From Flavobacterium psychrophilum (GTDB lineage Bacteria > Bacteroidota > Bacteroidia > Flavobacteriales > Flavobacteriaceae), in contig CAMDDB010000002.1 in the NCBI GenBank assembly GCA_945890865.1, positions 198,019 to 262,018 of the forward strand: a stretch of DNA of 64,000 bases, read 5' to 3'. Of the stretch, positions 1-64,000 are shown piece by piece. Under the pieces are notes generated by a model that was given only the letters and a program-made list of their open reading frames with translations, was not told the origin of the DNA and did no database searches. Position 1 is the first letter of the stretch, and every line of letters starts with the position of its first letter. A program made the translations under genes and the position numbers.

Positions 1-1404
1 AGCACTCATCACATCTTTGCTTCGATTTCCTTTCGCTAGCATAATCATGCTTCCACCAGCCGCTTGGAATTCGTCTACATACACATCCATTCTTCCTGCG
101 GTTGTGGGGCCAAAACTTCCCGATGGCATGCCGTCTGGAGTTTTTGCGGGACCTGCATAATATACGGGGTGATTTTTGAAATAGTCAGGCATTGGTTTTC
201 CAGCGTCTAATAATTCTTTGATTTTTGCATGCGCAATATCACGAGCTACAATCAACGTTCCGTTTAATTTTAATCGGGTTTTGATAGGATATTTTGATAA
301 TTTTGCTAAAATTTCCGCCATTGGTTTGTTCAAATCCACATCAACAGCTGGCTCTAAATGAGGGGCTGTTGTAGGTAAAAACTGCGCCGGATTGGTTTCT
401 AATTGTTCTAAGAAAATCCCGTCTTTTGTAATTTTTCCTTTGATGTTTCGATCTGCCGAACACGAAACGCCCATTCCAACAGGGCAAGATGCCGCATGAC
501 GTGGTAAGCGAATGACACGCACATCATGGGTTAAATATTTTCCACCAAACTGTGCTCCAATTTGACTTTCTTGGCAAATAATTTGTACTCTTTTTTCCCA
601 TTCCAAATCGCGAAACGCTTGACCCGACATGTTTCCAGAAGTAGGAAGATGGTCATAATATCCAGCCGAAGCTTTTTTCACGGCGGCTAAATTTGCTTCC
701 GCAGAAGTGCCACCAATTACTAAAGCCAAATGGTATGGAGGACAAGCCGCTGTTCCTAAATCCATAATGCGCTCACGAACAAATTCGTCTAACGATTTTT
801 CATTCAACAACGATTTTGTCTTTTGATATAAGAACGTTTTATTTGCCGAACCACCACCTTTTGTTAAAAATAAAAACTCATACGAATTCCCTTTTTTCGC
901 ATAAATATCAATTTGTGCGGGAAGATTTGAACCTGAGTTTTTTTCTTCAAACATCGAAATAGGAACTATTTGCGAATAACGAAGATTTTTATTTTGGTAC
1001 GTATTGTAAATTCCTTTTGACAACCATTCGCCATCATCCACACCGGTATAAACGCTTTCCCCTTTTTTGGCAACAACAATAGCCGTTCCGGTATCTTGGC
1101 ACGAAGGCAATTGTCCTTCTACCGCTACGGCAGCGTTTTGCAATAAATTATAAGCCACAAAACGATCGTTATCTGTTGCTTCAGGGTCTTCAATAATGTT
1201 TCGTAATTTTTGTAAATGTGCCGAACGCAACATAAACGAAACGTCCTCCATGGCTTCTTGCGCTAATAATTCTAATCCTTTTGGGTCCACCACTAAGATT
1301 TCTCTGTCGCCAAGTTGCTCTACTTTTACGTAATCGGAAGTTAATTTTTTGTATTCCGTATCGTCTTTTAAAATAGGATACGGGTCTTGATATAAAAAGT
1401 CCAT
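1..1404 (-). CDS. class I fumarate hydratase, partial (C-terminus beyond left edge)
   Basis: Class I fumarate hydratase, the oxygen-sensitive [4Fe-4S] enzyme that interconverts fumarate and malate in the TCA cycle. The frame is open from the ATG at 1404 to base 1, giving 468 codons with no stop, so the C-terminal end lies outside the window. The translation starts [12 protein letters not shown] and contains the family segments around [11 protein letters not shown] (first cluster cysteine), [35 protein letters not shown] (second cysteine) and, near the edge, [13 protein letters not shown]. Both the alpha- and beta-type regions are fused in one chain, as in FumA/FumB of enteric bacteria. The next gene to the right is co-directional but 76 bp away. 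The enzyme class is certain. Whether it prefers another hydroxy-acid cannot be told from the sequence. Confidence 0.93.
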
Positions 1405-1480
1405 TGTGAGTAATTTTGAAAGGTAAAGTTACTGATTTTTGACGGGATTGGAAAAATGAAATGAGGTTATTTAGTATATC

Positions 1481-2920
1481 TTAAAAAAACCAACTCGCCA
1501 CAAAAATCGCTGTAATTACACAAATTAAATCTACTAAAAGCATCATCCCTAATGTATAACGTGTGTTTTTTACATTGATACTTCCAAAATAGACGGCAAT
1601 TACATAGAAAGTCGTTTCGGCACTGCACTGGAAAATACAGCTCAATCTTCCGGTTAAAGAATCGGGGCCAAATTGCTTCATGGCATCAATCATAAAACCA
1701 CGAGAACCACCCGAACTAAAGGGGCGCAACATGGCCACAGGCAATGAATCGGTGATTTCTTTTGCGACACCCAAATGCGCAAAAACAAACGAAATTCCGT
1801 AACTTATATTTTCAAAAAGGCCACTATTTCTAAACAAAGAAATAGCAACTAACATTCCCATTACATATGGGAAAATGGTTACTCCGGTTTTTAATCCGTT
1901 GTTGGCACCGGCTACAAACGTGTCAAAAATGGTTGTTTTTTGTTCAACGAATTTCTTTTCTTGAACAAAGGAAAATATCAAAGTTCCTCCGATGATTAGG
2001 ATCAATAATAATCCCGAAAGATTAGAAGTAAAGTAATTTTTGCCAATTAAATCTAAACTGTTTACGTAAAATAATAATCCAACAATGGCTCCGATTACCC
2101 CCATTAAAACCGCTAGTAACGAAGCGCTTTTAAAATTCACTTTTTGTTTAATTCCAACCAATATAAAAGCGGCAATGGTGCCTACAAAAGAAGTAATAAT
2201 ACAAGGTAACATTACATCGGCAGGATTGGCAGCGTTTTCGGCAGCGCGGTATCCAATTATGGAGGTTGGGATTAAAGTTAAACCTGCTGCGTGCAAACAC
2301 ATAAACATGATTTGGGCGTCACTAGCACGGTCTTTATCTTCGTTGAGCTCTTGTAAACTTTGCATGGCTTTTAATCCAAAAGGAGTTGCCGCAGAATCCA
2401 ATCCTAAAAAGTTCGCTGCAAAATTCAATGTCATGTAGGAAATTGATTCGTGGTTTTTTGGAATAGAAGGGAATACTTTAGCAAATAATGGGCTTAGTTT
2501 TCTGGCCAAACGCTCGGAAGCACCAGAAATAATTAGCAATTGCATAATTCCACAGAAAAATGACAAATAAGCCATTAAAGGAAGAATCAAATCAAACAAA
2601 CTGCTTTTGGTCATGGGCAACAAGCCGTCTGCTTTTTGTTTTCCGCTGTATATTTTTACGGTTTGGTTATTGTAAACATAAGTGGTGTCGGCGTCAGCTT
2701 CATTTGAATTGCTAATGAATGTTTTGTCTTCTGCTATCTGCAAACTATCTTGCACAAATTGAGGAATTTCTTTTATATATTTTTCGCCAATTAAAAGGGG
2801 CTCCCCTTGTTTGCCATTCAGCACATAATCGATGGAATAATATTGTGAAGAAAACAATCCGAAAACAATAAAAAAGATAGAAGATATAAATATCACTAAC
2901 CAAAATCTGCTTAAAACCAT
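1481..2920 (-). CDS. nucleoside recognition domain (SpmA/SpmB-fusion) membrane protein
   Basis: A 479-residue polytopic inner-membrane protein that fuses two Gate/nucleoside-recognition domains. The N-terminal half carries the SpmA-like segment NFAANFLGLDSAATPFG and the C-terminal half the SpmB-like segment around FVAGANNGLKTGVTIFPYV. In Bacillus these are two separate spore maturation proteins. Non-sporulating Bacteroidota carry the fused form, whose substrate is not known. An N-terminal membrane segment is followed by a soluble loop of about 80 residues (roughly 25-105) that is probably periplasmic. The ATG at 2918-2920 is the only good start. The gene stands alone between fumarase and the divergent subtilase. 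The family call is firm; the function is open. Confidence 0.85.
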   Translation of the reverse strand: MVLSRFWLVIFISSIFFIVFGLFSSQYYSIDYVLNGKQGEPLLIGEKYIKEIPQFVQDSLQIAEDKTFISNSNEADADTTYVYNNQTVKIYSGKQKADGLLPMTKSSLFDLILPLMAYLSFFCGIMQLLIISGASERLARKLSPLFAKVFPSIPKNHESISYMTLNFAANFLGLDSAATPFGLKAMQSLQELNEDKDRASDAQIMFMCLHAAGLTLIPTSIIGYRAAENAANPADVMLPCIITSFVGTIAAFILVGIKQKVNFKSASLLAVLMGVIGAIVGLLFYVNSLDLIGKNYFTSNLSGLLLILIIGGTLIFSFVQEKKFVEQKTTIFDTFVAGANNGLKTGVTIFPYVMGMLVAISLFRNSGLFENISYGISFVFAHLGVAKEITDSLPVAMLRPFSSGGSRGFMIDAMKQFGPDSLTGRLSCIFQCSAETTFYVIAVYFGSINVKNTRYTLGMMLLVDLICVITAIFVASWFF

Positions 2921-3058
2921 AGAGTATATTTTTTGTAAATGTAAAATTAAATAATCATATAGATAAAAATCATGTTTAAAATGTAGATTTTTTTCAATAT
3001 GTCTAAAAAAGAGAGTAAATTAGCTTTTCAATTATTCAAAACAATAAAAAAAAGAATC

Positions 3059-6007
3059 ATGAAGCCATATTTATTTTTAATTTTTTTCTTTTCTGGGTTA
3101 ATCGGGAACGCTCAAAATGCGCAGCAAGCCCAAGAAATCATAAAAGAGTATGACTTAAATGCAATAAAACAGCACCAAAATAAAATAAAAACGCTTGAGG
3201 ATAAAGACAAGGCATTTGCAATTGAAACCGCAAATAAAAATGGCTGGCCCATAAGAACAGTTTTGGAAAATGGAGGTGTTGAAGAACTAATAAAAATTGG
3301 CCCTAAAGGGTTTCCTATTTATAGAAGAACAGACAATGTTGATGCGGCGGTTTCAACACGTACAAATTTCATTAATTCGGGCGGTAATTTAGGATTAAAT
3401 ATAGATGGTCAAGGCATGGTTGCCCGAGTTTGGGATGGAGGAACTGTTAGACGAACGCATAATGGATTTGGATCACGCGTACAAACCGTTGATGATGCTA
3501 GTGGCACAACTTTTAGCGATCACGCTACACATGTTACCGGAACCATTATCGCTACGCCATGGAGCGTTGCTACAGAGAATATAAAAGGAATGGCGCCGTT
3601 GGCTTCTGCAAAAACATTTAATTGGACAAATGACGAGTCTGAAGCATTGTCTGAAGCAGCCCTTGGAATGTTGGTTTCAAACCACTCCTATGGCGTTGCT
3701 GTTGCAGCTACAGTTCCAGCTTGGTATATTGGTTCTTATGTTGATTCTTCAAGAGATTGGGACCAAATAGCATATTCAGCACCATTTTATTTACCTGTTT
3801 TTTCGGCAGGAAATGACGGGAATAACAATTTAAACGCGACGCCGATTGCACCAGGTTTTGATAAATTAATTGGTGATAAAGTGGCCAAAAATGTATTAAC
3901 AGTTGCTAATTCTAGTGATGCAATTATTTTTCCAGATGGAACATTAGCCAGTGTTACGCTTAGTAGTGATAGCAGTCAAGGCCCAACAGACGATAGAAGA
4001 ATAAAGCCCGATATTGCTGGAAATGGACAAGGATTAACTTCTTTAACCGCAACTAGCAATACTTCAACTAATACTTTTTCGGGCACTTCAATGGCAGCGC
4101 CTAATGTTTCAGGTACCTTATTGTTATTACAACAGTTTCATTATTCTTTGCACAATGTTTTCATGAAGGCAGCAACCTTAAAAGGGCTTGCTTGTCATAC
4201 TGCCGATGATGCAGGTAATGTTGGTCCAGATCCTAGATTTGGATGGGGCTTATTAAATGCAAAAAAAGCCGCGGAGACCATAAGAGACAATGGGTTAAAT
4301 TCTTGGGTTTCAGAAAATGTTTTAAATCAAGGACAATCTTATACGATTACCGCTAGTTCTAGCGGTGGATCAAACAATCCATTAATAGCTTCAATTACAT
4401 GGACGGATCTTCCAGGAGTTGCAAATGACGGAACTCGACCGGCTAACGATCCAACGAAGGCATTAGTAAATGATCTAGATATTCGAATTTCAAACGGTTC
4501 TACAACCTACTTCCCTTGGAAATTGCAAAATAATCCTACCGATTTAGCGGTAAGAACGGGCGATAATGATTTGGATAACGTGGAAGTCATCAAAATAGAT
4601 GCGCCCACTGCAGGAGATTATACCATAACCATAAGCCATAAAGGAAATTTGAATACGGGATCTCAAAACTATTCTTTAGTTATTACCGGGGCTTCCTCAA
4701 GTATTGCAATCACTTCAAAATCGCCAGATGTTGTGGCATGTTCAAATCAAAATGCGGTATATACATTTGACTATAAACAAACAGGAACAACAACGACTAA
4801 TTTTACGCCGCTAGGATTACCTGCAGGAGCCACCGCGACAATTGCTCCACTATCATTAAGTGCAAATGGAGTAGTTACTATGACAATTTCAAATATTTCA
4901 GCCGTACAACCTGGAATTTATGATATTGGTATCCAAGCATCCAATGGAACAGAAACAGAAACTAGGTATAAAAAACTAACTGTTTATTCAACTTCTTTTG
5001 AGCCGATTGCGTTGCTTACTCCCGCTAATAACTCCATTAGTGTTGGTAGTTCAGTCGCTTTAGATTGGTCTTCCAATTTTAATTCTGAAAGCTACAATCT
5101 GCAAGTTTCTACAAGACAAGATTTTACATCATTTCACACAAATATTGACTTAACAGATTCTAGATATTTACTTACTAATCTTGCTTCTGAAACGAGATAT
5201 TATTGGAGAGTTATTCCATCCAATAGATGTAATGCAGCCACAACTGTTGCTTCTCAAACCTTTAGTACAGGTATTATTACCTGTAATCTTGTATTCTCTG
5301 CAACTGATTTTTCTAATGCTGCGATTGATGTGGTTGCAAATAGCACGGCCTCTGTTCCTATCGTTGTTTCTGGAGGAATTACAGTTGCAGATTTGAATGT
5401 AGCTTTAAATATAACACACACATGGATTGGCGATATGATTATTACTTTATCTGGCCCTGTTTCAATCGGAAGGCCTCAGATCATATTATTTAATCAGCCC
5501 TGTATTGGCACGGGTCCTACCTACCCAGATATTCAGGCAACACTGGATGATTCAGGCCTAACTATCAGTTGTGCGGAAGTTTCACCCGTTGTGAGTGGCA
5601 CAATTAGACCCTTTGAAAGCTTATCAAGTATCAATGGGTTAATTGCTGATGGAACCTGGACTTTAAATGTATTAGATGTTGGAAATCAAGATGGAGGAAC
5701 GATTAATTCGGTCTCATTAAATTTTTGTAAAGTGACACCTTCTGCATTAAGTTCAAGCACTAATGTATTAAATTCTTTAAGAGTTTATCCAAATCCAACA
5801 AACGAAATCATTAATATTGATCTCGGGGATGTTACAGGAGAGACAACCTATGAATTGTTTGACGTGCAAGGAAGAAAAGTAAACGCTAAGGTTTCTTCCA
5901 CAAATTTCGAGACATTAAATGTTGAAAATTTATCCGAAGGTATTTATATGCTAAAAATTCAAAACGGAAGTGACAAGACAACAAAAAAAGTTGTGATTAA
6001 CAAATAA
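3059..6007 (+). CDS. secreted S8 subtilase with P-domain and T9SS sorting domain
   Basis: A 982-residue secreted serine endopeptidase. The start chosen (3059) begins with the signal peptide MKPYLFLIFFFSGLIGNAQ; an in-frame ATG 60 bp upstream would add a charged leader and bury it. A propeptide-like region is followed by the S8 catalytic domain, with Asp126 in VWDGG, His155 in DHATHVTG and Ser344 in GTSMAAP. After this come a jelly-roll domain, a fibronectin-like domain (around PANNSISVGSSVALDWS), a proprotein-convertase P-domain (ITHTWIGDMIITLSGP through GTWTLNVLDVG) and, in the last 80 residues, a type A T9SS sorting domain with VYPNPTNE and a basic end TKKVVINK. The protein is expected to cross the outer membrane through the T9SS. 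A bidirectional terminator follows directly. The native substrate is unknown. Confidence 0.93.
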   Translation: MKPYLFLIFFFSGLIGNAQNAQQAQEIIKEYDLNAIKQHQNKIKTLEDKDKAFAIETANKNGWPIRTVLENGGVEELIKIGPKGFPIYRRTDNVDAAVSTRTNFINSGGNLGLNIDGQGMVARVWDGGTVRRTHNGFGSRVQTVDDASGTTFSDHATHVTGTIIATPWSVATENIKGMAPLASAKTFNWTNDESEALSEAALGMLVSNHSYGVAVAATVPAWYIGSYVDSSRDWDQIAYSAPFYLPVFSAGNDGNNNLNATPIAPGFDKLIGDKVAKNVLTVANSSDAIIFPDGTLASVTLSSDSSQGPTDDRRIKPDIAGNGQGLTSLTATSNTSTNTFSGTSMAAPNVSGTLLLLQQFHYSLHNVFMKAATLKGLACHTADDAGNVGPDPRFGWGLLNAKKAAETIRDNGLNSWVSENVLNQGQSYTITASSSGGSNNPLIASITWTDLPGVANDGTRPANDPTKALVNDLDIRISNGSTTYFPWKLQNNPTDLAVRTGDNDLDNVEVIKIDAPTAGDYTITISHKGNLNTGSQNYSLVITGASSSIAITSKSPDVVACSNQNAVYTFDYKQTGTTTTNFTPLGLPAGATATIAPLSLSANGVVTMTISNISAVQPGIYDIGIQASNGTETETRYKKLTVYSTSFEPIALLTPANNSISVGSSVALDWSSNFNSESYNLQVSTRQDFTSFHTNIDLTDSRYLLTNLASETRYYWRVIPSNRCNAATTVASQTFSTGIITCNLVFSATDFSNAAIDVVANSTASVPIVVSGGITVADLNVALNITHTWIGDMIITLSGPVSIGRPQIILFNQPCIGTGPTYPDIQATLDDSGLTISCAEVSPVVSGTIRPFESLSSINGLIADGTWTLNVLDVGNQDGGTINSVSLNFCKVTPSALSSSTNVLNSLRVYPNPTNEIINIDLGDVTGETTYELFDVQGRKVNAKVSSTNFETLNVENLSEGIYMLKIQNGSDKTTKKVVINK

Positions 6008-6023
6008 TCTGCGCTATTTTAAT

Positions 6024-6054
6024 AAAAAAGGGAGCCAAACGGCTCCCTTTTTTA
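6024..6054. terminator. bidirectional intrinsic terminator
   Basis: The stem GGGAGCC/GGCTCCC with an AAAC loop is flanked by A-run and T-run, so it can work for both strands. It separates the subtilase gene (+) from the convergent exonuclease gene (-), whose stop codon overlaps its right side. Confidence 0.9.
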
Positions 6055-6765
6055 TACGTGAATTATTTCGTCGTCAATTAATAATTCTTCTCTTCTAAAG
6101 CGAAGAAAAATTTGCGCCACAGCTATGACATCTTTTTCGCAATACGTAATAATTCGATCGATATCTTTTTCCTCATAATATACTCGAGCTACTTCACTGC
6201 CATCAATATCATCTTTTGGAGAAGGCACTCCCAGTACTTTGGTCAATAATTTTAAAGAAGTGAAATGCTTATAATCGCCAAATTTCCATAATTCCAAAGT
6301 GTCTAAATGCGGAACTTCCCATGGTTTTTTCCCAAATAAATTGAGTTTGCTGGGCAACGAAATGCTGTTAATAATCATTCTTCTAGCGATGAACGGAATA
6401 TCAAATTCTTTGGCATTATGACCACAGAGTAAATGTTGGGGGCCATTAAAATGAGTAGTTAACAAATTTGAAAAATCATTCAGAATTTTTTTTTCATCAC
6501 CCCAAAAACTGGTGACTCTAAAATTTCGAATATCGGCTTTGTTGACAAAATAACCTACTGAAATGGTGATGATTTTGCCAAATTCGGCCCAAATACCAGC
6601 TCGTTCATAAAACGCTTCTGCCGAGATTTCGTCCTTTCTTTGATATTGTGTTTTTTGCTCCCAAAATTGACGTAAATCTTCGTCTAATTGGTCATAATGT
6701 TGCTGTTCGGGAACAGTTTCAATATCTATAAACAAGATATTGTTGAGGGGTGTTTTTTGAATCAT
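6052..6765 (-). CDS. 3'-5' exonuclease, DEDDy (PolB-like proofreading) family
   Basis: A 237-residue stand-alone exonuclease of the RNase H fold. ExoI carries Asp and Glu in FIDIETVPEQ near the N-terminus, ExoII is HNAKEFDIPFI and ExoIII is the Tyr-x(3)-Asp pattern YCEKDVIA, so all four acidic residues and the Tyr are present. No polymerase domain is attached. The family resembles the proofreading domain of family B polymerases and probably trims DNA or RNA 3' ends in the cytoplasm. It lies 18 bp downstream of the serine hydrolase gene and may share its transcript. It ends inside the terminator shared with the subtilase gene. The exact substrate is unknown. Confidence 0.85.
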   Translation of the reverse strand: MIQKTPLNNILFIDIETVPEQQHYDQLDEDLRQFWEQKTQYQRKDEISAEAFYERAGIWAEFGKIITISVGYFVNKADIRNFRVTSFWGDEKKILNDFSNLLTTHFNGPQHLLCGHNAKEFDIPFIARRMIINSISLPSKLNLFGKKPWEVPHLDTLELWKFGDYKHFTSLKLLTKVLGVPSPKDDIDGSEVARVYYEEKDIDRIITYCEKDVIAVAQIFLRFRREELLIDDEIIHV

Positions 6766-6783
6766 TTTTACTATTTTAGGGGG

Positions 6784-7950
6784 TTATCGAATTTTATTTT
6801 TGGATGCCAACATTTTATAGGTTTCAGCAACATAGGTATATAAATCATTGCTGTGCGGATCTTTTTTGGATTGTAACCCTTTTAAATGTCCTAAGCGTAC
6901 AATGATTAATTGGTCTTCCGGAATCACAATGACAAATTGTCCCAAGTGACCTCGCATGTAGTATAATTTCTTGCCCGAAATGGAATGCATCCACCATCCA
7001 TAGCCATATTGAACCGATTCTTTAAAACGGGGTGTAATGCATTTTTTAACAAAGGCAGGGTCCAAAAGTTGTTGCCCGTTCCACTGCCCGTTTTGCATAT
7101 ACAATTTCCCAAATCGTGCCAAATCGCGTGCATTGCTTGCAATACAACAATAGGCTTTTTCTGTACCGTCGGGTGCATGATCCAATTGCCATAAAGCTTC
7201 ATTTTCTGCTCCCATGGGTTGCCAAAAGTGTTTTGACACATAATGGGACAAATATTCTCCCGTTGCTTTTTCAATGCACATGGCCAGTAATTGGGTGGCA
7301 CCACTTAAATATTTAAAGGATTGTCCGGGTTTTTCATGGATGTTCAATCCGAGAATGACGTTGTTTAAATCATCATCAAAATATGCACGTGTCACTATAG
7401 AAAAAGGGCTATAGTATTTTTCGTCCCAACTCAAGCCTGAGGCCATTGAAGCCAAATCTCCAACGGTTACCTCTTGAGCATATTTTCCTTTTAGTTCCGG
7501 AAAAAAATCGACCACTTTTTGATCTAAATTTTTGATTTTTCTTTCCATAATGGCTTTTCCGAGCGCCATAGTCACCACGCTTTTGGCCATGGAAAACGAA
7601 TTGGTTTTCGAATTTTTGGTAAAGCCATCGAAATAACTTTCATGCCAAATACTATCATTTTTTATAATAACAAAGGCAACCGTTTTTAATTCTTGGTGCG
7701 TTTTTTCAAGCGTTTCAGTTGCCTTGCCAGTGTTGTAGTCTTTAGCAATTGCCCATGGCTGAGCAATGCCTTTTTTTATTTTGCGATTTGGAAATTCTTT
7801 GTAATCTTCTAAAAAAGCGGTGGTATGCCCTTTTAAATAAACGGTTTTCACGGCGCGTAATAAATAATCAACATCAAATAGATACAGTATAACAATAAGG
7901 GCTGTAAAACCAACTGCTACCCACTTTAGTAATTTTTGCAAGAATTTCAT
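6784..7950 (-). CDS. serine hydrolase, beta-lactamase/PBP class C fold
   Basis: A 388-residue protein with an N-terminal membrane anchor (about residues 8-26) and a periplasmic class C beta-lactamase-like domain. The nucleophile motif S-x-x-K is SMAK (Ser120, Lys123). A Tyr-containing second motif (FKYLSGAT) and a C-terminal H-x-G motif (GHLGQF) follow. The family includes esterases, D-aminopeptidases and DD-peptidase relatives, and few members act on beta-lactams, so no resistance role should be read into it. A longer frame would begin at TTG 7956; the ATG at 7948-7950 is preferred. The gene sits between the alkyltransferase gene and the exonuclease gene on the same strand. Confidence 0.85.
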   Translation of the reverse strand: MKFLQKLLKWVAVGFTALIVILYLFDVDYLLRAVKTVYLKGHTTAFLEDYKEFPNRKIKKGIAQPWAIAKDYNTGKATETLEKTHQELKTVAFVIIKNDSIWHESYFDGFTKNSKTNSFSMAKSVVTMALGKAIMERKIKNLDQKVVDFFPELKGKYAQEVTVGDLASMASGLSWDEKYYSPFSIVTRAYFDDDLNNVILGLNIHEKPGQSFKYLSGATQLLAMCIEKATGEYLSHYVSKHFWQPMGAENEALWQLDHAPDGTEKAYCCIASNARDLARFGKLYMQNGQWNGQQLLDPAFVKKCITPRFKESVQYGYGWWMHSISGKKLYYMRGHLGQFVIVIPEDQLIIVRLGHLKGLQSKKDPHSNDLYTYVAETYKMLASKNKIR

Positions 7951-8003
7951 TGACAAATTTGTATGGTATTGTGGTATAAAAATAGAAAAAACTTGGATTG
8001 GAT

Positions 8004-8486
8004 TTAAAAAAGGAATAACAAACTTTTTTGATTCGATGGCTTTTCATGTTCCAGCAACCATTTTTTGCGCCACAGGCCTCCAGCATATCCAGTTAGCGAT
8101 CCGTCGGAACCAATTACGCGATGACAAGGAATTACGATCCATAGAGGATTTTTCGCATTTGCAGCTGCAACCGCACGAACTGCCTTCATGTCTCCGACCT
8201 TTTTTGCCAAATCAAGATAGGAATAAGTAGTTCCAAAAGGAATCTTCGACAATTCATCCCAAACTTTTTGCTGAAAATCGGTTCCTATAGAATGAAGGGG
8301 AAATGAAAAATGCGTTCTTTTTCCTTCAAAATATTCTTGCAGTTGGAGCACAGCATCTCTTAATTTTTCAGGAATTTCATGGGAAATTTCCAATGCCTCT
8401 TCGACAACTTCAATTTTAGTGACACCTATTTCATCAGAATAAATTACTGTAGTACCGATAGGAGATTGAATGATTGCTTTTTCCAT
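8004..8486 (-). CDS. ogt: methylated-DNA-[protein]-cysteine S-methyltransferase
   Basis: A 160-residue suicidal DNA repair protein that moves methyl or alkyl groups from O6 of guanine to its own cysteine. The active-site motif PCHRVIG is intact, preceded by the helix-turn-helix region (IPFGTTYSYLDLAKKVG) and followed by GYAGGLWRKKWLL, all in the usual order. The ATG at 8484-8486 (MEKAIIQSPIG) is chosen because the upstream alternative (8507) would start inside the terminator hairpin of the preceding gene. The protein is of the Ogt type, with no Ada regulatory domain. The gap to the next gene is 53 bp. Confidence 0.93.
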   Translation of the reverse strand: MEKAIIQSPIGTTVIYSDEIGVTKIEVVEEALEISHEIPEKLRDAVLQLQEYFEGKRTHFSFPLHSIGTDFQQKVWDELSKIPFGTTYSYLDLAKKVGDMKAVRAVAAANAKNPLWIVIPCHRVIGSDGSLTGYAGGLWRKKWLLEHEKPSNQKSLLFLF

Positions 8487-8497
8487 TTGTAAATATA

Positions 8498-8529
8498 AAA
8501 AAACCATCTGATTCTTCAGATGGTTTTTT
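8498..8529. terminator. intrinsic terminator
   Basis: A perfect 14-bp stem (AAAAAACCATCTGA and its complement) with a TTCT loop and T-rich flanks on both sides. It ends transcription of the DUF1573 gene (-), and the ogt start lies just beyond it. Confidence 0.9.
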
Positions 8530-8555
8530 CAAGATGAAAAAAAGTTGAATTATAA

Positions 8556-9056
8556 TTATGATTTAATTTCTGTTTTTTTGTCTGTATCAGCAGGAGGAGC
8601 AGTTTCAATTACTTTTCCTTTAAATGATAAAGTCTTCATGGCTTCAGCGCCACCTTCATTAGTCATTACTGTTACAGATTTTTGAAATGGAGCCGCAGAA
8701 GCTGCATTAAAAGTAGCGGCAACCATTCCTTTTTCTCCAGGTTTGATAGGAGTTTTAGTATAGTTTGCAGCAGTACAACCACAAGCGGGTTTAACACTAG
8801 TAATTAAAATAGTTTCTTTGGTATTATTAGTAAATGTAAATTCATACGTAGCAGGAATCCCTTTAGGAATATCGCCAAAATCATGCATTTCTTGATCCCA
8901 TTTCACAACAGATTGTTTAGGAGCTGGAGCTGGTGGTGGGGGTGGAGCAGGAACAGTTACTTGAGCAGGCGCTTTTTCTGTTTTAGCTTCTTTAACTTGA
9001 GCAAATGAAGCACTAGCGATAAATAATGCTACAATTGATAATTTAATCGATTTCAT
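8556..9056 (-). CDS. DUF1573 secreted protein
   Basis: A 166-residue exported protein. The signal peptide (MKSIKLSIVALFIASASFA) is followed by a Pro-rich linker of alternating Pro and Ala (about residues 36-47) and a DUF1573 domain. That domain is an MSP/ASPM-like immunoglobulin fold, seen here in HDFGDIPKGIPATYEFTFTN and the conserved PACGCT segment. The family is widespread in Bacteroidota and is thought to be periplasmic; its role is not established. The gene is transcribed alone, divergently from the two-component pair, and ends at a strong terminator. Confidence 0.88.
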   Translation of the reverse strand: MKSIKLSIVALFIASASFAQVKEAKTEKAPAQVTVPAPPPPPAPAPKQSVVKWDQEMHDFGDIPKGIPATYEFTFTNNTKETILITSVKPACGCTAANYTKTPIKPGEKGMVAATFNAASAAPFQKSVTVMTNEGGAEAMKTLSFKGKVIETAPPADTDKKTEIKS

Positions 9057-9200
9057 GCGTATTATATTTTTAGTTATTTTAATTTTGTGTTACAAATCTA
9101 TGCAATCCTTAAAAAGGAGATGTTAATCACATTTAAATGATTGTTAACAAGTTGTTAATGGTGGTTTTTGCCGTTAATTTTTTGTAATATCGAAGTCACT

Positions 9201-10469
9201 ATGAAGTTTAATAAATTAAATACGGTCATTTTCATTGGTTTTTTAGCCATAGTAGGAGTTATTATTATGCAATTGTTCCTGCTCAATCAGGCGTATATTT
9301 TCGAAAAAAGAGATACCGAAGATAAAATACACTTTGCCTTACAGGATGTCGTAGAAAAAATATATCAGGATAATAATTCTGAAATGCCCGTAGCCAATCC
9401 CATCAAAAAAGTTAGCGCAAATTATTTTATTGTCAATGTCAACGATGTGTTTGAAAACAGATTACTAGAACATTATTTAAAGACCGAGTTTGACCGAGTT
9501 AAGTTAGAATTGGATTTTGAATATGCTATTTATGACTGCAGTTCGGAGTCCATGGTATATGGAAATTATATATCAGTAAACGGCAAACCTTCAAAAATGT
9601 GTGCCGAATGTTTTCCAAAAAACACCGATTTAACCTATTATTTTGCCATTCGATTTCCCCATTTACAAAAAAGTTATTTTACGAGTTTAAGTCAGTATTG
9701 GGTTTTTACAGGAGTGTTGTTTTTGGTATTGATTATTTATGTGTATTCGGTATTCCTTATGTTACAACAAAAAAGATATACCGAATTACAAAAAGATTTC
9801 ATCAACAACATGACACATGAATTTAAAACCCCACTAGCATCTATTTTAATTGCATCAAATTATGCCAATACGCAAAACGAAATTTTAAGCCATCCAAAGC
9901 TTTCTAAATACATGCAGATCATCATCAATCAGAGTAATAAATTGAATCAGCACATAGAGAAAATTTTATATGTAGCCAAAACAGATAGCAACCAAATTGC
10001 GCTTGAAAAAACCAAAGTTGATGTACAGGCCGTACTCGAATTGGTAAAGGAAAACATCCAATTACAACACCTAAAAGAAATTCAAATTGGTATAGCGATT
10101 GCGAAGTCTTACACCATATTAGCCGATGAATTTCACTTTTATAATTTGATTTATAATATCATTGATAATGCCGTTAAATATTCTGAAAATTTGGTGACTA
10201 TTGAAATTAATACTACGGAAACGCCTAAAGGATTGCTTTTAGAATTTACCGATCACGGCGAAGGGATTCCTGAAAAAGATTTGCCATTTGTTTTTGATAA
10301 ATTTTATAGAGTGGCCCGGCAAGACAATAAAGATATTGAAGGATTTGGTATCGGGCTGTCCTATGTCAAAAGGGTTTGTGAATGGCACAAATGGGATGTA
10401 GGGGTAAAAAACAATGTGGATCAAGGGATTACGGTTTCGTTACAAATCAACAAAAGTGATTATGAGTAA
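9201..10469 (+). CDS. sensor histidine kinase, RprX-like
   Basis: A 422-residue membrane sensor kinase. Two membrane segments (about residues 7-27 and 170-192) flank a periplasmic sensor region of about 140 residues that fits no domain I recognise. The HisKA domain has its phospho-acceptor His in THEFKTPLAS. The HATPase domain shows the N box (NIIDNAVKYS), DHGEGIPEKDLPFVFDKFYR and GFGIGLSYVK. The start at 9201 (MKFNKLNTVIF) is preferred over an upstream ATG at 9168, since it places the first membrane helix at the N-terminus. Its stop overlaps the start of the response regulator by 8 bp, so the pair is translationally coupled. Bacteroidota call similar pairs RprX/RprY; the signal is unknown. 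Confidence 0.9.
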   Translation: MKFNKLNTVIFIGFLAIVGVIIMQLFLLNQAYIFEKRDTEDKIHFALQDVVEKIYQDNNSEMPVANPIKKVSANYFIVNVNDVFENRLLEHYLKTEFDRVKLELDFEYAIYDCSSESMVYGNYISVNGKPSKMCAECFPKNTDLTYYFAIRFPHLQKSYFTSLSQYWVFTGVLFLVLIIYVYSVFLMLQQKRYTELQKDFINNMTHEFKTPLASILIASNYANTQNEILSHPKLSKYMQIIINQSNKLNQHIEKILYVAKTDSNQIALEKTKVDVQAVLELVKENIQLQHLKEIQIGIAIAKSYTILADEFHFYNLIYNIIDNAVKYSENLVTIEINTTETPKGLLLEFTDHGEGIPEKDLPFVFDKFYRVARQDNKDIEGFGIGLSYVKRVCEWHKWDVGVKNNVDQGITVSLQINKSDYE

Positions 10470-11148
10470 AAAGCGAATTTTATATGTTGAAGACGACGAA
10501 ACATTGGCGTTTTTAACAACCGATAATTTAGAACAGCATTTTGAAGTGTTGCATTGTAATAATGGGCAAGAAGCCTTTCGTTTATTTTGCAATGAATCTT
10601 TTGATTTGTGTGTATTAGACATCATGTTGCCCGATATGGACGGTTTTGAAATGGCAACTGAAATTAGAAAACGCAATCAAGAAATACCGATTATTTTTTT
10701 ATCGGCAAAAACCTTAAAAGAAGACCGCATCAAGGGCTTGAAATTAGGAGCTGATGACTATTTAATTAAGCCCTATTCTATTGAAGAACTCATATTAAAA
10801 ATCGAAATATTTTTACACCGTAGCCAAAAATCAGTAGAAAACACGCTTCAAAAACAATATACTTTTGGCTCTTTTCATTTTGAGCCTGAAAATTATTCCT
10901 TGAAATCTAACAAACAAAATGTAACACTTACCGAACGGGAAGCCTCTTTGTTGAAAATGTTTCTAGACAATCCCAATACGGTTTTGAAAAGGGAAAAAAT
11001 ATTATTGGAATTATGGGGAAGTGACGATTATTTTTTGGGCAGAAGTTTAGATGTATTTATATCGAGACTTCGTAAAATCATAAAAGAAGAAACCCACGTT
11101 CGCATTGAAAATATTCCGCGTGTGGGCTTTAAACTAGTGGTCGAATAA
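10462..11148 (+). CDS. response regulator, OmpR/PhoB family (RprY-like)
   Basis: A 228-residue DNA-binding response regulator and the cognate partner of the kinase just upstream. The receiver domain has the acidic pair in YVEDDE, the phospho-acceptor Asp in CVLDIMLPD, Thr/Ser in FLSAKT and the Lys in LIKPYS. The C-terminal winged helix contains LTEREASLLKMFL and SRLRKIIKEE...RIENIPRVGFKL. The start at 10462 overlaps the kinase stop in the sequence ATGAGTAA; a longer frame from 10414 is rejected. The gene ends 7 bp before the convergent cytochrome gene, with no clear terminator between them. Confidence 0.93.
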   Translation: MSKKRILYVEDDETLAFLTTDNLEQHFEVLHCNNGQEAFRLFCNESFDLCVLDIMLPDMDGFEMATEIRKRNQEIPIIFLSAKTLKEDRIKGLKLGADDYLIKPYSIEELILKIEIFLHRSQKSVENTLQKQYTFGSFHFEPENYSLKSNKQNVTLTEREASLLKMFLDNPNTVLKREKILLELWGSDDYFLGRSLDVFISRLRKIIKEETHVRIENIPRVGFKLVVE

Positions 11149-11154
11149 TCGCAA

Positions 11155-11556
11155 TTATTCAAAACTCATGATATATACTTCTAAAGCTTTACGCTCATCT
11201 GCCGACATGGCTTTAGTAACGGCAAAATTAGTTTTCATTATTTCATATTGAGAAGGATCAACTAGAGGTCCAGATTCTTCGTTAATAAAAGCAGCAATAC
11301 TTGCCTCTTTTTCACGGTAGGTTTTTGCAATCTCTTGAATGGAGGGCCCTACCACTTTTATATCGGCTTTATGACAACTGGCGCACATTCCCTTTCCTTC
11401 AAAAAGCTCTTGTCCTAGTTCTTTAGGTGTTTGATTAACTGAAGGTTCTGTTTGTTCAATAGGATTTTCCATAGCATCCGTTTCTGTTTTTTTACCACAA
11501 CTAATAAGATTTAAAACAAAAGATACAATCAGAAGAAATTTGAAATACACTTTCAT
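11155..11556 (-). CDS. c-type cytochrome, lipoprotein-anchored, monoheme
   Basis: A 133-residue exported cytochrome c. The N-terminus is a lipoprotein signal ending in the lipobox-like LISCGKK, so it is probably tethered to a membrane. One heme-binding motif, CASCH, lies near residue 61, and a likely axial Met is in IMKTNFAVTKAM. The length and single heme fit a small class I cytochrome. It is the last gene of the leftward heme biosynthesis run, 7 bp after hemB, which suggests that it is co-expressed with heme supply. The electron partner cannot be told. Confidence 0.85.
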   Translation of the reverse strand: MKVYFKFLLIVSFVLNLISCGKKTETDAMENPIEQTEPSVNQTPKELGQELFEGKGMCASCHKADIKVVGPSIQEIAKTYREKEASIAAFINEESGPLVDPSQYEIMKTNFAVTKAMSADERKALEVYIMSFE

Positions 11557-11563
11557 AACTAGT

Positions 11564-12562
11564 TTATTGTTTTTTTAATAAAATTGCCGCTTCTTTCGCA
11601 AAATAAGTCGAAATTAAACTGGCTCCGGCGCGTTTGATGCACATCAATTGTTCCATCATAATTTTGTCGTGGTCGAGCCAACCTCTTTCGGCGGCGGCTT
11701 TTATCATCGCATATTCGCCCGACACGTGAAAAACCGTTACGGGAACATTCACCACATTTTTTACTTCGCGAACAATGTCTAAATAGGCAATTCCTGGTTT
11801 TACCATGACCATATCGGCTCCTTCTTCAACATCCCAAAGCGCCTCTTTGACCGCTTCGATGCGGTTGGCATAATCCATCTGATAGGTTTTTTTGTCCTTC
11901 GGAACTTCTACATCAGCTTCTCTTGGCGCACTGTCCAATGCATCTCGAAAAGGCCCATAAAAGGCCGAAGCATACTTCGCCGAATAACTCATAATGCCTA
12001 CGTTTTGGAAACCGGCCGCATCTAAACCTTGGCGCAAACGCAAAACACGTCCGTCCATCATATCGCTTGGGGCTACAAAATCGGCTCCCGCTTGTGCATG
12101 AGAAACGGCCATTTTTACCAAGGCTTCGTTGGTTGCATCATTCGCCACATCGCCTTTTTCAATAATTCCGTCGTGACCATAGATTGAATACGGATCCAAA
12201 GCCACATCAGGCATCACAATCATCTCAGGACAAGCCGACTTGATGGCACGAATAGCTTGTTGCATCAATCCGTTTGGATTCCACGCTTCTTTCCCGGTGT
12301 TGTCTTTTAATGATTCGTCAACTTTTACGTAAATGTTTACGGCACGAATGCCTAAATCATACAATTCTTTAACTTCATTCACCGTTAAATCAATCGAACG
12401 ACGGAAAATTCCCGGCATCGATGGAATTTCGACTTGCACATTTTCTCCCTCTGCAATAAACATGGGGAACATAAAATCGGCCGGACTTAATGTGGTTTCA
12501 CGAACTAAACTTCTTATGGATTCGTTTACTCTTAAACGACGTCCTCTTTGTAATGGGAACAT
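11564..12562 (-). CDS. hemB: porphobilinogen synthase (delta-aminolevulinic acid dehydratase)
   Basis: HemB, 332 residues, condenses two 5-aminolevulinate molecules to porphobilinogen, the first common step of tetrapyrrole synthesis. The active-site lysine segments SAKYASAFYGPFRDA and MVMVKPGIAYLD are both present. The metal region reads DVALDPYSIYGHDG, with Asp at places where zinc enzymes have a Cys triad, which points to the magnesium-dependent class. It follows hemF in the leftward heme run and precedes the cytochrome c gene. Length and motif order match the family. Confidence 0.96.
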   Translation of the reverse strand: MFPLQRGRRLRVNESIRSLVRETTLSPADFMFPMFIAEGENVQVEIPSMPGIFRRSIDLTVNEVKELYDLGIRAVNIYVKVDESLKDNTGKEAWNPNGLMQQAIRAIKSACPEMIVMPDVALDPYSIYGHDGIIEKGDVANDATNEALVKMAVSHAQAGADFVAPSDMMDGRVLRLRQGLDAAGFQNVGIMSYSAKYASAFYGPFRDALDSAPREADVEVPKDKKTYQMDYANRIEAVKEALWDVEEGADMVMVKPGIAYLDIVREVKNVVNVPVTVFHVSGEYAMIKAAAERGWLDHDKIMMEQLMCIKRAGASLISTYFAKEAAILLKKQ

Positions 12563-12588
12563 AATAATTTATAATTAATAATTGATAA

Positions 12589-13491
12589 TTATATCCAGTC
12601 AATTGGTTTTTCTAAAACTTTCAACACTTTTTCTTCTTCACTTCCCGCCACAGGATGATGGTCATAATGCCATTGCACGTGAGGGGGTAAACTCATTAAA
12701 ATACTTTCAATTCGGCCATTGGTTTTTAATCCAAACAACGTGCCTTTGTCGTGCACCAAATTAAATTCAACATAACGACCACGACGAATTTCTTGCCAAG
12801 TTCTTTGCTCGGCTGTATAAGGCAAGTCTTTTCTTTTTGCTACGATGGGCAAATACGCATCAAGGAACGAATTGCCAACTTCTAAAACGAAATTATACCA
12901 ATCTTCCATCGATTGTTCTTCGGTTGTTTTTAGATAATCGAAGAATAAACCGCCTATTCCACGCCCTTCGTTGCGGTGTGCGTTCCAAAAATAGTCGTCA
13001 CATTGTTTTTTATATTTCGGATACAACCCTGAATCATGTTTGTCACAAGCCGTTTTACAGGTTTGATGAAAATGAATCGCGTCTTCCTCAAAAAGATAAT
13101 AAGGTGTTAAATCTTGTCCGCCGCCAAACCAACTATTGATTACATTTCCGTTATCATCGTACATTTCAAAATAACGCCAATTCGCATGAACGGTTGGAAC
13201 CATTGGGTTTTTTGGGTGAATCACCAAACTCAAACCGCAAGCAAAGAAATCCGCTTCGCCTACGTTAAACAATTTTTGCATCGAATCAGGTAACTTTCCA
13301 TGAACCGCCGAAATATTTACACCGCCTTTTTCAAAAACTTGCCCGTTTACAATTACACGTGTTCTTCCACCACCGCCTTCTGGACGTTCCCAAATGTCTT
13401 CTCGGAATTTGGCAACGCCATCTACATCTTCTAATCTTTTACAGATTTGATCTTGTAAGTTTTGTATGTATTGATAAAATTGGTCTTTCAT
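12589..13491 (-). CDS. hemF: oxygen-dependent coproporphyrinogen III oxidase
   Basis: HemF, 300 residues, oxidatively decarboxylates coproporphyrinogen III to protoporphyrinogen IX using O2. The family segments VHANWRYFE, SWFGGGQDLTPYYLFEED, RGIGGLFFDYL and RRGRYVEFNLVHDKGT are all seen. An aerobic enzyme here indicates that the organism makes heme under oxygen. It lies between hemE (29 bp upstream) and hemB (26 bp downstream) on the same strand. The short AT-rich spacer before hemB is an imperfect palindrome without a T-run typical of a terminator. Confidence 0.96.
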   Translation of the reverse strand: MKDQFYQYIQNLQDQICKRLEDVDGVAKFREDIWERPEGGGGRTRVIVNGQVFEKGGVNISAVHGKLPDSMQKLFNVGEADFFACGLSLVIHPKNPMVPTVHANWRYFEMYDDNGNVINSWFGGGQDLTPYYLFEEDAIHFHQTCKTACDKHDSGLYPKYKKQCDDYFWNAHRNEGRGIGGLFFDYLKTTEEQSMEDWYNFVLEVGNSFLDAYLPIVAKRKDLPYTAEQRTWQEIRRGRYVEFNLVHDKGTLFGLKTNGRIESILMSLPPHVQWHYDHHPVAGSEEEKVLKVLEKPIDWI

Positions 13492-13520
13492 TCTAAATAG
13501 CGTTTCGCTGTTAGCTAAGC

Positions 13521-14546
13521 CTAATTGTTGTATTCTTTCACCGCGTCCACAAATGCTTTGGCATGGTCTACAGGAATATTGGGTAAAATGCCGTGACCCA
13601 AATTAACGATGTAATTGTCCTTGCCGAATTCGTCAATCATTTCGTGTACCATTTTTTTGATGACAGGAATTGGCGAAAGCAATCGTGACGGATCAAAATT
13701 GCCTTGTAATGTGATATTTCCGCCTGTTAGATAGCGCGCATTTCTTGGTGAACACGTCCAATCTACGCCCAAAGCAGACGCTTTTGATTTTGCCATTTCG
13801 CCCAACGCAAACCAGCACCCTTTTCCGAAAACAATCACTTTGGTTTCGTCAGCCAAAGCCTCAACAATTTGGTTGATGTAGTACCAAGAAAATTCTTGAT
13901 AATCTTTAGGAGCCAGCATGCCGCCCCAAGAATCAAAAATCTGAATGGCATTACAACCTGCTTTTACTTTTTCTTTCAAATATAAAATCGTTGTGTCGGT
14001 GATTTTTTGCAATAAGAGATGCGCTGCTACTGGATTTGAAAAGCAAAAGCCTTTAGCCGTATCAAAACTTTTAGAGCCTTTTCCTTCCACAGCATAACAA
14101 AAAATGGTCCAAGGCGAACCGGCAAAACCAATTAAAGGCACCTCATCGTTCAACATTTGTTTGGTCAATTTGATGGCGTCAAAAACATAGCCTAAGGTTT
14201 CATCGACATCGGGAACAAACACTTTTTCTACATCTTGCGAAGTACGAATTGGATTCGGAATTATCGGTCCTAAATTGTCTTTCAATTCTACGTGAATACC
14301 CATCGCTCTTGGCACCACCAAAATATCGGAAAACAAAATCGCTGCATCGGGTTTGACAATTCGAATCGGTTGCACGGTAATTTCGGCAGCCAATTCAGGG
14401 GTTTCACAACGTGTAAAGAAATCGTATTTGTCGCGCAAAGCTCTAAATTCTGGCAAGTATCTTCCGGCTTGACGCATCATCCAAACCGGAGGACGTTCTA
14501 CTCTTTCGTTAGATAAGGCTCTTAAAAATAGGTCGTTTTTAATCAT
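13521..14546 (-). CDS. hemE: uroporphyrinogen decarboxylase
   Basis: HemE, 341 residues, removes four acetate carboxyls from uroporphyrinogen III to give coproporphyrinogen III. The N-terminal signature [15 protein letters not shown] is intact, as are the second signature region ([16 protein letters not shown]) and the C-terminal [13 protein letters not shown]. Its first bases overlap the end of hemD by 8 bp, so translation of the two is probably coupled. It is part of the leftward hemA-C-D-E-F-B unit. Confidence 0.97.
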
Positions 14547-15213
14547 TTTTTGTTGATTTAAAATAATCGATGCATTGAATAATTACGTTTTCAATTGTGG
14601 GTTGATTTGCCATAATAATATTCCTTGTAAATGGTTCAACAGCTTTTGCGGTGGTAGATCCAATGCAAAAACAAATTTCATTTGTAATTTTATTTTCTTC
14701 ACTATAACTCAAAACTCCAGATGGACTAAAAAACAGAATACCGTCCATTTTTGGTGTAATTTTTATAGGGGTTTCCAGAGTTTCATAGACTTCGATAATT
14801 TGATGCGGAATCTTTTTTTCTTTTAAAAACAGCGGGATGGTCTCTAATTTGTCCTTCCCACAAAAAAAAGTAATGCTTTTATCGAGATATTTTTTTTCAA
14901 TAATTTTTACTAATGCTTCGGCATCGGGTTGGTTAGTAAGAACTGAAAATACATTATTTTTTAAAAGTTGTTCTGTTTTTTCTCCCACGCATAGCACAGG
15001 GCTGTGCAGTAATATTTCTTTGTGCTTTAGAACATGTAGAACGGCATTTTGACTGGTAAAAAGCAACAAATCTTGCGTACCAGAAATTTCAAAATCAATA
15101 GGTTTTACAGCAATAAAATCTTCATCCATAACCCAAAAACCAGCATTCAATAAATATTGTTTTTGATTAGGGGCTAATTTTTTTGTAGCTATGATTCCAA
15201 TTTTGTTTTCCAC
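14539..15213 (-). CDS. hemD: uroporphyrinogen-III synthase
   Basis: HemD, 224 residues, cyclises hydroxymethylbilane to uroporphyrinogen III with inversion of ring D. The family is poorly conserved. The call rests on length, the two-lobed Rossmann-like pattern ([45 protein letters not shown]) and its place between hemC and hemE. The start is a GTG at 15211-15213 that overlaps the TAG stop of hemC by one base (TAGTG), with AAGGAG just upstream, one of the few Shine-Dalgarno-like sites in this window. This suggests reinitiation after hemC. Confidence 0.88.
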
Positions 15214-16139
15214 TACTCCTTTTTTAATTGCATTTTAATTTTTTCCATCAATTGATGGCCGCCATTATTTAATAGTTCTTGTGCCGAATGAAATCCGAGT
15301 TTTTTCCATTCGGAAACGGATGCTTTTTTGTCAATGAATAAGCGTTCTTTACCATCAATAGAAAGAAGCACCCCTTTAAATTCGAGGGTGTCATTATTCT
15401 CGTCATATTTAGCATAAGCCCCTATTGGTGCTGTACAGCCACCTTCTAAGGTTTTTAAAAATTGCCGTTCTATATGGGTGCAAATTTCGGTTTCAATATG
15501 ATTCAAATGGGAAACAGCATCGAGGGTATAATTATCATTTGCCATTGCCACAACTACCATAGCTCCTTGTGCCGGTGCCGGAATCATCCAATCCAGAGTT
15601 ATAAAGTTCTTGGGCATTAAGTTGATGCGTTCTAAGCCTGCAGCGGCAAAAACAGCGCCATTCCAGTTGTTGTCTTCAAGCTTTTGCAAACGGGTGTTTA
15701 CATTGCCGCGTAAATTAACCACTTGGTGATTCGGATATTTATGCAGCCATTCTGCATTTCTACGAAGACTACCTGTAGCGATTGTGCCCGCTGAGGTTAA
15801 AAAATCCAGATTTCCTTTGTGAACTAAAACATCAAACGGATTGGCGCGTTCTAATACGGCGGCTTGAACAATTCCATGTGGTAATGCTGTGGGGACATCT
15901 TTCATAGAATGTACCGCAATATCTACTTGCCCATTGATCATAGCAACATCCAAGGTTTTTGTAAAAATACCGGTGATGCCCAATTCATAAAGGGGCTTGT
16001 CTAGTAGTACATCGCCCTGTGATTTTAACCCTATAATTTCTGTAGTATAGCCTAAATCGTGTAATTTTTTTTGAACGGCATTTGCTTGCCAAAGAGCCAA
16101 TTCACTGTCACGGGTTCCTATTCGTATGGTTTTACTCAT
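15213..16139 (-). CDS. hemC: hydroxymethylbilane synthase (porphobilinogen deaminase)
   Basis: HemC, 308 residues, polymerises four porphobilinogens into hydroxymethylbilane on a dipyrromethane cofactor. The cofactor-binding Cys is in LEGGCTAPIGAYA. Other family segments are IGTRDSELALWQA, HSMKDVPTALP, RRNAEWLHKYPN and LRGNVNTRLQKL. The start at 16139 is chosen because its ATG overlaps the hemA stop by one base (TAATG). A start 14 codons further up would lie well inside hemA and adds no conserved residues. It is followed immediately by hemD. Confidence 0.96.
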   Translation of the reverse strand: MSKTIRIGTRDSELALWQANAVQKKLHDLGYTTEIIGLKSQGDVLLDKPLYELGITGIFTKTLDVAMINGQVDIAVHSMKDVPTALPHGIVQAAVLERANPFDVLVHKGNLDFLTSAGTIATGSLRRNAEWLHKYPNHQVVNLRGNVNTRLQKLEDNNWNGAVFAAAGLERINLMPKNFITLDWMIPAPAQGAMVVVAMANDNYTLDAVSHLNHIETEICTHIERQFLKTLEGGCTAPIGAYAKYDENNDTLEFKGVLLSIDGKERLFIDKKASVSEWKKLGFHSAQELLNNGGHQLMEKIKMQLKKE

Positions 16140-17395
16140 TATTTTGACAGTGTTTCTAATTGGAAAATTTTTTCGATCCATTCAATGCTTTCATCGACCA
16201 GCGTTTCATCTTCTTTTAAATGATTTGCAAAATGATTGGTTATTTTTTGAATGATACGAGCGCTGATTAATTCGGCTTGTTCTTCATCAAAATTGGCTAT
16301 TTTTTTGCGTTGTACATTGAGTTCTCCTTCTTTAATAGCATTTAATTTTGCTTTTAAGGCATGAATCGTGGGGGCAAATTTGCGTTGCTTGGTCCAAGCA
16401 ATAAATTCGTCTTTAATTTCTTCAATTATTGCTTCTGCTGCAGGAATGTGTTTTTTTCTTTTTTCTAAAGTTTCGTCGGTCATTTCTGCCAATTGATCCA
16501 TATGCACTAATGACACCCCTTCGATATGGGTTACATTCTCGTGTACATTTTTTGGAATCGATAAATCAAGTATTAAAAGAGGTTTTTTGAGATTTAAAAG
16601 GGCCTTATCAATTGTAGGATTTTGAGCGCCAGTGGCCACCACGATAACATCTGCTTTTTGAAGTTCTACTTGTAATTCGGCATACTCTTTTACAATTACA
16701 TTTAGTTTTTTTGCAATTTTTTCTGCTTTATCTTTTGTTCTATTGATGAGTGTAATTTGTTCGTGTTTAGTGTGTTTTACTAAATTTTCACAGGTATTTC
16801 TTCCTATTTTCCCCGTTCCAAAAAGCAGAATGTTTTTTGAATTGATGTCGGGGACGTTTTTAAAGATGAATTGAACGGCAGCAAAAGCAACCGAAGTGGC
16901 TCCAGAAGAAATTTCAGTTTCGGTTTTTATTTTTTTACTGGCCTGAATGACGGCGTTGACCAGTCGCTCTAAAAAAGCATTTGCTAATTCATAATTTTTA
17001 CTTTGAACGAATGCGCTTTTAAGCTGACTAATAATTTCAAAATCACCTAATATTTGACTGTCTAAACCGGTTCCAACTCGAAACATATGTGATATAGCGT
17101 CATGATTTTTGTAAACAAAGGCAACTTTTTGAAAGTCTTCAACAGTGCCTTGACTGTTTTCACACAGCAATTTGATTAATTGAAAGGGATGTTGCGCAAA
17201 ACCATAGATTTCCGTTCTATTACAGGTAGAAGTAACTACTAAACTTTCTAATCCATCTGCTTTTGCTTGATGCAATAGGCTGGTTTTTGCTTTTTCATCT
17301 AAACTAAATCTTCCTCTTGTTTCAGCATCCGCTTTTTTAAAGCTAAGGCCAACGGCATAAAATGTGGGATGTTTTGCAAACGATTTGTTTTCCAT
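16139..17395 (-). CDS. hemA: glutamyl-tRNA reductase
   Basis: HemA, 418 residues, reduces glutamyl-tRNA(Glu) to glutamate-1-semialdehyde, the committed C5-pathway step. The catalytic Cys is in SLVVTSTCNRTEIYG, the NADPH-binding turn is LFGTGKIGRNTC, and the C-terminal helical dimerisation domain is present. It is the first gene of the leftward hem unit and lies 230 bp from the divergent AraC-type regulator, so that gap must hold both promoters. HemL, needed to use its product, is not in the window. Confidence 0.96.
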   Translation of the reverse strand: MENKSFAKHPTFYAVGLSFKKADAETRGRFSLDEKAKTSLLHQAKADGLESLVVTSTCNRTEIYGFAQHPFQLIKLLCENSQGTVEDFQKVAFVYKNHDAISHMFRVGTGLDSQILGDFEIISQLKSAFVQSKNYELANAFLERLVNAVIQASKKIKTETEISSGATSVAFAAVQFIFKNVPDINSKNILLFGTGKIGRNTCENLVKHTKHEQITLINRTKDKAEKIAKKLNVIVKEYAELQVELQKADVIVVATGAQNPTIDKALLNLKKPLLILDLSIPKNVHENVTHIEGVSLVHMDQLAEMTDETLEKRKKHIPAAEAIIEEIKDEFIAWTKQRKFAPTIHALKAKLNAIKEGELNVQRKKIANFDEEQAELISARIIQKITNHFANHLKEDETLVDESIEWIEKIFQLETLSK

Positions 17396-17424
17396 AGGGT
17401 GATTCTCTTTTCACAAAAGAGTTA

Positions 17425-17432
17425 CAAAATTA
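17425..17432 (-). promoter_or_regulatory. possible -7 element for the hemA operon
   Basis: On the minus strand the bases read TAATTTTG, matching the Bacteroidota -7 consensus TAnnTTTG, 30 bp before the hemA start codon. No good -33 TTG is seen at the expected distance, so this is tentative. Confidence 0.4.
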
Positions 17433-17526
17433 TAGGTATAGCTACGATAAAAGTAACGCTAAAAGTACTTTTTGTGTCGCTGAAAGATATTTTCAATAAA
17501 ATTTATTTTTTTATCGTTATTTCCTA

Positions 17527-17534
17527 TAAATTTG
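17527..17534 (+). promoter_or_regulatory. possible -7 element for the AraC-type regulator
   Basis: TAAATTTG fits the Bacteroidota -7 consensus TAnnTTTG and lies about 90 bp before the regulator's start. There is no clear -33 element. The hemA-regulator gap (17396-17625) holds nothing else I recognise. Confidence 0.4.
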
Positions 17535-17625
17535 TAGCTAATTAAGGCAATGTAAAAATTATTATATAGAACAATTCTAAATAAAATACAAAACTATTTA
17601 AAGGGGAATCAAAAAAAACATCGCT

Positions 17626-18498
17626 ATGGGTTCACAAGAGGAGGTAAAAATTGAAAATGACTTTATATTGTTGCGGTTTCAAAATGAAACGGACCCTACG
17701 TATATTATTGAACGGCCTGTAAGTCAAGGTCTTATTCAATTTCATTTTGGAATTAAAGGAAAAGGGAAGTTCATTTTCAATCAAGGGGGCTATGCGTTGG
17801 ATTTAAAGGAAGAAAAGGCATTATTGTTTTACAACCCCCAAAAAGAATTGCCATTACATCTAGAATTGGCTCCCAATACTTGGGTTATATCCGTCATTAT
17901 TTCCATTAAAAAATTTCATGGGTTATTTTCTTCAGACGTAGAGCATGTCCCTTTTTTGAGTGATGAAAATAAAGATAAAAAATATTATAAAGAGTCAGAT
18001 ATTAGTCCCTCCATGGCAATTGTGTTAAGTCAATTATTTCATTACAATTTAAATCCCTCCATTAAAAATTTATATTATAAGGGCAAGGCCTATGAATTGT
18101 TGAGTTTATTTTTTAACCGATCGGAAGACCCTAATGCCGAGCAATGCCCTTTTTTAATTGACGAAGAAAATGTACTAAAAATTAAAAAAGCTAAAGAAAT
18201 CATGATTGCGAATATGGCCGAACCTCCAAGATTAGAAGCACTTGCCGAGCAAGTAGGGCTGAGTTTAAAAAAATTAAAAATGGGCTTCAAACAAATTTAT
18301 GGTGATACGGTTTTTGGATTCCTTTTTGATTACAAAATGGATTATGCCCGACAATTATTAGACAGTGGTTCCTATAATGTTAATGAAGTTGGGTTAAAAA
18401 TTGGCTACAGCACCGGAAGTCATTTTATTGCCGCTTTTAAGAAAAAATTTGGCACTACTCCCAAGAAATATTTGATGAACTTGAACACTAATGTCTAA
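17626..18498 (+). CDS. AraC-family transcriptional regulator of the heme locus (inferred)
   Basis: A 290-residue regulator. The N-terminal region of about 150 residues looks like a cupin-type sensor (VSQGLIQFHFGIKGKGKFIF). The last 100 residues form an AraC double helix-turn-helix with RLEALAEQVGLSLKKLKMGFKQIYG and NVNEVGLKIGYSTGSHFIAAFKKKFGTTPKKYL. Between the domains lies EQCPFLIDEENV, in which Cys174-Pro175 matches the core of a heme regulatory (CP) motif. It is divergent from hemA and 50 bp upstream of hemH, so it probably controls heme genes. That role and heme sensing are inferences from position and the CP pair only. Confidence 0.85.
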   Translation: MGSQEEVKIENDFILLRFQNETDPTYIIERPVSQGLIQFHFGIKGKGKFIFNQGGYALDLKEEKALLFYNPQKELPLHLELAPNTWVISVIISIKKFHGLFSSDVEHVPFLSDENKDKKYYKESDISPSMAIVLSQLFHYNLNPSIKNLYYKGKAYELLSLFFNRSEDPNAEQCPFLIDEENVLKIKKAKEIMIANMAEPPRLEALAEQVGLSLKKLKMGFKQIYGDTVFGFLFDYKMDYARQLLDSGSYNVNEVGLKIGYSTGSHFIAAFKKKFGTTPKKYLMNLNTNV

Positions 18499-18548
18499 AA
18501 AAGAGCATCCATTTTATATCGCCCATCATAAAAATAAATAAATTACAC

Positions 18549-19565
18549 ATGAAAGGAGTATTATTAGTAAATTTAGGTTCGCCTGAAAGTCCAACCGCAA
18601 AAGACGTAAAGCCCTATTTAGATGAATTTTTAATGGATAAATATGTCATTGACGTTCCATTTTTATTGCGCGCTTTATTAGTTAGAGGTATTATTTTACA
18701 AACCCGTCCGAAAAAATCGGCAGAGGCCTATGCCAGAATTTGGACCAGTGAAGGCTCCCCTTTAATTGTGATCTCCAAAAAAATGCACCAGAAAGTCAAA
18801 CAATTAGTTGATGTTCCGGTGGCTTTAGCCATGCGTTATGGCACCATGACCATTCAAAAAGGATTGCAAGAATTAAAAGATCAAGGTGTAACCGAAGTGA
18901 TGTTGTTGCCCTTGTATCCGCAACATGCCATGGCTTCAACCACAACCATTTTAGTGCTGGCAGAAGAGCTTCGCGCCAAGCATTTTCCAAATATGAAATT
19001 TACTACGGTTCCTGCGTTTTATAACAAACCTGATTACATTGAAGCGTTATCCAATTCGATCAAAAAACATTTGGAAGGTTTTGAATATGATCATTTATTG
19101 TTTTCGTATCACGGCATTCCAAATCGGCATATCCGTAAAACCGATGTAACTAAATCGCATTGTAAAATAGATGGATCTTGCTGTAACACGCCTTCACCAG
19201 CGCACGAATTTTGTTACCGCCATCAATGTTATGAAACAACCAAACAAGTGGTACAATTATTAGGCATTCCGGAAGAAAAATACAGTCAAACATTTCAATC
19301 GCGTTTAGCAGGAGATAAATGGTTAACGCCTTACACTGATGTTGAAATCAACAAAATGCCCGAACAAGGCATTAAAAAATTAGCCGTTGTAACTCCCGCT
19401 TTTGTATCCGATTGTTTAGAAACATTGGAAGAAATTGCCATGGAAGCTAACGAGCAGTTTTTACATCACGGGGGCGAAGAATTTATGGCCGTTCCGTGTT
19501 TGAATGATGAAGACGAATGGTGTGGTGTGGTGGCCAATTGGATTGAGGATTTTAAGAAAAAGTAA
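18549..19565 (+). CDS. hemH: protoporphyrin ferrochelatase
   Basis: HemH, 338 residues, inserts Fe2+ into protoporphyrin IX, the last step to protoheme. Family segments LLVNLGSPESP, PLYPQHAMAST and FSYHGIPNRHI (with the metal-site His) are present. An internal Cys cluster, Cys205, Cys211, Cys212, Cys222 and Cys227 in the stretch from SHCK to HQCYE, resembles the internal four-Cys site of the bacterial [2Fe-2S] ferrochelatases. It follows the AraC-type regulator by 50 bp and precedes the HemJ-like gene by 31 bp, so the three are probably co-transcribed. Confidence 0.96.
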   Translation: MKGVLLVNLGSPESPTAKDVKPYLDEFLMDKYVIDVPFLLRALLVRGIILQTRPKKSAEAYARIWTSEGSPLIVISKKMHQKVKQLVDVPVALAMRYGTMTIQKGLQELKDQGVTEVMLLPLYPQHAMASTTTILVLAEELRAKHFPNMKFTTVPAFYNKPDYIEALSNSIKKHLEGFEYDHLLFSYHGIPNRHIRKTDVTKSHCKIDGSCCNTPSPAHEFCYRHQCYETTKQVVQLLGIPEEKYSQTFQSRLAGDKWLTPYTDVEINKMPEQGIKKLAVVTPAFVSDCLETLEEIAMEANEQFLHHGGEEFMAVPCLNDEDEWCGVVANWIEDFKKK

Positions 19566-19596
19566 AGAGAAAAGAACAAAGAGAAATGACTTTTAA

Positions 19597-20136
19597 ATGG
19601 AATTCTACAACTACATAAAATCACTGCATTTAATCTTTGTAATCACCTGGTTTGCTGGGTTGTTTTACATTGTTCGGCTGTTTGTTTATCAAATAGAAGC
19701 GAATGATAAACCCTCGCCAGATAAAGAAATTTTACAAAAGCAGTACAAAATAATGACCTATCGTTTGTGGTACATTATTACCTGGCCAAGTGCAGTTTTA
19801 GCCACAATTTTTGCGCTTTTATTATTGCATTTGAACCCTGGTTTTTTAGAAATGCCATGGATGCGAGTAAAATTAGTTTTCGTGTTTTTGTTATTTGTAT
19901 ATCATTTTAAATGTCAAAAAATATATACAGAATTACAAAATGACACTGTAAAATACACCTCAAACTTTATGCGTTTATGGAACGAAGGCGCCACAATTAT
20001 TCTTTTTGCAGTTGTTTTTTTAGTACTTTTAAAAAATGCAATCAATTGGATTTTTGGGGTTATTGGTATAATTGTTTTTTCAATAGTGATCATGCTAGGC
20101 TTTAAACTATACAAAAGAATAAGAGAAAAGCAATAG
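19597..20136 (+). CDS. hemJ: CopD/HemJ-family membrane protein, probable protoporphyrinogen IX oxidase
   Basis: A 179-residue integral membrane protein with four predicted helices. The N-terminal pattern SLHLIFVITWFAGLFYIVRL (His11) and WMRVKLVF (Lys92) match HemJ, the quinone-linked protoporphyrinogen oxidase of many bacteria. Automated annotation often calls such proteins CopD family. It follows hemH directly, and no HemG or HemY is encoded in the window, so it is the likely supplier of the penultimate heme step. The gene is slightly longer at the C-terminus than many HemJ proteins. The name rests on motif and context. Confidence 0.8.
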   Translation: MEFYNYIKSLHLIFVITWFAGLFYIVRLFVYQIEANDKPSPDKEILQKQYKIMTYRLWYIITWPSAVLATIFALLLLHLNPGFLEMPWMRVKLVFVFLLFVYHFKCQKIYTELQNDTVKYTSNFMRLWNEGATIILFAVVFLVLLKNAINWIFGVIGIIVFSIVIMLGFKLYKRIREKQ

Positions 20137-20158
20137 CAAATAGGCATAAACACAAACT

Positions 20159-21628
20159 ATGGATAGAATTTTTAATTTAAAAAATCTTTCACTACGCGTA
20201 AGAATATTTCTATCCATGATATTCTTAACACTCATTGCGTCGGTACTGATTGCTACAGTATCCATTTATCAATTTCGAAAAGAAGCTAGAGAATACCATC
20301 AAGATCGATTAGAGCGCAAAGAAACGGCCATTGCCGAACACATTAATTATGTGTTGCAAACCACAACCTATCCCTTAACAACAGAAAATGTTCCATTAAT
20401 TTTTAAAGAGAAAATCTTTGAATTGGCCGACATTCACAGTATGGAAATCAATATTTTTGATTTAAAAGGGAACTTATTAATTTCTTCCAAAGCCATTTTC
20501 AAAATTGATAAAGACAAACCCAAAATAAACGAAGCCACACTAAAAATTTTACAGGCTTCTTTAGAAAAAAGATATGTTGAATTTTCAACCATTGACGACC
20601 AGCCCTTTCGATCATCATTTACTTACTTGAAAGACACAAAATTTAAACCCTTAGGCATATTAAATTTACCCTATGAAGAAGATAGGGCGTTTTACAACAA
20701 AGAAGTGCAAAACTTCCTCATTCGCTTCGGACAGGTGTATGCTTTTATGTTTTTAATTTCTATAGTATTATCTTATTTTTTATCCAGTTATATTACCAAG
20801 TCACTAAAGATTATTAGTGATAAAATGCAAGAAACCCAATTGAATCAACGCAATGAAAAAATTGTTTTAGAGGACGGAAGTAAAGAAATCAATTTACTGA
20901 TCAAATCGTATAACAATATGGTCGATAAATTAGAAGAGAGTGCCACCATATTAGCGCAAAGTGAGCGAGAACAAGCTTGGCGCGAAATGGCCAAACAAGT
21001 GGCACATGAAATAAAAAACCCGTTAACTCCAATGCGATTAACGGTGCAAAATTTTCAACGTAAATTTGAAGCAAGCGACCCCAATATCACTAAAAAACTA
21101 GCCGATTATACCCAAACTATTTTGCAACAAATCGATACTATGAGTTCGGTAGCTAATGCTTTTTCTAACTTTGCGACCATGCCGGCCCAACAGAATGAAA
21201 CGCTAAATGTGGTTCAGGTAGTGCAAATGACTTTGGAAATTTTTAACGAAGATTACATTACATTTTCGGCCATTGAAGAGGAAATTATTGCAACGTTAGA
21301 TCGAACCCAATTAATAAGAGTAGTTACCAATTTGTTAAAAAATGCTATTCAATCCCTGCCTGAAGAACAGGAAGATAAAAAGGTTTTTGTAACCGTTTTT
21401 AGAGAAGATCATCAAGTAAAAATTGCCGTAAAAGATAATGGTAAAGGGATATCTGAAGAAAATGCAGCTCGAATTTTTGAACCAAAATTTACTACAAAGT
21501 CTAGCGGAATGGGACTTGGATTGGCAATTATTAAAAATATTATTGAAAATTACAACGGAACGATTACTTTTGATACAGCATTAAACCAAGGAACAGAATT
21601 TCTAGTTTCTTTTCCTATTAATAAATAA
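20159..21628 (+). CDS. sensor histidine kinase, NtrY-like
   Basis: A 489-residue membrane histidine kinase. There is an N-terminal membrane helix (about residues 15-37), a periplasmic region, a second helix (about 185-207), a HAMP-like linker and the kinase core. The H box is of the NtrY/PAS type, VAHEIKNPLTPMRLTVQNF, and the ATPase domain shows NLLKNAIQSLP, DNGKGIS and SGMGLGLAIIKNI. No response regulator is adjacent, so it is an orphan here. It starts 22 bp after the HemJ-like gene and may be read from the hemH transcript, but the input signal is unknown. Confidence 0.87.
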   Translation: MDRIFNLKNLSLRVRIFLSMIFLTLIASVLIATVSIYQFRKEAREYHQDRLERKETAIAEHINYVLQTTTYPLTTENVPLIFKEKIFELADIHSMEINIFDLKGNLLISSKAIFKIDKDKPKINEATLKILQASLEKRYVEFSTIDDQPFRSSFTYLKDTKFKPLGILNLPYEEDRAFYNKEVQNFLIRFGQVYAFMFLISIVLSYFLSSYITKSLKIISDKMQETQLNQRNEKIVLEDGSKEINLLIKSYNNMVDKLEESATILAQSEREQAWREMAKQVAHEIKNPLTPMRLTVQNFQRKFEASDPNITKKLADYTQTILQQIDTMSSVANAFSNFATMPAQQNETLNVVQVVQMTLEIFNEDYITFSAIEEEIIATLDRTQLIRVVTNLLKNAIQSLPEEQEDKKVFVTVFREDHQVKIAVKDNGKGISEENAARIFEPKFTTKSSGMGLGLAIIKNIIENYNGTITFDTALNQGTEFLVSFPINK

Positions 21629-21640
21629 TTAAACTATTCA

Positions 21641-22417
21641 ATGGAACATATTTTAATTGAAAAACACGAGCAAATTGCGGTGATTACCATTAATCGCCCT
21701 ACAAAATTAAACGCGTTAAATAAAGAAACGATCCAAGAGCTGCACGAAGCATTTGCGGAGTTAAACAAAGAGCAAACTGTAAAAGCCATCATCATTGTAG
21801 GGAGCGGAGAAAAAGCATTTGTAGCGGGAGCCGATATTTCAGAATTTGCTAATTTTTCAATTGCAGAAGGACAACAATTAGCTGCAGAAGGGCAAGCGTT
21901 GCTGTTTGATTTTGTACAAAATTTAAGCACACCTGTAATTGCAGCGGTGAACGGCTTTGCGTTAGGCGGAGGATTAGAACTGGCTATGGCGTGTCATTTT
22001 AGAATTGCTTCTACCAATGCAAAAATGGGATTGCCCGAAGTAACTTTAGGCGTTATTCCTGGTTATGGAGGAACGCAGCGATTAGCTCAATTAATAGGGA
22101 AAGGGCGCGCCATGGAATTAATCATGACCGCCGGAATGATAGATGCGGCAACCGCTCACCAGTATGGATTGGTTAATCATGTGGTTACACAAGAAGAATT
22201 GTTAGAATTTGCTAAAGGCATTGCTACAAAAATTGCTGCCAATTCCAGTGTTGCGATTGCCAAAGCCATACAAGCGATTAATGCTAATTTTGAAGAGGGG
22301 ACTAACGGATATAGTGTAGAAATTCAAAATTTTGGGGCCTGTTTTGGAACCGAAGATTTTAAAGAGGGAACGACTGCCTTTTTAGAAAAAAGAAAAGCTG
22401 TTTTTCCAGGAAAATAA
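21641..22417 (+). CDS. enoyl-CoA hydratase/isomerase (crotonase)
   Basis: A 258-residue crotonase-fold enzyme that probably hydrates trans-2-enoyl-CoA in beta-oxidation or amino-acid breakdown. The oxyanion-hole segment (AFVAGADISEF), the first catalytic Glu in GFALGGGLELAMAC and the second in LPEVTLGVIPGYGGTQRL are all present, so hydratase activity is expected. It starts 12 bp after the kinase gene. It ends 10 bp before the convergent HD-domain gene. Confidence 0.9.
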   Translation: MEHILIEKHEQIAVITINRPTKLNALNKETIQELHEAFAELNKEQTVKAIIIVGSGEKAFVAGADISEFANFSIAEGQQLAAEGQALLFDFVQNLSTPVIAAVNGFALGGGLELAMACHFRIASTNAKMGLPEVTLGVIPGYGGTQRLAQLIGKGRAMELIMTAGMIDAATAHQYGLVNHVVTQEELLEFAKGIATKIAANSSVAIAKAIQAINANFEEGTNGYSVEIQNFGACFGTEDFKEGTTAFLEKRKAVFPGK

Positions 22418-22427
22418 TAAAGAAGTA

Positions 22428-23072
22428 TTAGACTTCACCTTCCCATTCTGCGTAAAATTGGGCTAAAAAATGCACCATGAAATCATGTCGTTTTAAAGCT
22501 ATTTTTTTTCCAGTTTCGGTGTTCATTTTATCTTTTAGCAGCAATAATTTTTCATAAAAATGATTGAGTGTTGGCGCTTCATTTTTTTTATACTCTTCTT
22601 TTGTTTGGCAAAGATTGGGTTGTATTTCTGGATCATAAAGGGCTCTGTTTTTGAAGCCCCCATAATTGAATGTTCGGGCAATACCGATGGCGCCAATAGC
22701 ATCCAAACGATCGGCATCTTGAACAATGTGCAGTTCTATGGAATCAAAGCTTCGTTCAAAATTTCCTCCCTTGAAGGAGATGTTTTCAATAATTGAAATG
22801 ACATGGTCAATAGTTGCTGGCGACACATTTTTTGAATCTAAAAAAGCACGAGCTATTTTTGGCCCAATGGTTTCATCGCCGTCATGAAATTTTGAGTCGG
22901 CAATATCGTGTAATAACGCGGCTAATTTTACAACGTCTAGTTCGCAATCTTCTTCTGATGCAATTAACAGGGCGTTTTTATATACGCGTTCTATATGAAA
23001 CCAATCATGCCCTCCTTCGGCATTTTTCAGCTGGTCTTTTACGAATTGGATAGTGTGCTCTATTAATGCCAT
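22428..23072 (-). CDS. HD-domain phosphohydrolase
   Basis: A 214-residue HD-superfamily metal-dependent phosphohydrolase. The H...HD...D pattern is complete: GGHDWFHIERVYKNA, ALLHDIADSKFHDGDE and VQDADRLDAIGAIGIAR. It resembles the YedJ/YpgQ group of small soluble HD proteins, which cleave nucleotide pyrophosphate or phosphate bonds. The substrate here is not known. It is monocistronic: a terminator lies between it and the desaturase gene upstream. Confidence 0.85.
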   Translation of the reverse strand: MALIEHTIQFVKDQLKNAEGGHDWFHIERVYKNALLIASEEDCELDVVKLAALLHDIADSKFHDGDETIGPKIARAFLDSKNVSPATIDHVISIIENISFKGGNFERSFDSIELHIVQDADRLDAIGAIGIARTFNYGGFKNRALYDPEIQPNLCQTKEEYKKNEAPTLNHFYEKLLLLKDKMNTETGKKIALKRHDFMVHFLAQFYAEWEGEV

Positions 23073-23083
23073 ACGCTGTAAGT

Positions 23084-23111
23084 TAAAAATCCTCTCTTTT
23101 CAGAAAGGATT
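23084..23111 (-). terminator. intrinsic terminator of the desaturase operon
   Basis: On the minus strand a 10-bp stem (AATCCTTTCT with its partner, one G-T pair) closes a GAAA loop and is followed by TTTTT. It lies between the stop of the acyl-ACP desaturase gene and the start of the HD gene. Confidence 0.75.
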
Positions 23112-23135
23112 AATAATGATGTTCTATTTTTTCAA

Positions 23136-24128
23136 TTATTTTACTAAGGATGGTTCAATCCATTTGAAAACGTGCCCAGTTTCAGGAATTACCAAACGTT
23201 CTGAAATTTTGATCATTCTTGAGGGTAATTTCATTAAGAAATCTCGTGCCTTTTCAGCTTCATCCGTTAAGCCCGATATTTTGTCAATTTCCCACTTGTC
23301 TATCAATTTTTGCATGATATCTACATAATCAGCGGCAGTGTATACTCCGATACGTTGCGCAGCATCAGAGAAATGTTCAAAAGCGGTACTTATTTTTTGG
23401 CCCGATTCTCTAAGGTAATGTGCTGGCATTGTGATTTTATTTTTCATCATGTATTGAAAGGCCAACATCATTTCGCTTGGATCTATTTTGAAAATTTGAT
23501 CGACAAATTCGCTATAGGCTAGGTGATGGCGCATTTCGTCTCCTGCAATTAGATTACATATTTTGTGTAATTTTCGGTCCCCATAATTTTTTGCAATTTG
23601 GGCCACTCTGTTGTGAGAGACATATGTAGCCAATTCTTGAAAACTAGTATATACAAAATTCTTATACGGATCGTTAGTTGTTCCAATATCAAAACCATCC
23701 TTAATAAGATGTTGTGTTGTGATTTCAACTTCTTTCATGTTTACTCTGCCCGATAAATACAAATACTTATTCAACAGGTCGCCGTGTCGGTTTTCTTCAC
23801 TAGTCCATTGACGTATCCATCGGCTCCATCCATTTTCATTATTTTCTTGATCGATCCCGTCTATATTCATTAGCCAAGATTCATAGGTTGGAAGAGCTTC
23901 TTCGGTTATGGTATCGCCCACTAAAGTTACCCAAAAATCATAAGGTAAATCCTTAGCAATTTCTTGTAATTCTTTTATTTCTTCAAAAAAAGTTTCCGTT
24001 TGAGAATTAGGAAGCAAATCTGTAGGTTGCCAAATTTTTTCAACTGGAATTAAAAATTCATCGACAAAGGTGTCGATTTTTTTTTCTAAAAATTGCATCA
24101 CTTCTAGACGTACGTTTTGTGTAGACAT
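23136..24128 (-). CDS. acyl-ACP desaturase, soluble diiron type
   Basis: A 330-residue homologue of plant stearoyl-ACP desaturase (FA_desaturase_2 family), which puts a cis double bond into acyl-ACP using O2 and ferredoxin. Both ligand motifs of the diiron site are present, SEENRHGDLLNKY and DEMRHHLAYSEF, in a soluble helical protein without membrane segments. It would make unsaturated fatty acids for membrane fluidity. The gene starts 1 bp after the stop of plsC (ATG at 24128, stop at 24130), so the two are one operon, linking desaturation to phospholipid assembly. Confidence 0.92.
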   Translation of the reverse strand: MSTQNVRLEVMQFLEKKIDTFVDEFLIPVEKIWQPTDLLPNSQTETFFEEIKELQEIAKDLPYDFWVTLVGDTITEEALPTYESWLMNIDGIDQENNENGWSRWIRQWTSEENRHGDLLNKYLYLSGRVNMKEVEITTQHLIKDGFDIGTTNDPYKNFVYTSFQELATYVSHNRVAQIAKNYGDRKLHKICNLIAGDEMRHHLAYSEFVDQIFKIDPSEMMLAFQYMMKNKITMPAHYLRESGQKISTAFEHFSDAAQRIGVYTAADYVDIMQKLIDKWEIDKISGLTDEAEKARDFLMKLPSRMIKISERLVIPETGHVFKWIEPSLVK

Positions 24129-24129
24129 A

Positions 24130-24867
24130 TTATGGTTTTAGTATCGCATTAGTAATTACAGCTTCTGTTTTTTCAAAAATTTCTTCAAATGAAAAGTCAG
24201 AGCCTTTTAAGGCAGGGTGTATTTCAAAATGTAAGTTACTTCCGAGTCCCATGGGAAAGTCTCCGTATTTGGACATTTTCCATGAATTGTTTATGGTTAT
24301 CGGCAAGAAATAAGCGTCAGGAGCAAATTTATAAAGCATTTTCAAGCCGCTCGACGCAAAAGGCCTAGGCAACCCATTTTTGCTTCGGGTGCCTTCAGGG
24401 AATATAACTACCGCATAGTTATTTGAATTGATTAATTCCGCTACTTTTTTTATTTCTGGCAAGGCTTGTTTTGGATCTTTTCGATCAATTAAGGCAGAAC
24501 CTCCACGTCTTAAATTATAAGAAACACTCGGGATTCCTTTTCCCAATTCAATTTTACTGATAAATTTTGGATGCGTTTTTCTCAAGAACCAAATGATGGT
24601 TGTGATATCATGTAAGCTTTGGTGATTGGCCACAATAATTAACGGTTGGTTATCGGGAATGTTTTCCATTCCTTTTATATGAAATGTGGCGCCTAAAATA
24701 TGGGCAGTTCGCACGAGAAACCAATTCAAATAGGCAACACAGATTCGATGCGCGTTGTAACCAAAAAAGGTAAAACAAACCCATTGAATCGGATGAAAAA
24801 GCACCAACCAAAGTAAAAAAAAGAAGTAATATACTATAGAGAGTGGATAGGATACTAATTTTTCCAT
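24130..24867 (-). CDS. 1-acyl-sn-glycerol-3-phosphate acyltransferase (PlsC family)
   Basis: A 245-residue lysophosphatidic acid acyltransferase-like protein. An N-terminal membrane region (about residues 8-30) is followed by the catalytic NHQSLHD (HX4D) motif, the glycerol-phosphate binding motif FPEGTRSKNG and a third conserved block. It is expected to acylate position 2 of lysophosphatidate at the inner membrane. Its co-transcription with the acyl-ACP desaturase suggests use of unsaturated acyl chains. This is an inference, as PlsC paralogues in Bacteroidota vary in substrate. Confidence 0.9.
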   Translation of the reverse strand: MEKLVSYPLSIVYYFFFLLWLVLFHPIQWVCFTFFGYNAHRICVAYLNWFLVRTAHILGATFHIKGMENIPDNQPLIIVANHQSLHDITTIIWFLRKTHPKFISKIELGKGIPSVSYNLRRGGSALIDRKDPKQALPEIKKVAELINSNNYAVVIFPEGTRSKNGLPRPFASSGLKMLYKFAPDAYFLPITINNSWKMSKYGDFPMGLGSNLHFEIHPALKGSDFSFEEIFEKTEAVITNAILKP

Positions 24868-24906
24868 TTCAAATGAATTTTGACAAAAGTAAGTTATAAA
24901 AATAAA

Positions 24907-24932
24907 AAAACCACCAATTTGATGGCGGTTTT
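24907..24932 (-). terminator. intrinsic terminator
   Basis: A 9-bp stem (AAAACCGCC with GGTGGTTTT on the minus strand, one G-T pair) with an 8-base loop and a following T-run. It ends the bacilliredoxin-lipoprotein transcript before plsC. Confidence 0.75.
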
Positions 24933-24982
24933 ATTGTATGCTAGCATAGTATTATGTCAAAAACCCAGCTACTTAAGTAAAG

Positions 24983-25363
24983 TTAATTGATTATGGTGCA
25001 AACACCATTAACACAGCCTACGGTATTTGGCGGACCTACAAGCATGCAATCAGAAGAGGCTCCTGATTCTATATTGTATTGTTGGTCCATTTCATAATAA
25101 TCATTTACCATGGTTTCCAAAACGGCTTGGTCAACCGTATTAGGATAAACCAAATATTCTCTAGGGCCCCCACACGGTTTTGCTCCAAATGCTATATAGA
25201 GACATCCCGTTGCATTGGCACACGAAAAGCTTTGGATATAGTTTACTATTTCTTGCTTTTTCTCGGCTAATAATTCAGGTGTTGTTCTCGTATTTTCGTT
25301 GTCATCACATTGAAAACTGGGCAGTAACACAAATAAAATTAAAATTCGAACCAAATGTTTCAT
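24983..25363 (-). CDS. six-cysteine lipoprotein of unknown function
   Basis: A 126-residue probable lipoprotein. The hydrophobic N-terminus ends in PSFQCDDN, a lipobox-like site. The mature part holds six cysteines: SCANATGC, KPCGGPREYL, SDCML and VGCVNGVC, enough for three disulfides. The segment IAFGAKPCGGP together with VGPPNTVGC recurs, as far as I know, in uncharacterised Bacteroidota proteins. The start at 25361-25363 is preferred to a TTG at 25369. It lies 15 bp after the bacilliredoxin stop in the same direction, so the two probably share a transcript that ends at the hairpin near 24920. No function is proposed. Confidence 0.75.
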   Translation of the reverse strand: MKHLVRILILFVLLPSFQCDDNENTRTTPELLAEKKQEIVNYIQSFSCANATGCLYIAFGAKPCGGPREYLVYPNTVDQAVLETMVNDYYEMDQQYNIESGASSDCMLVGPPNTVGCVNGVCTIIN

Positions 25364-25378
25364 GATCAAAAGTATATG

Positions 25379-25789
25379 TTAGCAAAACTCGTTATAAGCA
25401 TCTTTTAAGTTCTCAGCAATCAATTCTGCTGGACGACCTTCAATATGATGACGTTCTAACATATGAACTAATTCGCCATTTTTAAACAAGGCCATACAAG
25501 GCGATGATGGAGGAAAAGGAAACATGTGTTGGCGTGCCGCATCTACAGCTTCTTTGTCAACTCCAGCAAAAACCGTTACTAACTGTGAGGGTTTATTGCT
25601 TCCGTCTAAACTCATAATCGCTCCGGGACGCGCATTTCTAGCAGCACAACCACAAACGGAGTTAACCACCACTAATGTAGTTCCTTCATTTTTTAAGACA
25701 TTTTCTACAGCTTCTGCACTATATAATTCTTGAAAGCCTGCTACGGTTAGTTCTGCGCGCATAGGTCTTACCATTTCTTCTGGATACAT
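25379..25789 (-). CDS. BrxA/BrxB-family bacilliredoxin
   Basis: A 136-residue thioredoxin-fold protein of the YphP/YqiW (bacilliredoxin) family, which removes bacillithiol from proteins. The signature CGC motif in [14 protein letters not shown] is intact, and the start [14 protein letters not shown] is the family's usual N-terminus. Length matches the family. It is followed by the six-Cys lipoprotein gene after 15 bp. Bacillithiol use by this organism is implied but needs the bshABC genes, which are not in this window. Confidence 0.92.
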
Positions 25790-25893
25790 ACTATTTTGAT
25801 TTAAGTGAATATTTTTTTAAAATTAATTCAACGGCAAAGATACAATGAATTTCAAAGAAAAATTTTAAACAAATACTAAAATTTTATTTGGAT

Positions 25894-27036
25894 TTAAAGG
25901 GAAAATAATCTTTTCAGCAAAGCTTGAATAAATATTTTTTTTGGGCATTTCCAAATGACTTGTAGGTCTTCCCAAAAAGTAGTTTCTTCGTCTAAAAATT
26001 TGAAAATAACGGTTGCGTTCCCTTTGGTAAACAAGGCTGAAAAAATGGTAGAACCTAATTCGTTTTTGGCGCTCAAAATGTCTAATAATAACAAATCATA
26101 CAACCAAAATTTGTCAATTTTATGAAACCTAGTAAAATTGGATTCTGATTTCATAAATTCAATTAACGCCTTCGATTTTTTTGTAGCATTTTTAAAGGTG
26201 TATCCTGTACTTGCTTTAGTCCAACCCCCAGCCGAACCAATATTGATACAATTTTTTGAATTTTGTTTCCAAAACGGGTAACAGGTCATGGGAATATTGC
26301 CTTGTTCTTTTTCTACAATTTCATAATCGGTTATCCCTAGCTTATTCATATAGTTCTGAATTTCAACTTCATATTCCTCTTTTTGCAACAGGTCTTTTGA
26401 AAATAGTGTATACTCGATCAAAGCTTCTGTTTCAGAGTCGGGTAACACATACATAAATCGGGTATTGCCTTTTTGCTCCACTGAAAAATCCATAAAAGTG
26501 GCACAATTTGGCGTAAAAACAGGGGTTGCGGTTTTAACAAACCAACCCACAAAATGTTGTTGAATTAAGGGAAATTTATCTTGTGATTTTACAATTTCTG
26601 GAAAGTAAATGGAATTAAATACTTTATTACAGGTATAGGTTTCAGAAGCTGTTTTAACCAGACAATGGCTTCCTAAGTCTTTAAATTCAAGTACTTTGTC
26701 ATTCAAAAATTGTACATTTTGGGCTTCTGAAATTTTTTTGAAAACCAAGTTGTAAAAATCAAGCCCGTTAATTTTTTTGTATTGATAGGGATCTAGTTCT
26801 AGAACCCGATTCACGGTTGCATTGGCAAAAACGGCTTGTTGCCATTGGGTTGCAACTACCTCATCAAACAAATTATTTTTGTCCCAAAAGCACCAGGTGC
26901 GGTCGTTTGTTTTTTTAGAATTTTCATCGATCAATAATATGGTTTTGTTCTTAAATTTTTCAGACAAAAGCATTTCATAAACCGTCATTAAAGCCGATAA
27001 TCCTGAACCCGTGAAAATGTAATGAGCTTGTAGCAT
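25894..27036 (-). CDS. crtY: lycopene beta-cyclase
   Basis: A 380-residue flavoprotein-like cyclase that forms beta-ionone rings on lycopene to give beta-carotene, the precursor of the yellow zeaxanthin common in Flavobacteriaceae. The N-terminal dinucleotide-binding turn is FTGSGLSALM, and the conserved NDRTWCFWDK and GSAGGWTKASTGYTF segments are seen. No other carotenoid gene (crtB, crtI, crtZ) is adjacent, so this is an orphan copy separated from the usual cluster. The downstream gene is the bacilliredoxin, about 100 bp away. Confidence 0.92.
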   Translation of the reverse strand: MLQAHYIFTGSGLSALMTVYEMLLSEKFKNKTILLIDENSKKTNDRTWCFWDKNNLFDEVVATQWQQAVFANATVNRVLELDPYQYKKINGLDFYNLVFKKISEAQNVQFLNDKVLEFKDLGSHCLVKTASETYTCNKVFNSIYFPEIVKSQDKFPLIQQHFVGWFVKTATPVFTPNCATFMDFSVEQKGNTRFMYVLPDSETEALIEYTLFSKDLLQKEEYEVEIQNYMNKLGITDYEIVEKEQGNIPMTCYPFWKQNSKNCINIGSAGGWTKASTGYTFKNATKKSKALIEFMKSESNFTRFHKIDKFWLYDLLLLDILSAKNELGSTIFSALFTKGNATVIFKFLDEETTFWEDLQVIWKCPKKIFIQALLKRLFSL

Positions 27037-27057
27037 GTCCCAAATTTACTAAATTAC

Positions 27058-27089
27058 TTGTTTTTATAGGTCAAATAGCATTAAATTTG
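27058..27089 (+). promoter_or_regulatory. Bacteroidota-type promoter for the ZIP transporter gene
   Basis: TTG (27058-27060), a 21-bp spacer and TAAATTTG (27082-27089) fit the -33/-7 pattern. The ATG of the transporter follows 14 bp after the -7 box, so the leader is very short. Confidence 0.55.
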
Positions 27090-27103
27090 AAAAAAAATAA
27101 GCC

Positions 27104-27922
27104 ATGTTTCAGATTGTTTTAGATTTTTTTGAACGAATAGATCCCATATTTGCAGCATTTATAGCAACGACATTTACTTGGGGCCTAACGGCTTTAGGCG
27201 CCTCATTTGTTTTCTTTTTTAAGAAAATGAATCGTGTTGTTCTTGACGGAATGCTCGGTTTTACAGGTGGCGTTATGGTGGCGGCAAGTTTTTGGAGTTT
27301 GTTGGCACCTGCTATCGAAATGACCGAAGGGGAAGGTTTTGTAAAAGTCATTCCAGCCGCCATAGGTTTTTTTTTAGGGGCTATTTTTATTTTCGGACTG
27401 GACAAAGTATTACCACACTTACATATTAATTTTAAAGAAACGGAAGGGATAAAATCGCCATGGCAGCGCACCACATTGTTGGTTTTGGCCATTACGTTGC
27501 ATAATATTCCAGAAGGATTAGCCGTTGGCGTTTTGTTTGGAGGCGTAGCAGCGGGAATTCCGGAAGCTTCTATTGCAGGTGCTGTAACTTTGGCTATAGG
27601 GATTGGTATTCAAAATTTTCCAGAAGGAATAGCCGTTTCTATGCCGTTAAGAAGAATGGGAATGAGTCGATGGAAAAGTTTTATGTATGGCCAGTCTTCG
27701 GCACTTGTAGAACCTATTGCGGGAGTTTTAGGAGCAGTAGCAGTAACGTTTTTTACACCCTTATTGCCTTATGCATTAGCTTTTGCCGCTGGAGCGATGA
27801 TTTTTGTGGTAGTAGAAGAAGTGATTCCAGAAACGCAACAAGACAAAAACACAGATATTGCTACCTTGGGATTTATTGGCGGATTTATTGTAATGATGAT
27901 GTTAGATGTAGCCCTTGGTTAA
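27104..27922 (+). CDS. ZIP-family metal transporter (GufA type)
   Basis: A 272-residue inner-membrane carrier with about eight helices that brings Zn2+ or other divalent metals into the cytoplasm. The metal-site helices carry ITLHNIPEGLAVGV and GIGIQNFPEGIAVSMPL, the paired HNxPEG/NxPEG motifs of ZIP proteins, and VVEEVIPE in a later helix. It has no long His-rich loop. Its last 4 bp overlap the end of the convergent Cys-rich FeoB-associated gene. The neighbours concern iron, so iron as a substrate is possible. Confidence 0.93.
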   Translation: MFQIVLDFFERIDPIFAAFIATTFTWGLTALGASFVFFFKKMNRVVLDGMLGFTGGVMVAASFWSLLAPAIEMTEGEGFVKVIPAAIGFFLGAIFIFGLDKVLPHLHINFKETEGIKSPWQRTTLLVLAITLHNIPEGLAVGVLFGGVAAGIPEASIAGAVTLAIGIGIQNFPEGIAVSMPLRRMGMSRWKSFMYGQSSALVEPIAGVLGAVAVTFFTPLLPYALAFAAGAMIFVVVEEVIPETQQDKNTDIATLGFIGGFIVMMMLDVALG

Positions 27923-28047
27923 TGGCAAGCACAATCATCACCGCAGGGTTTTGATTTCTTAACCCGTTTTTTCCAAAAGAATTTTTTTATTAAAAATCCT
28001 ACAGCAATGGCGAGTGAAATGTAGACTAATAGTTGTTGTATATCCAT
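27919..28047 (-). CDS. FeoB-associated Cys-rich membrane protein (42 residues)
   Basis: A 42-residue peptide starting MDIQQLLVYISLAIAVGFLI: one membrane helix, a strongly basic stretch (KKFFWKKRVKKSK) and a Cys-rich tail CGDDCACH. This build is that of the FeoB-associated Cys-rich membrane proteins (FeoC-like place) of Bacteroidota. It was found by reading the minus strand after the TonB receptor gene. It lies 66 bp downstream of that receptor and thus at the end of the leftward feoA-feoB-receptor run. Its 3' end overlaps the ZIP gene by 4 bp. A role in iron handling by FeoB is inferred from family and context. Confidence 0.8.
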   Translation of the reverse strand: MDIQQLLVYISLAIAVGFLIKKFFWKKRVKKSKPCGDDCACH

Positions 28048-28112
28048 AATGCAAAAATAGGGAAAGCATTCGTATTGCAATTGCTTTTGTAGTAATTTCG
28101 AGTTTTTTACAA

Positions 28113-30338
28113 TTAAAATTTTGCGGCTAAACCAATTGAAGCACTAAAAGGCATTCCAGGTCTCAACCCTGCAGGAACTCTCGAAACCAAATAAGTTGTA
28201 TCAAAAAGATTAGTAATAGTTCCTGAAATGCTGAAATGCTTATTGAATTTATATTTTGATCCAAAATCCACTACAGTGTTACTTGGCACCGAGTTTTCGT
28301 TAGAAATGGAACCTTGACCAGCAACTGTTCTAAATTTTCCATTACATCTTGCCCCTAAAATCAATTCGAATTTTTCGTTTTCTAAAGCAATTGAGCCGTT
28401 AAATTGGTGTTTAGAAATGTAAGGAATTTCATCGCCTTTTTCAATGGCGCCCCATGCGCCGTCTGTACTAGAAAATTCATTGGCAAATTCGGTATCGGTT
28501 AATGTATATCCAAAGGACAGCGGGAGTTTATATTTACTATTCTCATTCAAAAGCTGATAGTTTATAAGTAGTTCAATTCCTTTAACATAGGCCGCCCCCG
28601 CATTGAATTGGTCTAAAGTTCCCGAGCCACCACTTGCGGCTAAATCGCTTCCTAATAAATTGGAATAATCATTAAAATAACTGATCATCTCTCCTGATAA
28701 TTTATTGTATTTGAAACGCAGGCCAAGTTCATAATTTATGCTTTTTTCTGCTCTTGTTCCGGGCGTGTTTGTTGGAGGAGCAAATCCTTTATGAACGCCA
28801 CCAAAAAAGGAAACACTTTTGTTTATTTTGTAGTTTGCGCCTATACCAGGCAACCAAACTTTAACATGATTATTGGTTTCAATTAAGTTGGTGCCCAGTC
28901 TTGTTACATCATTAATCCCAAAGTTTTCGTTACGTAAATCGATGGTTTCAAAACGGATACCAGGTGTAATGGTTAACTGCTTGTATTTTATTTTATACAT
29001 TGTATGGGCAGCCAACGCTTCTGCATAAGCAATTCGATTATCCTGTGAGCCAGGAGTTCCAGATGAGGTCAATACCATTGAACCATTAAGCATGGCATAG
29101 CCATCATTCCATTGAAAACGATCTTCACTGTCTTTGTGATAACGTATACTAATTTCTAAGTCATGGTATACCTCCCCAGTTAAAAAATGAAAATCTATTT
29201 TAGTTTGAATACCTTGCGCCAAATAATTTCTATTGTTTGCCCTTACTCTCAAAGCATTGTTTGGGGAGTTTTGTGCACCAGTTAGGAAGTCAAATGCTAC
29301 CGCATTTGTAGTTGGATCTTTTAGAATGGCATCAATTGAATAGGTCGTTCCTCCAATTCTCACATCATTCAATTTATACCAATTTCTACTAAATTTATTG
29401 CGATATGCCGTGGTAGTAATACTAAAATAGTCGCTGGTTTTTAAGGTATGTGTTACCGAAAATTGCTTATTTTTTATTGTTATGTTATCTTTTTCTGAGC
29501 CTGCATAACGCATAAAAGGCGAACGGTTGAAATCTTCTTGAGATAGTCCAAGGTAGGTTTCGTTGGCATCTTCTTCTGCATAGACCCATTTAAAATCTAT
29601 CGCATGGTGTATTTTATGGGTTGGTTTGGATTGAATTCTAAATTTTGCCATTACATCTTTTTTATCAAAACCCGTATTGGCACCACTAGGCAAGTTTTTA
29701 AATCCATCCGAATTATAGTTTAAAAATTGAACAACGGCCCCTGTGGTTTCATTGGAAATTCCCACATTTGCCACAGTACGACTCGTATTAAAACTTCCGT
29801 AGTCAGTTAAAAAACCAGCATTAAATTTTGTTGGAATTGGAAGGGAAACAAAGTTAATTGTTCCACCCGTAGTAAAAGGACCATATTGAATTTGGCTACT
29901 ACCCTTTAATATTTCAACAGCATTCATTCGGGCAACCGATGGAAAATAATAGGCAGCAGGCGCACTGTAGGGCGCAGGCGCAATTAATATATTGTCTTCC
30001 ATTAGCGTTATTTTGGCGCTTCGGTCAGGCGAAGTTCCTCTCAAGCTAATATTTGGTCTCAATCCAAAACCATCTTCTTCATAAACAGACACTCCAGTGA
30101 CGGTTCGCAGCACCCTGTTGATGTCGGTATAGTTAAATTTTTGTAAATCGCCCGCCGAAATGTATGATGCAGATCCAGTTTTATTACTTGCTTCAAACTT
30201 ACTTCCAATAATTTGAGTGCCAGAAATAACAACTTCTTTCAATTTGTTTATAGAATCTTTTTTGGTCTCTTTTTTTGGATTTTGGGAATACACAATACTG
30301 GAAAACAAGAACACGAATGCAACAATTGGGTAATTCAT
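28113..30338 (-). CDS. TonB-dependent outer-membrane receptor, FecA-like
   Basis: A 741-residue outer-membrane receptor. A signal peptide (ending near IVYSQN) is followed by a plug domain with SGTQIIGSKFEASNKTG, RGTSPDRSAKITLMEDNI and the FecA-type segment APAPYSAPAAYYFP, then VEILKGSSQIQYGPFTTGGTINFV. The beta-barrel ends in an aromatic residue (SIGLAAKF). FecA relatives take up ferric citrate or similar chelates using TonB-ExbBD energy. No fecR/fecI pair is adjacent, so regulation is not of the E. coli fec type. It lies between feoB and the Cys-rich peptide gene, suggesting a joint iron-uptake unit. The exact ligand is not known. Confidence 0.9.
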   Translation of the reverse strand: MNYPIVAFVFLFSSIVYSQNPKKETKKDSINKLKEVVISGTQIIGSKFEASNKTGSASYISAGDLQKFNYTDINRVLRTVTGVSVYEEDGFGLRPNISLRGTSPDRSAKITLMEDNILIAPAPYSAPAAYYFPSVARMNAVEILKGSSQIQYGPFTTGGTINFVSLPIPTKFNAGFLTDYGSFNTSRTVANVGISNETTGAVVQFLNYNSDGFKNLPSGANTGFDKKDVMAKFRIQSKPTHKIHHAIDFKWVYAEEDANETYLGLSQEDFNRSPFMRYAGSEKDNITIKNKQFSVTHTLKTSDYFSITTTAYRNKFSRNWYKLNDVRIGGTTYSIDAILKDPTTNAVAFDFLTGAQNSPNNALRVRANNRNYLAQGIQTKIDFHFLTGEVYHDLEISIRYHKDSEDRFQWNDGYAMLNGSMVLTSSGTPGSQDNRIAYAEALAAHTMYKIKYKQLTITPGIRFETIDLRNENFGINDVTRLGTNLIETNNHVKVWLPGIGANYKINKSVSFFGGVHKGFAPPTNTPGTRAEKSINYELGLRFKYNKLSGEMISYFNDYSNLLGSDLAASGGSGTLDQFNAGAAYVKGIELLINYQLLNENSKYKLPLSFGYTLTDTEFANEFSSTDGAWGAIEKGDEIPYISKHQFNGSIALENEKFELILGARCNGKFRTVAGQGSISNENSVPSNTVVDFGSKYKFNKHFSISGTITNLFDTTYLVSRVPAGLRPGMPFSASIGLAAKF

Positions 30339-30580
30339 TTTTATTTAGATTAATTCTACATAGCAAAATTAACTAGTAATATTTATTTAGACAAATTATA
30401 AATAAAAAAATTTCATACAGAAATGACGAATTATTTATTGCGACAATTTTTAAGTAAAAAAGAGATGTTTTTATATTTTTAAGTTTAAAAACATGAAAAT
30501 ATTTTAAAATAAAATGAAAATCATTACATAATTAATTTTACATAAAAGTTTTTTGAATTTAGAATCAAAAATTTTCTAAA

Positions 30581-32689
30581 TTAGGAAAGAATTTGGTAGG
30601 CAATTAATGCGACAATATAGGCAAACCCACTCATGAAAACTAACTGAATTATTGGCCATTTCCATGAGTTGGTTTCTTTTTTTACAATAGCTAAAGTAGA
30701 GATACATTGCATAGCAAAGGCATAAAAAAGCATTAAGGAAATTCCGGTTGCAAAATTAAATACTTTTTCTCCGGTTACGGGGTGTACTTCAGCTGCCATT
30801 CTGTTTTTTATGGTGGTTTCTTCTGTACTATGGCTGCCCACACTATAAATAGTTGCTAGTGTACCTACAAAAACTTCACGTGCAGCAAATGAACTCACTA
30901 CTGCTATTCCAATTTTCCAATCATAACCAAGGGGTCTTATGGCGGGTTCTATTGCCTTTCCCATGTAACCTATGTATGAATTTTCTAATTTATAAGCATT
31001 TACTTTATCTTCAAGCTGTGTTGCGTTGAGTGAGATGTTCTTTGACTGAAATTCTTGAATAACATTTTGTTCGGCATGGTTGAAATCATCACTTAATCCA
31101 TGCGAACCTAAAAACCACAAAACAACAGAAAGTGCTAAAATGATTTTACCCGCTCCAGTTACAAAAGAACGGGTTTTTTCCAAGACATTAATGCCGACAT
31201 TTTTGAACATTGGAATTTTATAACTGGGCATTTCAACGACAAAATAGGATTTACAATTTAATTTTAAATATAGGTTAAGCAAATAGGACGAAAATATGGC
31301 CATACCAAAACCTAACAAATACAATCCCATTAACGTTAATCCTTGTAAACTTAGGAACCCCAATACCCTTTCTTCGGGGATAATTAAGGAAATTAAAATC
31401 GCATAAACCGGTAATCGAGCAGAACAGGTTGTAAAAGGCGTTACTAAAATGGTTATGAGTCGTTCTTTCCAATTTTCAATATTTCTGGCACTCATTATGG
31501 CCGGAATGGCACAGGCCGTTCCCGAAATTAATGGGACTATACTTTTTCCAGACAAACCAAAATTGCGCATGATTTTGTCCATTAAAAACACCACCCGACT
31601 CATGTAGCCGCTTTCTTCTAAAACAGAAATGAAAAAAAATAAAAAGGCAATTTGAGGAATGAAAATTAAAATACCCCCTATACCGGGAATGATTCCTTCG
31701 CTGATCAAATTGGTAAATTCTCCCGCCGGAAGTTGTTGTTTAGCAATCGAGCTAAAATTAGCAAATGTGGTATCAATAAAGTCCATAGGAATGCTACTCC
31801 AATCAAACAAAAATTGAAAAATAACCAGTAATATTCCAAAGAAAATGAAATAGCCAAAAAATTTATGGGTGAGCACACGATCAATTTTTTCACGAAAATC
31901 GGTTGCCTTGGAGCGATCAATGATTTGTCCTTTTTTTAGCGTGTCGTTGATAAATTGATAGCGCTTTATCGTTTCTTTTTGTTGTAATTTTTTTAAATCG
32001 GCATGTGACTTAGTAAACGAACTTTTTACCTCATTCCGTTCTAAATTTAAGAAATTAACATCTTGAGTAATAACCAGCCAGAGCTTGTATAGCAATTGAT
32101 TTGGGAAAGCTCTTCTTAAATTATCAAAATAATCTGGATCAATTGAAGAAGCATTTAAACAGGGCTCGGTAGACAGCTCTTTGTAGTTTAAGATCAATGT
32201 TTTTAATTGCTCAATGCCTGTTTTTTTTCTCGAACTTACTAATGCAATTTTAGTTTTCAGTTCTTGTTCTAGGGTTGCAATATGTAATTCAATCCCTTTT
32301 AATTGCATCCGATCGGCCATATTGATTACTAAAATGGCTGGAATTTCTAAGTCTTTTATTTGGGTAAAAAGCAACAAATTTCGTTTCAAATTTTCCACTT
32401 CTGTTACAACTACAGCCACATCCGGAAAATCCTCATCGTTTTTATTGAGCAGTAACTCAATCACCACGTTCTCATCAATGGAACTTGCATTTAAACTATA
32501 CGTCCCGGGTAAATCGATGATTTTTGCTTTAACCGATTCGGTCAATTTGCAAATTCCTTGTTTTTTTTCTACGGTAATTCCGGGATAATTTCCAACTTGC
32601 TGATTTAACCCTGTGAGGTCATTGAAAACAGAAGTTTTACCCACATTTGGGTTCCCAATTAATGCGACTTTTATAGGGTTAGCATTCAT
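30581..32689 (-). CDS. feoB: ferrous iron transport protein B
   Basis: FeoB, 702 residues, the Fe2+ transporter of the inner membrane. The cytoplasmic G domain at the N-terminus has G1 GNPNVGKTS, G3 DLPGTYSL and a G4-type NMAD, with a GDI-like helical part up to about residue 270. The membrane domain has the two Gate/FeoB_C regions with conserved cysteines in ISGTACAIPAIMSAR and FTTCSARLPVY. It starts 1 bp after the feoA stop. A 242-bp AT-rich gap then separates it from the FecA-like receptor gene; I see no gene in that gap. Confidence 0.97.
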   Translation of the reverse strand: MNANPIKVALIGNPNVGKTSVFNDLTGLNQQVGNYPGITVEKKQGICKLTESVKAKIIDLPGTYSLNASSIDENVVIELLLNKNDEDFPDVAVVVTEVENLKRNLLLFTQIKDLEIPAILVINMADRMQLKGIELHIATLEQELKTKIALVSSRKKTGIEQLKTLILNYKELSTEPCLNASSIDPDYFDNLRRAFPNQLLYKLWLVITQDVNFLNLERNEVKSSFTKSHADLKKLQQKETIKRYQFINDTLKKGQIIDRSKATDFREKIDRVLTHKFFGYFIFFGILLVIFQFLFDWSSIPMDFIDTTFANFSSIAKQQLPAGEFTNLISEGIIPGIGGILIFIPQIAFLFFFISVLEESGYMSRVVFLMDKIMRNFGLSGKSIVPLISGTACAIPAIMSARNIENWKERLITILVTPFTTCSARLPVYAILISLIIPEERVLGFLSLQGLTLMGLYLLGFGMAIFSSYLLNLYLKLNCKSYFVVEMPSYKIPMFKNVGINVLEKTRSFVTGAGKIILALSVVLWFLGSHGLSDDFNHAEQNVIQEFQSKNISLNATQLEDKVNAYKLENSYIGYMGKAIEPAIRPLGYDWKIGIAVVSSFAAREVFVGTLATIYSVGSHSTEETTIKNRMAAEVHPVTGEKVFNFATGISLMLFYAFAMQCISTLAIVKKETNSWKWPIIQLVFMSGFAYIVALIAYQILS

Positions 32690-32690
32690 T

Positions 32691-32921
32691 TTATTTTACT
32701 TTTTGAATGCTTATTTCTTTGGCCGTTTCCAAACGAATGGCCACATGTGAATCGTTGACATTGAAATATAATGGATCGCCAAAAGGCGCTATTTGAAGCA
32801 ATGTAATCGCATTGCCAGGCAAACATCCCATCTCTAAAAGTTTTAGCGGGATTTCGTCTAAATTAACAGCAGTAATTGTGGCTGTTTCACCTATTAGAAG
32901 GGTTGACGAGTTGGGGTCCAT
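32691..32921 (-). CDS. feoA: ferrous iron transport protein A
   Basis: FeoA, 76 residues, is a small SH3-like cytoplasmic protein needed for FeoB function. The sequence around LKLLEMGCLPGNAITLLQIAPFGDPLYFNV matches the family core. The ATG at 32919-32921 (MDPNSSTLLIGE) is chosen; a TTG six codons upstream would also keep the frame. It is the first gene of the feoAB unit. A minus-strand TACTTTTG at 32948-32955 is a possible -7 box, but no -33 TTG lies at a good distance. Confidence 0.93.
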   Translation of the reverse strand: MDPNSSTLLIGETATITAVNLDEIPLKLLEMGCLPGNAITLLQIAPFGDPLYFNVNDSHVAIRLETAKEISIQKVK

Positions 32922-32947
32922 TTTCTTATTTAGATTCAATTAAAATA

Positions 32948-32955
32948 CAAAAGTA
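32948..32955 (-). promoter_or_regulatory. possible -7 element for feoAB
   Basis: The minus strand reads TACTTTTG, matching TAnnTTTG, 26 bp before the feoA ATG. The -33 partner is not convincing, and no Fur box could be named with confidence. Confidence 0.35.
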
Positions 32956-33000
32956 AAAATTAAAACCCAAGGATGCCTGATAAAAATCATTTTATATAGA

Positions 33001-33699
33001 TTATTTTTGATTTTCTACCAGCCACTCAATGTCTTCTAGTAATTGGGTCATGTTTTTGGTTTTGGAATCCGAAGTGGGTTGGTCTAAATTTGTACCGTCA
33101 TAAAACCCTCGGATGCGTTTATTTTTATCTACCAAAATAAAATTTTCGGTATGAACCATATCAAAATATTCTTCGGGTTTTCCAGTTTTAACAGCTAAGT
33201 ACGATTTTCGAGCTAAAGAATAGATGTCTTTTTTATCTCCAGTTACCATATTCCATTTGGCATCATCAACTCCTTTTTTTAGGGCATATTTTTTCAATAC
33301 TTGCGGGGTGTCAATATCCGGTGTTACCGAAAATGACAATAATTTTACATTAGGATAGTGTTTCAGCTGTTTTTGGAGCCACACCATGTTGTTGGTCATT
33401 TTTGGACAAATCGTTGGGCAAGTGGTAAAAAAGAAATCGGCAACATAGATGATGTTTTCATAATCTTTTTGGGTAATAATGTTCCCATTTTGATTGGTAA
33501 AACGAAAGTCACTTACTTTATGATCGGTTCCAATATGTTGAATAGTAGAATCAACTAATTCTGGATTTACATCTCTTGGCGCATAAATAGGCAACATTTT
33601 TTTTGGTTTTTGTAACATGTAAATACCAACAAATATGACACTAGAAAGAGCGAGAAAGAGCACTATGAATTTTTTGTAGGGTTTTAAAATTGATAACAT
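33001..33699 (-). CDS. SCO1/SenC-family copper chaperone
   Basis: A 232-residue membrane-anchored thioredoxin-fold protein. One N-terminal helix (about residues 10-30) is followed by the copper-binding CPTICPK (CxxxC) and the distal His in FDMVHTENFILVDK. SCO proteins deliver copper to the CuA site of cytochrome c oxidase or act as thiol reductants. It lies 62 bp upstream of feoA on the same strand. No oxidase gene is adjacent here, so the partner cannot be read from context. Confidence 0.92.
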   Translation of the reverse strand: MLSILKPYKKFIVLFLALSSVIFVGIYMLQKPKKMLPIYAPRDVNPELVDSTIQHIGTDHKVSDFRFTNQNGNIITQKDYENIIYVADFFFTTCPTICPKMTNNMVWLQKQLKHYPNVKLLSFSVTPDIDTPQVLKKYALKKGVDDAKWNMVTGDKKDIYSLARKSYLAVKTGKPEEYFDMVHTENFILVDKNKRIRGFYDGTNLDQPTSDSKTKNMTQLLEDIEWLVENQK

Positions 33700-33785
33700 T
33701 ATTTTTTTTTGTAAAATTAATCATAAATAATTTTGTAACCCCTATTACACGAATGTTAAAGTTATTTCAAGTTGATTTTCTTTGT

Positions 33786-33793
33786 TATATTTG
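33786..33793 (+). promoter_or_regulatory. possible -7 element of the T9SS propeller protein gene
   Basis: TATATTTG fits the TAnnTTTG consensus and lies 28 bp before the start codon. The -33 region has no TTG at 17-23 bp, so it is a partial match only. Confidence 0.4.
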
Positions 33794-33821
33794 TGAATAT
33801 TTGCTTTAATTCTATTAAATA

Positions 33822-36800
33822 ATGATAAAAAATTACTTGATGGTTAGTTTATTGTGTTCCTTTTTAGGATTTTCACAATTTAATTCCTCTGCTCCATGGA
33901 TGCCGAACTCCCTTTCATCTCCACGTGAAAAAACGATAGACGAATTAGTAACTCATTTCAATCAATATTGGTCTACGCGAGATAAAAACACCAGGGGTTC
34001 GGGCTACAAGCCTTTTATGCGCTGGGAATACCATTGGAGAAATTATACAAATCCTCAAGGATATATTAATTCATCATCAGATTTTTGGGCCGCTTGGCGC
34101 GAAAAAAAACAAGCACAATTAAATAGAAATTCCCAATCGCTGCCGGTGAGCAATTGGCAACCCATAGGACCCTTTACTCATACCAATACAGGCTCATGGT
34201 CTTCGGGTCAAGGAAGGGTTAATTGTGTTCATGTCGATCCATCAAATCCCAACACAGTTTATCTTGGCGCTCCAGCTGGAGGCATATGGAAATCAACAAA
34301 CAATGGAACAACATGGACCCCTCTGACAGATCAGTTGCCACAAATAGGAGTGTCTGGAATTGCAGTGGATTATTCTAATTCCAATGTAATTTATATTGCC
34401 ACAGGCGATAAAGATGCTGGGGATTCCTATTCGGTAGGAGTATTTAAATCGATTGACGGAGGGAATACTTGGAATCCAACCGGGGTTATGGGGAGTTCAA
34501 ATCCATCAAATGCAGGAGATTTACTCATACATCCAACCAACAATCAAATTTTGTGGTGTACTACAAACAATGGAATTTATAAAACAACGAACGCCGGAAC
34601 CTCATGGATTCAAGTTCAAACGGGTAACTTTTCTCAAGGGACACTTCGATTAAAACCGGGAGACCCAACTACAGTTTATGCCGTTACAAATACTGGTTTT
34701 TATCGTTCATCAGATTCAGGATCTACATTTATTCAAATTACTACAGGATTACCCGAAAGTTCCAGCCGATTATTATTGGATGTAACACCTGCAAACGCAA
34801 ATTATAGTTACATATTAAGTGCACGAAATGATGGTGATATGCAAGGAATTTATCGTTCAACGGATGGTGGAACAACTTGGACTAAAACGTCTTCTAATGA
34901 AACTTCAACAGGAGATGTTTTTGAATCTAGTCAAGCGTGGTATGATCTGGCCTTAGCTGTTTCGCCCACAAATGCCAACGAAATATATACCGGCTGTTTA
35001 AATGTATGGAAGTCTACCGATGGTGGTGTGAGCGTTTCTAAAGTAAACAACTGGAGTTCGCCTGCAGCGCCTTCCTATACCCATGCCGATATTCATTACC
35101 TCGGGTTTCATGGCAACAAATTGTATTGTGGCAGTGATGGGGGCATCTATGTTTCTTCCAACGGAGGAACAAATTTTACCGATTTAACCGCTGGGGTTCA
35201 AATCAGTCAGTTTTATAAAATTGCGGTTTCGAAACAATCTGCTGCCAATATGGTAGGCGGCTTACAAGACAATGGAGGCCATGCCTACAGCGGAGGACAA
35301 TGGAAAAATTATTATGGGGCAGACGGGATGGATACTGCAATACATCCAAACAATCCTAATCAGTATTATGGATTTATTCAATCGGGAGGAAATTTATACA
35401 TCAGCAACAATGCCGGAAATGGTTTAAGCGGTTCTGTTTCTGCCCCAGCGGGATTGATTGGAAATTGGGTGACACCATTGACAATTAATTCAGCTGGAGT
35501 CCTTTTTTCGGGCTACAACAATTTATTTAAATTAGTTGCAGGAGCTTGGGTGCAACAAAACACCACTTCATTGGGAAGCGGAAATATCGAATTGATAAGT
35601 ATTGACCCTTCAAATGACAACATCATGTATGTTGCTAACGGATCCAATTTGTATAAAAGCATAGACTTAGGCGTTACTTTTACCTCTATTTATTTGGCGG
35701 ATACCAGTATTACCTCTATTGAAGTACATTCTACAGACAGCAATAGTGTATATCTAACCACACAAGGGGCCTCAGGCGACGTATTAAAATCAACAAATGG
35801 AGGAATCACATTTACGGATTACTCAACCGGTTTGCCAAATATTGGAAAAAATGTAATTGTACACCAAGGGAGAAATTCCGATAATCCTTTATATCTGGGA
35901 ACCACTTTAGGAGTGTTTTATAGAGATGATACTATGGCTTCTTGGCAGCCGTTTGACACTAATTTACCGAATGTTTCAGTAACCGATTTAGAAATTAATC
36001 TGGAAGACGCAAAGCTAATTGCAGCAACTTATGGGAGAGGAATATGGCAAACAAACATTCCGGTTCAATTGCCCCCTAATGATGTAAAATTTGTAAGTAT
36101 TCAAAATCCAGGAAATAACATCAACTGTGAGGCTACCATAATTCCCCAAGTGCGCGTAAAAAACAACGGAACCAATACGATTACCAATATTTCTATTGAT
36201 TATTCTATTGATGGAATTCCGAGTAATTATCTTTGGAATGGTGTTATTGTATCTAATGAAATTACTACAATTAGTCTTCCTCAAGCTACTTTAACTAGAG
36301 GGATCCATACGTTAAATGTAACCACTACAATTACTAATGACTCCTATTCTGATAACAATACTGGAACAAGCACTTTTTATATTAATGATTCTGGGATTAT
36401 TGGACAAATAAACCCTTTTACTACATCAACGGATGCATTAATATCCTATACTGATGGAGGCACAGGCTCTCAATGGGTTCGCGGGGTTCGATCGGATGCT
36501 TTAACATCATCGGGAAATACCGTTTACACCACAAATTTGGCTCGAAATTATCCAGATAACATTAAGGCCTATTTAGTTTCACAATGTTACAATTTAACCA
36601 ATGTGATTAATCCTCAGATTAGTTTTGCAATGAAATATAAAATTGAAAACAATTGGGATATCATATATGTAGAATACTCGACTAATTTTGGAGCGTCTTG
36701 GACTGTTTTGGGCGAAATGGGCCCTACCTGGTATAACAGCAACAGAACGTCTGAAACTTCGGGTTCGGATTGTTATAATTGCCCAGGAGCGCAATGGACT

Positions 36801-37211
36801 GGAGAAAGCACTACATTAGCCACTTATACCTATCCGTTAAGCGCATTAGGAGCTCCATCAGCAGTCATTTTTAGAATTGTTTTTCATACCGATCAAACCG
36901 TCACAGATTTAGGCGTTAATGTCGATGATTTTGTGATTTTAGGGACATTATCCAATCAAAATTTTGAGCTAAATAATGTATGGGTGTATCCAAATCCTTC
37001 AAATGGCATTTTCAATATCGCATTAGGAACCATTCAACCAACACAAATTGTTGCGTATGACTTAACAGGCAAAATAGTTTACGACAAAAAAGAAATTACC
37101 GTGACTAATTTTGAAACAAAAATTGATCTCTCAAATGTATCACCTGGCATTTATTTTGTCAAAATCTCGAACAACGATCAAATAACAGTAAAACGAATTA
37201 TTAAAGAGTAA
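33822..37211 (+). CDS. large secreted beta-propeller (BNR/VPS10-like) protein with T9SS sorting domain
   Basis: A 1129-residue exported protein. A short signal peptide (MIKNYLMVSLLCSFLGFSQ) is followed by a region of about 90 residues and then many sortilin/BNR-type repeats of the form S-x-D-x-G-x-x-W, for example WKSTNNGTTWTPL, FKSIDGGNTWNPT and YRSTDGGTTWTKT, spanning about residues 150-730. This predicts one or two beta-propellers. CARDB-like and jelly-roll-like regions follow, and the C-terminus is a type A T9SS sorting domain (VWVYPNPSNGIFN, ending VKRIIKE). No hydrolase residues could be assigned. The next gene, an M13 peptidase, starts only 3 bp after the stop, so the two are likely co-expressed. 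Confidence 0.88.
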   Translation: MIKNYLMVSLLCSFLGFSQFNSSAPWMPNSLSSPREKTIDELVTHFNQYWSTRDKNTRGSGYKPFMRWEYHWRNYTNPQGYINSSSDFWAAWREKKQAQLNRNSQSLPVSNWQPIGPFTHTNTGSWSSGQGRVNCVHVDPSNPNTVYLGAPAGGIWKSTNNGTTWTPLTDQLPQIGVSGIAVDYSNSNVIYIATGDKDAGDSYSVGVFKSIDGGNTWNPTGVMGSSNPSNAGDLLIHPTNNQILWCTTNNGIYKTTNAGTSWIQVQTGNFSQGTLRLKPGDPTTVYAVTNTGFYRSSDSGSTFIQITTGLPESSSRLLLDVTPANANYSYILSARNDGDMQGIYRSTDGGTTWTKTSSNETSTGDVFESSQAWYDLALAVSPTNANEIYTGCLNVWKSTDGGVSVSKVNNWSSPAAPSYTHADIHYLGFHGNKLYCGSDGGIYVSSNGGTNFTDLTAGVQISQFYKIAVSKQSAANMVGGLQDNGGHAYSGGQWKNYYGADGMDTAIHPNNPNQYYGFIQSGGNLYISNNAGNGLSGSVSAPAGLIGNWVTPLTINSAGVLFSGYNNLFKLVAGAWVQQNTTSLGSGNIELISIDPSNDNIMYVANGSNLYKSIDLGVTFTSIYLADTSITSIEVHSTDSNSVYLTTQGASGDVLKSTNGGITFTDYSTGLPNIGKNVIVHQGRNSDNPLYLGTTLGVFYRDDTMASWQPFDTNLPNVSVTDLEINLEDAKLIAATYGRGIWQTNIPVQLPPNDVKFVSIQNPGNNINCEATIIPQVRVKNNGTNTITNISIDYSIDGIPSNYLWNGVIVSNEITTISLPQATLTRGIHTLNVTTTITNDSYSDNNTGTSTFYINDSGIIGQINPFTTSTDALISYTDGGTGSQWVRGVRSDALTSSGNTVYTTNLARNYPDNIKAYLVSQCYNLTNVINPQISFAMKYKIENNWDIIYVEYSTNFGASWTVLGEMGPTWYNSNRTSETSGSDCYNCPGAQWTGESTTLATYTYPLSALGAPSAVIFRIVFHTDQTVTDLGVNVDDFVILGTLSNQNFELNNVWVYPNPSNGIFNIALGTIQPTQIVAYDLTGKIVYDKKEITVTNFETKIDLSNVSPGIYFVKISNNDQITVKRIIKE

Positions 37212-37214
37212 CCT

Positions 37215-39284
37215 ATGAAAAAAAGTATTTTAAAAAGTAGCACAAGTATATTGGTTTTATCCATGATACTTTATTCCTGTGGTTCCACGGAAAAAGCCTC
37301 AAATCCTCAACAACCGAATGGCATTAATCAGAATTTCATGGATAAGTCGTTTAATCCAGCCGATAATTTTAATCGCTATGTAAACGGAAGCTGGTTGGAT
37401 AAAACCGAAATTCCAGCCGATAGAACACGTTGGGGAAGCTTTGATGAATTGCGAAAAAATACCGACGACGATGTGATGGTCATTTTAAAAGAAGCCATCA
37501 GCGACAAGACGATTGATCCTAATTCAGATCAAGCCAAAGCCATAAATTTATACAAAACCGTTCTAGATACGGTTAGTAGAAATAAAGCTGGAATCGAACC
37601 TTTGAAACCGTACTTGGCTAAAATTAATGCCGTTCAAAACGCCGATCAATTGGTAGCTTTGTTGGCCGAAATGGAACCCGAAATGGGATTGGGCTTCTTT
37701 GGAAGTTATATCGGAGCCGATGCTAAAAACAGCAATAAAAATGTAGTATATGTTGGTACCGGTAGTTTGGGCTTACCCGATAGAGATTACTATGTTTCTA
37801 ACGCACCCGATAGTAAAGAAAAACGGGAAAAATATGTACTTCACGTGGCAAAAATGTTGCAATTTATGGGAGATTCAGAAGTAGTAGCCAAAGATAATGC
37901 GCAAAAAATACTAGCCTTAGAGACAAAAATGTCTACAGCAACTTTAGATCGCGTTGAGCGAAGAGACCGTAGAAAAACCTACAATCCAATGGCGTTTGCC
38001 GATCTTCAAAAATTAGCACCTACGGTAAAATGGGAGGCTTATTTTACTGCAGTGGGCATAGGAAAAGTAGACTCTTTAGTGGTCTCTCAACCCAAATATA
38101 TTCAAGCGATCGAAACCGTCTTAAAAGAAAATCAAGTAGCCGATTGGAAAGCCTATATGCAATGGACCGCTTTAAGAAGTTCGGCCGGATTACTTTCTAC
38201 GGCTATTGAAAACGCAAATTTTGAATTCTACGGAAAAACATTAACGGGCGCTGTGAAACAGCGTCCAGCAGAAGAAAGAGCTTTAGCAACAGTTAATGGT
38301 AGATTAGGGGAAGCTTTAGGTAAATTATATGTGGCAAAGAAATTTCCACCCGAAGCCAAAGCCAAAGCCCAAGCCATGATTGCTAATGTGATGCAAGCTT
38401 TTGACAAGCGCATCAATAATTTGCCTTGGATGACCAAAGCAACAAAAGAAAACGCAAAAAATAAATTGAATAAATTTCGAGTAAAAATTGGGTATCCTGA
38501 CAAATGGAAAGACTATTCGGCTCTAGAAGTGAAAGCACCAGAACAAGGCGGAACCTATTTTGAAAATTCAAGAATGTATGCCAGATGGAGCCACAAGAAG
38601 AACATTGAAAAAATGGGCAAACCAGTAGACAAAGAAGAATGGGGCATGTCGCCTCAAACGGTAAATGCATATTTTAGCCCAACAAACAACGAAATTGTAT
38701 TTCCAGCCGCTATTTTACAACCGCCATTTTACAATTACAAAGCGGATGAAGCGGTAAATTATGGTGGAATTGGCGCCGTAATTGGGCATGAAATTTCACA
38801 CGGATTTGATGATTCGGGCTCGAGATATAATGCCGATGGTAATCTTGTAAACTGGTGGAGTGAAGACGATTTGAAACAATTTACCACATTAGGAAGTGCC
38901 TTAGCGGATCAATATTCGGCATTAGAGCCGTTACCGGGTATTTTTGTAGATGGTAAATTTACATTAGGGGAAAACATAGGAGATTTAGGGGGCGTTAACG
39001 CGGCCTACGACGGCTTACAAATTTATTTGAAAGCCAATGGAAATCCGGGATTAATTGACAAATTTACTCCAGAGCAACGCTTCTTTATTTCATGGGCTAC
39101 CATTTGGAGAAGTAAAATGCGAGATGAAGCCATAAAAAATCAAGTAAAAACCGATTCGCACTCTCCTGGAATGTATCGTGCCTATGTGCCTTTACAAAAC
39201 GTAGAAGCGTTTTATAAAGCGTTTAACATCCAACCTCAAAACGGAATGTATCTAGCGCCAGATAAGCGTGTAAAAATTTGGTAA
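37215..39284 (+). CDS. M13-family (neprilysin-like) zinc metallopeptidase lipoprotein
   Basis: A 689-residue zinc peptidase. The N-terminus is a lipoprotein signal (LYSCGST), so it is anchored in a membrane and probably faces the periplasm or cell surface. The zinc motif HEISH is at 525-529, and the third ligand Glu586 lies in ENIGDLGG. The upstream NAYFSPTNNEIVFPAAILQPPF and the C-terminal SPGMYRAYVPLQN are also typical, and the length fits full-size M13 enzymes. It lies 3 bp after the T9SS propeller gene and ends at a strong bidirectional terminator. It likely degrades peptides for nutrition. Confidence 0.93.
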   Translation: MKKSILKSSTSILVLSMILYSCGSTEKASNPQQPNGINQNFMDKSFNPADNFNRYVNGSWLDKTEIPADRTRWGSFDELRKNTDDDVMVILKEAISDKTIDPNSDQAKAINLYKTVLDTVSRNKAGIEPLKPYLAKINAVQNADQLVALLAEMEPEMGLGFFGSYIGADAKNSNKNVVYVGTGSLGLPDRDYYVSNAPDSKEKREKYVLHVAKMLQFMGDSEVVAKDNAQKILALETKMSTATLDRVERRDRRKTYNPMAFADLQKLAPTVKWEAYFTAVGIGKVDSLVVSQPKYIQAIETVLKENQVADWKAYMQWTALRSSAGLLSTAIENANFEFYGKTLTGAVKQRPAEERALATVNGRLGEALGKLYVAKKFPPEAKAKAQAMIANVMQAFDKRINNLPWMTKATKENAKNKLNKFRVKIGYPDKWKDYSALEVKAPEQGGTYFENSRMYARWSHKKNIEKMGKPVDKEEWGMSPQTVNAYFSPTNNEIVFPAAILQPPFYNYKADEAVNYGGIGAVIGHEISHGFDDSGSRYNADGNLVNWWSEDDLKQFTTLGSALADQYSALEPLPGIFVDGKFTLGENIGDLGGVNAAYDGLQIYLKANGNPGLIDKFTPEQRFFISWATIWRSKMRDEAIKNQVKTDSHSPGMYRAYVPLQNVEAFYKAFNIQPQNGMYLAPDKRVKIW

Positions 39285-39302
39285 TCCCTTTCAAAAGCAT
39301 AT

Positions 39303-39329
39303 AAAAACCCACCAAATTGGTGGGTTTTT
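39303..39329. terminator. bidirectional intrinsic terminator
   Basis: AAAAACCCACC, loop AAATT, GGTGGGTTTTT: a perfect 11-bp stem between the convergent M13 peptidase and EamA transporter genes. Confidence 0.9.
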
Positions 39330-39360
39330 TGTTTGATACTCTTTTGATTCTTGGCAATAA

Positions 39361-40284
39361 TTATTTTTTCTTAATCGCACGATTTACGATATAAAGGCCC
39401 ATAATTGTAATTATTCCCCCAAAGGCAATCGGAACAGTCAAAGGTTCGTTGAACAAAATATAGCCAAAAAACAAGGCGACCATTGGATTAATATAGGCAT
39501 ATAAACTGCTTATTTCGGTAGGCAAATGTTCCAGGGCATAAATAAATGCAATGAACGTTAATATGGATCCAAAAACCACTAAATATCCTATCGACCACCA
39601 AGAAATCGCTGGAATTGCTGTCAACGGAATCGCAGAGCCGTTCCACACAATAACACTCGAGATTACAAAACTCGAAATTAACATTTGCAATCCCAAACTA
39701 AAGTAGGGGTTAAAATTGGTTTTATTTTCTTTGATATAAATGGAGGACAAGGCCCAAGTAAATGTAGCAATTACAGAAAGTAAAATACCAAAACGAAATT
39801 CGGGTTCTAAAAAATCGTTGAGGTAGTCATAGAAAATGACACAAATTCCAACAAATGCAACGACCAAACCAGCAAAGGCTTTCCAGGATGTTTTTTGTCC
39901 TCGAATCAAACTAATGATCACGATCCAAAGGGGAAAAATGGAACCAATAATTGCCCCCAAACCACTCGAAATATATTTTACACCCCAAGTGCTCAAACCG
40001 TTACTCAACATGAAATTCAACACACTCAAAACCATAATATTGCGCCACTGTCTTTTGTTGGGCCAAGGATGTTTTTGATAGAGAAAGTACAACAAATAAC
40101 ACAAGCCGCCAAAAAGTTGCCGCAAGGCTACCAATTGCATGGGAGGCATGTGTTTGACCCCTTCTTTGGAAGCAATCCAAGTGGTGCCCCAAAAAAAACT
40201 GATCCAAATGAGCGCTAAAATTGGGAGGCCAATTGCGTTTTTCTGCTGCTTGATGTACTTTTGAAATACGCTATAATACGTCAT
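39361..40284 (-). CDS. DMT-superfamily EamA-type transporter
   Basis: A 307-residue inner-membrane protein with ten predicted helices in two EamA repeats, as in the RhaT/YdcZ-like drug/metabolite transporters. The repeat signatures are FFWGTTWIASKEGVKHMPP in the first half and LPTEISSLYAYINPMVALFFG in the second. The start ATG at 40282-40284 overlaps the stop of the upstream oxidoreductase gene by one base (TAATG); a TTG two codons earlier is less likely. The substrate is unknown. Confidence 0.88.
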   Translation of the reverse strand: MTYYSVFQKYIKQQKNAIGLPILALIWISFFWGTTWIASKEGVKHMPPMQLVALRQLFGGLCYLLYFLYQKHPWPNKRQWRNIMVLSVLNFMLSNGLSTWGVKYISSGLGAIIGSIFPLWIVIISLIRGQKTSWKAFAGLVVAFVGICVIFYDYLNDFLEPEFRFGILLSVIATFTWALSSIYIKENKTNFNPYFSLGLQMLISSFVISSVIVWNGSAIPLTAIPAISWWSIGYLVVFGSILTFIAFIYALEHLPTEISSLYAYINPMVALFFGYILFNEPLTVPIAFGGIITIMGLYIVNRAIKKK

Positions 40285-41114
40285 TACCAAATTTCTTTTT
40301 GGAACGAATAATCTAAAATCGTTTCCACTTTTTTACTGGAAATAATTTTTCCTTTCGATTTAGGATCTTCAACAAAGTTGGGTAAGGGTAAATTAAATTG
40401 TTGCGCTTTTTTTTGATAATAGTTTTTCCGAGTGGGATGTTGTGGTGCTACAGCGTTAAATGTTTCCCCCCATTTGTCTATATAAGCAAAGTCAAGAGCT
40501 TTTATTATAATGCCAATGCAATCTTCTCTTTGAATCAAGTTCACCGGACCATCCGGATTTTCAATTTGGGTTCTTCCCGCTAAGAATTTGATGGGATGAC
40601 GATCCTCTCCAAGTAAACCTCCAAAGCGGATGACCGTAGTTTTAAAATGGATATTCGATTGTAAAAGTTTTTCGGAAAGTACTAATTGTCTCCCACTTTC
40701 GGTATCAGGATGAGTTTGGGTAGATTCTGTATATTCTATTATCGGAAATCGATCACCATACACCGATGTTGAACTCACAAACAGCACTTTTTGAATGCCA
40801 GATTTTTCGATGTAAGGAATAAGGATTTTCATTTTATTTATGAAAGTCATTTCTTCTGAAGATAATATTTCTTTTCGCAATCCCGGAGGAATTGCAATAA
40901 TTAAGACATCCGTTTCATGGAGAAAATCCGAAACATTTCCAATTATTTTCTGTTCGTTCAATTGAATTTGAAACGGCATAATTTCAGCCTCCTTTAAAGT
41001 TTTTAATTTTGTAGCTGAAGTGGTTGAACCTTTTACATTGTATCCTTTTGACAACAGTGATTTTGCCAATGGTAATCCGAACCAACCACAACCTAGAATA
41101 GTTATGAAATTCAT
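40284..41114 (-). CDS. NAD(P)-dependent epimerase/oxidoreductase, YeeZ-like
   Basis: A 276-residue Rossmann-fold protein of the extended SDR group. The nucleotide-binding motif is ILGCGWFGLPLAKSL. A YxxxK catalytic pair of ordinary SDRs is not clear, which is common in the YeeZ-like subgroup. SSTSVYG and VIRFGGLLGEDRHP match NAD-dependent epimerase-like proteins. It overlaps the upstream zinc-ribbon gene by 4 bp (ATGA type) and the downstream transporter by 1 bp, so the three form one operon. The reaction is unknown. Confidence 0.83.
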   Translation of the reverse strand: MNFITILGCGWFGLPLAKSLLSKGYNVKGSTTSATKLKTLKEAEIMPFQIQLNEQKIIGNVSDFLHETDVLIIAIPPGLRKEILSSEEMTFINKMKILIPYIEKSGIQKVLFVSSTSVYGDRFPIIEYTESTQTHPDTESGRQLVLSEKLLQSNIHFKTTVIRFGGLLGEDRHPIKFLAGRTQIENPDGPVNLIQREDCIGIIIKALDFAYIDKWGETFNAVAPQHPTRKNYYQKKAQQFNLPLPNFVEDPKSKGKIISSKKVETILDYSFQKEIW

Positions 41115-41473
41115 ATCAATTTCTTTTTTACTAAAATACAGTAATTATTTTTTAACTCCATATAGCCATAATCATACATAAAATAATAGGTATTTCCTGT
41201 TTTGGTTTTAAATATAGAAGTACAGTAATCAAAATCAAAACCTTTGTTAGCCATTTTGTTTCGGGCTATTTTGGTTTTTCCTTCAGAATTTATAGCACAC
41301 AAGATACGGTAATTTTTGCGTAATTTATTGTTAATGTTGCGCATCAAATTGGTTTGATCTTTGTTCATTTTATTGTTGAACGCATTTCGGCAACTGTCGC
41401 CACAAAACTTTTTGTCTTCGCGGCCAATAATTTTATCGCCGCATTCTAAACAAGATTTATTCATAATAGTCAT
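41111..41473 (-). CDS. small zinc-ribbon protein of unknown function
   Basis: A 120-residue cytoplasmic protein. The N-terminus carries a four-Cys zinc-ribbon pattern: CLECGDKIIGREDKKFCGDSC (Cys-x2-Cys, then Cys-x3-Cys). A basic helix (NAFNNKMNKDQTNLMRNINNK) and a compact C-terminal part (YYFMYDYGYMELKNNYCIL) follow. It resembles uncharacterised Flavobacterium proteins. It is the first gene of an overlapping three-gene operon with the YeeZ-like oxidoreductase and EamA transporter. There are two possible ATG starts three codons apart. Nucleic-acid or protein binding is plausible, but no function is claimed. Confidence 0.75.
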   Translation of the reverse strand: MTIMNKSCLECGDKIIGREDKKFCGDSCRNAFNNKMNKDQTNLMRNINNKLRKNYRILCAINSEGKTKIARNKMANKGFDFDYCTSIFKTKTGNTYYFMYDYGYMELKNNYCILVKKKLI

Positions 41474-41688
41474 TTTAGGAGGAACGAATAAAAATAAACA
41501 AAAAATAGGGAAAAGCGAATAATTTTTAATTTTTTTCCATTTTCAAACGATTACAATTAGTTACAATCGAATGTAAATAGATAACTACCGATTAATAAGT
41601 TTGCTTCTAAACAAATTTGTATTTAGAATTAGCAAATTAGTTTTGATCCAATTCTTTCGACAAAAGCAACATTAAATTTTTACACGCC

Positions 41689-42009
41689 ATGAAAAACAAA
41701 GTACAATTGATCGGCCATGTTGGCCAAGAACCAGAAGTAAAAACAGTAAACAACAAAAAAGTAGCGAATCTTACCATAGCTACTAATGATTTCTATTACA
41801 ATGAAAAAGGTGATAAAGTAGAACAGACCGAATGGCATCGCATAACCGCTTGGGGCAAAACAGCAGAAGTCATTGAAAAATATGTCACTAAAGGTAAAGA
41901 AATTGCTGTTGAAGGAAAACTAACCCACAGGAGTTACGACGATAAAGACGGTATTAAGCGCTATGTTACCGAAATTCTTGTTCTTGAGTTGTTATTGTTA
42001 GGAAAGTAA
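41689..42009 (+). CDS. single-stranded DNA-binding protein, short form
   Basis: A 106-residue OB-fold SSB. The N-terminal MKNKVQLIGHVGQEPEVK, EWHRITAWGKTAEV and GKEIAVEGKLTHRSYDDKDG match the SSB family. The protein stops straight after the OB fold (LLLLGK), so it lacks both the flexible linker and the acidic C-terminal tail that recruits replication and repair proteins. It is therefore probably a second, specialised SSB, with a full-length one elsewhere in the genome. It is monocistronic, with about 215 bp of upstream non-coding DNA and a strong terminator after it. Confidence 0.9.
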   Translation: MKNKVQLIGHVGQEPEVKTVNNKKVANLTIATNDFYYNEKGDKVEQTEWHRITAWGKTAEVIEKYVTKGKEIAVEGKLTHRSYDDKDGIKRYVTEILVLELLLLGK

Positions 42010-42028
42010 TTTCCAAATTTGGTTCCTT

Positions 42029-42052
42029 AAACCACTGAGCAATCAGTGGTTT
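42029..42052. terminator. intrinsic terminator
   Basis: AAACCACTGA, loop GCAA, TCAGTGGTTT followed by more T: a perfect 10-bp stem between the ssb gene and the convergent HAD gene. Confidence 0.88.
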
Positions 42053-42083
42053 TTTTGTTTAATTTGGCCTGTCTTTTTTTCCT

Positions 42084-42770
42084 TTATTTGAGTAAGGGTA
42101 AAATCTCTGTAATATTGCTAAACGATTTGAAATTATCGTGTTCAATTTCAAAATCAATTTTTTCATATTCCCAAGTAGAATGGTAGGGAATGTGAATGGC
42201 ATGTCCGCCACAATTTAAAATGGGTAAAATATCTGATTTCAAAGAGTTGCCAATCATCAGAAAATCTTTAGGTTGGCAGTCTAAACGGCTCAGCATTTTT
42301 TGGTAATCCAATTCGGTTTTATCGCTCATCACTTCAATATGATGAAAATAGGTTCCAATTCCCGAATCGTGTAATTTGCGATGCTGATCTTTTAAATCGC
42401 CTTTTGTGGCTACGACCAATTTATATTTTCCTTGTAATTGTTCTAAAACTTCGGTAATGTTTGGAAGTAATTCCACCGGCTTTTGTAATAAATCTTTTCC
42501 TATGGTTAAAATTTGTTCAATCCCTTTCCCCGAAATTTGATGATTAGTCAATTCCAAAGCGGTTTCAATCATGGATAGCGTAAACGCTTTGATACCAAAA
42601 CCATACAATGGTAAATTGTGGACTTGATGATTCAAAATCAAACCCAGTATTTCTTGATGCGAAGCATAATCCTGAAACAACATACAAAAGCGTTCTTGTG
42701 CCTCATCAAAAAAAGGCTCGTTGTGCCAAAGGGTGTCGTCAGCATCGAATGCGATTATTTTTGGGTTCAT
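42084..42770 (-). CDS. HAD-superfamily hydrolase
   Basis: A 228-residue phosphatase-like protein. Motif I is AFDADDTLWHNE with the nucleophile Asp, motif II is VATKGD, and the later motifs are MSDKTELDYQKML and MIGNSLKSDILP. A helical cap sits between motifs I and II, as in subclass I HADs (phosphoglycolate phosphatase/YjjG-like). The substrate is unknown. The gene starts 1 bp after the metG stop, so it is likely co-transcribed with it. Confidence 0.88.
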   Translation of the reverse strand: MNPKIIAFDADDTLWHNEPFFDEAQERFCMLFQDYASHQEILGLILNHQVHNLPLYGFGIKAFTLSMIETALELTNHQISGKGIEQILTIGKDLLQKPVELLPNITEVLEQLQGKYKLVVATKGDLKDQHRKLHDSGIGTYFHHIEVMSDKTELDYQKMLSRLDCQPKDFLMIGNSLKSDILPILNCGGHAIHIPYHSTWEYEKIDFEIEHDNFKSFSNITEILPLLK

Positions 42771-42771
42771 A

Positions 42772-44844
42772 TTAAGATATCATTGCACCATTAATCACAC
42801 CTTCAGCATCTGGATTTACGAAAACCAATTTGCCTTCCGCAGTGTTGGTTAACAACAACATGCCTTCGCTTTCTACGCCACGTAAGGATCTTGGCGCTAG
42901 ATTCACTAAAACTGTTACGCGTTTTCCGATGATTTCTTCAGGCGTAAAATGCTCAGCAATTCCAGAAACGATCGTTCTTACATCAATTCCAGTATCTACT
43001 TTTAACACTAATAATTTATTAGCTTTTGGCATTTTTTCGGCTTCAATAATCGTTCCGATTCGTAAATCTATTTTGGCAAAATCTTCAAAAGTGATGATTT
43101 CTTTTTGCGGTTCAGCTTTTGCGTTTTCCACTTGATTGGCGGTTTTAGTTGCTTCTAATTTGTCAATTTGTTTCTGAATTTCGGCATCTTCTATTTGGGC
43201 AAACAAAATCTCAGCTTGACCAATTTGATGGCCAGGTTTTGTAAAATTCCAATTTTCAAATTCTAAATTCCAATTATTGACATTAATCTGTAAAATGTTG
43301 CATAATTTAGCAGATGTGAACGGTAAAAACGGTTCAGAAAGTATCGCTAATGCAGAAGCAATTTGAAGTGCTACATACATTTGAGTTTGTACTCGTTCCG
43401 GATTTTCTTTTATCATTTTCCAAGGTTCTTCGTCGGCTAAATATTTATTTCCTAAACGGGCCACATTCATTAATTCGCCAAGCGCTTCTCGAAACCGATA
43501 CCGTTCAATCGAACTTGAAATTACCGCTGGATAGGCTTTTAATTCGGCTAAAGTTTGCTCGTCAACTTCCGAAAATTCGTTTGGTGTAGGAACAATTCCG
43601 TTGTAATATTTATGGGTTAACACCACCACACGATTGATGAAGTTTCCAAAAATCGCCGCTAATTCATTATTATTTCTGGCTTGAAAATCTTTCCAGGTGA
43701 AGTCGTTGTCTTTGGTTTCTGGTGCATTTGCCGTTAACGCATAACGTAACGAATCTTGTTTTTCTGGGAAATCGAGTAAATATTCGTGCAACCAAACGGC
43801 CCAATTTTTTGAAGTCGATAATTTGTTGCCTTCTAAATTCAAGAATTCATTGGCCGGAACATTATCGGGTAAAATATAACTTCCTTCTGCCTTTAGCATC
43901 GCAGGAAAAATGATACAATGGAATACAATATTGTCTTTTCCAATAAAATGTACCAGTTTTGTGTTGGCATCTTTCCAATACGGTTCCCAATCTTTTCCTT
44001 CTCGTGCGGCCCATTCTTTGGTAGAAGAAATGTAGCCAATAGGGGCATCAAACCAAACGTATAATTTTTTTCCTTCGGCACCTGCTACCGGAACATCGAT
44101 TCCCCAATCTAAATCACGGGTAACAGCTCTAGGTTCTAAACCAGCATCGATCCAAGATTTTACCTGTCCATATACATTGGGTTTCCAATCGTTTTTATGA
44201 CCTTCTAATATCCATTCTCTCAAGAAAGATTCGTAACGATTTAAAGGTAAAAACCAGTGTTTAGTTGCTTTTAAAATTGGCGTTTCACCGGTTATGGTTG
44301 ATTTCGGATTGATTAAATCAGTGGCGTTTAAAGTCGAACCACATTTTTCACATTGGTCGCCATACGCTTCAGGGTTGTCGCACTTTGGACAAGTTCCTGT
44401 TACGAAACGGTCGGCCAAAAATTGATCGGCTTTGGCATCATATAATTGTTCGGTAGTTTCCTCAATAAAATCGCCATTATCATATAATTTTTTGAAAAAT
44501 TCCGAAGCCGTTTTGTGATGAATTGCCGAGGAGGTTCTCGAATAATTGTCAAAAGAAATTCCAAAATCAATAAACGACTGACGAATTATTCCATCGTATT
44601 TATCAATTACTTGTTGCGGCGTGATGCCTTCTTTCTTGGCTTTCATGGAAATCGCAACCCCATGTTCATCGCTTCCACAGATAAAAGCTACATCTTTTCC
44701 TTGCAAACGCAAATAACGCGCATAAATATCTGAAGGCACATAAACACCTGCTAAATGACCTATATGAATGGGGCCATTCGTGTATGGCAAAGCAGCTGTT
44801 ACAGTATATCGTTTGGTCTCGTTTTGAGTTGGATTTTCAATCAT
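42772..44844 (-). CDS. metG: methionyl-tRNA synthetase
   Basis: MetG, 690 residues, charges tRNA(Met). The HIGH signature is [14 protein letters not shown], the KMSKS loop is read as [10 protein letters not shown], and the zinc knuckle region has [18 protein letters not shown]. After the anticodon-binding domain comes a C-terminal tRNA-binding (OB) domain from about residue 585 ([16 protein letters not shown]), which also helps dimerisation. The ATG at 44842-44844 is chosen over a TTG three codons upstream. A minus-strand TATTTTTG at 44863-44870 may be the -7 box. It is divergent from the LD-carboxypeptidase gene. Confidence 0.97.
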
Positions 44845-44943
44845 TGTAATCAATTATTTGGACAAAAATAATTCATTTGACAGGAATAGACGAATTTTTC
44901 TGATCAAATTCCTTATTTTTGAATGCTTATTTTTAATACAGTT

Positions 44944-45840
44944 ATGATAACACCTCCCTTTTTAAAACCCGGCGATACCGTAGCCATAGTTTGTACAGCA
45001 CGAAAATTTTCCGCAGAAGAGGCAAAACCTGCCATTGAATTACTAAAATCTTGGGGATTACAAGTAAGATTAGGCAATACAATTGGTTTAGATAATTACC
45101 AACTGGGAGGTACTGATGCTGAGCGGGCCGCAGATTTTCAAGAAATGATGGATGATGAAAACATTAAAGCGATTTGGTGCGCACGCGGGGGTTATGGTAC
45201 GGTTCGAATTATTGATGCCTTGGACTTTACTCAATTTAAGAAGCTCCCTAAGTGGATTATTGGATTTTCGGATGTTACGGTTTTACACAGTCAGTTGCAT
45301 GTAGAGCGAGTGGCCACGATGCATGCGATAATGCCGTTTACGGTGCCAAAAGCCCCTGAAGAAGTAAAAGAAACCCTTCGTAAAGCTTTATTCGGCGAAT
45401 CGGTTTCCTATACCATTCCTTCAAAAGCGTATGATGTAAAAGGGACGGCATCGGGTGAATTAGTAGGTGGGAATATCTCCATTTTAAACAGTTTATTAGG
45501 TTCAAAATCATCGATTGACACCGGTGGCAAAATCCTATTTATTGAAGATTTAGACGAATATTTATACCACATCGACCGAATGATGTATAATTTAAAACGC
45601 AACGGTTATTTTGATAAAGTAAAAGGAATTGTGGTGGGAAGCATGTCTGATATGCATGATAATGAAATTCCGTTTGGCCAAAATGAAGTTCAAATAATCA
45701 CCGCAATTGCCTCAGAATATCGGATTCCAATTGTTTTTGAATTTCCTGCGGGACATCAAGTGGATAATCGCCCCTTACTTTTAGGAAAACAAGTTGATTT
45801 TGAAGTTAATGAAAAAGAAGTTACACTTAAATTTCATTAA
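44944..45840 (+). CDS. LD-carboxypeptidase (S66 family)
   Basis: A 298-residue cytoplasmic peptidase of the muramoyl-tetrapeptide carboxypeptidase family, which removes the terminal D-Ala from recycled peptidoglycan tetrapeptides. The nucleophile Ser region is IIGFSDVTVLH, and the Glu and His of the triad lie in FIEDLDEYLYHIDRM and EFPAGHQVDNRPLLLG. The ATG at 44944 is preferred over one seven codons upstream, because the conserved family start is PPFLKPGDTVAIV. It is followed after 41 bp by the YraN gene. Confidence 0.93.
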   Translation: MITPPFLKPGDTVAIVCTARKFSAEEAKPAIELLKSWGLQVRLGNTIGLDNYQLGGTDAERAADFQEMMDDENIKAIWCARGGYGTVRIIDALDFTQFKKLPKWIIGFSDVTVLHSQLHVERVATMHAIMPFTVPKAPEEVKETLRKALFGESVSYTIPSKAYDVKGTASGELVGGNISILNSLLGSKSSIDTGGKILFIEDLDEYLYHIDRMMYNLKRNGYFDKVKGIVVGSMSDMHDNEIPFGQNEVQIITAIASEYRIPIVFEFPAGHQVDNRPLLLGKQVDFEVNEKEVTLKFH

Positions 45841-45881
45841 AATTAGCAGATCTATTCATTGATAATTGACGCTTTGAACAA

Positions 45882-46241
45882 ATGGCTACACACAACGATT
45901 TAGGAAAACTTGGGGAGAAAATGGCCGTTGATTTTTTGATCCAAAAGGGTCATGTAATTTTAGAGACCAACTGGGTTTTTGACAAAGCAGAAGTTGATAT
46001 CATTGCACAAAAAGGCACAGTTTTAGTCGTAGTTGAAGTCAAAACGCGATCGTCATCAACCTTTGGCTTGCCGCAAGAATTTGTGAAACCAAAAAAAATC
46101 CAACTCTTAGTAAAAGCCATTAATGAATATGTCAATCGGAAAGCGCTACAAGTTGACGTTCGATTTGATATTATTGCGATACATAAAGAGGCGTCAAATT
46201 TTGTGCTGGAACATATCGAAGACGCCTTTCATTATTTTTAA
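45882..46241 (+). CDS. YraN/UPF0102-family endonuclease-like protein
   Basis: A 119-residue protein with a PD-(D/E)xK-like nuclease fold. The N-terminal LGKLGEKMAVDFLIQKGH, the metal-site DKAEVDIIAQKG and the VVVEVKTRSSSTFG segment (E-x-K) are the family hallmarks. YraN proteins are nearly universal but their role is unsettled; links to DNA repair or recombination are suspected. It lies just downstream of the LD-carboxypeptidase gene on the same strand. Confidence 0.92.
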   Translation: MATHNDLGKLGEKMAVDFLIQKGHVILETNWVFDKAEVDIIAQKGTVLVVVEVKTRSSSTFGLPQEFVKPKKIQLLVKAINEYVNRKALQVDVRFDIIAIHKEASNFVLEHIEDAFHYF

Positions 46242-46249
46242 TGTTATAT

Positions 46250-46281
46250 TTGTAACAAAATGTTTTTATTTGGTATATTTG
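46250..46281 (+). promoter_or_regulatory. Bacteroidota-type promoter for the ACT-like protein gene
   Basis: TTG (46250-46252), a 21-bp spacer and TATATTTG (46274-46281) lie 28 bp before the start codon. A second TATATTTG at 46245-46252 overlaps the -33 part, so two start sites are possible. Confidence 0.55.
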
Positions 46282-46309
46282 CCCCCTTCAATCCATAAAA
46301 CAATCTTTC

Positions 46310-46975
46310 ATGAATACGATTTCTTCAGTTGTAGATCACTACATTAAATCAAAACCCTTTTTATTAAGTTCGCTTTCGCAAGGAATTATTAATTTGACCT
46401 CTTTATCGCGAATTATGATGCCTGAAATTGCCATCCATTTAGGCAAAGATGTAAAGCAAGGGGCTGTAGTTATGGCGTTGAAGAGGTTGTCGGAAGAATT
46501 GGATTTCAAGATCAATTATAAAATATCTAAAGTTTTAAAAAATATTGGAGAGATTACAGTACGTTCCTCTTTAACGGATTACACGTTTGTAATTTCGGAT
46601 ACACTTTTAGAAAATCAAGCAAATTTATTAACAGAAATCAACAAGTTACAGGATATTTTTTATACGTCTTCTCGTGGGGTTAATGAAACCAATATTGTAA
46701 CGAGCTCATCTATTTCAACCATAATTGAAACCCTATTTAAAGCCGAAAGACTGACTCATAAAATAGAAAATTTATCTTCAATTACGGTAAAATTACCACA
46801 AGAAAATATTTCTACTCCTGGGGTCTACTACTATATTTTTCAGCGTTTGGCCTGGGAAGGAATCATTATTCACGAAGTAATTTCTACCACAAATGAATTC
46901 ACCATAATAGTGAGTGATGATCAAATAGATGTGGCCTTTAAAGTTATTAAGGGTCTAAAAAACGTTTATGATTAA
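46310..46975 (+). CDS. tandem ACT-like domain protein (aspartate-kinase-like in databases)
   Basis: A 221-residue cytoplasmic protein with no kinase domain. The N-terminal 90 residues are helical (ISSVVDHYIKSKPFLLSSLSQGIINLTSLSRIM), and two ACT-like beta-alpha units seem to follow (GEITVRSSLTDYTFVIS and SITVKLPQENISTPGVYYYIFQRLAWEGI...TIIVSDDQIDVAFKVI). Homologues in Flavobacteria are often labelled aspartate kinase because of the ACT-like part, but the catalytic domain is absent here. It may bind a small ligand. It has its own promoter and stands upstream of sprE. Confidence 0.72.
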   Translation: MNTISSVVDHYIKSKPFLLSSLSQGIINLTSLSRIMMPEIAIHLGKDVKQGAVVMALKRLSEELDFKINYKISKVLKNIGEITVRSSLTDYTFVISDTLLENQANLLTEINKLQDIFYTSSRGVNETNIVTSSSISTIIETLFKAERLTHKIENLSSITVKLPQENISTPGVYYYIFQRLAWEGIIIHEVISTTNEFTIIVSDDQIDVAFKVIKGLKNVYD

Positions 46976-47080
46976 CAAAAAAGGCTTATTTTTTTTCACT
47001 TCAAAAAAAGAAACGTATTTTTACCATTCTGTTGATACTAAAAAGATCTTTTAGTAGTTTAGAACAAAAACGTTTTTACT

Positions 47081-49711
47081 TTGAAAAGCACAATATTAAA
47101 ATATTTTTTAACGATTGGTGGGGTTCTTTTTTTAATAGCTTGTTCTGTTAAAAAAGATAAATTTATCAATAGAAATTTCCATGCGGTTACTACAGAATAC
47201 AATGTTTTGTATAATGGCAATATTCTTTTAGATAAGGGTTTAGCCGATTTACAAACAACCTATCAAGATAATTTTTGGGAGATTCTCCCCATAGAACAAG
47301 TTTCAGATGGTGAAGAAATTACAACCAAAGAAAAACCTAAAAACCTAAATTTTGAAAAAGCCGAAGAAAAATCGGTAAAAGCCATTCAAAATCACGCTAT
47401 GAATATTGGAGGGGTTGAAAAAAACCCGCAAATGGACGAAGCGTATTTACTATTGGCCAAAGCTCGTTATTATGATAATCGAGTTATTCCTTCATTAGAA
47501 GCGTTAAATTATATTTTGTATAAATACCCTTTGAGTGATAAAATTTACCATGCCAAAGTATGGCGTGAAAAAGTAAATATTCGTCTCGATAACGATCAGA
47601 TAGCAATAAAAAACTTGAAGAAACTGCTAGAGGATAATAGAATTAAAGGACAAGATTGGGCAGATGCGCATGCAATATTATCACAAGCTTATTTAAATAT
47701 TCAAGCAAAAGACAGCGCTATTGTTACCTTAAAAAAAGCAATTGAGGGGACTAAAATTAAAGAGGAACAGGCTCGATATATATTTATTTTAGCCCAATTG
47801 TATGAAAGGCTTCAACAAAAAGACAGTGCATTTGCCGCTTTTGAAAGAGTCATTCAAATGAAAAGAAACGCGCCGCGCCGCTATGTAATTCAGGCAAAAG
47901 TAAAACAAGCCCAACAATTTGACTACAAAAAAGGAGACACATTAGTTTTTGTCGAAACGTTCCAAAAATTAATTGAAGATCGCGAAAATCGCCCTTATTT
48001 AGATGTACTATATCATCAAATGGGGTTATTTTATGATCAATTAGATCAATCTTCATCGGCAAAAAAATTCTATAATAAGTCTTTAAAATGCGCTTCAAAA
48101 GACAATTATTTAGTAGCCTCAAATTATAGAAATATAGCCGAAATTTATTTTAAAACCGCTAAATATCCTATTGCCGGCAAATATTATGACAGTACCTTGG
48201 TAAAATTAAAAGAGCGTACAAGAGAGTTTCGAAAAATTAAAAAGAAAAGAATTAATTTGGACGATGTTATTAAATACGAGACCATTGCCCAACAAAATGA
48301 CAGCATATTATCAGTAGTTGTATTGGATGAAACCGGTCAAAAACGCTTTTATGAAGACTACATTTCCAAACTAAAAAAATCAGATGAACTAAAAGCAAAG
48401 TTAGCCACTCAAAAAGCTGAAAAAGAAGCAAATTTGTTGGCGGCTAAAAATGCCGGAGGGGGAAGTCCATTAAAACAAGACAAAAATAACCTTGTAGGAG
48501 GAGCAAAAAATTCTGCAACATCAAATCCAGGCCTATTTGATATGGGAGATGATACCAAAAGCGGATTTTATTTTTATAATACCACTACAGTAGCTTATGG
48601 GAAAAAAGAATTTAAAAGCAAGTGGGGCAAACGCACGTTAAAAGACAATTGGCGTTGGTCGATGGACACCAACACCGATGTTGTCATCGAAGAAGAGCAA
48701 GAAAAAGATCAGATTGTTGAAAAAAAATCGGAAGGGGAAGAAAAATCGGAGGAACCAAAATATACCGTTGCTTATTATCTTAAACAACTCCCCACAGAAG
48801 CCAAATTTATAGACAGTTTAGCAACCGCACGCAATTTTGCCTACTATCAATTAGGCCTTATTTATAAAGAGAAGTTCAAAGAAAACGAATTAGCAGCTTC
48901 ACGTTTAGAACAAGTATTAAAAAATAATCCCGAAGAGCGTTTGGTGCTTCCTGCAAAATATAATTTATACAAAATTTATCAAATAATTGCCCCTGCAAAA
49001 GCCGACCAAATGAAGGCACAAATTTTAAATGAATACCCTACAAGTCGTTATGCAGAAATCATTAGAAATCCAAGTGTTGAAGTAACCGATGAATCCAATC
49101 CTGAATTGGTTTATAATGCACTGTATAAAAAGGTGGAAAGAGGGGAATTGCGCGAAGTCTTTTCCGAAATCGACGTGGTTATTCAAAGATTTACAGGAGA
49201 AGAAGTTGCGGCAAAATTTGAGCTACTCAAAGCCAAACTAATTGCTCGATTAGAAGGATTAGAATCGTATAAAAAAGCCCTTAATTTTGTTGCACTAACC
49301 TATCCAAATTTGGAAGAAGGCAAACAAGCCGAACGGTTATTATCGATGGATATTCCAAAATTAGAAGCACTCACTTTTAGTAAAGAGATCGAAAACGAAT
49401 GGAAAATAGTGTTCCCAAAAGCGTTCCCTCCTTCCCAAGAAGTTAAAAATCTAACCGATAAAATTGAAAAATATTTGAAAGATGCAAATACCATTTTGCT
49501 CAAATTGTCTACTGATATTTATACCCTAACGGATGATTTTATTGTTATCCACGGATTCAGTTCAAAAACAGCGGCAAATTCGGTTTTATCGTTACTAAAA
49601 GAATATAAAAATTACAAAATAAAAGACCAAGCCTATATTGTATCTTCAGAGGATTACAAAATTATTCAAATGAAGAAAAAATTTGAAGAATGGCTTAAAT
49701 TAGTTCAATAA
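47081..49711 (+). CDS. sprE: SprE/PorW-like gliding and type IX secretion lipoprotein with TPR repeats
   Basis: An 876-residue lipoprotein (FLIACSVKK lipobox) with many TPR-like helical repeats, strongest at about residues 110-410 and 580-720. The segment INRNFHAVTTEYNVLYNGN is characteristic of SprE of Flavobacterium johnsoniae and PorW of Porphyromonas, periplasmic partners of the T9SS needed for gliding and secretion. The start codon is TTG at 47081: the frame is closed by TAG 21 bp upstream with no ATG between, and the signal peptide begins at the TTG. A charged Lys/Glu-rich insert lies near residues 540-565. It supports a working T9SS alongside the two sorted proteins. Confidence 0.9.
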   Translation: MKSTILKYFLTIGGVLFLIACSVKKDKFINRNFHAVTTEYNVLYNGNILLDKGLADLQTTYQDNFWEILPIEQVSDGEEITTKEKPKNLNFEKAEEKSVKAIQNHAMNIGGVEKNPQMDEAYLLLAKARYYDNRVIPSLEALNYILYKYPLSDKIYHAKVWREKVNIRLDNDQIAIKNLKKLLEDNRIKGQDWADAHAILSQAYLNIQAKDSAIVTLKKAIEGTKIKEEQARYIFILAQLYERLQQKDSAFAAFERVIQMKRNAPRRYVIQAKVKQAQQFDYKKGDTLVFVETFQKLIEDRENRPYLDVLYHQMGLFYDQLDQSSSAKKFYNKSLKCASKDNYLVASNYRNIAEIYFKTAKYPIAGKYYDSTLVKLKERTREFRKIKKKRINLDDVIKYETIAQQNDSILSVVVLDETGQKRFYEDYISKLKKSDELKAKLATQKAEKEANLLAAKNAGGGSPLKQDKNNLVGGAKNSATSNPGLFDMGDDTKSGFYFYNTTTVAYGKKEFKSKWGKRTLKDNWRWSMDTNTDVVIEEEQEKDQIVEKKSEGEEKSEEPKYTVAYYLKQLPTEAKFIDSLATARNFAYYQLGLIYKEKFKENELAASRLEQVLKNNPEERLVLPAKYNLYKIYQIIAPAKADQMKAQILNEYPTSRYAEIIRNPSVEVTDESNPELVYNALYKKVERGELREVFSEIDVVIQRFTGEEVAAKFELLKAKLIARLEGLESYKKALNFVALTYPNLEEGKQAERLLSMDIPKLEALTFSKEIENEWKIVFPKAFPPSQEVKNLTDKIEKYLKDANTILLKLSTDIYTLTDDFIVIHGFSSKTAANSVLSLLKEYKNYKIKDQAYIVSSEDYKIIQMKKKFEEWLKLVQ

Positions 49712-49733
49712 TAACTCTAAAAACGCTCCAAAA

Positions 49734-50087
49734 ATGTTTGATAAAGTTAAAAACCAAGATCATTTATTAGGTAAAACGAATAGGATAGTTGAAGGGACGA
49801 TCATTACCGGAGATATCATTACTAAAGCAGACTTTAGATTGGATGGAATATTGACGGGGAATTTCACCTCTGAAGGGAAAATCGTAATTGGCCCTACAGC
49901 AGCAGTTCTTGGAGATATTATTTGTAAAAGTATTGATATAGAAGGAAAATTTTCAGGCAAACTCCAAGCTGAAGGGATGTTAAATGTAAAGTCTAAAGCA
50001 CACATAACCGGTGAGGTAATTGTAGGAAAACTTGCGGTGGAACCTGGGGCAACTTTTGACGCCAGTTGTGAGATGAGAAATTTATAA
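49734..50087 (+). CDS. bactofilin-family polymer-forming cytoskeletal protein
   Basis: A 117-residue bactofilin. The right-handed beta-helix core is read from regular repeats such as EGTIITGDIITKADFRLDGILTG, GKIVIGPTAAVLGDIICKSIDIEGKFSG and AHITGEVIVGKLAVEPGATF. Bactofilins polymerise without nucleotide into filaments that set cell shape or position. It lies 22 bp after sprE. The last 15 bp of the gene are part of a duplication repeated 63 bp downstream. Confidence 0.9.
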   Translation: MFDKVKNQDHLLGKTNRIVEGTIITGDIITKADFRLDGILTGNFTSEGKIVIGPTAAVLGDIICKSIDIEGKFSGKLQAEGMLNVKSKAHITGEVIVGKLAVEPGATFDASCEMRNL

Positions 50088-50169
50088 TTTCGAATCCAAC
50101 GAATTCAAAAAGGAAAATAGTTTATCATGAGTTAAATGAGAAATTTATAATTTCGAATTCAACGAATCC
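50073..50169 (+). repeat. 34-bp direct repeat, two copies
   Basis: Copy 1 is 50073-50106 (end of the bactofilin gene and spacer) and copy 2 is 50136-50169 (just before atpZ). They differ at two bases. The period is 63 bp. Copy 2 recreates the reading of the last bactofilin codons (ATGAGAAATTTATAA) without a gene before it. Confidence 0.9.
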
Positions 50170-50176
50170 ATAAGAA

Positions 50177-50443
50177 ATGGATATTGAGTTAGATGAAATC
50201 GAATTAAGCACCAAAATAATGGCTAACAACAAAAAACAAAACAATAAATGGCTAGCCTTAATTAATATTCCAATCCAAATGGGGATTGTAATTTTTGTGT
50301 TTTCCTATTTTGGTAAATGGCTGGACATACACTATGGAAATTCAAGCAGTACTTATACAAAAATAGTAACATTAATAGGAGTTTTTCTCGCACTTTATAA
50401 TGTTATTAGACAAGTAAATCAAATGAATAAAAATGACAACTAG
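50177..50443 (+). CDS. AtpZ/AtpI-family protein
   Basis: An 88-residue small membrane protein with two helices (about residues 28-48 and 57-80) joined by a short loop, of the kind found at the head of bacterial ATP synthase operons. The motif GKWLDIHYGNSSSTYTKIVTLIG is typical. AtpI/AtpZ proteins help assemble the c-ring or act in Mg2+/Ca2+ uptake. The gene overlaps the next by 11 bp. Confidence 0.85.
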   Translation: MDIELDEIELSTKIMANNKKQNNKWLALINIPIQMGIVIFVFSYFGKWLDIHYGNSSSTYTKIVTLIGVFLALYNVIRQVNQMNKNDN

Positions 50444-50819
50444 TTTGGAAATCATAAAAAAGCTAACGGCAGCGGCTTTATTTTTTTTAATTATTCATGT
50501 CTTGGTTTTTAATCTTCCTTTTTTAAAAGAAAAAGAAACTGAATTTTATTATACCATACTAAATCTTTATAGTCTATTTTTTCTCTTTTCATTATTAATA
50601 TTGATAGTGGTAAGTAGAATTTCAAAACATAACTTTGACAACACAGGAATGTTTTTTATGATTGCAACAAGCATAAAAATGGGTGTTGCTTTTTTTTTAG
50701 TGCGCCCTATTCTATATCGTGAAGACAATAACATTGAGAAAATTAACTTTTTTGTAATTTTTATACTATTTCTTCTATTCGAAACAATAATTGCGGCAAA
50801 ATTTTTGAATAAAAAATAG
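50433..50819 (+). CDS. DUF6168-family membrane protein of the ATP synthase operon
   Basis: A 128-residue protein with four predicted membrane helices and few polar loops. It sits where other bacteria keep AtpR or AtpI, between AtpZ and AtpB, and overlaps the upstream gene by 11 bp. The family name DUF6168 is my recollection of how Flavobacteria annotate this position. A role in ATP synthase assembly is an inference from place only. Confidence 0.65.
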   Translation: MTTSLEIIKKLTAAALFFLIIHVLVFNLPFLKEKETEFYYTILNLYSLFFLFSLLILIVVSRISKHNFDNTGMFFMIATSIKMGVAFFLVRPILYREDNNIEKINFFVIFILFLLFETIIAAKFLNKK

Positions 50820-50842
50820 TCAAAAAAACGCAATAATTTAAT

Positions 50843-50871
50843 TTGGAATATAAAGAAAAAATGTACCTTTG
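50843..50871 (+). promoter_or_regulatory. canonical Bacteroidota promoter for atpBEFHAG
   Basis: TTG (50843-50845), an 18-bp spacer and TACCTTTG (50864-50871) match the -33/-7 consensus. Transcription should begin near 50878, about 36 bp before the atpB start. It gives the main subunits a promoter of their own, separate from atpZ. Confidence 0.7.
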
Positions 50872-50913
50872 CACCAAAATTTATGAACCTCATAGTTTAA
50901 GTTTACAAAAAAT

Positions 50914-52077
50914 ATGGTGATTTCAAAAAAACCACTTCAGATTATACTTGCAATTGCAATGGCTTTAATGCCGTTTGTAAATCATGCAAATTCTTCAAAA
51001 GATTCAATTAGAGTTGTGGCTCATTCAGCAACAAATACAACTGAAGCTACACCAGAAGAAGCGCATGGACATGGTGAACCAAAAGATTTAAAATCAAAAA
51101 TCAACGCCTACATTGCGCATCACGTTTTAGACGCTCATGAATTTTCATTGTTTGAAGACGAAGCAACAGGAAAGCATTATGGATTTCCACTTCCCATAAT
51201 TCTTTGGGATAAAGAAAGCGGACTACACGTCTTTTCTTCATCTAAATTTAATCACGGTCATGATGTTGCTGAATCTAATGGCAGTTACTACAAATTAGGG
51301 CACGACGAAAAAATATATAAAACTGATGCATCAGGAACTTTACTAGGTGATGAGCATCATCCAGAAAATGTAAAACCAATTGATTTATCAATTACGAAAG
51401 CGGTTTTTTCGATGTTATTAGTAGCATTTTTAATGTTTTTCTTGTTTAAAGGGTTGGCTAATTCGTATGTTAAAAATGGCGGAATCGCTTCTGGTATAGG
51501 AAGATTATTTGAACCTATTGTATTGTATATACGTGATGATATTGCGATTCCAAACATTGGAGAAAAACACTATAAAAAATACATGAGTTTCTTATTAACC
51601 GTATTTTTCTTTATATGGTTCTTAAATATTATTGGTTTAACACCACTAGGAATCAACGCAACAGGAAATATAACAGTTACAGCATGCTTAGCTATTATTG
51701 TATTTTTAATTACAAATCTTACTGCCAATAAAAATTATTGGGGGCACATTTTTTGGATGCCAGGAGTTCCAACACTAATGAAATTTATTTTAGCACCCAT
51801 CGAATTATTAGGTGTAATTATCAAGCCTTTTTCATTAATGATACGTTTGTATGCTAATATTTTTGCAGGACACATTGTATTAATGAGTTTGATTGCCTTA
51901 ATGTTTATTTTTAAAAGTTGGTTAGGAAGTAGTTTGTCTTTTTTACTTTCATTTGCAATTTCATCAATAGAAATATTAGTAGCGTTGCTACAAGCATATA
52001 TTTTCACAATGTTATCTGCCTTGTTCTTTGGAGCAGCAGTAGAAGAGCATCATCATGAAGGGGCCGAGCATCATTAA
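50914..52077 (+). CDS. atpB: F0F1 ATP synthase subunit a
   Basis: Subunit a of the F0 sector, 387 residues, forms the proton half-channels. It is much longer than the E. coli protein (271) owing to an N-terminal export signal and about 120 residues of extra, His-rich periplasmic sequence (HGHGEPKD; HDVAESNGSYYKLGHDEK). The essential Arg lies in PFSLMIRLYANIFAGHI. The C-terminus ends in a His/Glu-rich tail (EEHHHEGAEHH). Such N-terminal extensions are usual in Bacteroidota. It is followed by atpE after 83 bp. Confidence 0.95.
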   Translation: MVISKKPLQIILAIAMALMPFVNHANSSKDSIRVVAHSATNTTEATPEEAHGHGEPKDLKSKINAYIAHHVLDAHEFSLFEDEATGKHYGFPLPIILWDKESGLHVFSSSKFNHGHDVAESNGSYYKLGHDEKIYKTDASGTLLGDEHHPENVKPIDLSITKAVFSMLLVAFLMFFLFKGLANSYVKNGGIASGIGRLFEPIVLYIRDDIAIPNIGEKHYKKYMSFLLTVFFFIWFLNIIGLTPLGINATGNITVTACLAIIVFLITNLTANKNYWGHIFWMPGVPTLMKFILAPIELLGVIIKPFSLMIRLYANIFAGHIVLMSLIALMFIFKSWLGSSLSFLLSFAISSIEILVALLQAYIFTMLSALFFGAAVEEHHHEGAEHH

Positions 52078-52142
52078 TATGTCCAGTGGATATATTATGC
52101 GAGGAGCCAGCAGGTGTTCTGACAAATAAATTGAATGTTTAA

Positions 52143-52361
<219 letters not shown>

Positions 52362-52371
52362 TAGAAAAACT

Positions 52372-52402
52372 CAAAAGCTATAACGGTTGGTTATAGCTTT
52401 TG
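52372..52402 (+). promoter_or_regulatory. perfect 13-bp hairpin between atpE and atpF
   Basis: CAAAAGCTATAAC, loop GGTTG, GTTATAGCTTTTG. It lies 10 bp after atpE. The T-run after it is short (the stem itself ends in four T), so it could be a leaky terminator or an mRNA-stabilising hairpin. Confidence 0.7.
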
Positions 52403-52448
52403 TTTCTAAATTAAAAAGATTACATTACATATTATAATTTAAAATACT

Positions 52449-52949
52449 ATGGATAAATTAATAAATGATTTTGGTTTTGGATTGTTCATTTGGGCATCTT
52501 TAATTTTCATTGGATTAGTTTTGCTTTTGAAAAAATTTGCATGGAAACCAATTCTTGATGCAGTAAATGAAAGAGAAGAAGGAATTAAAAATGCTTTGCT
52601 TTCTGCCGAAAATGCAAAAAGAGAAATGCAAAATCTTAAATCTGATAACGAAAAATTATTAGCAGAAGCCAGAGCTGAACGCGATAGTTTAATGAAAGAA
52701 GCGCGTGAAATCAAAGATAAAATGATTAACGATGCTAAATCTGAAGCTCAAGCAGCTGGAGAAAAAATGATATCTCAAGCTAAAGCAGCTATTGAAAGCG
52801 AAAAAAATGCAGCTATGGCAGAATTGAAAAATCAAGTTTCTTCATTGTCACTAGAAATTGCTGAAAAATTGTTACAAGAAGAATTATCTAACAAAGAAAC
52901 TCAAACTAAATTAATTGAGAAAATGTTAGGGGATGCAAAATTAAACTAA
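52449..52949 (+). CDS. atpF: F0F1 ATP synthase subunit b
   Basis: Subunit b, 166 residues, peripheral stalk. One N-terminal membrane helix (about residues 8-28) and a long, charged, coiled-coil-like helix with regular Glu/Lys/Ala pattern ([20 protein letters not shown]). Length and place between atpE and atpH are standard. The atpH start follows 4 bp after its stop. Confidence 0.95.
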
Positions 52950-52953
52950 TATC

Positions 52954-53487
52954 ATGGCAGGAACTAGAGCAGCAATACGATACGCTAAAGCCATTTTGGA
53001 TAGTGCAAAAGAAAACAATAACGCACCCGCTGTAAATGCAGACATGACTTCAATTGTAAACGCAATTAAAGACAGTGCTGAATTGAAAGAATTTTTGCAA
53101 AGTCCTGTAGTGAAAGGAGAAATAAAATTTTCTTCTGTAACTGAAATTTTTGCTTCTGCACAAAAGGAAACAAAAAGCTTATTTAAATTGCTTTTAGTAA
53201 ATAAAAGATTTGAATTATTGCAAGATGTTGCCCTACAATATAATGCATTACATGATGAACTCAACGGAATAGAAATTGCCAAAGTAACAACTGCTTTTCC
53301 AATTACTCCTGAGTTAGAAGCAAAAGTATTAGCAAAAATCGCAACCTTTTCAACAAAAAATATAACCATCCAAAATATTATAGATCCGGCCATCATAGGA
53401 GGATTTATTTTAAGAATGGGTGACAAACAATATAATGCTTCTGTTGCCAACAGATTGCAAAATTTAAAAAGAGAATTTAGTAATTAA
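52954..53487 (+). CDS. atpH: F1 ATP synthase subunit delta
   Basis: Subunit delta, 177 residues, joins the F1 head to the peripheral stalk. The N-terminal helical domain starts AIRYAKAILDSAKENN, and the C-terminal IIDPAIIGGFILRMGDKQYNASVANRL is the conserved family end. It starts 4 bp after atpF and is followed by atpA after 23 bp. Confidence 0.95.
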   Translation: MAGTRAAIRYAKAILDSAKENNNAPAVNADMTSIVNAIKDSAELKEFLQSPVVKGEIKFSSVTEIFASAQKETKSLFKLLLVNKRFELLQDVALQYNALHDELNGIEIAKVTTAFPITPELEAKVLAKIATFSTKNITIQNIIDPAIIGGFILRMGDKQYNASVANRLQNLKREFSN

Positions 53488-53510
53488 TATCCCATTAAAG
53501 ATACATCACA

Positions 53511-55088
53511 ATGGCTGAAATTAAACCTGCTGAAATATCAGCAATATTAAAACAACAATTATCTGGTTTTGAATCAGGTGCTACGTTAGAGGAAGTTGGA
53601 ACAGTACTTCAAGTAGGAGACGGTATCGCTCGTGTTTACGGATTGTCAAACGCTCAATATGGAGAGTTAGTACAATTTGAAAACGGATTAGAAGCAATCG
53701 TATTAAACTTAGAGGAAGACAATGTTGGGGTGGTACTTTTAGGACCATCAACAGGAATCAAAGAAGGTTCAACAGTAAAAAGAACACAACGTATTGCTTC
53801 TCTTAAAGTAGGAGAACAAGTAGTAGGTCGTGTTGTAAACACACTAGGAGAACCAATTGATGGTAAAGGCCCAATCGGTGGTGAGTTATACGAGATGCCA
53901 TTAGAAAGAAAAGCGCCTGGAGTAATCTTCCGTCAACCCGTAACTGAACCATTACAAACCGGAGTAAAAGCAGTAGATGCAATGATTCCTGTAGGTAGAG
54001 GTCAACGTGAGTTGGTAATTGGTGACCGTCAAACGGGTAAATCAACCGTTTGTATTGATACCATCTTAAATCAAAAAGAATTTTATGATGCAGGTCAACC
54101 TGTATTCTGTATATATGTTGCCATCGGACAAAAAGCGTCTACGGTAGCAGGAATCGCAAAAATGTTAGAAGAAAAAGGTGCCATGGCGTATACCGTTATT
54201 GTTGCTGCAAATGCTTCTGATCCAGCTCCAATGCAAGTATATGCTCCTATGGCAGGTGCTGCAATTGGGGAGTATTTTAGAGATTCAGGTCGTCCAGCGT
54301 TGATTGTTTATGATGATTTATCTAAACAAGCTGTTGCGTATCGTGAGGTGTCTTTATTATTAAGAAGACCACCAGGACGTGAGGCATATCCTGGAGACGT
54401 TTTTTACTTACACTCTCGTTTATTAGAAAGAGCATGTAAAGTGATCGCTAACGACGAAATCGCTAGAAACATGAATGACTTACCAGATTCTATCAAAGGA
54501 ATCGTTAAAGGGGGTGGTTCGTTAACAGCGTTACCAATTATCGAAACACAAGCGGGTGACGTTTCTGCCTATATCCCAACCAACGTAATTTCGATTACAG
54601 ACGGACAAATTTTCTTAGATGGTGATTTATTCAACTCGGGAGTTCGTCCTGCAATTAACGTAGGTATTTCGGTATCTCGTGTAGGGGGTAATGCACAAAT
54701 TAAATCCATGAAAAAAGTAGCAGGTACTTTAAAATTAGACCAAGCGCAATTCCGTGAATTAGAAGCGTTTGCAAAATTTGGTTCTGACTTAGATGCCGTT
54801 ACTTTAAACGTAATTGAAAAAGGAAAAAGAAACGTTGAAATCTTAAAACAAGGTTTAAACTCGCCTTTCACAGTAGAAGATCAGGTAGCTATTATTTATG
54901 CAGGTTCTAAAAACTTGTTGCGTAATGTACCCGTTGTAAAAGTTAAAGAATTTGAAAAAGATTTCTTAGAATACTTAAACGCAAAACACAGAGATACATT
55001 AGATGCACTTAAAGCAGGTAAATTTGATGACAATATCACTGACGTTTTAGAAAAAGTAGCGAAAGAAATTTCAGCAAAATATAATTAA
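53511..55088 (+). CDS. atpA: F1 ATP synthase subunit alpha
   Basis: Subunit alpha, 525 residues, the non-catalytic nucleotide-binding subunit of F1. The P-loop is [13 protein letters not shown], and the signature [17 protein letters not shown] (with the arginine finger Arg in SVSRVGG) is present. Codon use is visibly more biased than in neighbouring genes, in line with high expression. It is followed by a repeat-bearing spacer and atpG. Confidence 0.97.
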
Positions 55089-55100
55089 TTAGTCAATTAG

Positions 55101-55152
55101 TCAATGTGTCAATTAGACAATTAATTGGCACATTGATAAATTGGCACATTGA
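55101..55152 (+). repeat. short inverted and direct repeats between atpA and atpG
   Basis: TCAATGTGTCAATT (55101-55114) is nearly the complement of AATTGGCACATTGA, which occurs twice (55123-55136 and 55139-55152). The left arm can pair with either right arm, giving two alternative hairpins in the mRNA just before the atpG start. Confidence 0.8.
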
Positions 55153-55164
55153 CAAATTAACAAA

Positions 55165-56022
55165 ATGGCAAACTTAAAGGAAATACGTAATAGGATTACT
55201 TCTGTTTCATCTACGATGCAAATTACATCGGCGATGAAAATGGTTTCTGCTGCAAAATTAAAAAAAGCGCAAGATGCTATTACAGCTATGCGCCCTTATG
55301 CAGAAAAACTAACCGAGCTATTACAAAACTTAAGTGCAACCCTTGAAGGAGAAGTAGGTGGTGCTTTTACAGCTCAAAGAGAAGTAAAAAAAGTACTTAT
55401 TGTTGCGGTTACATCAAACAGAGGTTTGTGTGGTGCCTTCAACACGAATGTAATTAAACAAGCGAAAGCAGTTGCCGAAACTTACGCAGGAAAACAAGTA
55501 GATATTTTTGCCATTGGTAAAAAAGGAAACGATGTTTTGCGTAAAACAATCAACGTAATCGAAGTTAACAATACCATTTTTGACCAATTAACCTTTGAAA
55601 ACGCTTCAGACATTGCACAACAGTTAATGGATAAATTTGTAGCGGGCGATTACGATAAAATAGAAATCGTGTACAACGAATTTAAAAATGCGGCAACCCA
55701 AATTGTAAGAACACAACAGTTTTTACCTTTAGCTCCCATTGTGGGGATTGAGGTAGTAGCATCTGATTATATTTTTGAACCCTCTAAAGAAGAAATTGTG
55801 TTGACTTTGATTCCAAAATCATTAAAAACACAATTGTACAAATCAATTAGAGATTCATTTGCAGCAGAACACGGAGCGCGTATGACCGCAATGCATAAAG
55901 CAACCGATAACGCTACAGAATTAAGAGACCAATTAAAATTAACCTACAACAAAGCGCGTCAAGCAGCTATTACAAACGAAATCCTTGAGATCGTTGGTGG
56001 AGCAGAAGCTTTGAAAAGCTAA
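55165..56022 (+). CDS. atpG: F1 ATP synthase subunit gamma
   Basis: Subunit gamma, 285 residues, the central rotor shaft. The N-terminal ISSTMQITSAMKMVSAAKL-like helix (here SVSSTMQITSAMKMVSAAKL) and the C-terminal ATDNATELRDQLKLTYNKARQAAITNEILEIVGGAEAL are the family ends that form the coiled coil. It is the last ATP synthase gene here: a strong terminator follows, and atpD (beta) and atpC (epsilon) are not in the window. Confidence 0.97.
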   Translation: MANLKEIRNRITSVSSTMQITSAMKMVSAAKLKKAQDAITAMRPYAEKLTELLQNLSATLEGEVGGAFTAQREVKKVLIVAVTSNRGLCGAFNTNVIKQAKAVAETYAGKQVDIFAIGKKGNDVLRKTINVIEVNNTIFDQLTFENASDIAQQLMDKFVAGDYDKIEIVYNEFKNAATQIVRTQQFLPLAPIVGIEVVASDYIFEPSKEEIVLTLIPKSLKTQLYKSIRDSFAAEHGARMTAMHKATDNATELRDQLKLTYNKARQAAITNEILEIVGGAEALKS

Positions 56023-56041
56023 TTTTAATTCAAATATTTAT

Positions 56042-56070
56042 AAAAAGTCCCGATTTATTCGGGACTTTTT
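56042..56070 (+). terminator. intrinsic terminator of the ATP synthase operon
   Basis: AAAAAGTCCCGA, a 5-base loop and TCGGGACTTTTT followed by T-rich DNA: a perfect 12-bp stem 19 bp after atpG. Confidence 0.92.
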
Positions 56071-56220
56071 TGTTTTTATATTTATGGGTAACAAACTCTT
56101 GTTATACTCCTTAAAATTATGCAACATTGCCCAGCGGTGCTTTTCTTTAGTTTATAAACTGCTTTTAACCGTTGCTTTATTTCGTTTTAACTTGTTTAAT
56201 TTTTGTACAGCAATAAATTA

Positions 56221-56255
56221 ATTGCCCTAGGGAAAGTGTGTCATTGCCCTAGAGA
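56221..56255 (+). repeat. direct repeat ATTGCCCTAG, two copies
   Basis: ATTGCCCTAGGGA at 56221-56233 and ATTGCCCTAGAGA at 56243-56255, 22 bp apart. A related CATTGCCCAG lies further left at about 56123. Confidence 0.75.
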
Positions 56256-56374
56256 AATTAAAAAACGCAACCGCTTAAACACAACTTATTGTATTAATAA
56301 ATTAAAATTAGTTACTTATGGTTGCAAATTTTAAAAATATTTACTATGTTTGGTTAATTAATACAACACAACCA

Positions 56375-56419
56375 TAGTTGAGCAGAGCTACCCAAAAAAT
56401 AGACAGCTTTGCTCAACTA
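56375..56419. repeat. 15-bp inverted repeat with 15-base loop
   Basis: TAGTTGAGCAGAGCT (56375-56389) and AGCTTTGCTCAACTA (56405-56419) pair over all 15 positions in RNA, one of them G-U. The loop is A-rich. No T-run follows on the plus strand, so it does not look like a simple terminator. Confidence 0.85.
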
Positions 56420-56714
56420 AACAGTAAAAAACTGAGTATATATACAAGATGCAAGAAACCTTATGACAACCGAAACGTGAAAAAAGTAAGCTAAAGAAAG
56501 AAAATCATTAGATTAGCGTTTAAGTACAGCCAACGCATAGGCAAGCCAAAGAGCAAAACAAATAGAAACGACTAACTATTGAAAGAGTAATATAGAAGAA
56601 ATGGAACAAATTGAGCTGTAAAATGTTTTGAGCAACAAAAACGGCAGATTATTAATTAACAATTTAAAGTGGAAGTCTTTGCCCTGCCAGAAGATGGAAA
56701 CACACAATAAAAAA

Positions 56715-56948
56715 ATGAAAAATTTAAAATTAGTTACATTGGTAACATTGCTTTCAGCTTCATCTGTATTTGCAAATAGTTGGCAACAGATAGGTAGTAC
56801 TTGTCAAAATCGTTTTAGCTTTTTTGGCTTGGTTGAAGTTTGGTCAGGTCATATTACTGAAGCAGAGTATGATAACTTTGGAAATGCAACTGGTAATACA
56901 AGAAAAGTTTCTTGTACATCAGATGGTAATTGGGATTGGTTTTGGTAG
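56715..56948 (+). CDS. small secreted peptide of unknown family (77 residues)
   Basis: A 77-residue precursor. A clear signal peptide (MKNLKLVTLVTLLSASSVFA) is followed by a mature part of about 57 residues that begins NSWQQIGSTCQNRF, has two cysteines (in GSTCQN and KVSCTSDG) and ends in the Trp-rich tail GNWDWFW. It matches no family I know. The ATG at 56715 is chosen because it opens the signal peptide; upstream in-frame starts, including a TTG at 56628, would add a polar leader. The next gene, 52 bp downstream, encodes a secreted CarboxypepD_reg-like protein, and the one after a thioredoxin-fold protein that could act on the two cysteines. The product and its use are unknown. Confidence 0.7.
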   Translation: MKNLKLVTLVTLLSASSVFANSWQQIGSTCQNRFSFFGLVEVWSGHITEAEYDNFGNATGNTRKVSCTSDGNWDWFW

Positions 56949-57000
56949 AATATTAATTATTGGGGATTGAAAAAATCAATCCCCTTAAATTTTATAATAT

Positions 57001-58053
57001 ATGTATAAATTTTTGTTGTTTTTCACATCTCTATATATTTATTCTCAACCTTTGGTTTTAAAAGTAACATCTGATGATAATGTACTTTTAGAGAATGTTT
57101 TAATATATAGTGAAAATAAATTTTTAGGAATGACTGACGTAAATGGTCAAATTCCTTTAAATGAGAATTTTAGAATTTTAAAAATTGTTAAAGAAAATTA
57201 TGAAGATATTGAGTTTTCAATTGAAGAGGTGAGAAAGTTAAATTGGAAAATCAAACTTTTTCCAATTAAGTTAATAGAATTAGATGAAATCGAAATAATA
57301 CAATCTAAAGAAGACCCAATTGTTATATTAAACAAGATTAAAGAATCAAGATACAAACAAAGGTCAAAAGTTCCTGCCTATTATCAATCCAAAGTACTAT
57401 TTAAGTGCAACGATGAAATTTTATATCATTTTAACAATGTATTTTTTGTTTCAAACGAATTAAAAATACATAAAAAAGATAATATTATATACAAAGGTTA
57501 TCGTAAAACTAATTTTAACAATAATCTTATAGAAGTTTTTAAGTTTTCAAACAAAGAATGTCAAATTCCAGTTCAAAGTAGTATATATTGTACACTTGGA
57601 GAATATGTTTTATCACCAATTTTTGATGGGAAATTATATAAATATCAATTAATGATTATTGAAGATTCATATTTATTGAAATTTTACCCAAAAAAAGACA
57701 ATTCAAATCTATTATATGAAGGTTATTTTATAGTTGATAAAAATGATTTTGGAATTTTAGAATTAAACTTAAATTTAGTAACAAGTAAAAATAATATTTG
57801 GAAAACTAACTCTTACGATTTAAAAACTAAGTATGAATACTTGGTTAATGAGGATAGTTTTATGTTTAAATTTTCTAAAAATAATAATCAATATTTTTTA
57901 GAAAGTAGTAGCAGAAATTATTCTTGTACGCAAATAAAAGGCAACCATATTGGTCAAAATTTCAAATTTAGTTTTTATAATGAAGAAACAATTAACCATA
58001 GTGGCTTAGAATTTATAGATTTTGATTTTATAACCAATAAATATAAATTATGA
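57001..58053 (+). CDS. secreted CarboxypepD_reg-like protein of unknown function
   Basis: A 350-residue exported protein. A signal peptide (MYKFLLFFTSLYIYSQ) is followed by an Ig-like carboxypeptidase-regulatory domain at about residues 17-95 (NVLIYSENKFLGMTDVNGQIPL). A longer beta-rich region begins with ILNKIKESRYKQRSKVPAYYQSKV, a pattern seen in Bacteroidota surface proteins with this N-terminal domain. No catalytic motif or T9SS tail is visible, and the end (TNKYKL) is not a barrel strand with a terminal Phe. The base composition is strongly AT-rich compared with flanking genes. It overlaps the thioredoxin-fold gene by 4 bp, so the two are coupled. Confidence 0.7.
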   Translation: MYKFLLFFTSLYIYSQPLVLKVTSDDNVLLENVLIYSENKFLGMTDVNGQIPLNENFRILKIVKENYEDIEFSIEEVRKLNWKIKLFPIKLIELDEIEIIQSKEDPIVILNKIKESRYKQRSKVPAYYQSKVLFKCNDEILYHFNNVFFVSNELKIHKKDNIIYKGYRKTNFNNNLIEVFKFSNKECQIPVQSSIYCTLGEYVLSPIFDGKLYKYQLMIIEDSYLLKFYPKKDNSNLLYEGYFIVDKNDFGILELNLNLVTSKNNIWKTNSYDLKTKYEYLVNEDSFMFKFSKNNNQYFLESSSRNYSCTQIKGNHIGQNFKFSFYNEETINHSGLEFIDFDFITNKYKL

Positions 58054-58490
58054 AAAAAATAATTTTATTAGTATTATTTGTAATTGTTACATTTATGATT
58101 GTTCAAACTATTAGGTATAATTCAAAAGGAAGTAATGTTCAAAATTTAGAATTTACTAATTTAAACAACCAAAAAGTAAAATTAAAAGATGTTTTTAATA
58201 AGACGAACAATAAATATATTTTATATATTCTACCAGATTGTGAAAGTTGTATAGATAAGATTAAAGAATTTTCGAGTATTGATAATTCCCAATTAATTGT
58301 TGTTTCTGTTGGTTTGAAAAATTTTAATTACAATCAGTATTATCTAAATAATCTTAAAGTTAATAAAATTATTTTTTTGATTGATAAGGAAAATTCTTTT
58401 TATAAATACTTTGGTTTTGGATTTACTGAAAATTTTCCAACCTTAGTTAAATATGATTATAAAAAAGATAGTTATGTAAAGATGTATTGA
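58050..58490 (+). CDS. membrane-anchored thioredoxin-fold protein (TlpA/redoxin-like)
   Basis: A 146-residue protein with one N-terminal membrane helix (about residues 2-20) and a thioredoxin-like domain. The redox-active pair is CESC in LPDCESCIDKIKEF, and the cis-Pro loop appears as FGFTENFPTLVKYD. The domain order fits TlpA/ResA proteins, which reduce or shuffle disulfides outside the cytoplasm. CESC is not a common redox motif, so the potential may differ from TlpA. The gene starts inside the last codons of the preceding gene (ATGA overlap). Together with the two-cysteine peptide upstream it suggests a shared task, which is an inference. Confidence 0.75.
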   Translation: MKKIILLVLFVIVTFMIVQTIRYNSKGSNVQNLEFTNLNNQKVKLKDVFNKTNNKYILYILPDCESCIDKIKEFSSIDNSQLIVVSVGLKNFNYNQYYLNNLKVNKIIFLIDKENSFYKYFGFGFTENFPTLVKYDYKKDSYVKMY

Positions 58491-58572
58491 GGTTTTATAT
58501 GCTAAACAGAAAGGCATCTTGCAACAGCCATTTTGCGTAATTGCTGGGTCAGTGATAAAATCAAACCCCGAT

Positions 58573-58595
58573 GGCGCGGAATTGTATTCCGTGCC
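58573..58595. repeat. REP-like short palindrome
   Basis: GGCGCGGAAT, loop TGT, ATTCCGTGCC: a 10-bp stem with one G-T pair, GC-rich in AT-rich surroundings and followed by a run of A. The sequence type (GCGCGGA...TCCGTGCC) resembles short dispersed palindromes of Bacteroidota genomes. It marks the right end of the accessory stretch. Confidence 0.65.
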
Positions 58596-58662
58596 CGCAA
58601 AAAAAAAATTCTCAAAAACACTTCAATTCACAAACCTTTTTTTCCGCATTTACTTTTATTGG

Positions 58663-58670
58663 TATATTTG
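58663..58670 (+). promoter_or_regulatory. possible -7 element for the S9 peptidase gene
   Basis: TATATTTG matches TAnnTTTG and lies 21 bp before the start codon. No -33 TTG is seen at a good distance. Confidence 0.4.
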
Positions 58671-58691
58671 TAAGAATCAAAATATTTTCCA

Positions 58692-61031
58692 ATGAAAAAA
58701 TACTGCGGTTTCTTCCTCTTACTTTTCACCTTTTTTGTTCAGGCGCAACAGCTTCGTTTAGAAGACATCATGAAAGGCGACGAATTCATCGGGCACCAAC
58801 CTTCAAACCACCGTTGGTCTATCGATGGGCAAACCGTTTTATTCGATTGGAATCCGAATAACGAAATAGGAAATAGCACGTATTTCTGGAATGTTAATTT
58901 AAAAACACCTCAAAAAGTAACGGCATCAAATCCTGTTTATGATGTTGATTTCATGCCCACGCAAAAAGAGTATGATGTGGAGTATTATACCAATCAAGGG
59001 GTTTTATATGCGTATACCAAATCCACAAAAAAGACCAAGAAAGTCATCCAATCTGCTGATCGAATTAGTGCAGTGCAAAGAAGTACCCATCCGAATATCC
59101 TCTTTTTTCAACAAAACAGAAATCTATATCAATGCAATACCAAAGATTTTTCGATGGTTCTGTTGACCAATTTTAAATCGGGAAAAGAAAATAAATCGAA
59201 AGAAGAAGATTCGTTTTTGAAAGACCAACAAAAACAATTGTTTCAATTTGTGCGCGATGAAACAAAAGCAGACGATTGGTATGCAGCACAATCCAAATCC
59301 AAAAAAGAGAAGTTTCCGAAAGAAATTTTCTATGATAAATCAGTAGTTGAACAAGTAAAAGCATCACCCGATGGAAAATTTGTAACGTTTCGACTTTCTG
59401 ATTATCCTACTGAAACACCAACCAATGTAGCAAATTTTATTACCGATGACGGATTTACGCAAAGTGATAAAGCACGCGCAAAAGTTTCGACAGCTAATTT
59501 CAGCAAACACAAATTCGGAATTTTCAATGTAGCAAAAGACACTACGTATTACGTTTCGTTTGCCCATTTAACTGGCATCAAAAACGCTCCAAAATACTAC
59601 CAAGACTACGAAAATTTAAAAGACAAATCGGATTATGAAACCGCAATTGTCATGATGAGTCCAGCGTATAGCCAAGACGGAAAAAATGCGGTTTTAGAAA
59701 TCAGAAGTCAAGACAACAAACACCGCTGGATCGTGAAATTGGATGTAGCTTCAGGTACAATAACCGAATTAGAGCACCAACACGACGACGCTTGGATTGG
59801 CGGACCTGGAATTCCGGGCTATAGTTTTAGTGGCGGAACGTTAGGATTCATTGATAATTCGACTTTTTATTTTCAATCGGAAGCAACAGGGTTTTCGCAT
59901 TTGTACACGTATAATTTGAAAACCAAACAAAAAGAAGCGTTAACAAAAGGCAATTGGGAAGTTCGTGAGGGAACATTATCCAACGATAAAAAATCATTTT
60001 ACATCACCACTACCACCAAGCATCCCGGCAACAGAAGTTTTTATAAATTGGACATCGCTTCCAAAAAAATGACCGGAATTGTAACAAATGATGGCAATTA
60101 TGAAGTAGAAGTATCTCCCGATGAAAAAACACTTTTGGTGCGCTATTCGTATAAAAACAAACCGTGGGAATTGTTTGTGGGAGCGAATAAACCAAATGCC
60201 GATTTAAAACAAATTACGTTTTCGACAACTGCTGAATTCAAAAAATACAATTGGAAAACACCTGAGGTGATAACGTTCAAAGCCGAAGACGGAACGACAG
60301 TTTATGCCCGTTTGTACCAACCAAAATCGGAGAATAAGAACAAAGCGGCGGTTATTTTTGTGCACGGCGCGGGGTATTTGCAAAATGCGCACAATTACTG
60401 GAGCACCTACCACAGAGAATATATGTTTCACAATTTGTTAACCGATTTGGGTTATACTGTTTTAGATATCGATTATAGAGCGAGTGATGGTTATGGTCGC
60501 GATTTTAGAACCGGAATTTACCGCCACATGGGTGGAAAAGATCTATCCGATCAATTGGATGGAAAGAACTATTTGGTTCAAAATTTAGGAATTGATGCCA
60601 ACCGAGTAGGAATGTATGGAGGATCGTATGGCGGATTCATCACCTTGATGGCATTGTTAACGAAACCAGGCGAATTTAAAGCGGGAGCCGCTTTGCGTTC
60701 GGTGACCGATTGGGCGCATTACAATCATGGCTATACGTCAAACATATTGAATTTTCCAGAAACCGATCCTGAAGCATACAAGAAAAGTTCCCCGATTTAT
60801 TTTGCCAATAATTTACAAGACAAGTTGGTAATGCTTCACGGAATGGTAGACGACAACGTGCAATTCCAAGACATTGTTCGATTGACACAACGCTTTATTG
60901 AATTGGGAAAAAAAGACTGGGATTTAGCCGTTTTTCCAGTGGAAGCACATGGCTTTAAAAGAACCTATTCTTGGATCGACGAATACCGACGAATATTATC
61001 GTTATTCAACCAAAATCTACTTCAAAAATAA
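58692..61031 (+). CDS. S9 family serine peptidase (dipeptidyl-peptidase IV-like)
   Basis: A 779-residue secreted peptidase. The signal peptide MKKYCGFFLLLFTFFVQA is followed by an eight-bladed-type beta-propeller region (about 25-530) and an alpha/beta-hydrolase domain. The nucleophile is Ser645 in GMYGGSYGGF, the acid lies in the DDNV segment at 720-723 and the His is residue 753 in EAHGF. It would release dipeptides or short peptides in the periplasm. It is followed after 1 bp by the GNAT gene, so the two may be co-transcribed. Confidence 0.94.
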   Translation: MKKYCGFFLLLFTFFVQAQQLRLEDIMKGDEFIGHQPSNHRWSIDGQTVLFDWNPNNEIGNSTYFWNVNLKTPQKVTASNPVYDVDFMPTQKEYDVEYYTNQGVLYAYTKSTKKTKKVIQSADRISAVQRSTHPNILFFQQNRNLYQCNTKDFSMVLLTNFKSGKENKSKEEDSFLKDQQKQLFQFVRDETKADDWYAAQSKSKKEKFPKEIFYDKSVVEQVKASPDGKFVTFRLSDYPTETPTNVANFITDDGFTQSDKARAKVSTANFSKHKFGIFNVAKDTTYYVSFAHLTGIKNAPKYYQDYENLKDKSDYETAIVMMSPAYSQDGKNAVLEIRSQDNKHRWIVKLDVASGTITELEHQHDDAWIGGPGIPGYSFSGGTLGFIDNSTFYFQSEATGFSHLYTYNLKTKQKEALTKGNWEVREGTLSNDKKSFYITTTTKHPGNRSFYKLDIASKKMTGIVTNDGNYEVEVSPDEKTLLVRYSYKNKPWELFVGANKPNADLKQITFSTTAEFKKYNWKTPEVITFKAEDGTTVYARLYQPKSENKNKAAVIFVHGAGYLQNAHNYWSTYHREYMFHNLLTDLGYTVLDIDYRASDGYGRDFRTGIYRHMGGKDLSDQLDGKNYLVQNLGIDANRVGMYGGSYGGFITLMALLTKPGEFKAGAALRSVTDWAHYNHGYTSNILNFPETDPEAYKKSSPIYFANNLQDKLVMLHGMVDDNVQFQDIVRLTQRFIELGKKDWDLAVFPVEAHGFKRTYSWIDEYRRILSLFNQNLLQK

Positions 61032-61032
61032 G

Positions 61033-61458
61033 ATGCAACAGTTAATTGAATTGACCACAAAAGCTGAAATGCTGGAGCAGTTGCCCATCATCCAACAATT
61101 GTATTCCGAATTTACGCAAGAAATTTATGGGAATATGTTAGACCAAATGATTCCACATAATTACAAGCAATTAGTTGTAGTGAAAAATGGAAACACTATA
61201 GGTTTGGCTGGATTTTGGATAGGAACCAAATTGTGGAGTGGTAAATATTTGGAATTGGATAATGTGGTGGTGCACGAAGATTTTCGTTCCCAAGGCATCG
61301 GAAGCATTATGACCGAATATTTGAATCAAAAAGCTAGCAATGAAAATTGCAACATGGTTGTTTTAGATGCCTACACTACTAATTTTGGTGCCCAAAAATT
61401 CTACATGAATCACGGATTTGTTCCAAAGGGTTTTCACTTTATTAAATTTGTAAAATAA
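61033..61458 (+). CDS. GNAT-family N-acetyltransferase
   Basis: A 141-residue acyltransferase. The acetyl-CoA-binding loop is DFRSQGIGSIMTEYL (the R-x-x-G-x-G/A motif), with GNTIGLAGFWI before it and TTNFGAQKFYMNHGFVPKG after it. The start at 61033 lies 1 bp after the S9 peptidase stop; a start 28 codons earlier would sit inside that gene and is rejected. The substrate is unknown. Confidence 0.88.
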   Translation: MQQLIELTTKAEMLEQLPIIQQLYSEFTQEIYGNMLDQMIPHNYKQLVVVKNGNTIGLAGFWIGTKLWSGKYLELDNVVVHEDFRSQGIGSIMTEYLNQKASNENCNMVVLDAYTTNFGAQKFYMNHGFVPKGFHFIKFVK

Positions 61459-61463
61459 ACAAA

Positions 61464-61916
61464 ATGAATAAAATAGTTGCCCTTTTATTTTTGATTTCGA
61501 TGGCAAGTTGCAGCAGTCAAGAACAAGCTGTTCATGAAGGCAACATGAAAACGTCTTATGAAACTTGGGTAGCTGGTGTTCGTGGCGGAGGAAGCGGGAT
61601 CCATTTTTATGTTGATTTTAAAACAGCTTTAAGCGATCAAATAGAGCTGAAAAAAGTTGTTTTCAGAGGCTATGAAGTGCCCTTTGAGAAAATGGATAAC
61701 CTTCATTTTATGGCAAGAATAAAAACAGAAGGGAATCAGCAAAAACAGGAGGGCGATGATTCTCAAATATACACCAGCCCAAAAAATGCTTTAACCTTGG
61801 GTGAAAACGAGGCGATTTTAATATTTTCAAAAAAAGCAAAAGAATTTAATGTTAAAATTAAACGGGTTACCGAAAAACCAATGCTAGAATATCCTTCGGC
61901 AAAACCAAAGTTTTAA
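61464..61916 (+). CDS. lipoprotein of unknown function
   Basis: A 150-residue protein with a lipoprotein signal (ISMASCSSQ). The mature part has VAGVRGGGSGIHFYVDFKT and KVVFRGYEVPFEKM, which suggest a beta-sandwich with a conserved Gly-rich turn; no family is named. It starts 5 bp after the GNAT gene and precedes the flippase by 26 bp. I see no catalytic motif and propose no function. Confidence 0.72.
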   Translation: MNKIVALLFLISMASCSSQEQAVHEGNMKTSYETWVAGVRGGGSGIHFYVDFKTALSDQIELKKVVFRGYEVPFEKMDNLHFMARIKTEGNQQKQEGDDSQIYTSPKNALTLGENEAILIFSKKAKEFNVKIKRVTEKPMLEYPSAKPKF

Positions 61917-61942
61917 TTACATTTGTTATCTAATAATTAGGA

Positions 61943-63403
61943 ATGAGTCTTTATAAAAGTCTTTTTAAACAAACAGCTATTTACGGTTTAGCGACCGTTT
62001 TGCCCAGAATTATAAGTTTTATTCTGAATCCAATCCTCGTTTATTATTTAACTGATTCAAGCGAAATGGGAAAAGTCTCCGTGATTTTTTCCTACTTGGT
62101 TTTTTTCAATGTCGTGATGTCGTATGGAATGGAAACAGCATTTTTTCGTTTTTATAATTCAGAATCCAACAAAAGTAAGGTCTTATCAACCGCTACCATC
62201 TCTATGTTTTGGTCCACTATTGCTTTTTTTGTTGTATTGTTGCTTTTTAGAAAAAACCTAGCGCTATGGTCTAAAATTAATGTAGAATATATTGTTTTTG
62301 CTATTTGGATAGTAGCACTTGACGCCCTAGCGATTATACCGTTTTCTAAAATAAGAGCTGAAAAACGACCCAAAAAGTATGCATTAATTAAGATTTCTAA
62401 CGTATTAATTTACGTGTTGTTGAATATTTTTTTCTTGGCATTCTTACCTCAATTAGCTGCCAATTCTAATAATGTATTGCTAGAAACGATTTATTACAAT
62501 GATTTTCAAATTGGATATGTATTTATTTCGGGATTACTAGCAAGTTTAGTCACCTTGTTGTTGGTATTGCCCGATTATTTCAAAATAAAATGGCAGTTTG
62601 ATGTGGCGCTTTGGAAAAAAATGATGCACTATGGTTTGCCTGTTTTAGTCGCCGGAATTGCCTTTGCCATCAATGAACACTTTGATAAAATTCTTTTGGA
62701 CTGGATGCACGTCGATATGGCCGATATTGGAGCCTATTCGGCTTGTTATAAAATTGGGATGTTTATGGTGTTGTTTAGAACAGCCTATACTTTAGGAATT
62801 GAACCCTTTTTCTTCAGTCATGCCAGCAATGAAAATGCACCACAAACCTATGCTACCATTACGAAGTATTTTGTCATTTTTGGCTCTTTCATTTGCTTAG
62901 GCGTTATCGTATTTGCCGATCTATTAAAATTAATTTTAGTCCCTAAAGAAACCTATTGGACCGCCATGAATGTGGTGCCATTGATCGTTTTAGCCAACTT
63001 CTTTCTAGGAATTTACACCAATTTATCAGTATGGTACAAATTAGTTGATAAGACTAAAATTGGGGCGTATATATCTATTGTAGGCGCTATAGTAACCTTA
63101 GTATTAAATGCGTTGTTAATTCCACACATTAGTTATATGGGATCGGCAATTGCCACCATCGTTGCTTATGGCTCCATGATGTTGATTTCGTATACGATGG
63201 GACAAAAAAAGTATCCCATTCCGTATGATACTAAAGCCATTTTTACCTATTTAGGATTAGCAATTGTGCTTTCGGGAATATCATTTTACATCACTATTTT
63301 GCGGGAGACCTACATTTTTGGTATTGTCTCTATCTTGTTTTTTGCGTACTTTGTGTACCAAAACGAAAAAGAAACTATTGTAAAGATCATCAGAAGAAAA
63401 TAA
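61943..63403 (+). CDS. Wzx-like polysaccharide flippase (oligosaccharide flippase family)
   Basis: A 486-residue inner-membrane protein with 12-14 predicted helices of the MOP superfamily. The N-terminal [26 protein letters not shown] is the usual start of these flippases, which move lipid-linked sugar units across the membrane. No glycosyltransferases are adjacent, so its glycan is unknown. The dut gene begins 1 bp after the stop, indicating an operon. Confidence 0.9.
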
Positions 63404-63404
63404 T

Positions 63405-63839
63405 ATGCAAATTAAAATCATCAACAAATCCAACCATGAGTTGCCCAATTATGAAACCATTGCTTCAGCAGGGATGGATTTAAGAGCAAATATCGCAGCG
63501 CCCATTACCTTAAAATCACTAGAACGCACTATTATAAAAACCGGACTTTTTATCGAATTGCCCATTGGATATGAAGCACAAGTGCGCCCTAGAAGCGGAT
63601 TGGCCGCCAAAAAAGGCATCACGGTATTGAATTCGCCTGGAACAGTTGATGCTGATTATCGTGGCGAAATTGGAGTGATTTTAGTAAATTTATCCACAGT
63701 AGATTTTATCATCGAAAACGGAGAACGCATCGCGCAATTAATCATCGCGAAACACGAACGCGCCGAATGGCTGGAAGTTACCGAATTATCGGGAACCTCA
63801 AGAGGTGAAGGCGGGTTTGGCAGTACAGGGGTGAAGTAA
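63405..63839 (+). CDS. dut: dUTP diphosphatase (dUTPase)
   Basis: Trimeric dUTPase, 144 residues, converts dUTP to dUMP, keeping uracil out of DNA and supplying dTMP synthesis. The five motifs are in order: [47 protein letters not shown] and the C-terminal [13 protein letters not shown]. Length is standard. It follows the flippase gene by 1 bp. Confidence 0.97.
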
Positions 63840-63875
63840 AACCTCAACATTCAAAATTCCAAGTTGAATATTCGT

Positions 63876-63893
63876 TGTTCAAAATGTTGAACA
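63876..63893. repeat. small palindrome in the dut downstream spacer
   Basis: TGTTCAA, loop AATG, TTGAACA, set among related TTGAAT and ATTCAA words. Such palindromic spacers commonly border S23-type genes, as here. Confidence 0.55.
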
Positions 63894-63953
63894 TTCAATT
63901 ATGATTAACGAATTTTGAAATAGTAAACAGTAACATAAATAATTATATAAGCC

Positions 63954-64000
63954 ATGAAAAAATTTGATTTACACGAAAGACTAATTGATTTTGCAGTACA
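63954..64000 (+). CDS. four-helix-bundle protein (S23/IVS family), 5' end only
   Basis: Only the first 15 codons are inside the window: MKKFDLHERLIDFAV. This beginning is typical of the four-helix-bundle proteins related to the 23S rRNA intervening-sequence protein, which are scattered among Bacteroidota housekeeping genes and often flanked by short palindromes, as seen at 63876-63893. The gene runs off the right edge, so the call is provisional. Confidence 0.6.
   Translation, partial: MKKFDLHERLIDFAV

Follow-up and report, generated by a model that had tools for sequence, protein, structure and literature searches.

Gene content of the atpG-S9 interval

The window is the whole stretch of Flavobacterium psychrophilum DNA that was analyzed (64 kb). 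Between atpG and an S9 peptidase gene it contains an accessory islet (Table 1). The atpG terminator is followed by a stretch without long ORFs and then by three codirectional genes with about 1.7 kb of coding sequence. They encode a secreted peptide, a 350-aa exported protein, and a redoxin, and the last two genes overlap by 4 bp (ATGA, 58050-58053). By profile scan, the six flanking genes of the window encode ATP synthase alpha, AtpG, an S9 peptidase, a GNAT protein, an unmatched 150-aa protein, and a polysaccharide flippase.

Table 1. Features of the atpG-S9 interval, in positions of the window
Feature	Position	Strand	Remarks
atpG end	56022		
Terminator-like stem after atpG	about 56043-56069		
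Accessory islet	56087..58554		edges approximate; differs by blastn from this junction in close relatives
Two direct copies of ATTGCCCTAGNGAAA, 22 bp apart	56221..56257	+	candidate regulator site
Promoter-like TTG-N20-TATGTTTG	56322..56352	+	pattern scan without chance control; about 360 bp upstream of peptide start
Secreted peptide gene, 77 aa	56715..56948	+	
Stem-loop GGGGATTGA/TCAATCCCC	56946..57003	+	between peptide and downstream genes
350-aa exported protein gene	57001..58053	+	
Membrane-anchored redoxin/thioredoxin-fold gene, 146 aa	58050..58490	+	CESC
S9 peptidase gene start	58692		

The GC content is 33% in the peptide gene, 21.6% in the 350-aa gene, and 18.9% in the redoxin gene. In 500-bp windows it is 31 to 43% over atpA/atpG and the S9 gene and about 0.20 over the two larger cassette genes. 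A sequence-only reading of the window had placed the three genes here, with two Cys and a Trp-rich tail in the peptide, CESC in the redoxin, the 4-bp overlap, and two larger genes more AT-rich than their neighbors. The coordinates and all of these details held. Low GC is also common to the two larger cassette genes of F. cyanobacteriorum and F. macrobrachii (loci L001 and L002; 0.28 and 0.24 in the 350-aa gene, 0.25 and 0.22 in the redoxin gene), so low GC alone is no proof of recent transfer. dN was lower than dS for each gene in all three pairwise comparisons of the window, L001, and L002; the values are rough, with large dS. The three cassette ORFs are real genes.

By eye, the peptide has a Sec-type signal that would be cleaved after ...SVFA (residue 20). 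The mature part contains 57 aa, with Cys at residues 30 and 67 and the tail GNWDWFW. Relatives were retrieved from the protein database at E values down to 9e-41, and the family has 24 database members. Our alignment (A10) contained 24 rows, namely 20 database proteins and the peptides of the window, L001, L030, and L032; it omits P0001, P0002, P0004, and P0007. C30, G38, C67, G71, W75, and W77 are invariant in A10. Outside it, P0004 has Arg at the position of the second cysteine; its ORF has 130 aa, comes from a short contig, and could be a damaged or misread gene. The number of Cys is even in 24 of 24 rows (2 in 21 rows and 4 in three long rows). This even count, with the two extra Cys appearing together, speaks for disulfides. 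The mature parts have 51 to 71 aa, 4 to 6 Trp, and a net charge of 0 to -4; they are acidic in 23 rows and neutral in one. The negative charge argues against membrane lysis of the classical cationic type. Mean pairwise identity rises from 0.36 in the signal to 0.51 in the mature part and is highest in the tail (0.70).

No Pfam family scored above chance in the 24 rows. NVEALA peptides (PF14055) are likewise short exported peptides of Bacteroidota, but the cassette peptide has no match to their profile. The profile matched 0 of 24 A10 rows at E<=1 and none of five host genomes, and it matched the control, Bacteroides ihuae. An NVEALA assignment was dropped, which agrees with the first reading of the peptide as lying outside that family. 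A strict outer membrane protein beta-signal in the tail was also dropped because in 9 of the 24 rows the last Trp is followed by a terminal E, N, or Q.

The 350-aa protein contains a signal peptide, a transthyretin-like/NTE domain (about 17-93), and a predicted half-barrel (about 102-332). Its best relative matched at 4e-210, and 18 relatives were retrieved at E<=0.01 together with one chimera. The predicted structure had a pLDDT of 84.2. Fold comparison of the model placed the N-terminal domain with transthyretin-like folds of the SusC NTE/carboxypeptidase type, in agreement with the carboxypeptidase-regulatory domain read there earlier. The C-terminal part matched LolA/LolB/RseB folds at middling scores, with RseB/MucB rows beside LolA rows. 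No Lol or RseB Pfam profile matched in 19 aligned members (E<=1), and the LolA/LolB/RseB-like assignment of the modeled half-barrel is less secure than that of the transthyretin-like domain. LolA/LolB/RseB half-barrels are periplasmic or inner-leaflet carriers and sensors. No lipobox is visible in the 350-aa protein. Together with the C-terminal fold matches, this speaks against the outer surface location first proposed, and the protein is more likely periplasmic.

The redoxin has one N-terminal hydrophobic helix, a CxxC motif, and a conserved Pro-Thr downstream, which in the window copy is part of a cis-Pro-type loop (...FPT). A redoxin-type CxxC protein, with predicted oxidoreductase activity, is present in the window, L001, L002, L058, L059, and L060. 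Across the six loci the motif reads CESC, CESC, CESC, CDIC, CDIC, and CDYC. All five aligned members matched the Redoxin profile at E<=1, the best at 1.3e-8. The match of the window copy was weak (0.0093, under the curated cutoff), and that of the L058 copy was 3.4e-12. The tethered redoxin probably forms the disulfide bond of the peptide.

The direct repeats of Table 1 lie upstream of the promoter-like site. Their pattern, which was read off this place, has two matches in the window against 0.04 expected in shuffles. The promoter-like site resembles what we take to be the consensus of Bacteroidota-type promoters.

Occurrence in other genomes and turnover of the junction

The trio was retrieved in the same order from three other genomes. 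In F. cyanobacteriorum (L001), the peptide gene lies at 490-723, the 350-aa gene at 817-1878, and the redoxin gene at 1875-2318. In F. macrobrachii (L002), they lie at 5732-5962, about 6001-7050, and 7050-7499. In genome G760 (L058), they are on the minus strand at 7448-7672, 6332-7384, and 5863-6345. The redoxin adjoining the G760 peptide is the best redoxin match of that genome (4.5e-21), and that copy was not in the query. A contig end of F. cyanobacteriorum has a further pair of 350-aa and redoxin genes, of which the 350-aa copy is cut there, with a stop just inside the end. In Flavobacterium sp. j3, the peptide and the 350-aa protein have neighboring locus tags in the protein database (WFZ85_02845 and WFZ85_02850). 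Genomes G609 and G468 encode the peptide and redoxin only, and a relative of the 350-aa protein was not found anywhere in either genome (E<=0.001). The three genes form a conserved unit in several Flavobacterium genomes. The sequence-only reading had allowed that the trio might occur together in no other genome; L001, L002, and L058 carry it, in the same order and in other surroundings.

Identity to the window in these three loci was 28 to 61% for the peptide and 30 to 53% for the 350-aa protein, so the trios are not one recent transfer. Peptide and 350-aa distances correlated across eight loci (r 0.84, P 0.009); in three of the eight, the two proteins were matched up solely by the equal length of their contigs. 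Without L058, r fell to 0.24 (P 0.11), and the correlation thus rests on that locus.

The genus search with the peptide profile (A3) matched 41 of 398 genomes at E<=0.1. Five were kept: the center G002, the known G001, and the new genomes G760, G609, and G468. They were kept because a short ORF next to a redoxin gene matched the model from position 1 or 2 through position 77. One of the other 36 was inspected; the rest were set aside uninspected on weak E values (5.5e-4 or worse), partial coverage, internal stops, or long ORFs. The match in G562 (L036) was a chance match to a 391-aa protein. The three new genomes stand among the 396 of 398 genus members that were neither the center nor already known. 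The 350-aa profile (A2), run against genome contigs, confirmed two loci (L001 and L002) from 520 pattern stretches. The class search (A9) matched 3 of 395 genomes, including the center G002, and its matches L063 and L064 were judged to be chance from their ORF lists. The family search with A9 matched 6 of 397, of which only the center G760 was convincing and the other five were uninspected. With the 350-aa profile, 54 of 397 family genomes matched. Only the center G002 matched at full length, 52 matches fell within the first ~140 positions, and that of G261 fell at 201-259. The genome samples were even draws from larger groups, taken as a loose first look, and absences hold for the samples only.

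DNA similarity between L001 and L002 runs only from a divergent XRE gene through the redoxin gene, and nothing is common past the redoxin. The L001 contig stops 32 bp past the XRE gene, and the comparison on that side ends there. Window positions 50001-64000 have DNA in common with L001 and L002 only in parts of the trio. The genes flanking the G760 trio resemble, by eye, those for an aldehyde dehydrogenase and a lipase. For a conserved unit in changing surroundings, the best reading of these sequences is that the cassette moves laterally.

A stem-loop is present 3' of the peptide gene in all six loci (z, -2.4 to -5.1). That of the window has -14.9 kcal/mol (z -2.8 against dinucleotide shuffles). 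The stem-loop sequences differ among the loci except in the related pair L059/L060. Seven of 17 other same-strand gaps (18 including L059's own) also had a stem of -9.5 kcal/mol or better, so the pattern is no more than suggestive. The stem-loop of the window is a probable attenuator or processing hairpin.

In L001 and L002, the divergent XRE gene lies 106 to 109 bp upstream of the gene for the peptide. It is 67% identical between them and falls inside their common block. This gene and the two direct repeats upstream in the window would suit a signaling module, in which the peptide is a secreted pheromone sensed by neighbors and tied to the XRE regulator of the two loci. We regard such a module as quite unlikely. 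By tblastn (E<=1), the 64-kb window, L058, L059, and L060 contain no XRE homologue of this kind, and the cassette encodes no histidine kinase or receptor.

The best atpG matches to the window were 93% identical (388 genomes of the genus of F. macrobrachii). We compared the junction in 12 relatives (L071-L078 and L080-L083) with 87 to 93% identical atpG, over up to 1500 bp 3' of atpG. L079 and L084-L100 were left out; they had an atpG match only, except L084, which had a far diverged S9 gene. By blastn, the first 54 to 81 bp of window positions 56023-58691 matched in 12 of 12 relatives, and 63 to 137 bp near the right end matched in 11 (not L071). The atpG terminator is kept in all 12, and the S9 gene lies within the stretch in ten. 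The peptide, 350-aa, and redoxin genes were not found in L071-L100 (tblastn, E<=1e-2; 1500 bp from atpG). The comparison of related strains proposed earlier thus placed the trio in none of the 12 junctions over the 1500 bp read, and other small genes are there instead. Their 11 predicted products range from 70 to 393 aa, and the largest may extend past the stretch. Pairwise comparison of this cargo gave a single marginal cross-match (L072 with L082, 25% identity, E 0.024). L073 was omitted, its 125-aa gene being nearly that of L075 by eye. From the kept edges and unlike cargo, the atpG-S9 junction is a slot whose contents turn over, occupied in this strain by the trio. Comparison alone can harvest small uncharacterized genes from this slot.

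A slot that gathers unrelated small AT-rich genes in relatives could also have brought these three together by coincidence, as AT-rich accessory genes in one low-GC place that do no joint work. We give this almost no weight. The order is the same in four genomes, the last two genes overlap in the window, the peptide and redoxin are paired in two more genomes, and the divergence of the trios is not that of one recent transfer.

Proposed pathway

We give an even chance to the reading that this laterally moving cassette makes, exports, and matures a disulfide-bonded mini-protein with a tethered oxidoreductase and a LolA-like escort. The 77-aa precursor would pass through Sec, and the signal would be removed after residue 20. 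In the periplasm, the neighboring redoxin, held to the inner membrane by its N-terminal helix with CxxC facing the periplasm, would join the two cysteines of the peptide. The 350-aa protein may then shield the hydrophobic Trp-tailed peptide and escort it across the periplasm. This is the weakest step, and it would be dispensable in one lineage. The stem-loop after the peptide gene may keep the peptide in excess over its helpers. An export or maturation cassette had been proposed from the first reading. The gene anatomy still makes it the best reading and the unit recurs; export and maturation we infer.

The final role would most likely be toward other cells, in competition more than in signaling. 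Competition is favored over signaling or self-use because of the patchy distribution and the movement of the cassette. A competition role is made less likely by the acidity and conservation of the peptide and because no immunity gene is evident.

Acidity and conservation would suit a self-directed envelope module. The mini-protein, for instance a redox-linked stress ligand, would stay in the periplasm or outer membrane of its producer. The 350-aa protein would be an RseB-like sensor that binds it, with no secretion to other cells. The RseB/MucB rows beside the LolA rows fit this, as do the conservation of the mature peptide among species (0.51) and its acidity in 23 of 24 rows, both unlike a typical membrane-lysing peptide. 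We consider this module unlikely, though credible. The patchy distribution (three new genomes among 396 of 398), the changed surroundings, and the variable slot suit an accessory trait more.

If the preferred reading of an export and maturation cassette is true, Flavobacterium gains a family of secreted mini-proteins not described before, whose maturation partner is fixed, and LolA-like carriers may be tied to one peptide. The cassette is small, so every step is testable in Flavobacterium. Literature searches on bacteriocins and thioredoxin, and on disulfide formation, in Bacteroidetes retrieved nothing relevant. Within the literature searched, neither the peptide family nor its LolA-like partner appears to have been described.

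Comparison with known systems

Bacteroidetocins are peptide toxins of Bacteroidales (excerpts of PMC6671954 and PMC8546649). As those excerpts describe them, they share with the cassette a small peptide with an even number of Cys, an adjoining gene for a dedicated thiol oxidoreductase, an origin in Bacteroidota, and no obvious immunity gene. In the excerpts of PMC6671954, deletion of the oxidoreductase gene attenuates activity, and the authors describe Bacteroides as being without general disulfide machinery. Synthetic bacteroidetocins made without disulfide formation are still active (same excerpts). Among systems with known activity, this locus comes closest to the cassette as a precedent.

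The bacteroidetocin leader described there has about 15 residues and is cut after GG, whereas the cassette peptide has a Sec-type signal. The last residue of the aligned signal is A or S in all 24 A10 rows. In 22 of the rows the first 40 residues contain no GG, and the GG present in L032 and P0042 belongs to the mature part. The bacteroidetocin has 42 aa, with a charge of +2 given for one of two, against 51 to 71 aa and 0 to -4 in the cassette family. The excerpts also describe an adjacent ABC transporter with a double-glycine peptidase domain. The cassette has none among the six flanking window genes, and it has the NTE/LolA-like 350-aa protein in its place. Because leader, charge, and transporter differ, the cassette is not filed as a bacteroidetocin.

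A further trait of bacteroidetocins is the killing of Bacteroidota through BamA, which assembles outer membrane proteins. Darobactin is reported to mimic a BamA substrate signal (excerpts of PMC8546649). The cassette might likewise encode a new peptide weapon of Flavobacterium, a Sec-exported, disulfide-locked mini-protein with its W-x-W-x-W tail as a BamA decoy and the NTE-LolA-like protein as its escort to the outer membrane. We find this very doubtful. If true, one peptide would have a Lol-like delivery route of its own.

Pediocin/PedC-type loci of Gram-positives also encode a disulfide peptide and a thioredoxin-fold accessory protein in the same operon (excerpts of PMC4919988). They differ from the cassette in peptide family, export route, and cell envelope, and as described there they have no LolA-like partner. 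In F. johnsoniae, LolA2/LolB2 are encoded in the flexirubin locus, and a function in that pathway has been suggested for them (excerpts of PMC11885536). This is a precedent for Lol-like carriers with a dedicated role. The 350-aa protein resembles the LolA/LolB/RseB superfamily in its predicted half-barrel, with a middling structural match, but in the cassette this half-barrel is fused behind a transthyretin/NTE domain.

Junction between atpG and the S9 peptidase gene

The junction that holds the trio is a variable slot. It has the same edges in close relatives (loci L071-L083) and contains differing small genes. Its occupants there include predicted proteins of 88, 75, 125, 136, 70, 92, 146, 139, and 114 aa. 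The two larger occupants are a 332-aa protein that looks fasciclin-like and a protein whose length is 393 aa or more.

Coordinates of the junction and of features associated with the trio
Feature	Sequence	Position	Strand	Remark
atpG-S9 peptidase junction	window	56023-58691
Direct repeat ATTGCCCTAGNGAAA	window	56221-56257		22-bp period; lies 5' to the peptide gene
XRE regulator gene	L001 (F. cyanobacteriorum)	30-383	-	divergent from trio
XRE regulator gene	L002 (F. macrobrachii)	5272-5622	-	divergent from trio
Second 350-aa/redoxin pair	L108 (F. cyanobacteriorum)	1-1168		at contig end

Upstream XRE genes and a possible regulator site

The XRE regulators of L001 and L002 are 67% identical, and both lie inside the block common to these two trios. 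A divergent XRE regulator was not found in the window, in the G760 trio locus (L058), or in the peptide-redoxin loci L059 and L060. Allowing at most one mismatch, the direct repeat occurs at no other place in the window. It may be a regulator site.

Relatives of the peptide and the 350-aa protein

The F. cyanobacteriorum genome encodes a second 350-aa/redoxin pair. Its 350-aa copy runs into the end of the contig and is truncated there; a stop codon lies just within that end. The metagenomic protein P0028 (310 aa) matches the beta-rich middle of the 350-aa protein over its first ~36 residues, and the remainder is an unrelated membrane protein. This chimera may reflect intragenic recombination or an assembly artefact.

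The peptide relative P0004 (130 aa) has an odd N-terminal extension and carries Arg at the second cysteine position. It may be a damaged copy, a sequencing error, or a real exception. A longer peptide subfamily (L031, L032, P0038, and P0042) contains an additional cysteine pair. This subfamily occurs with the redoxin and without the 350-aa gene in both of the genomes that were read, those of L031 and L032.
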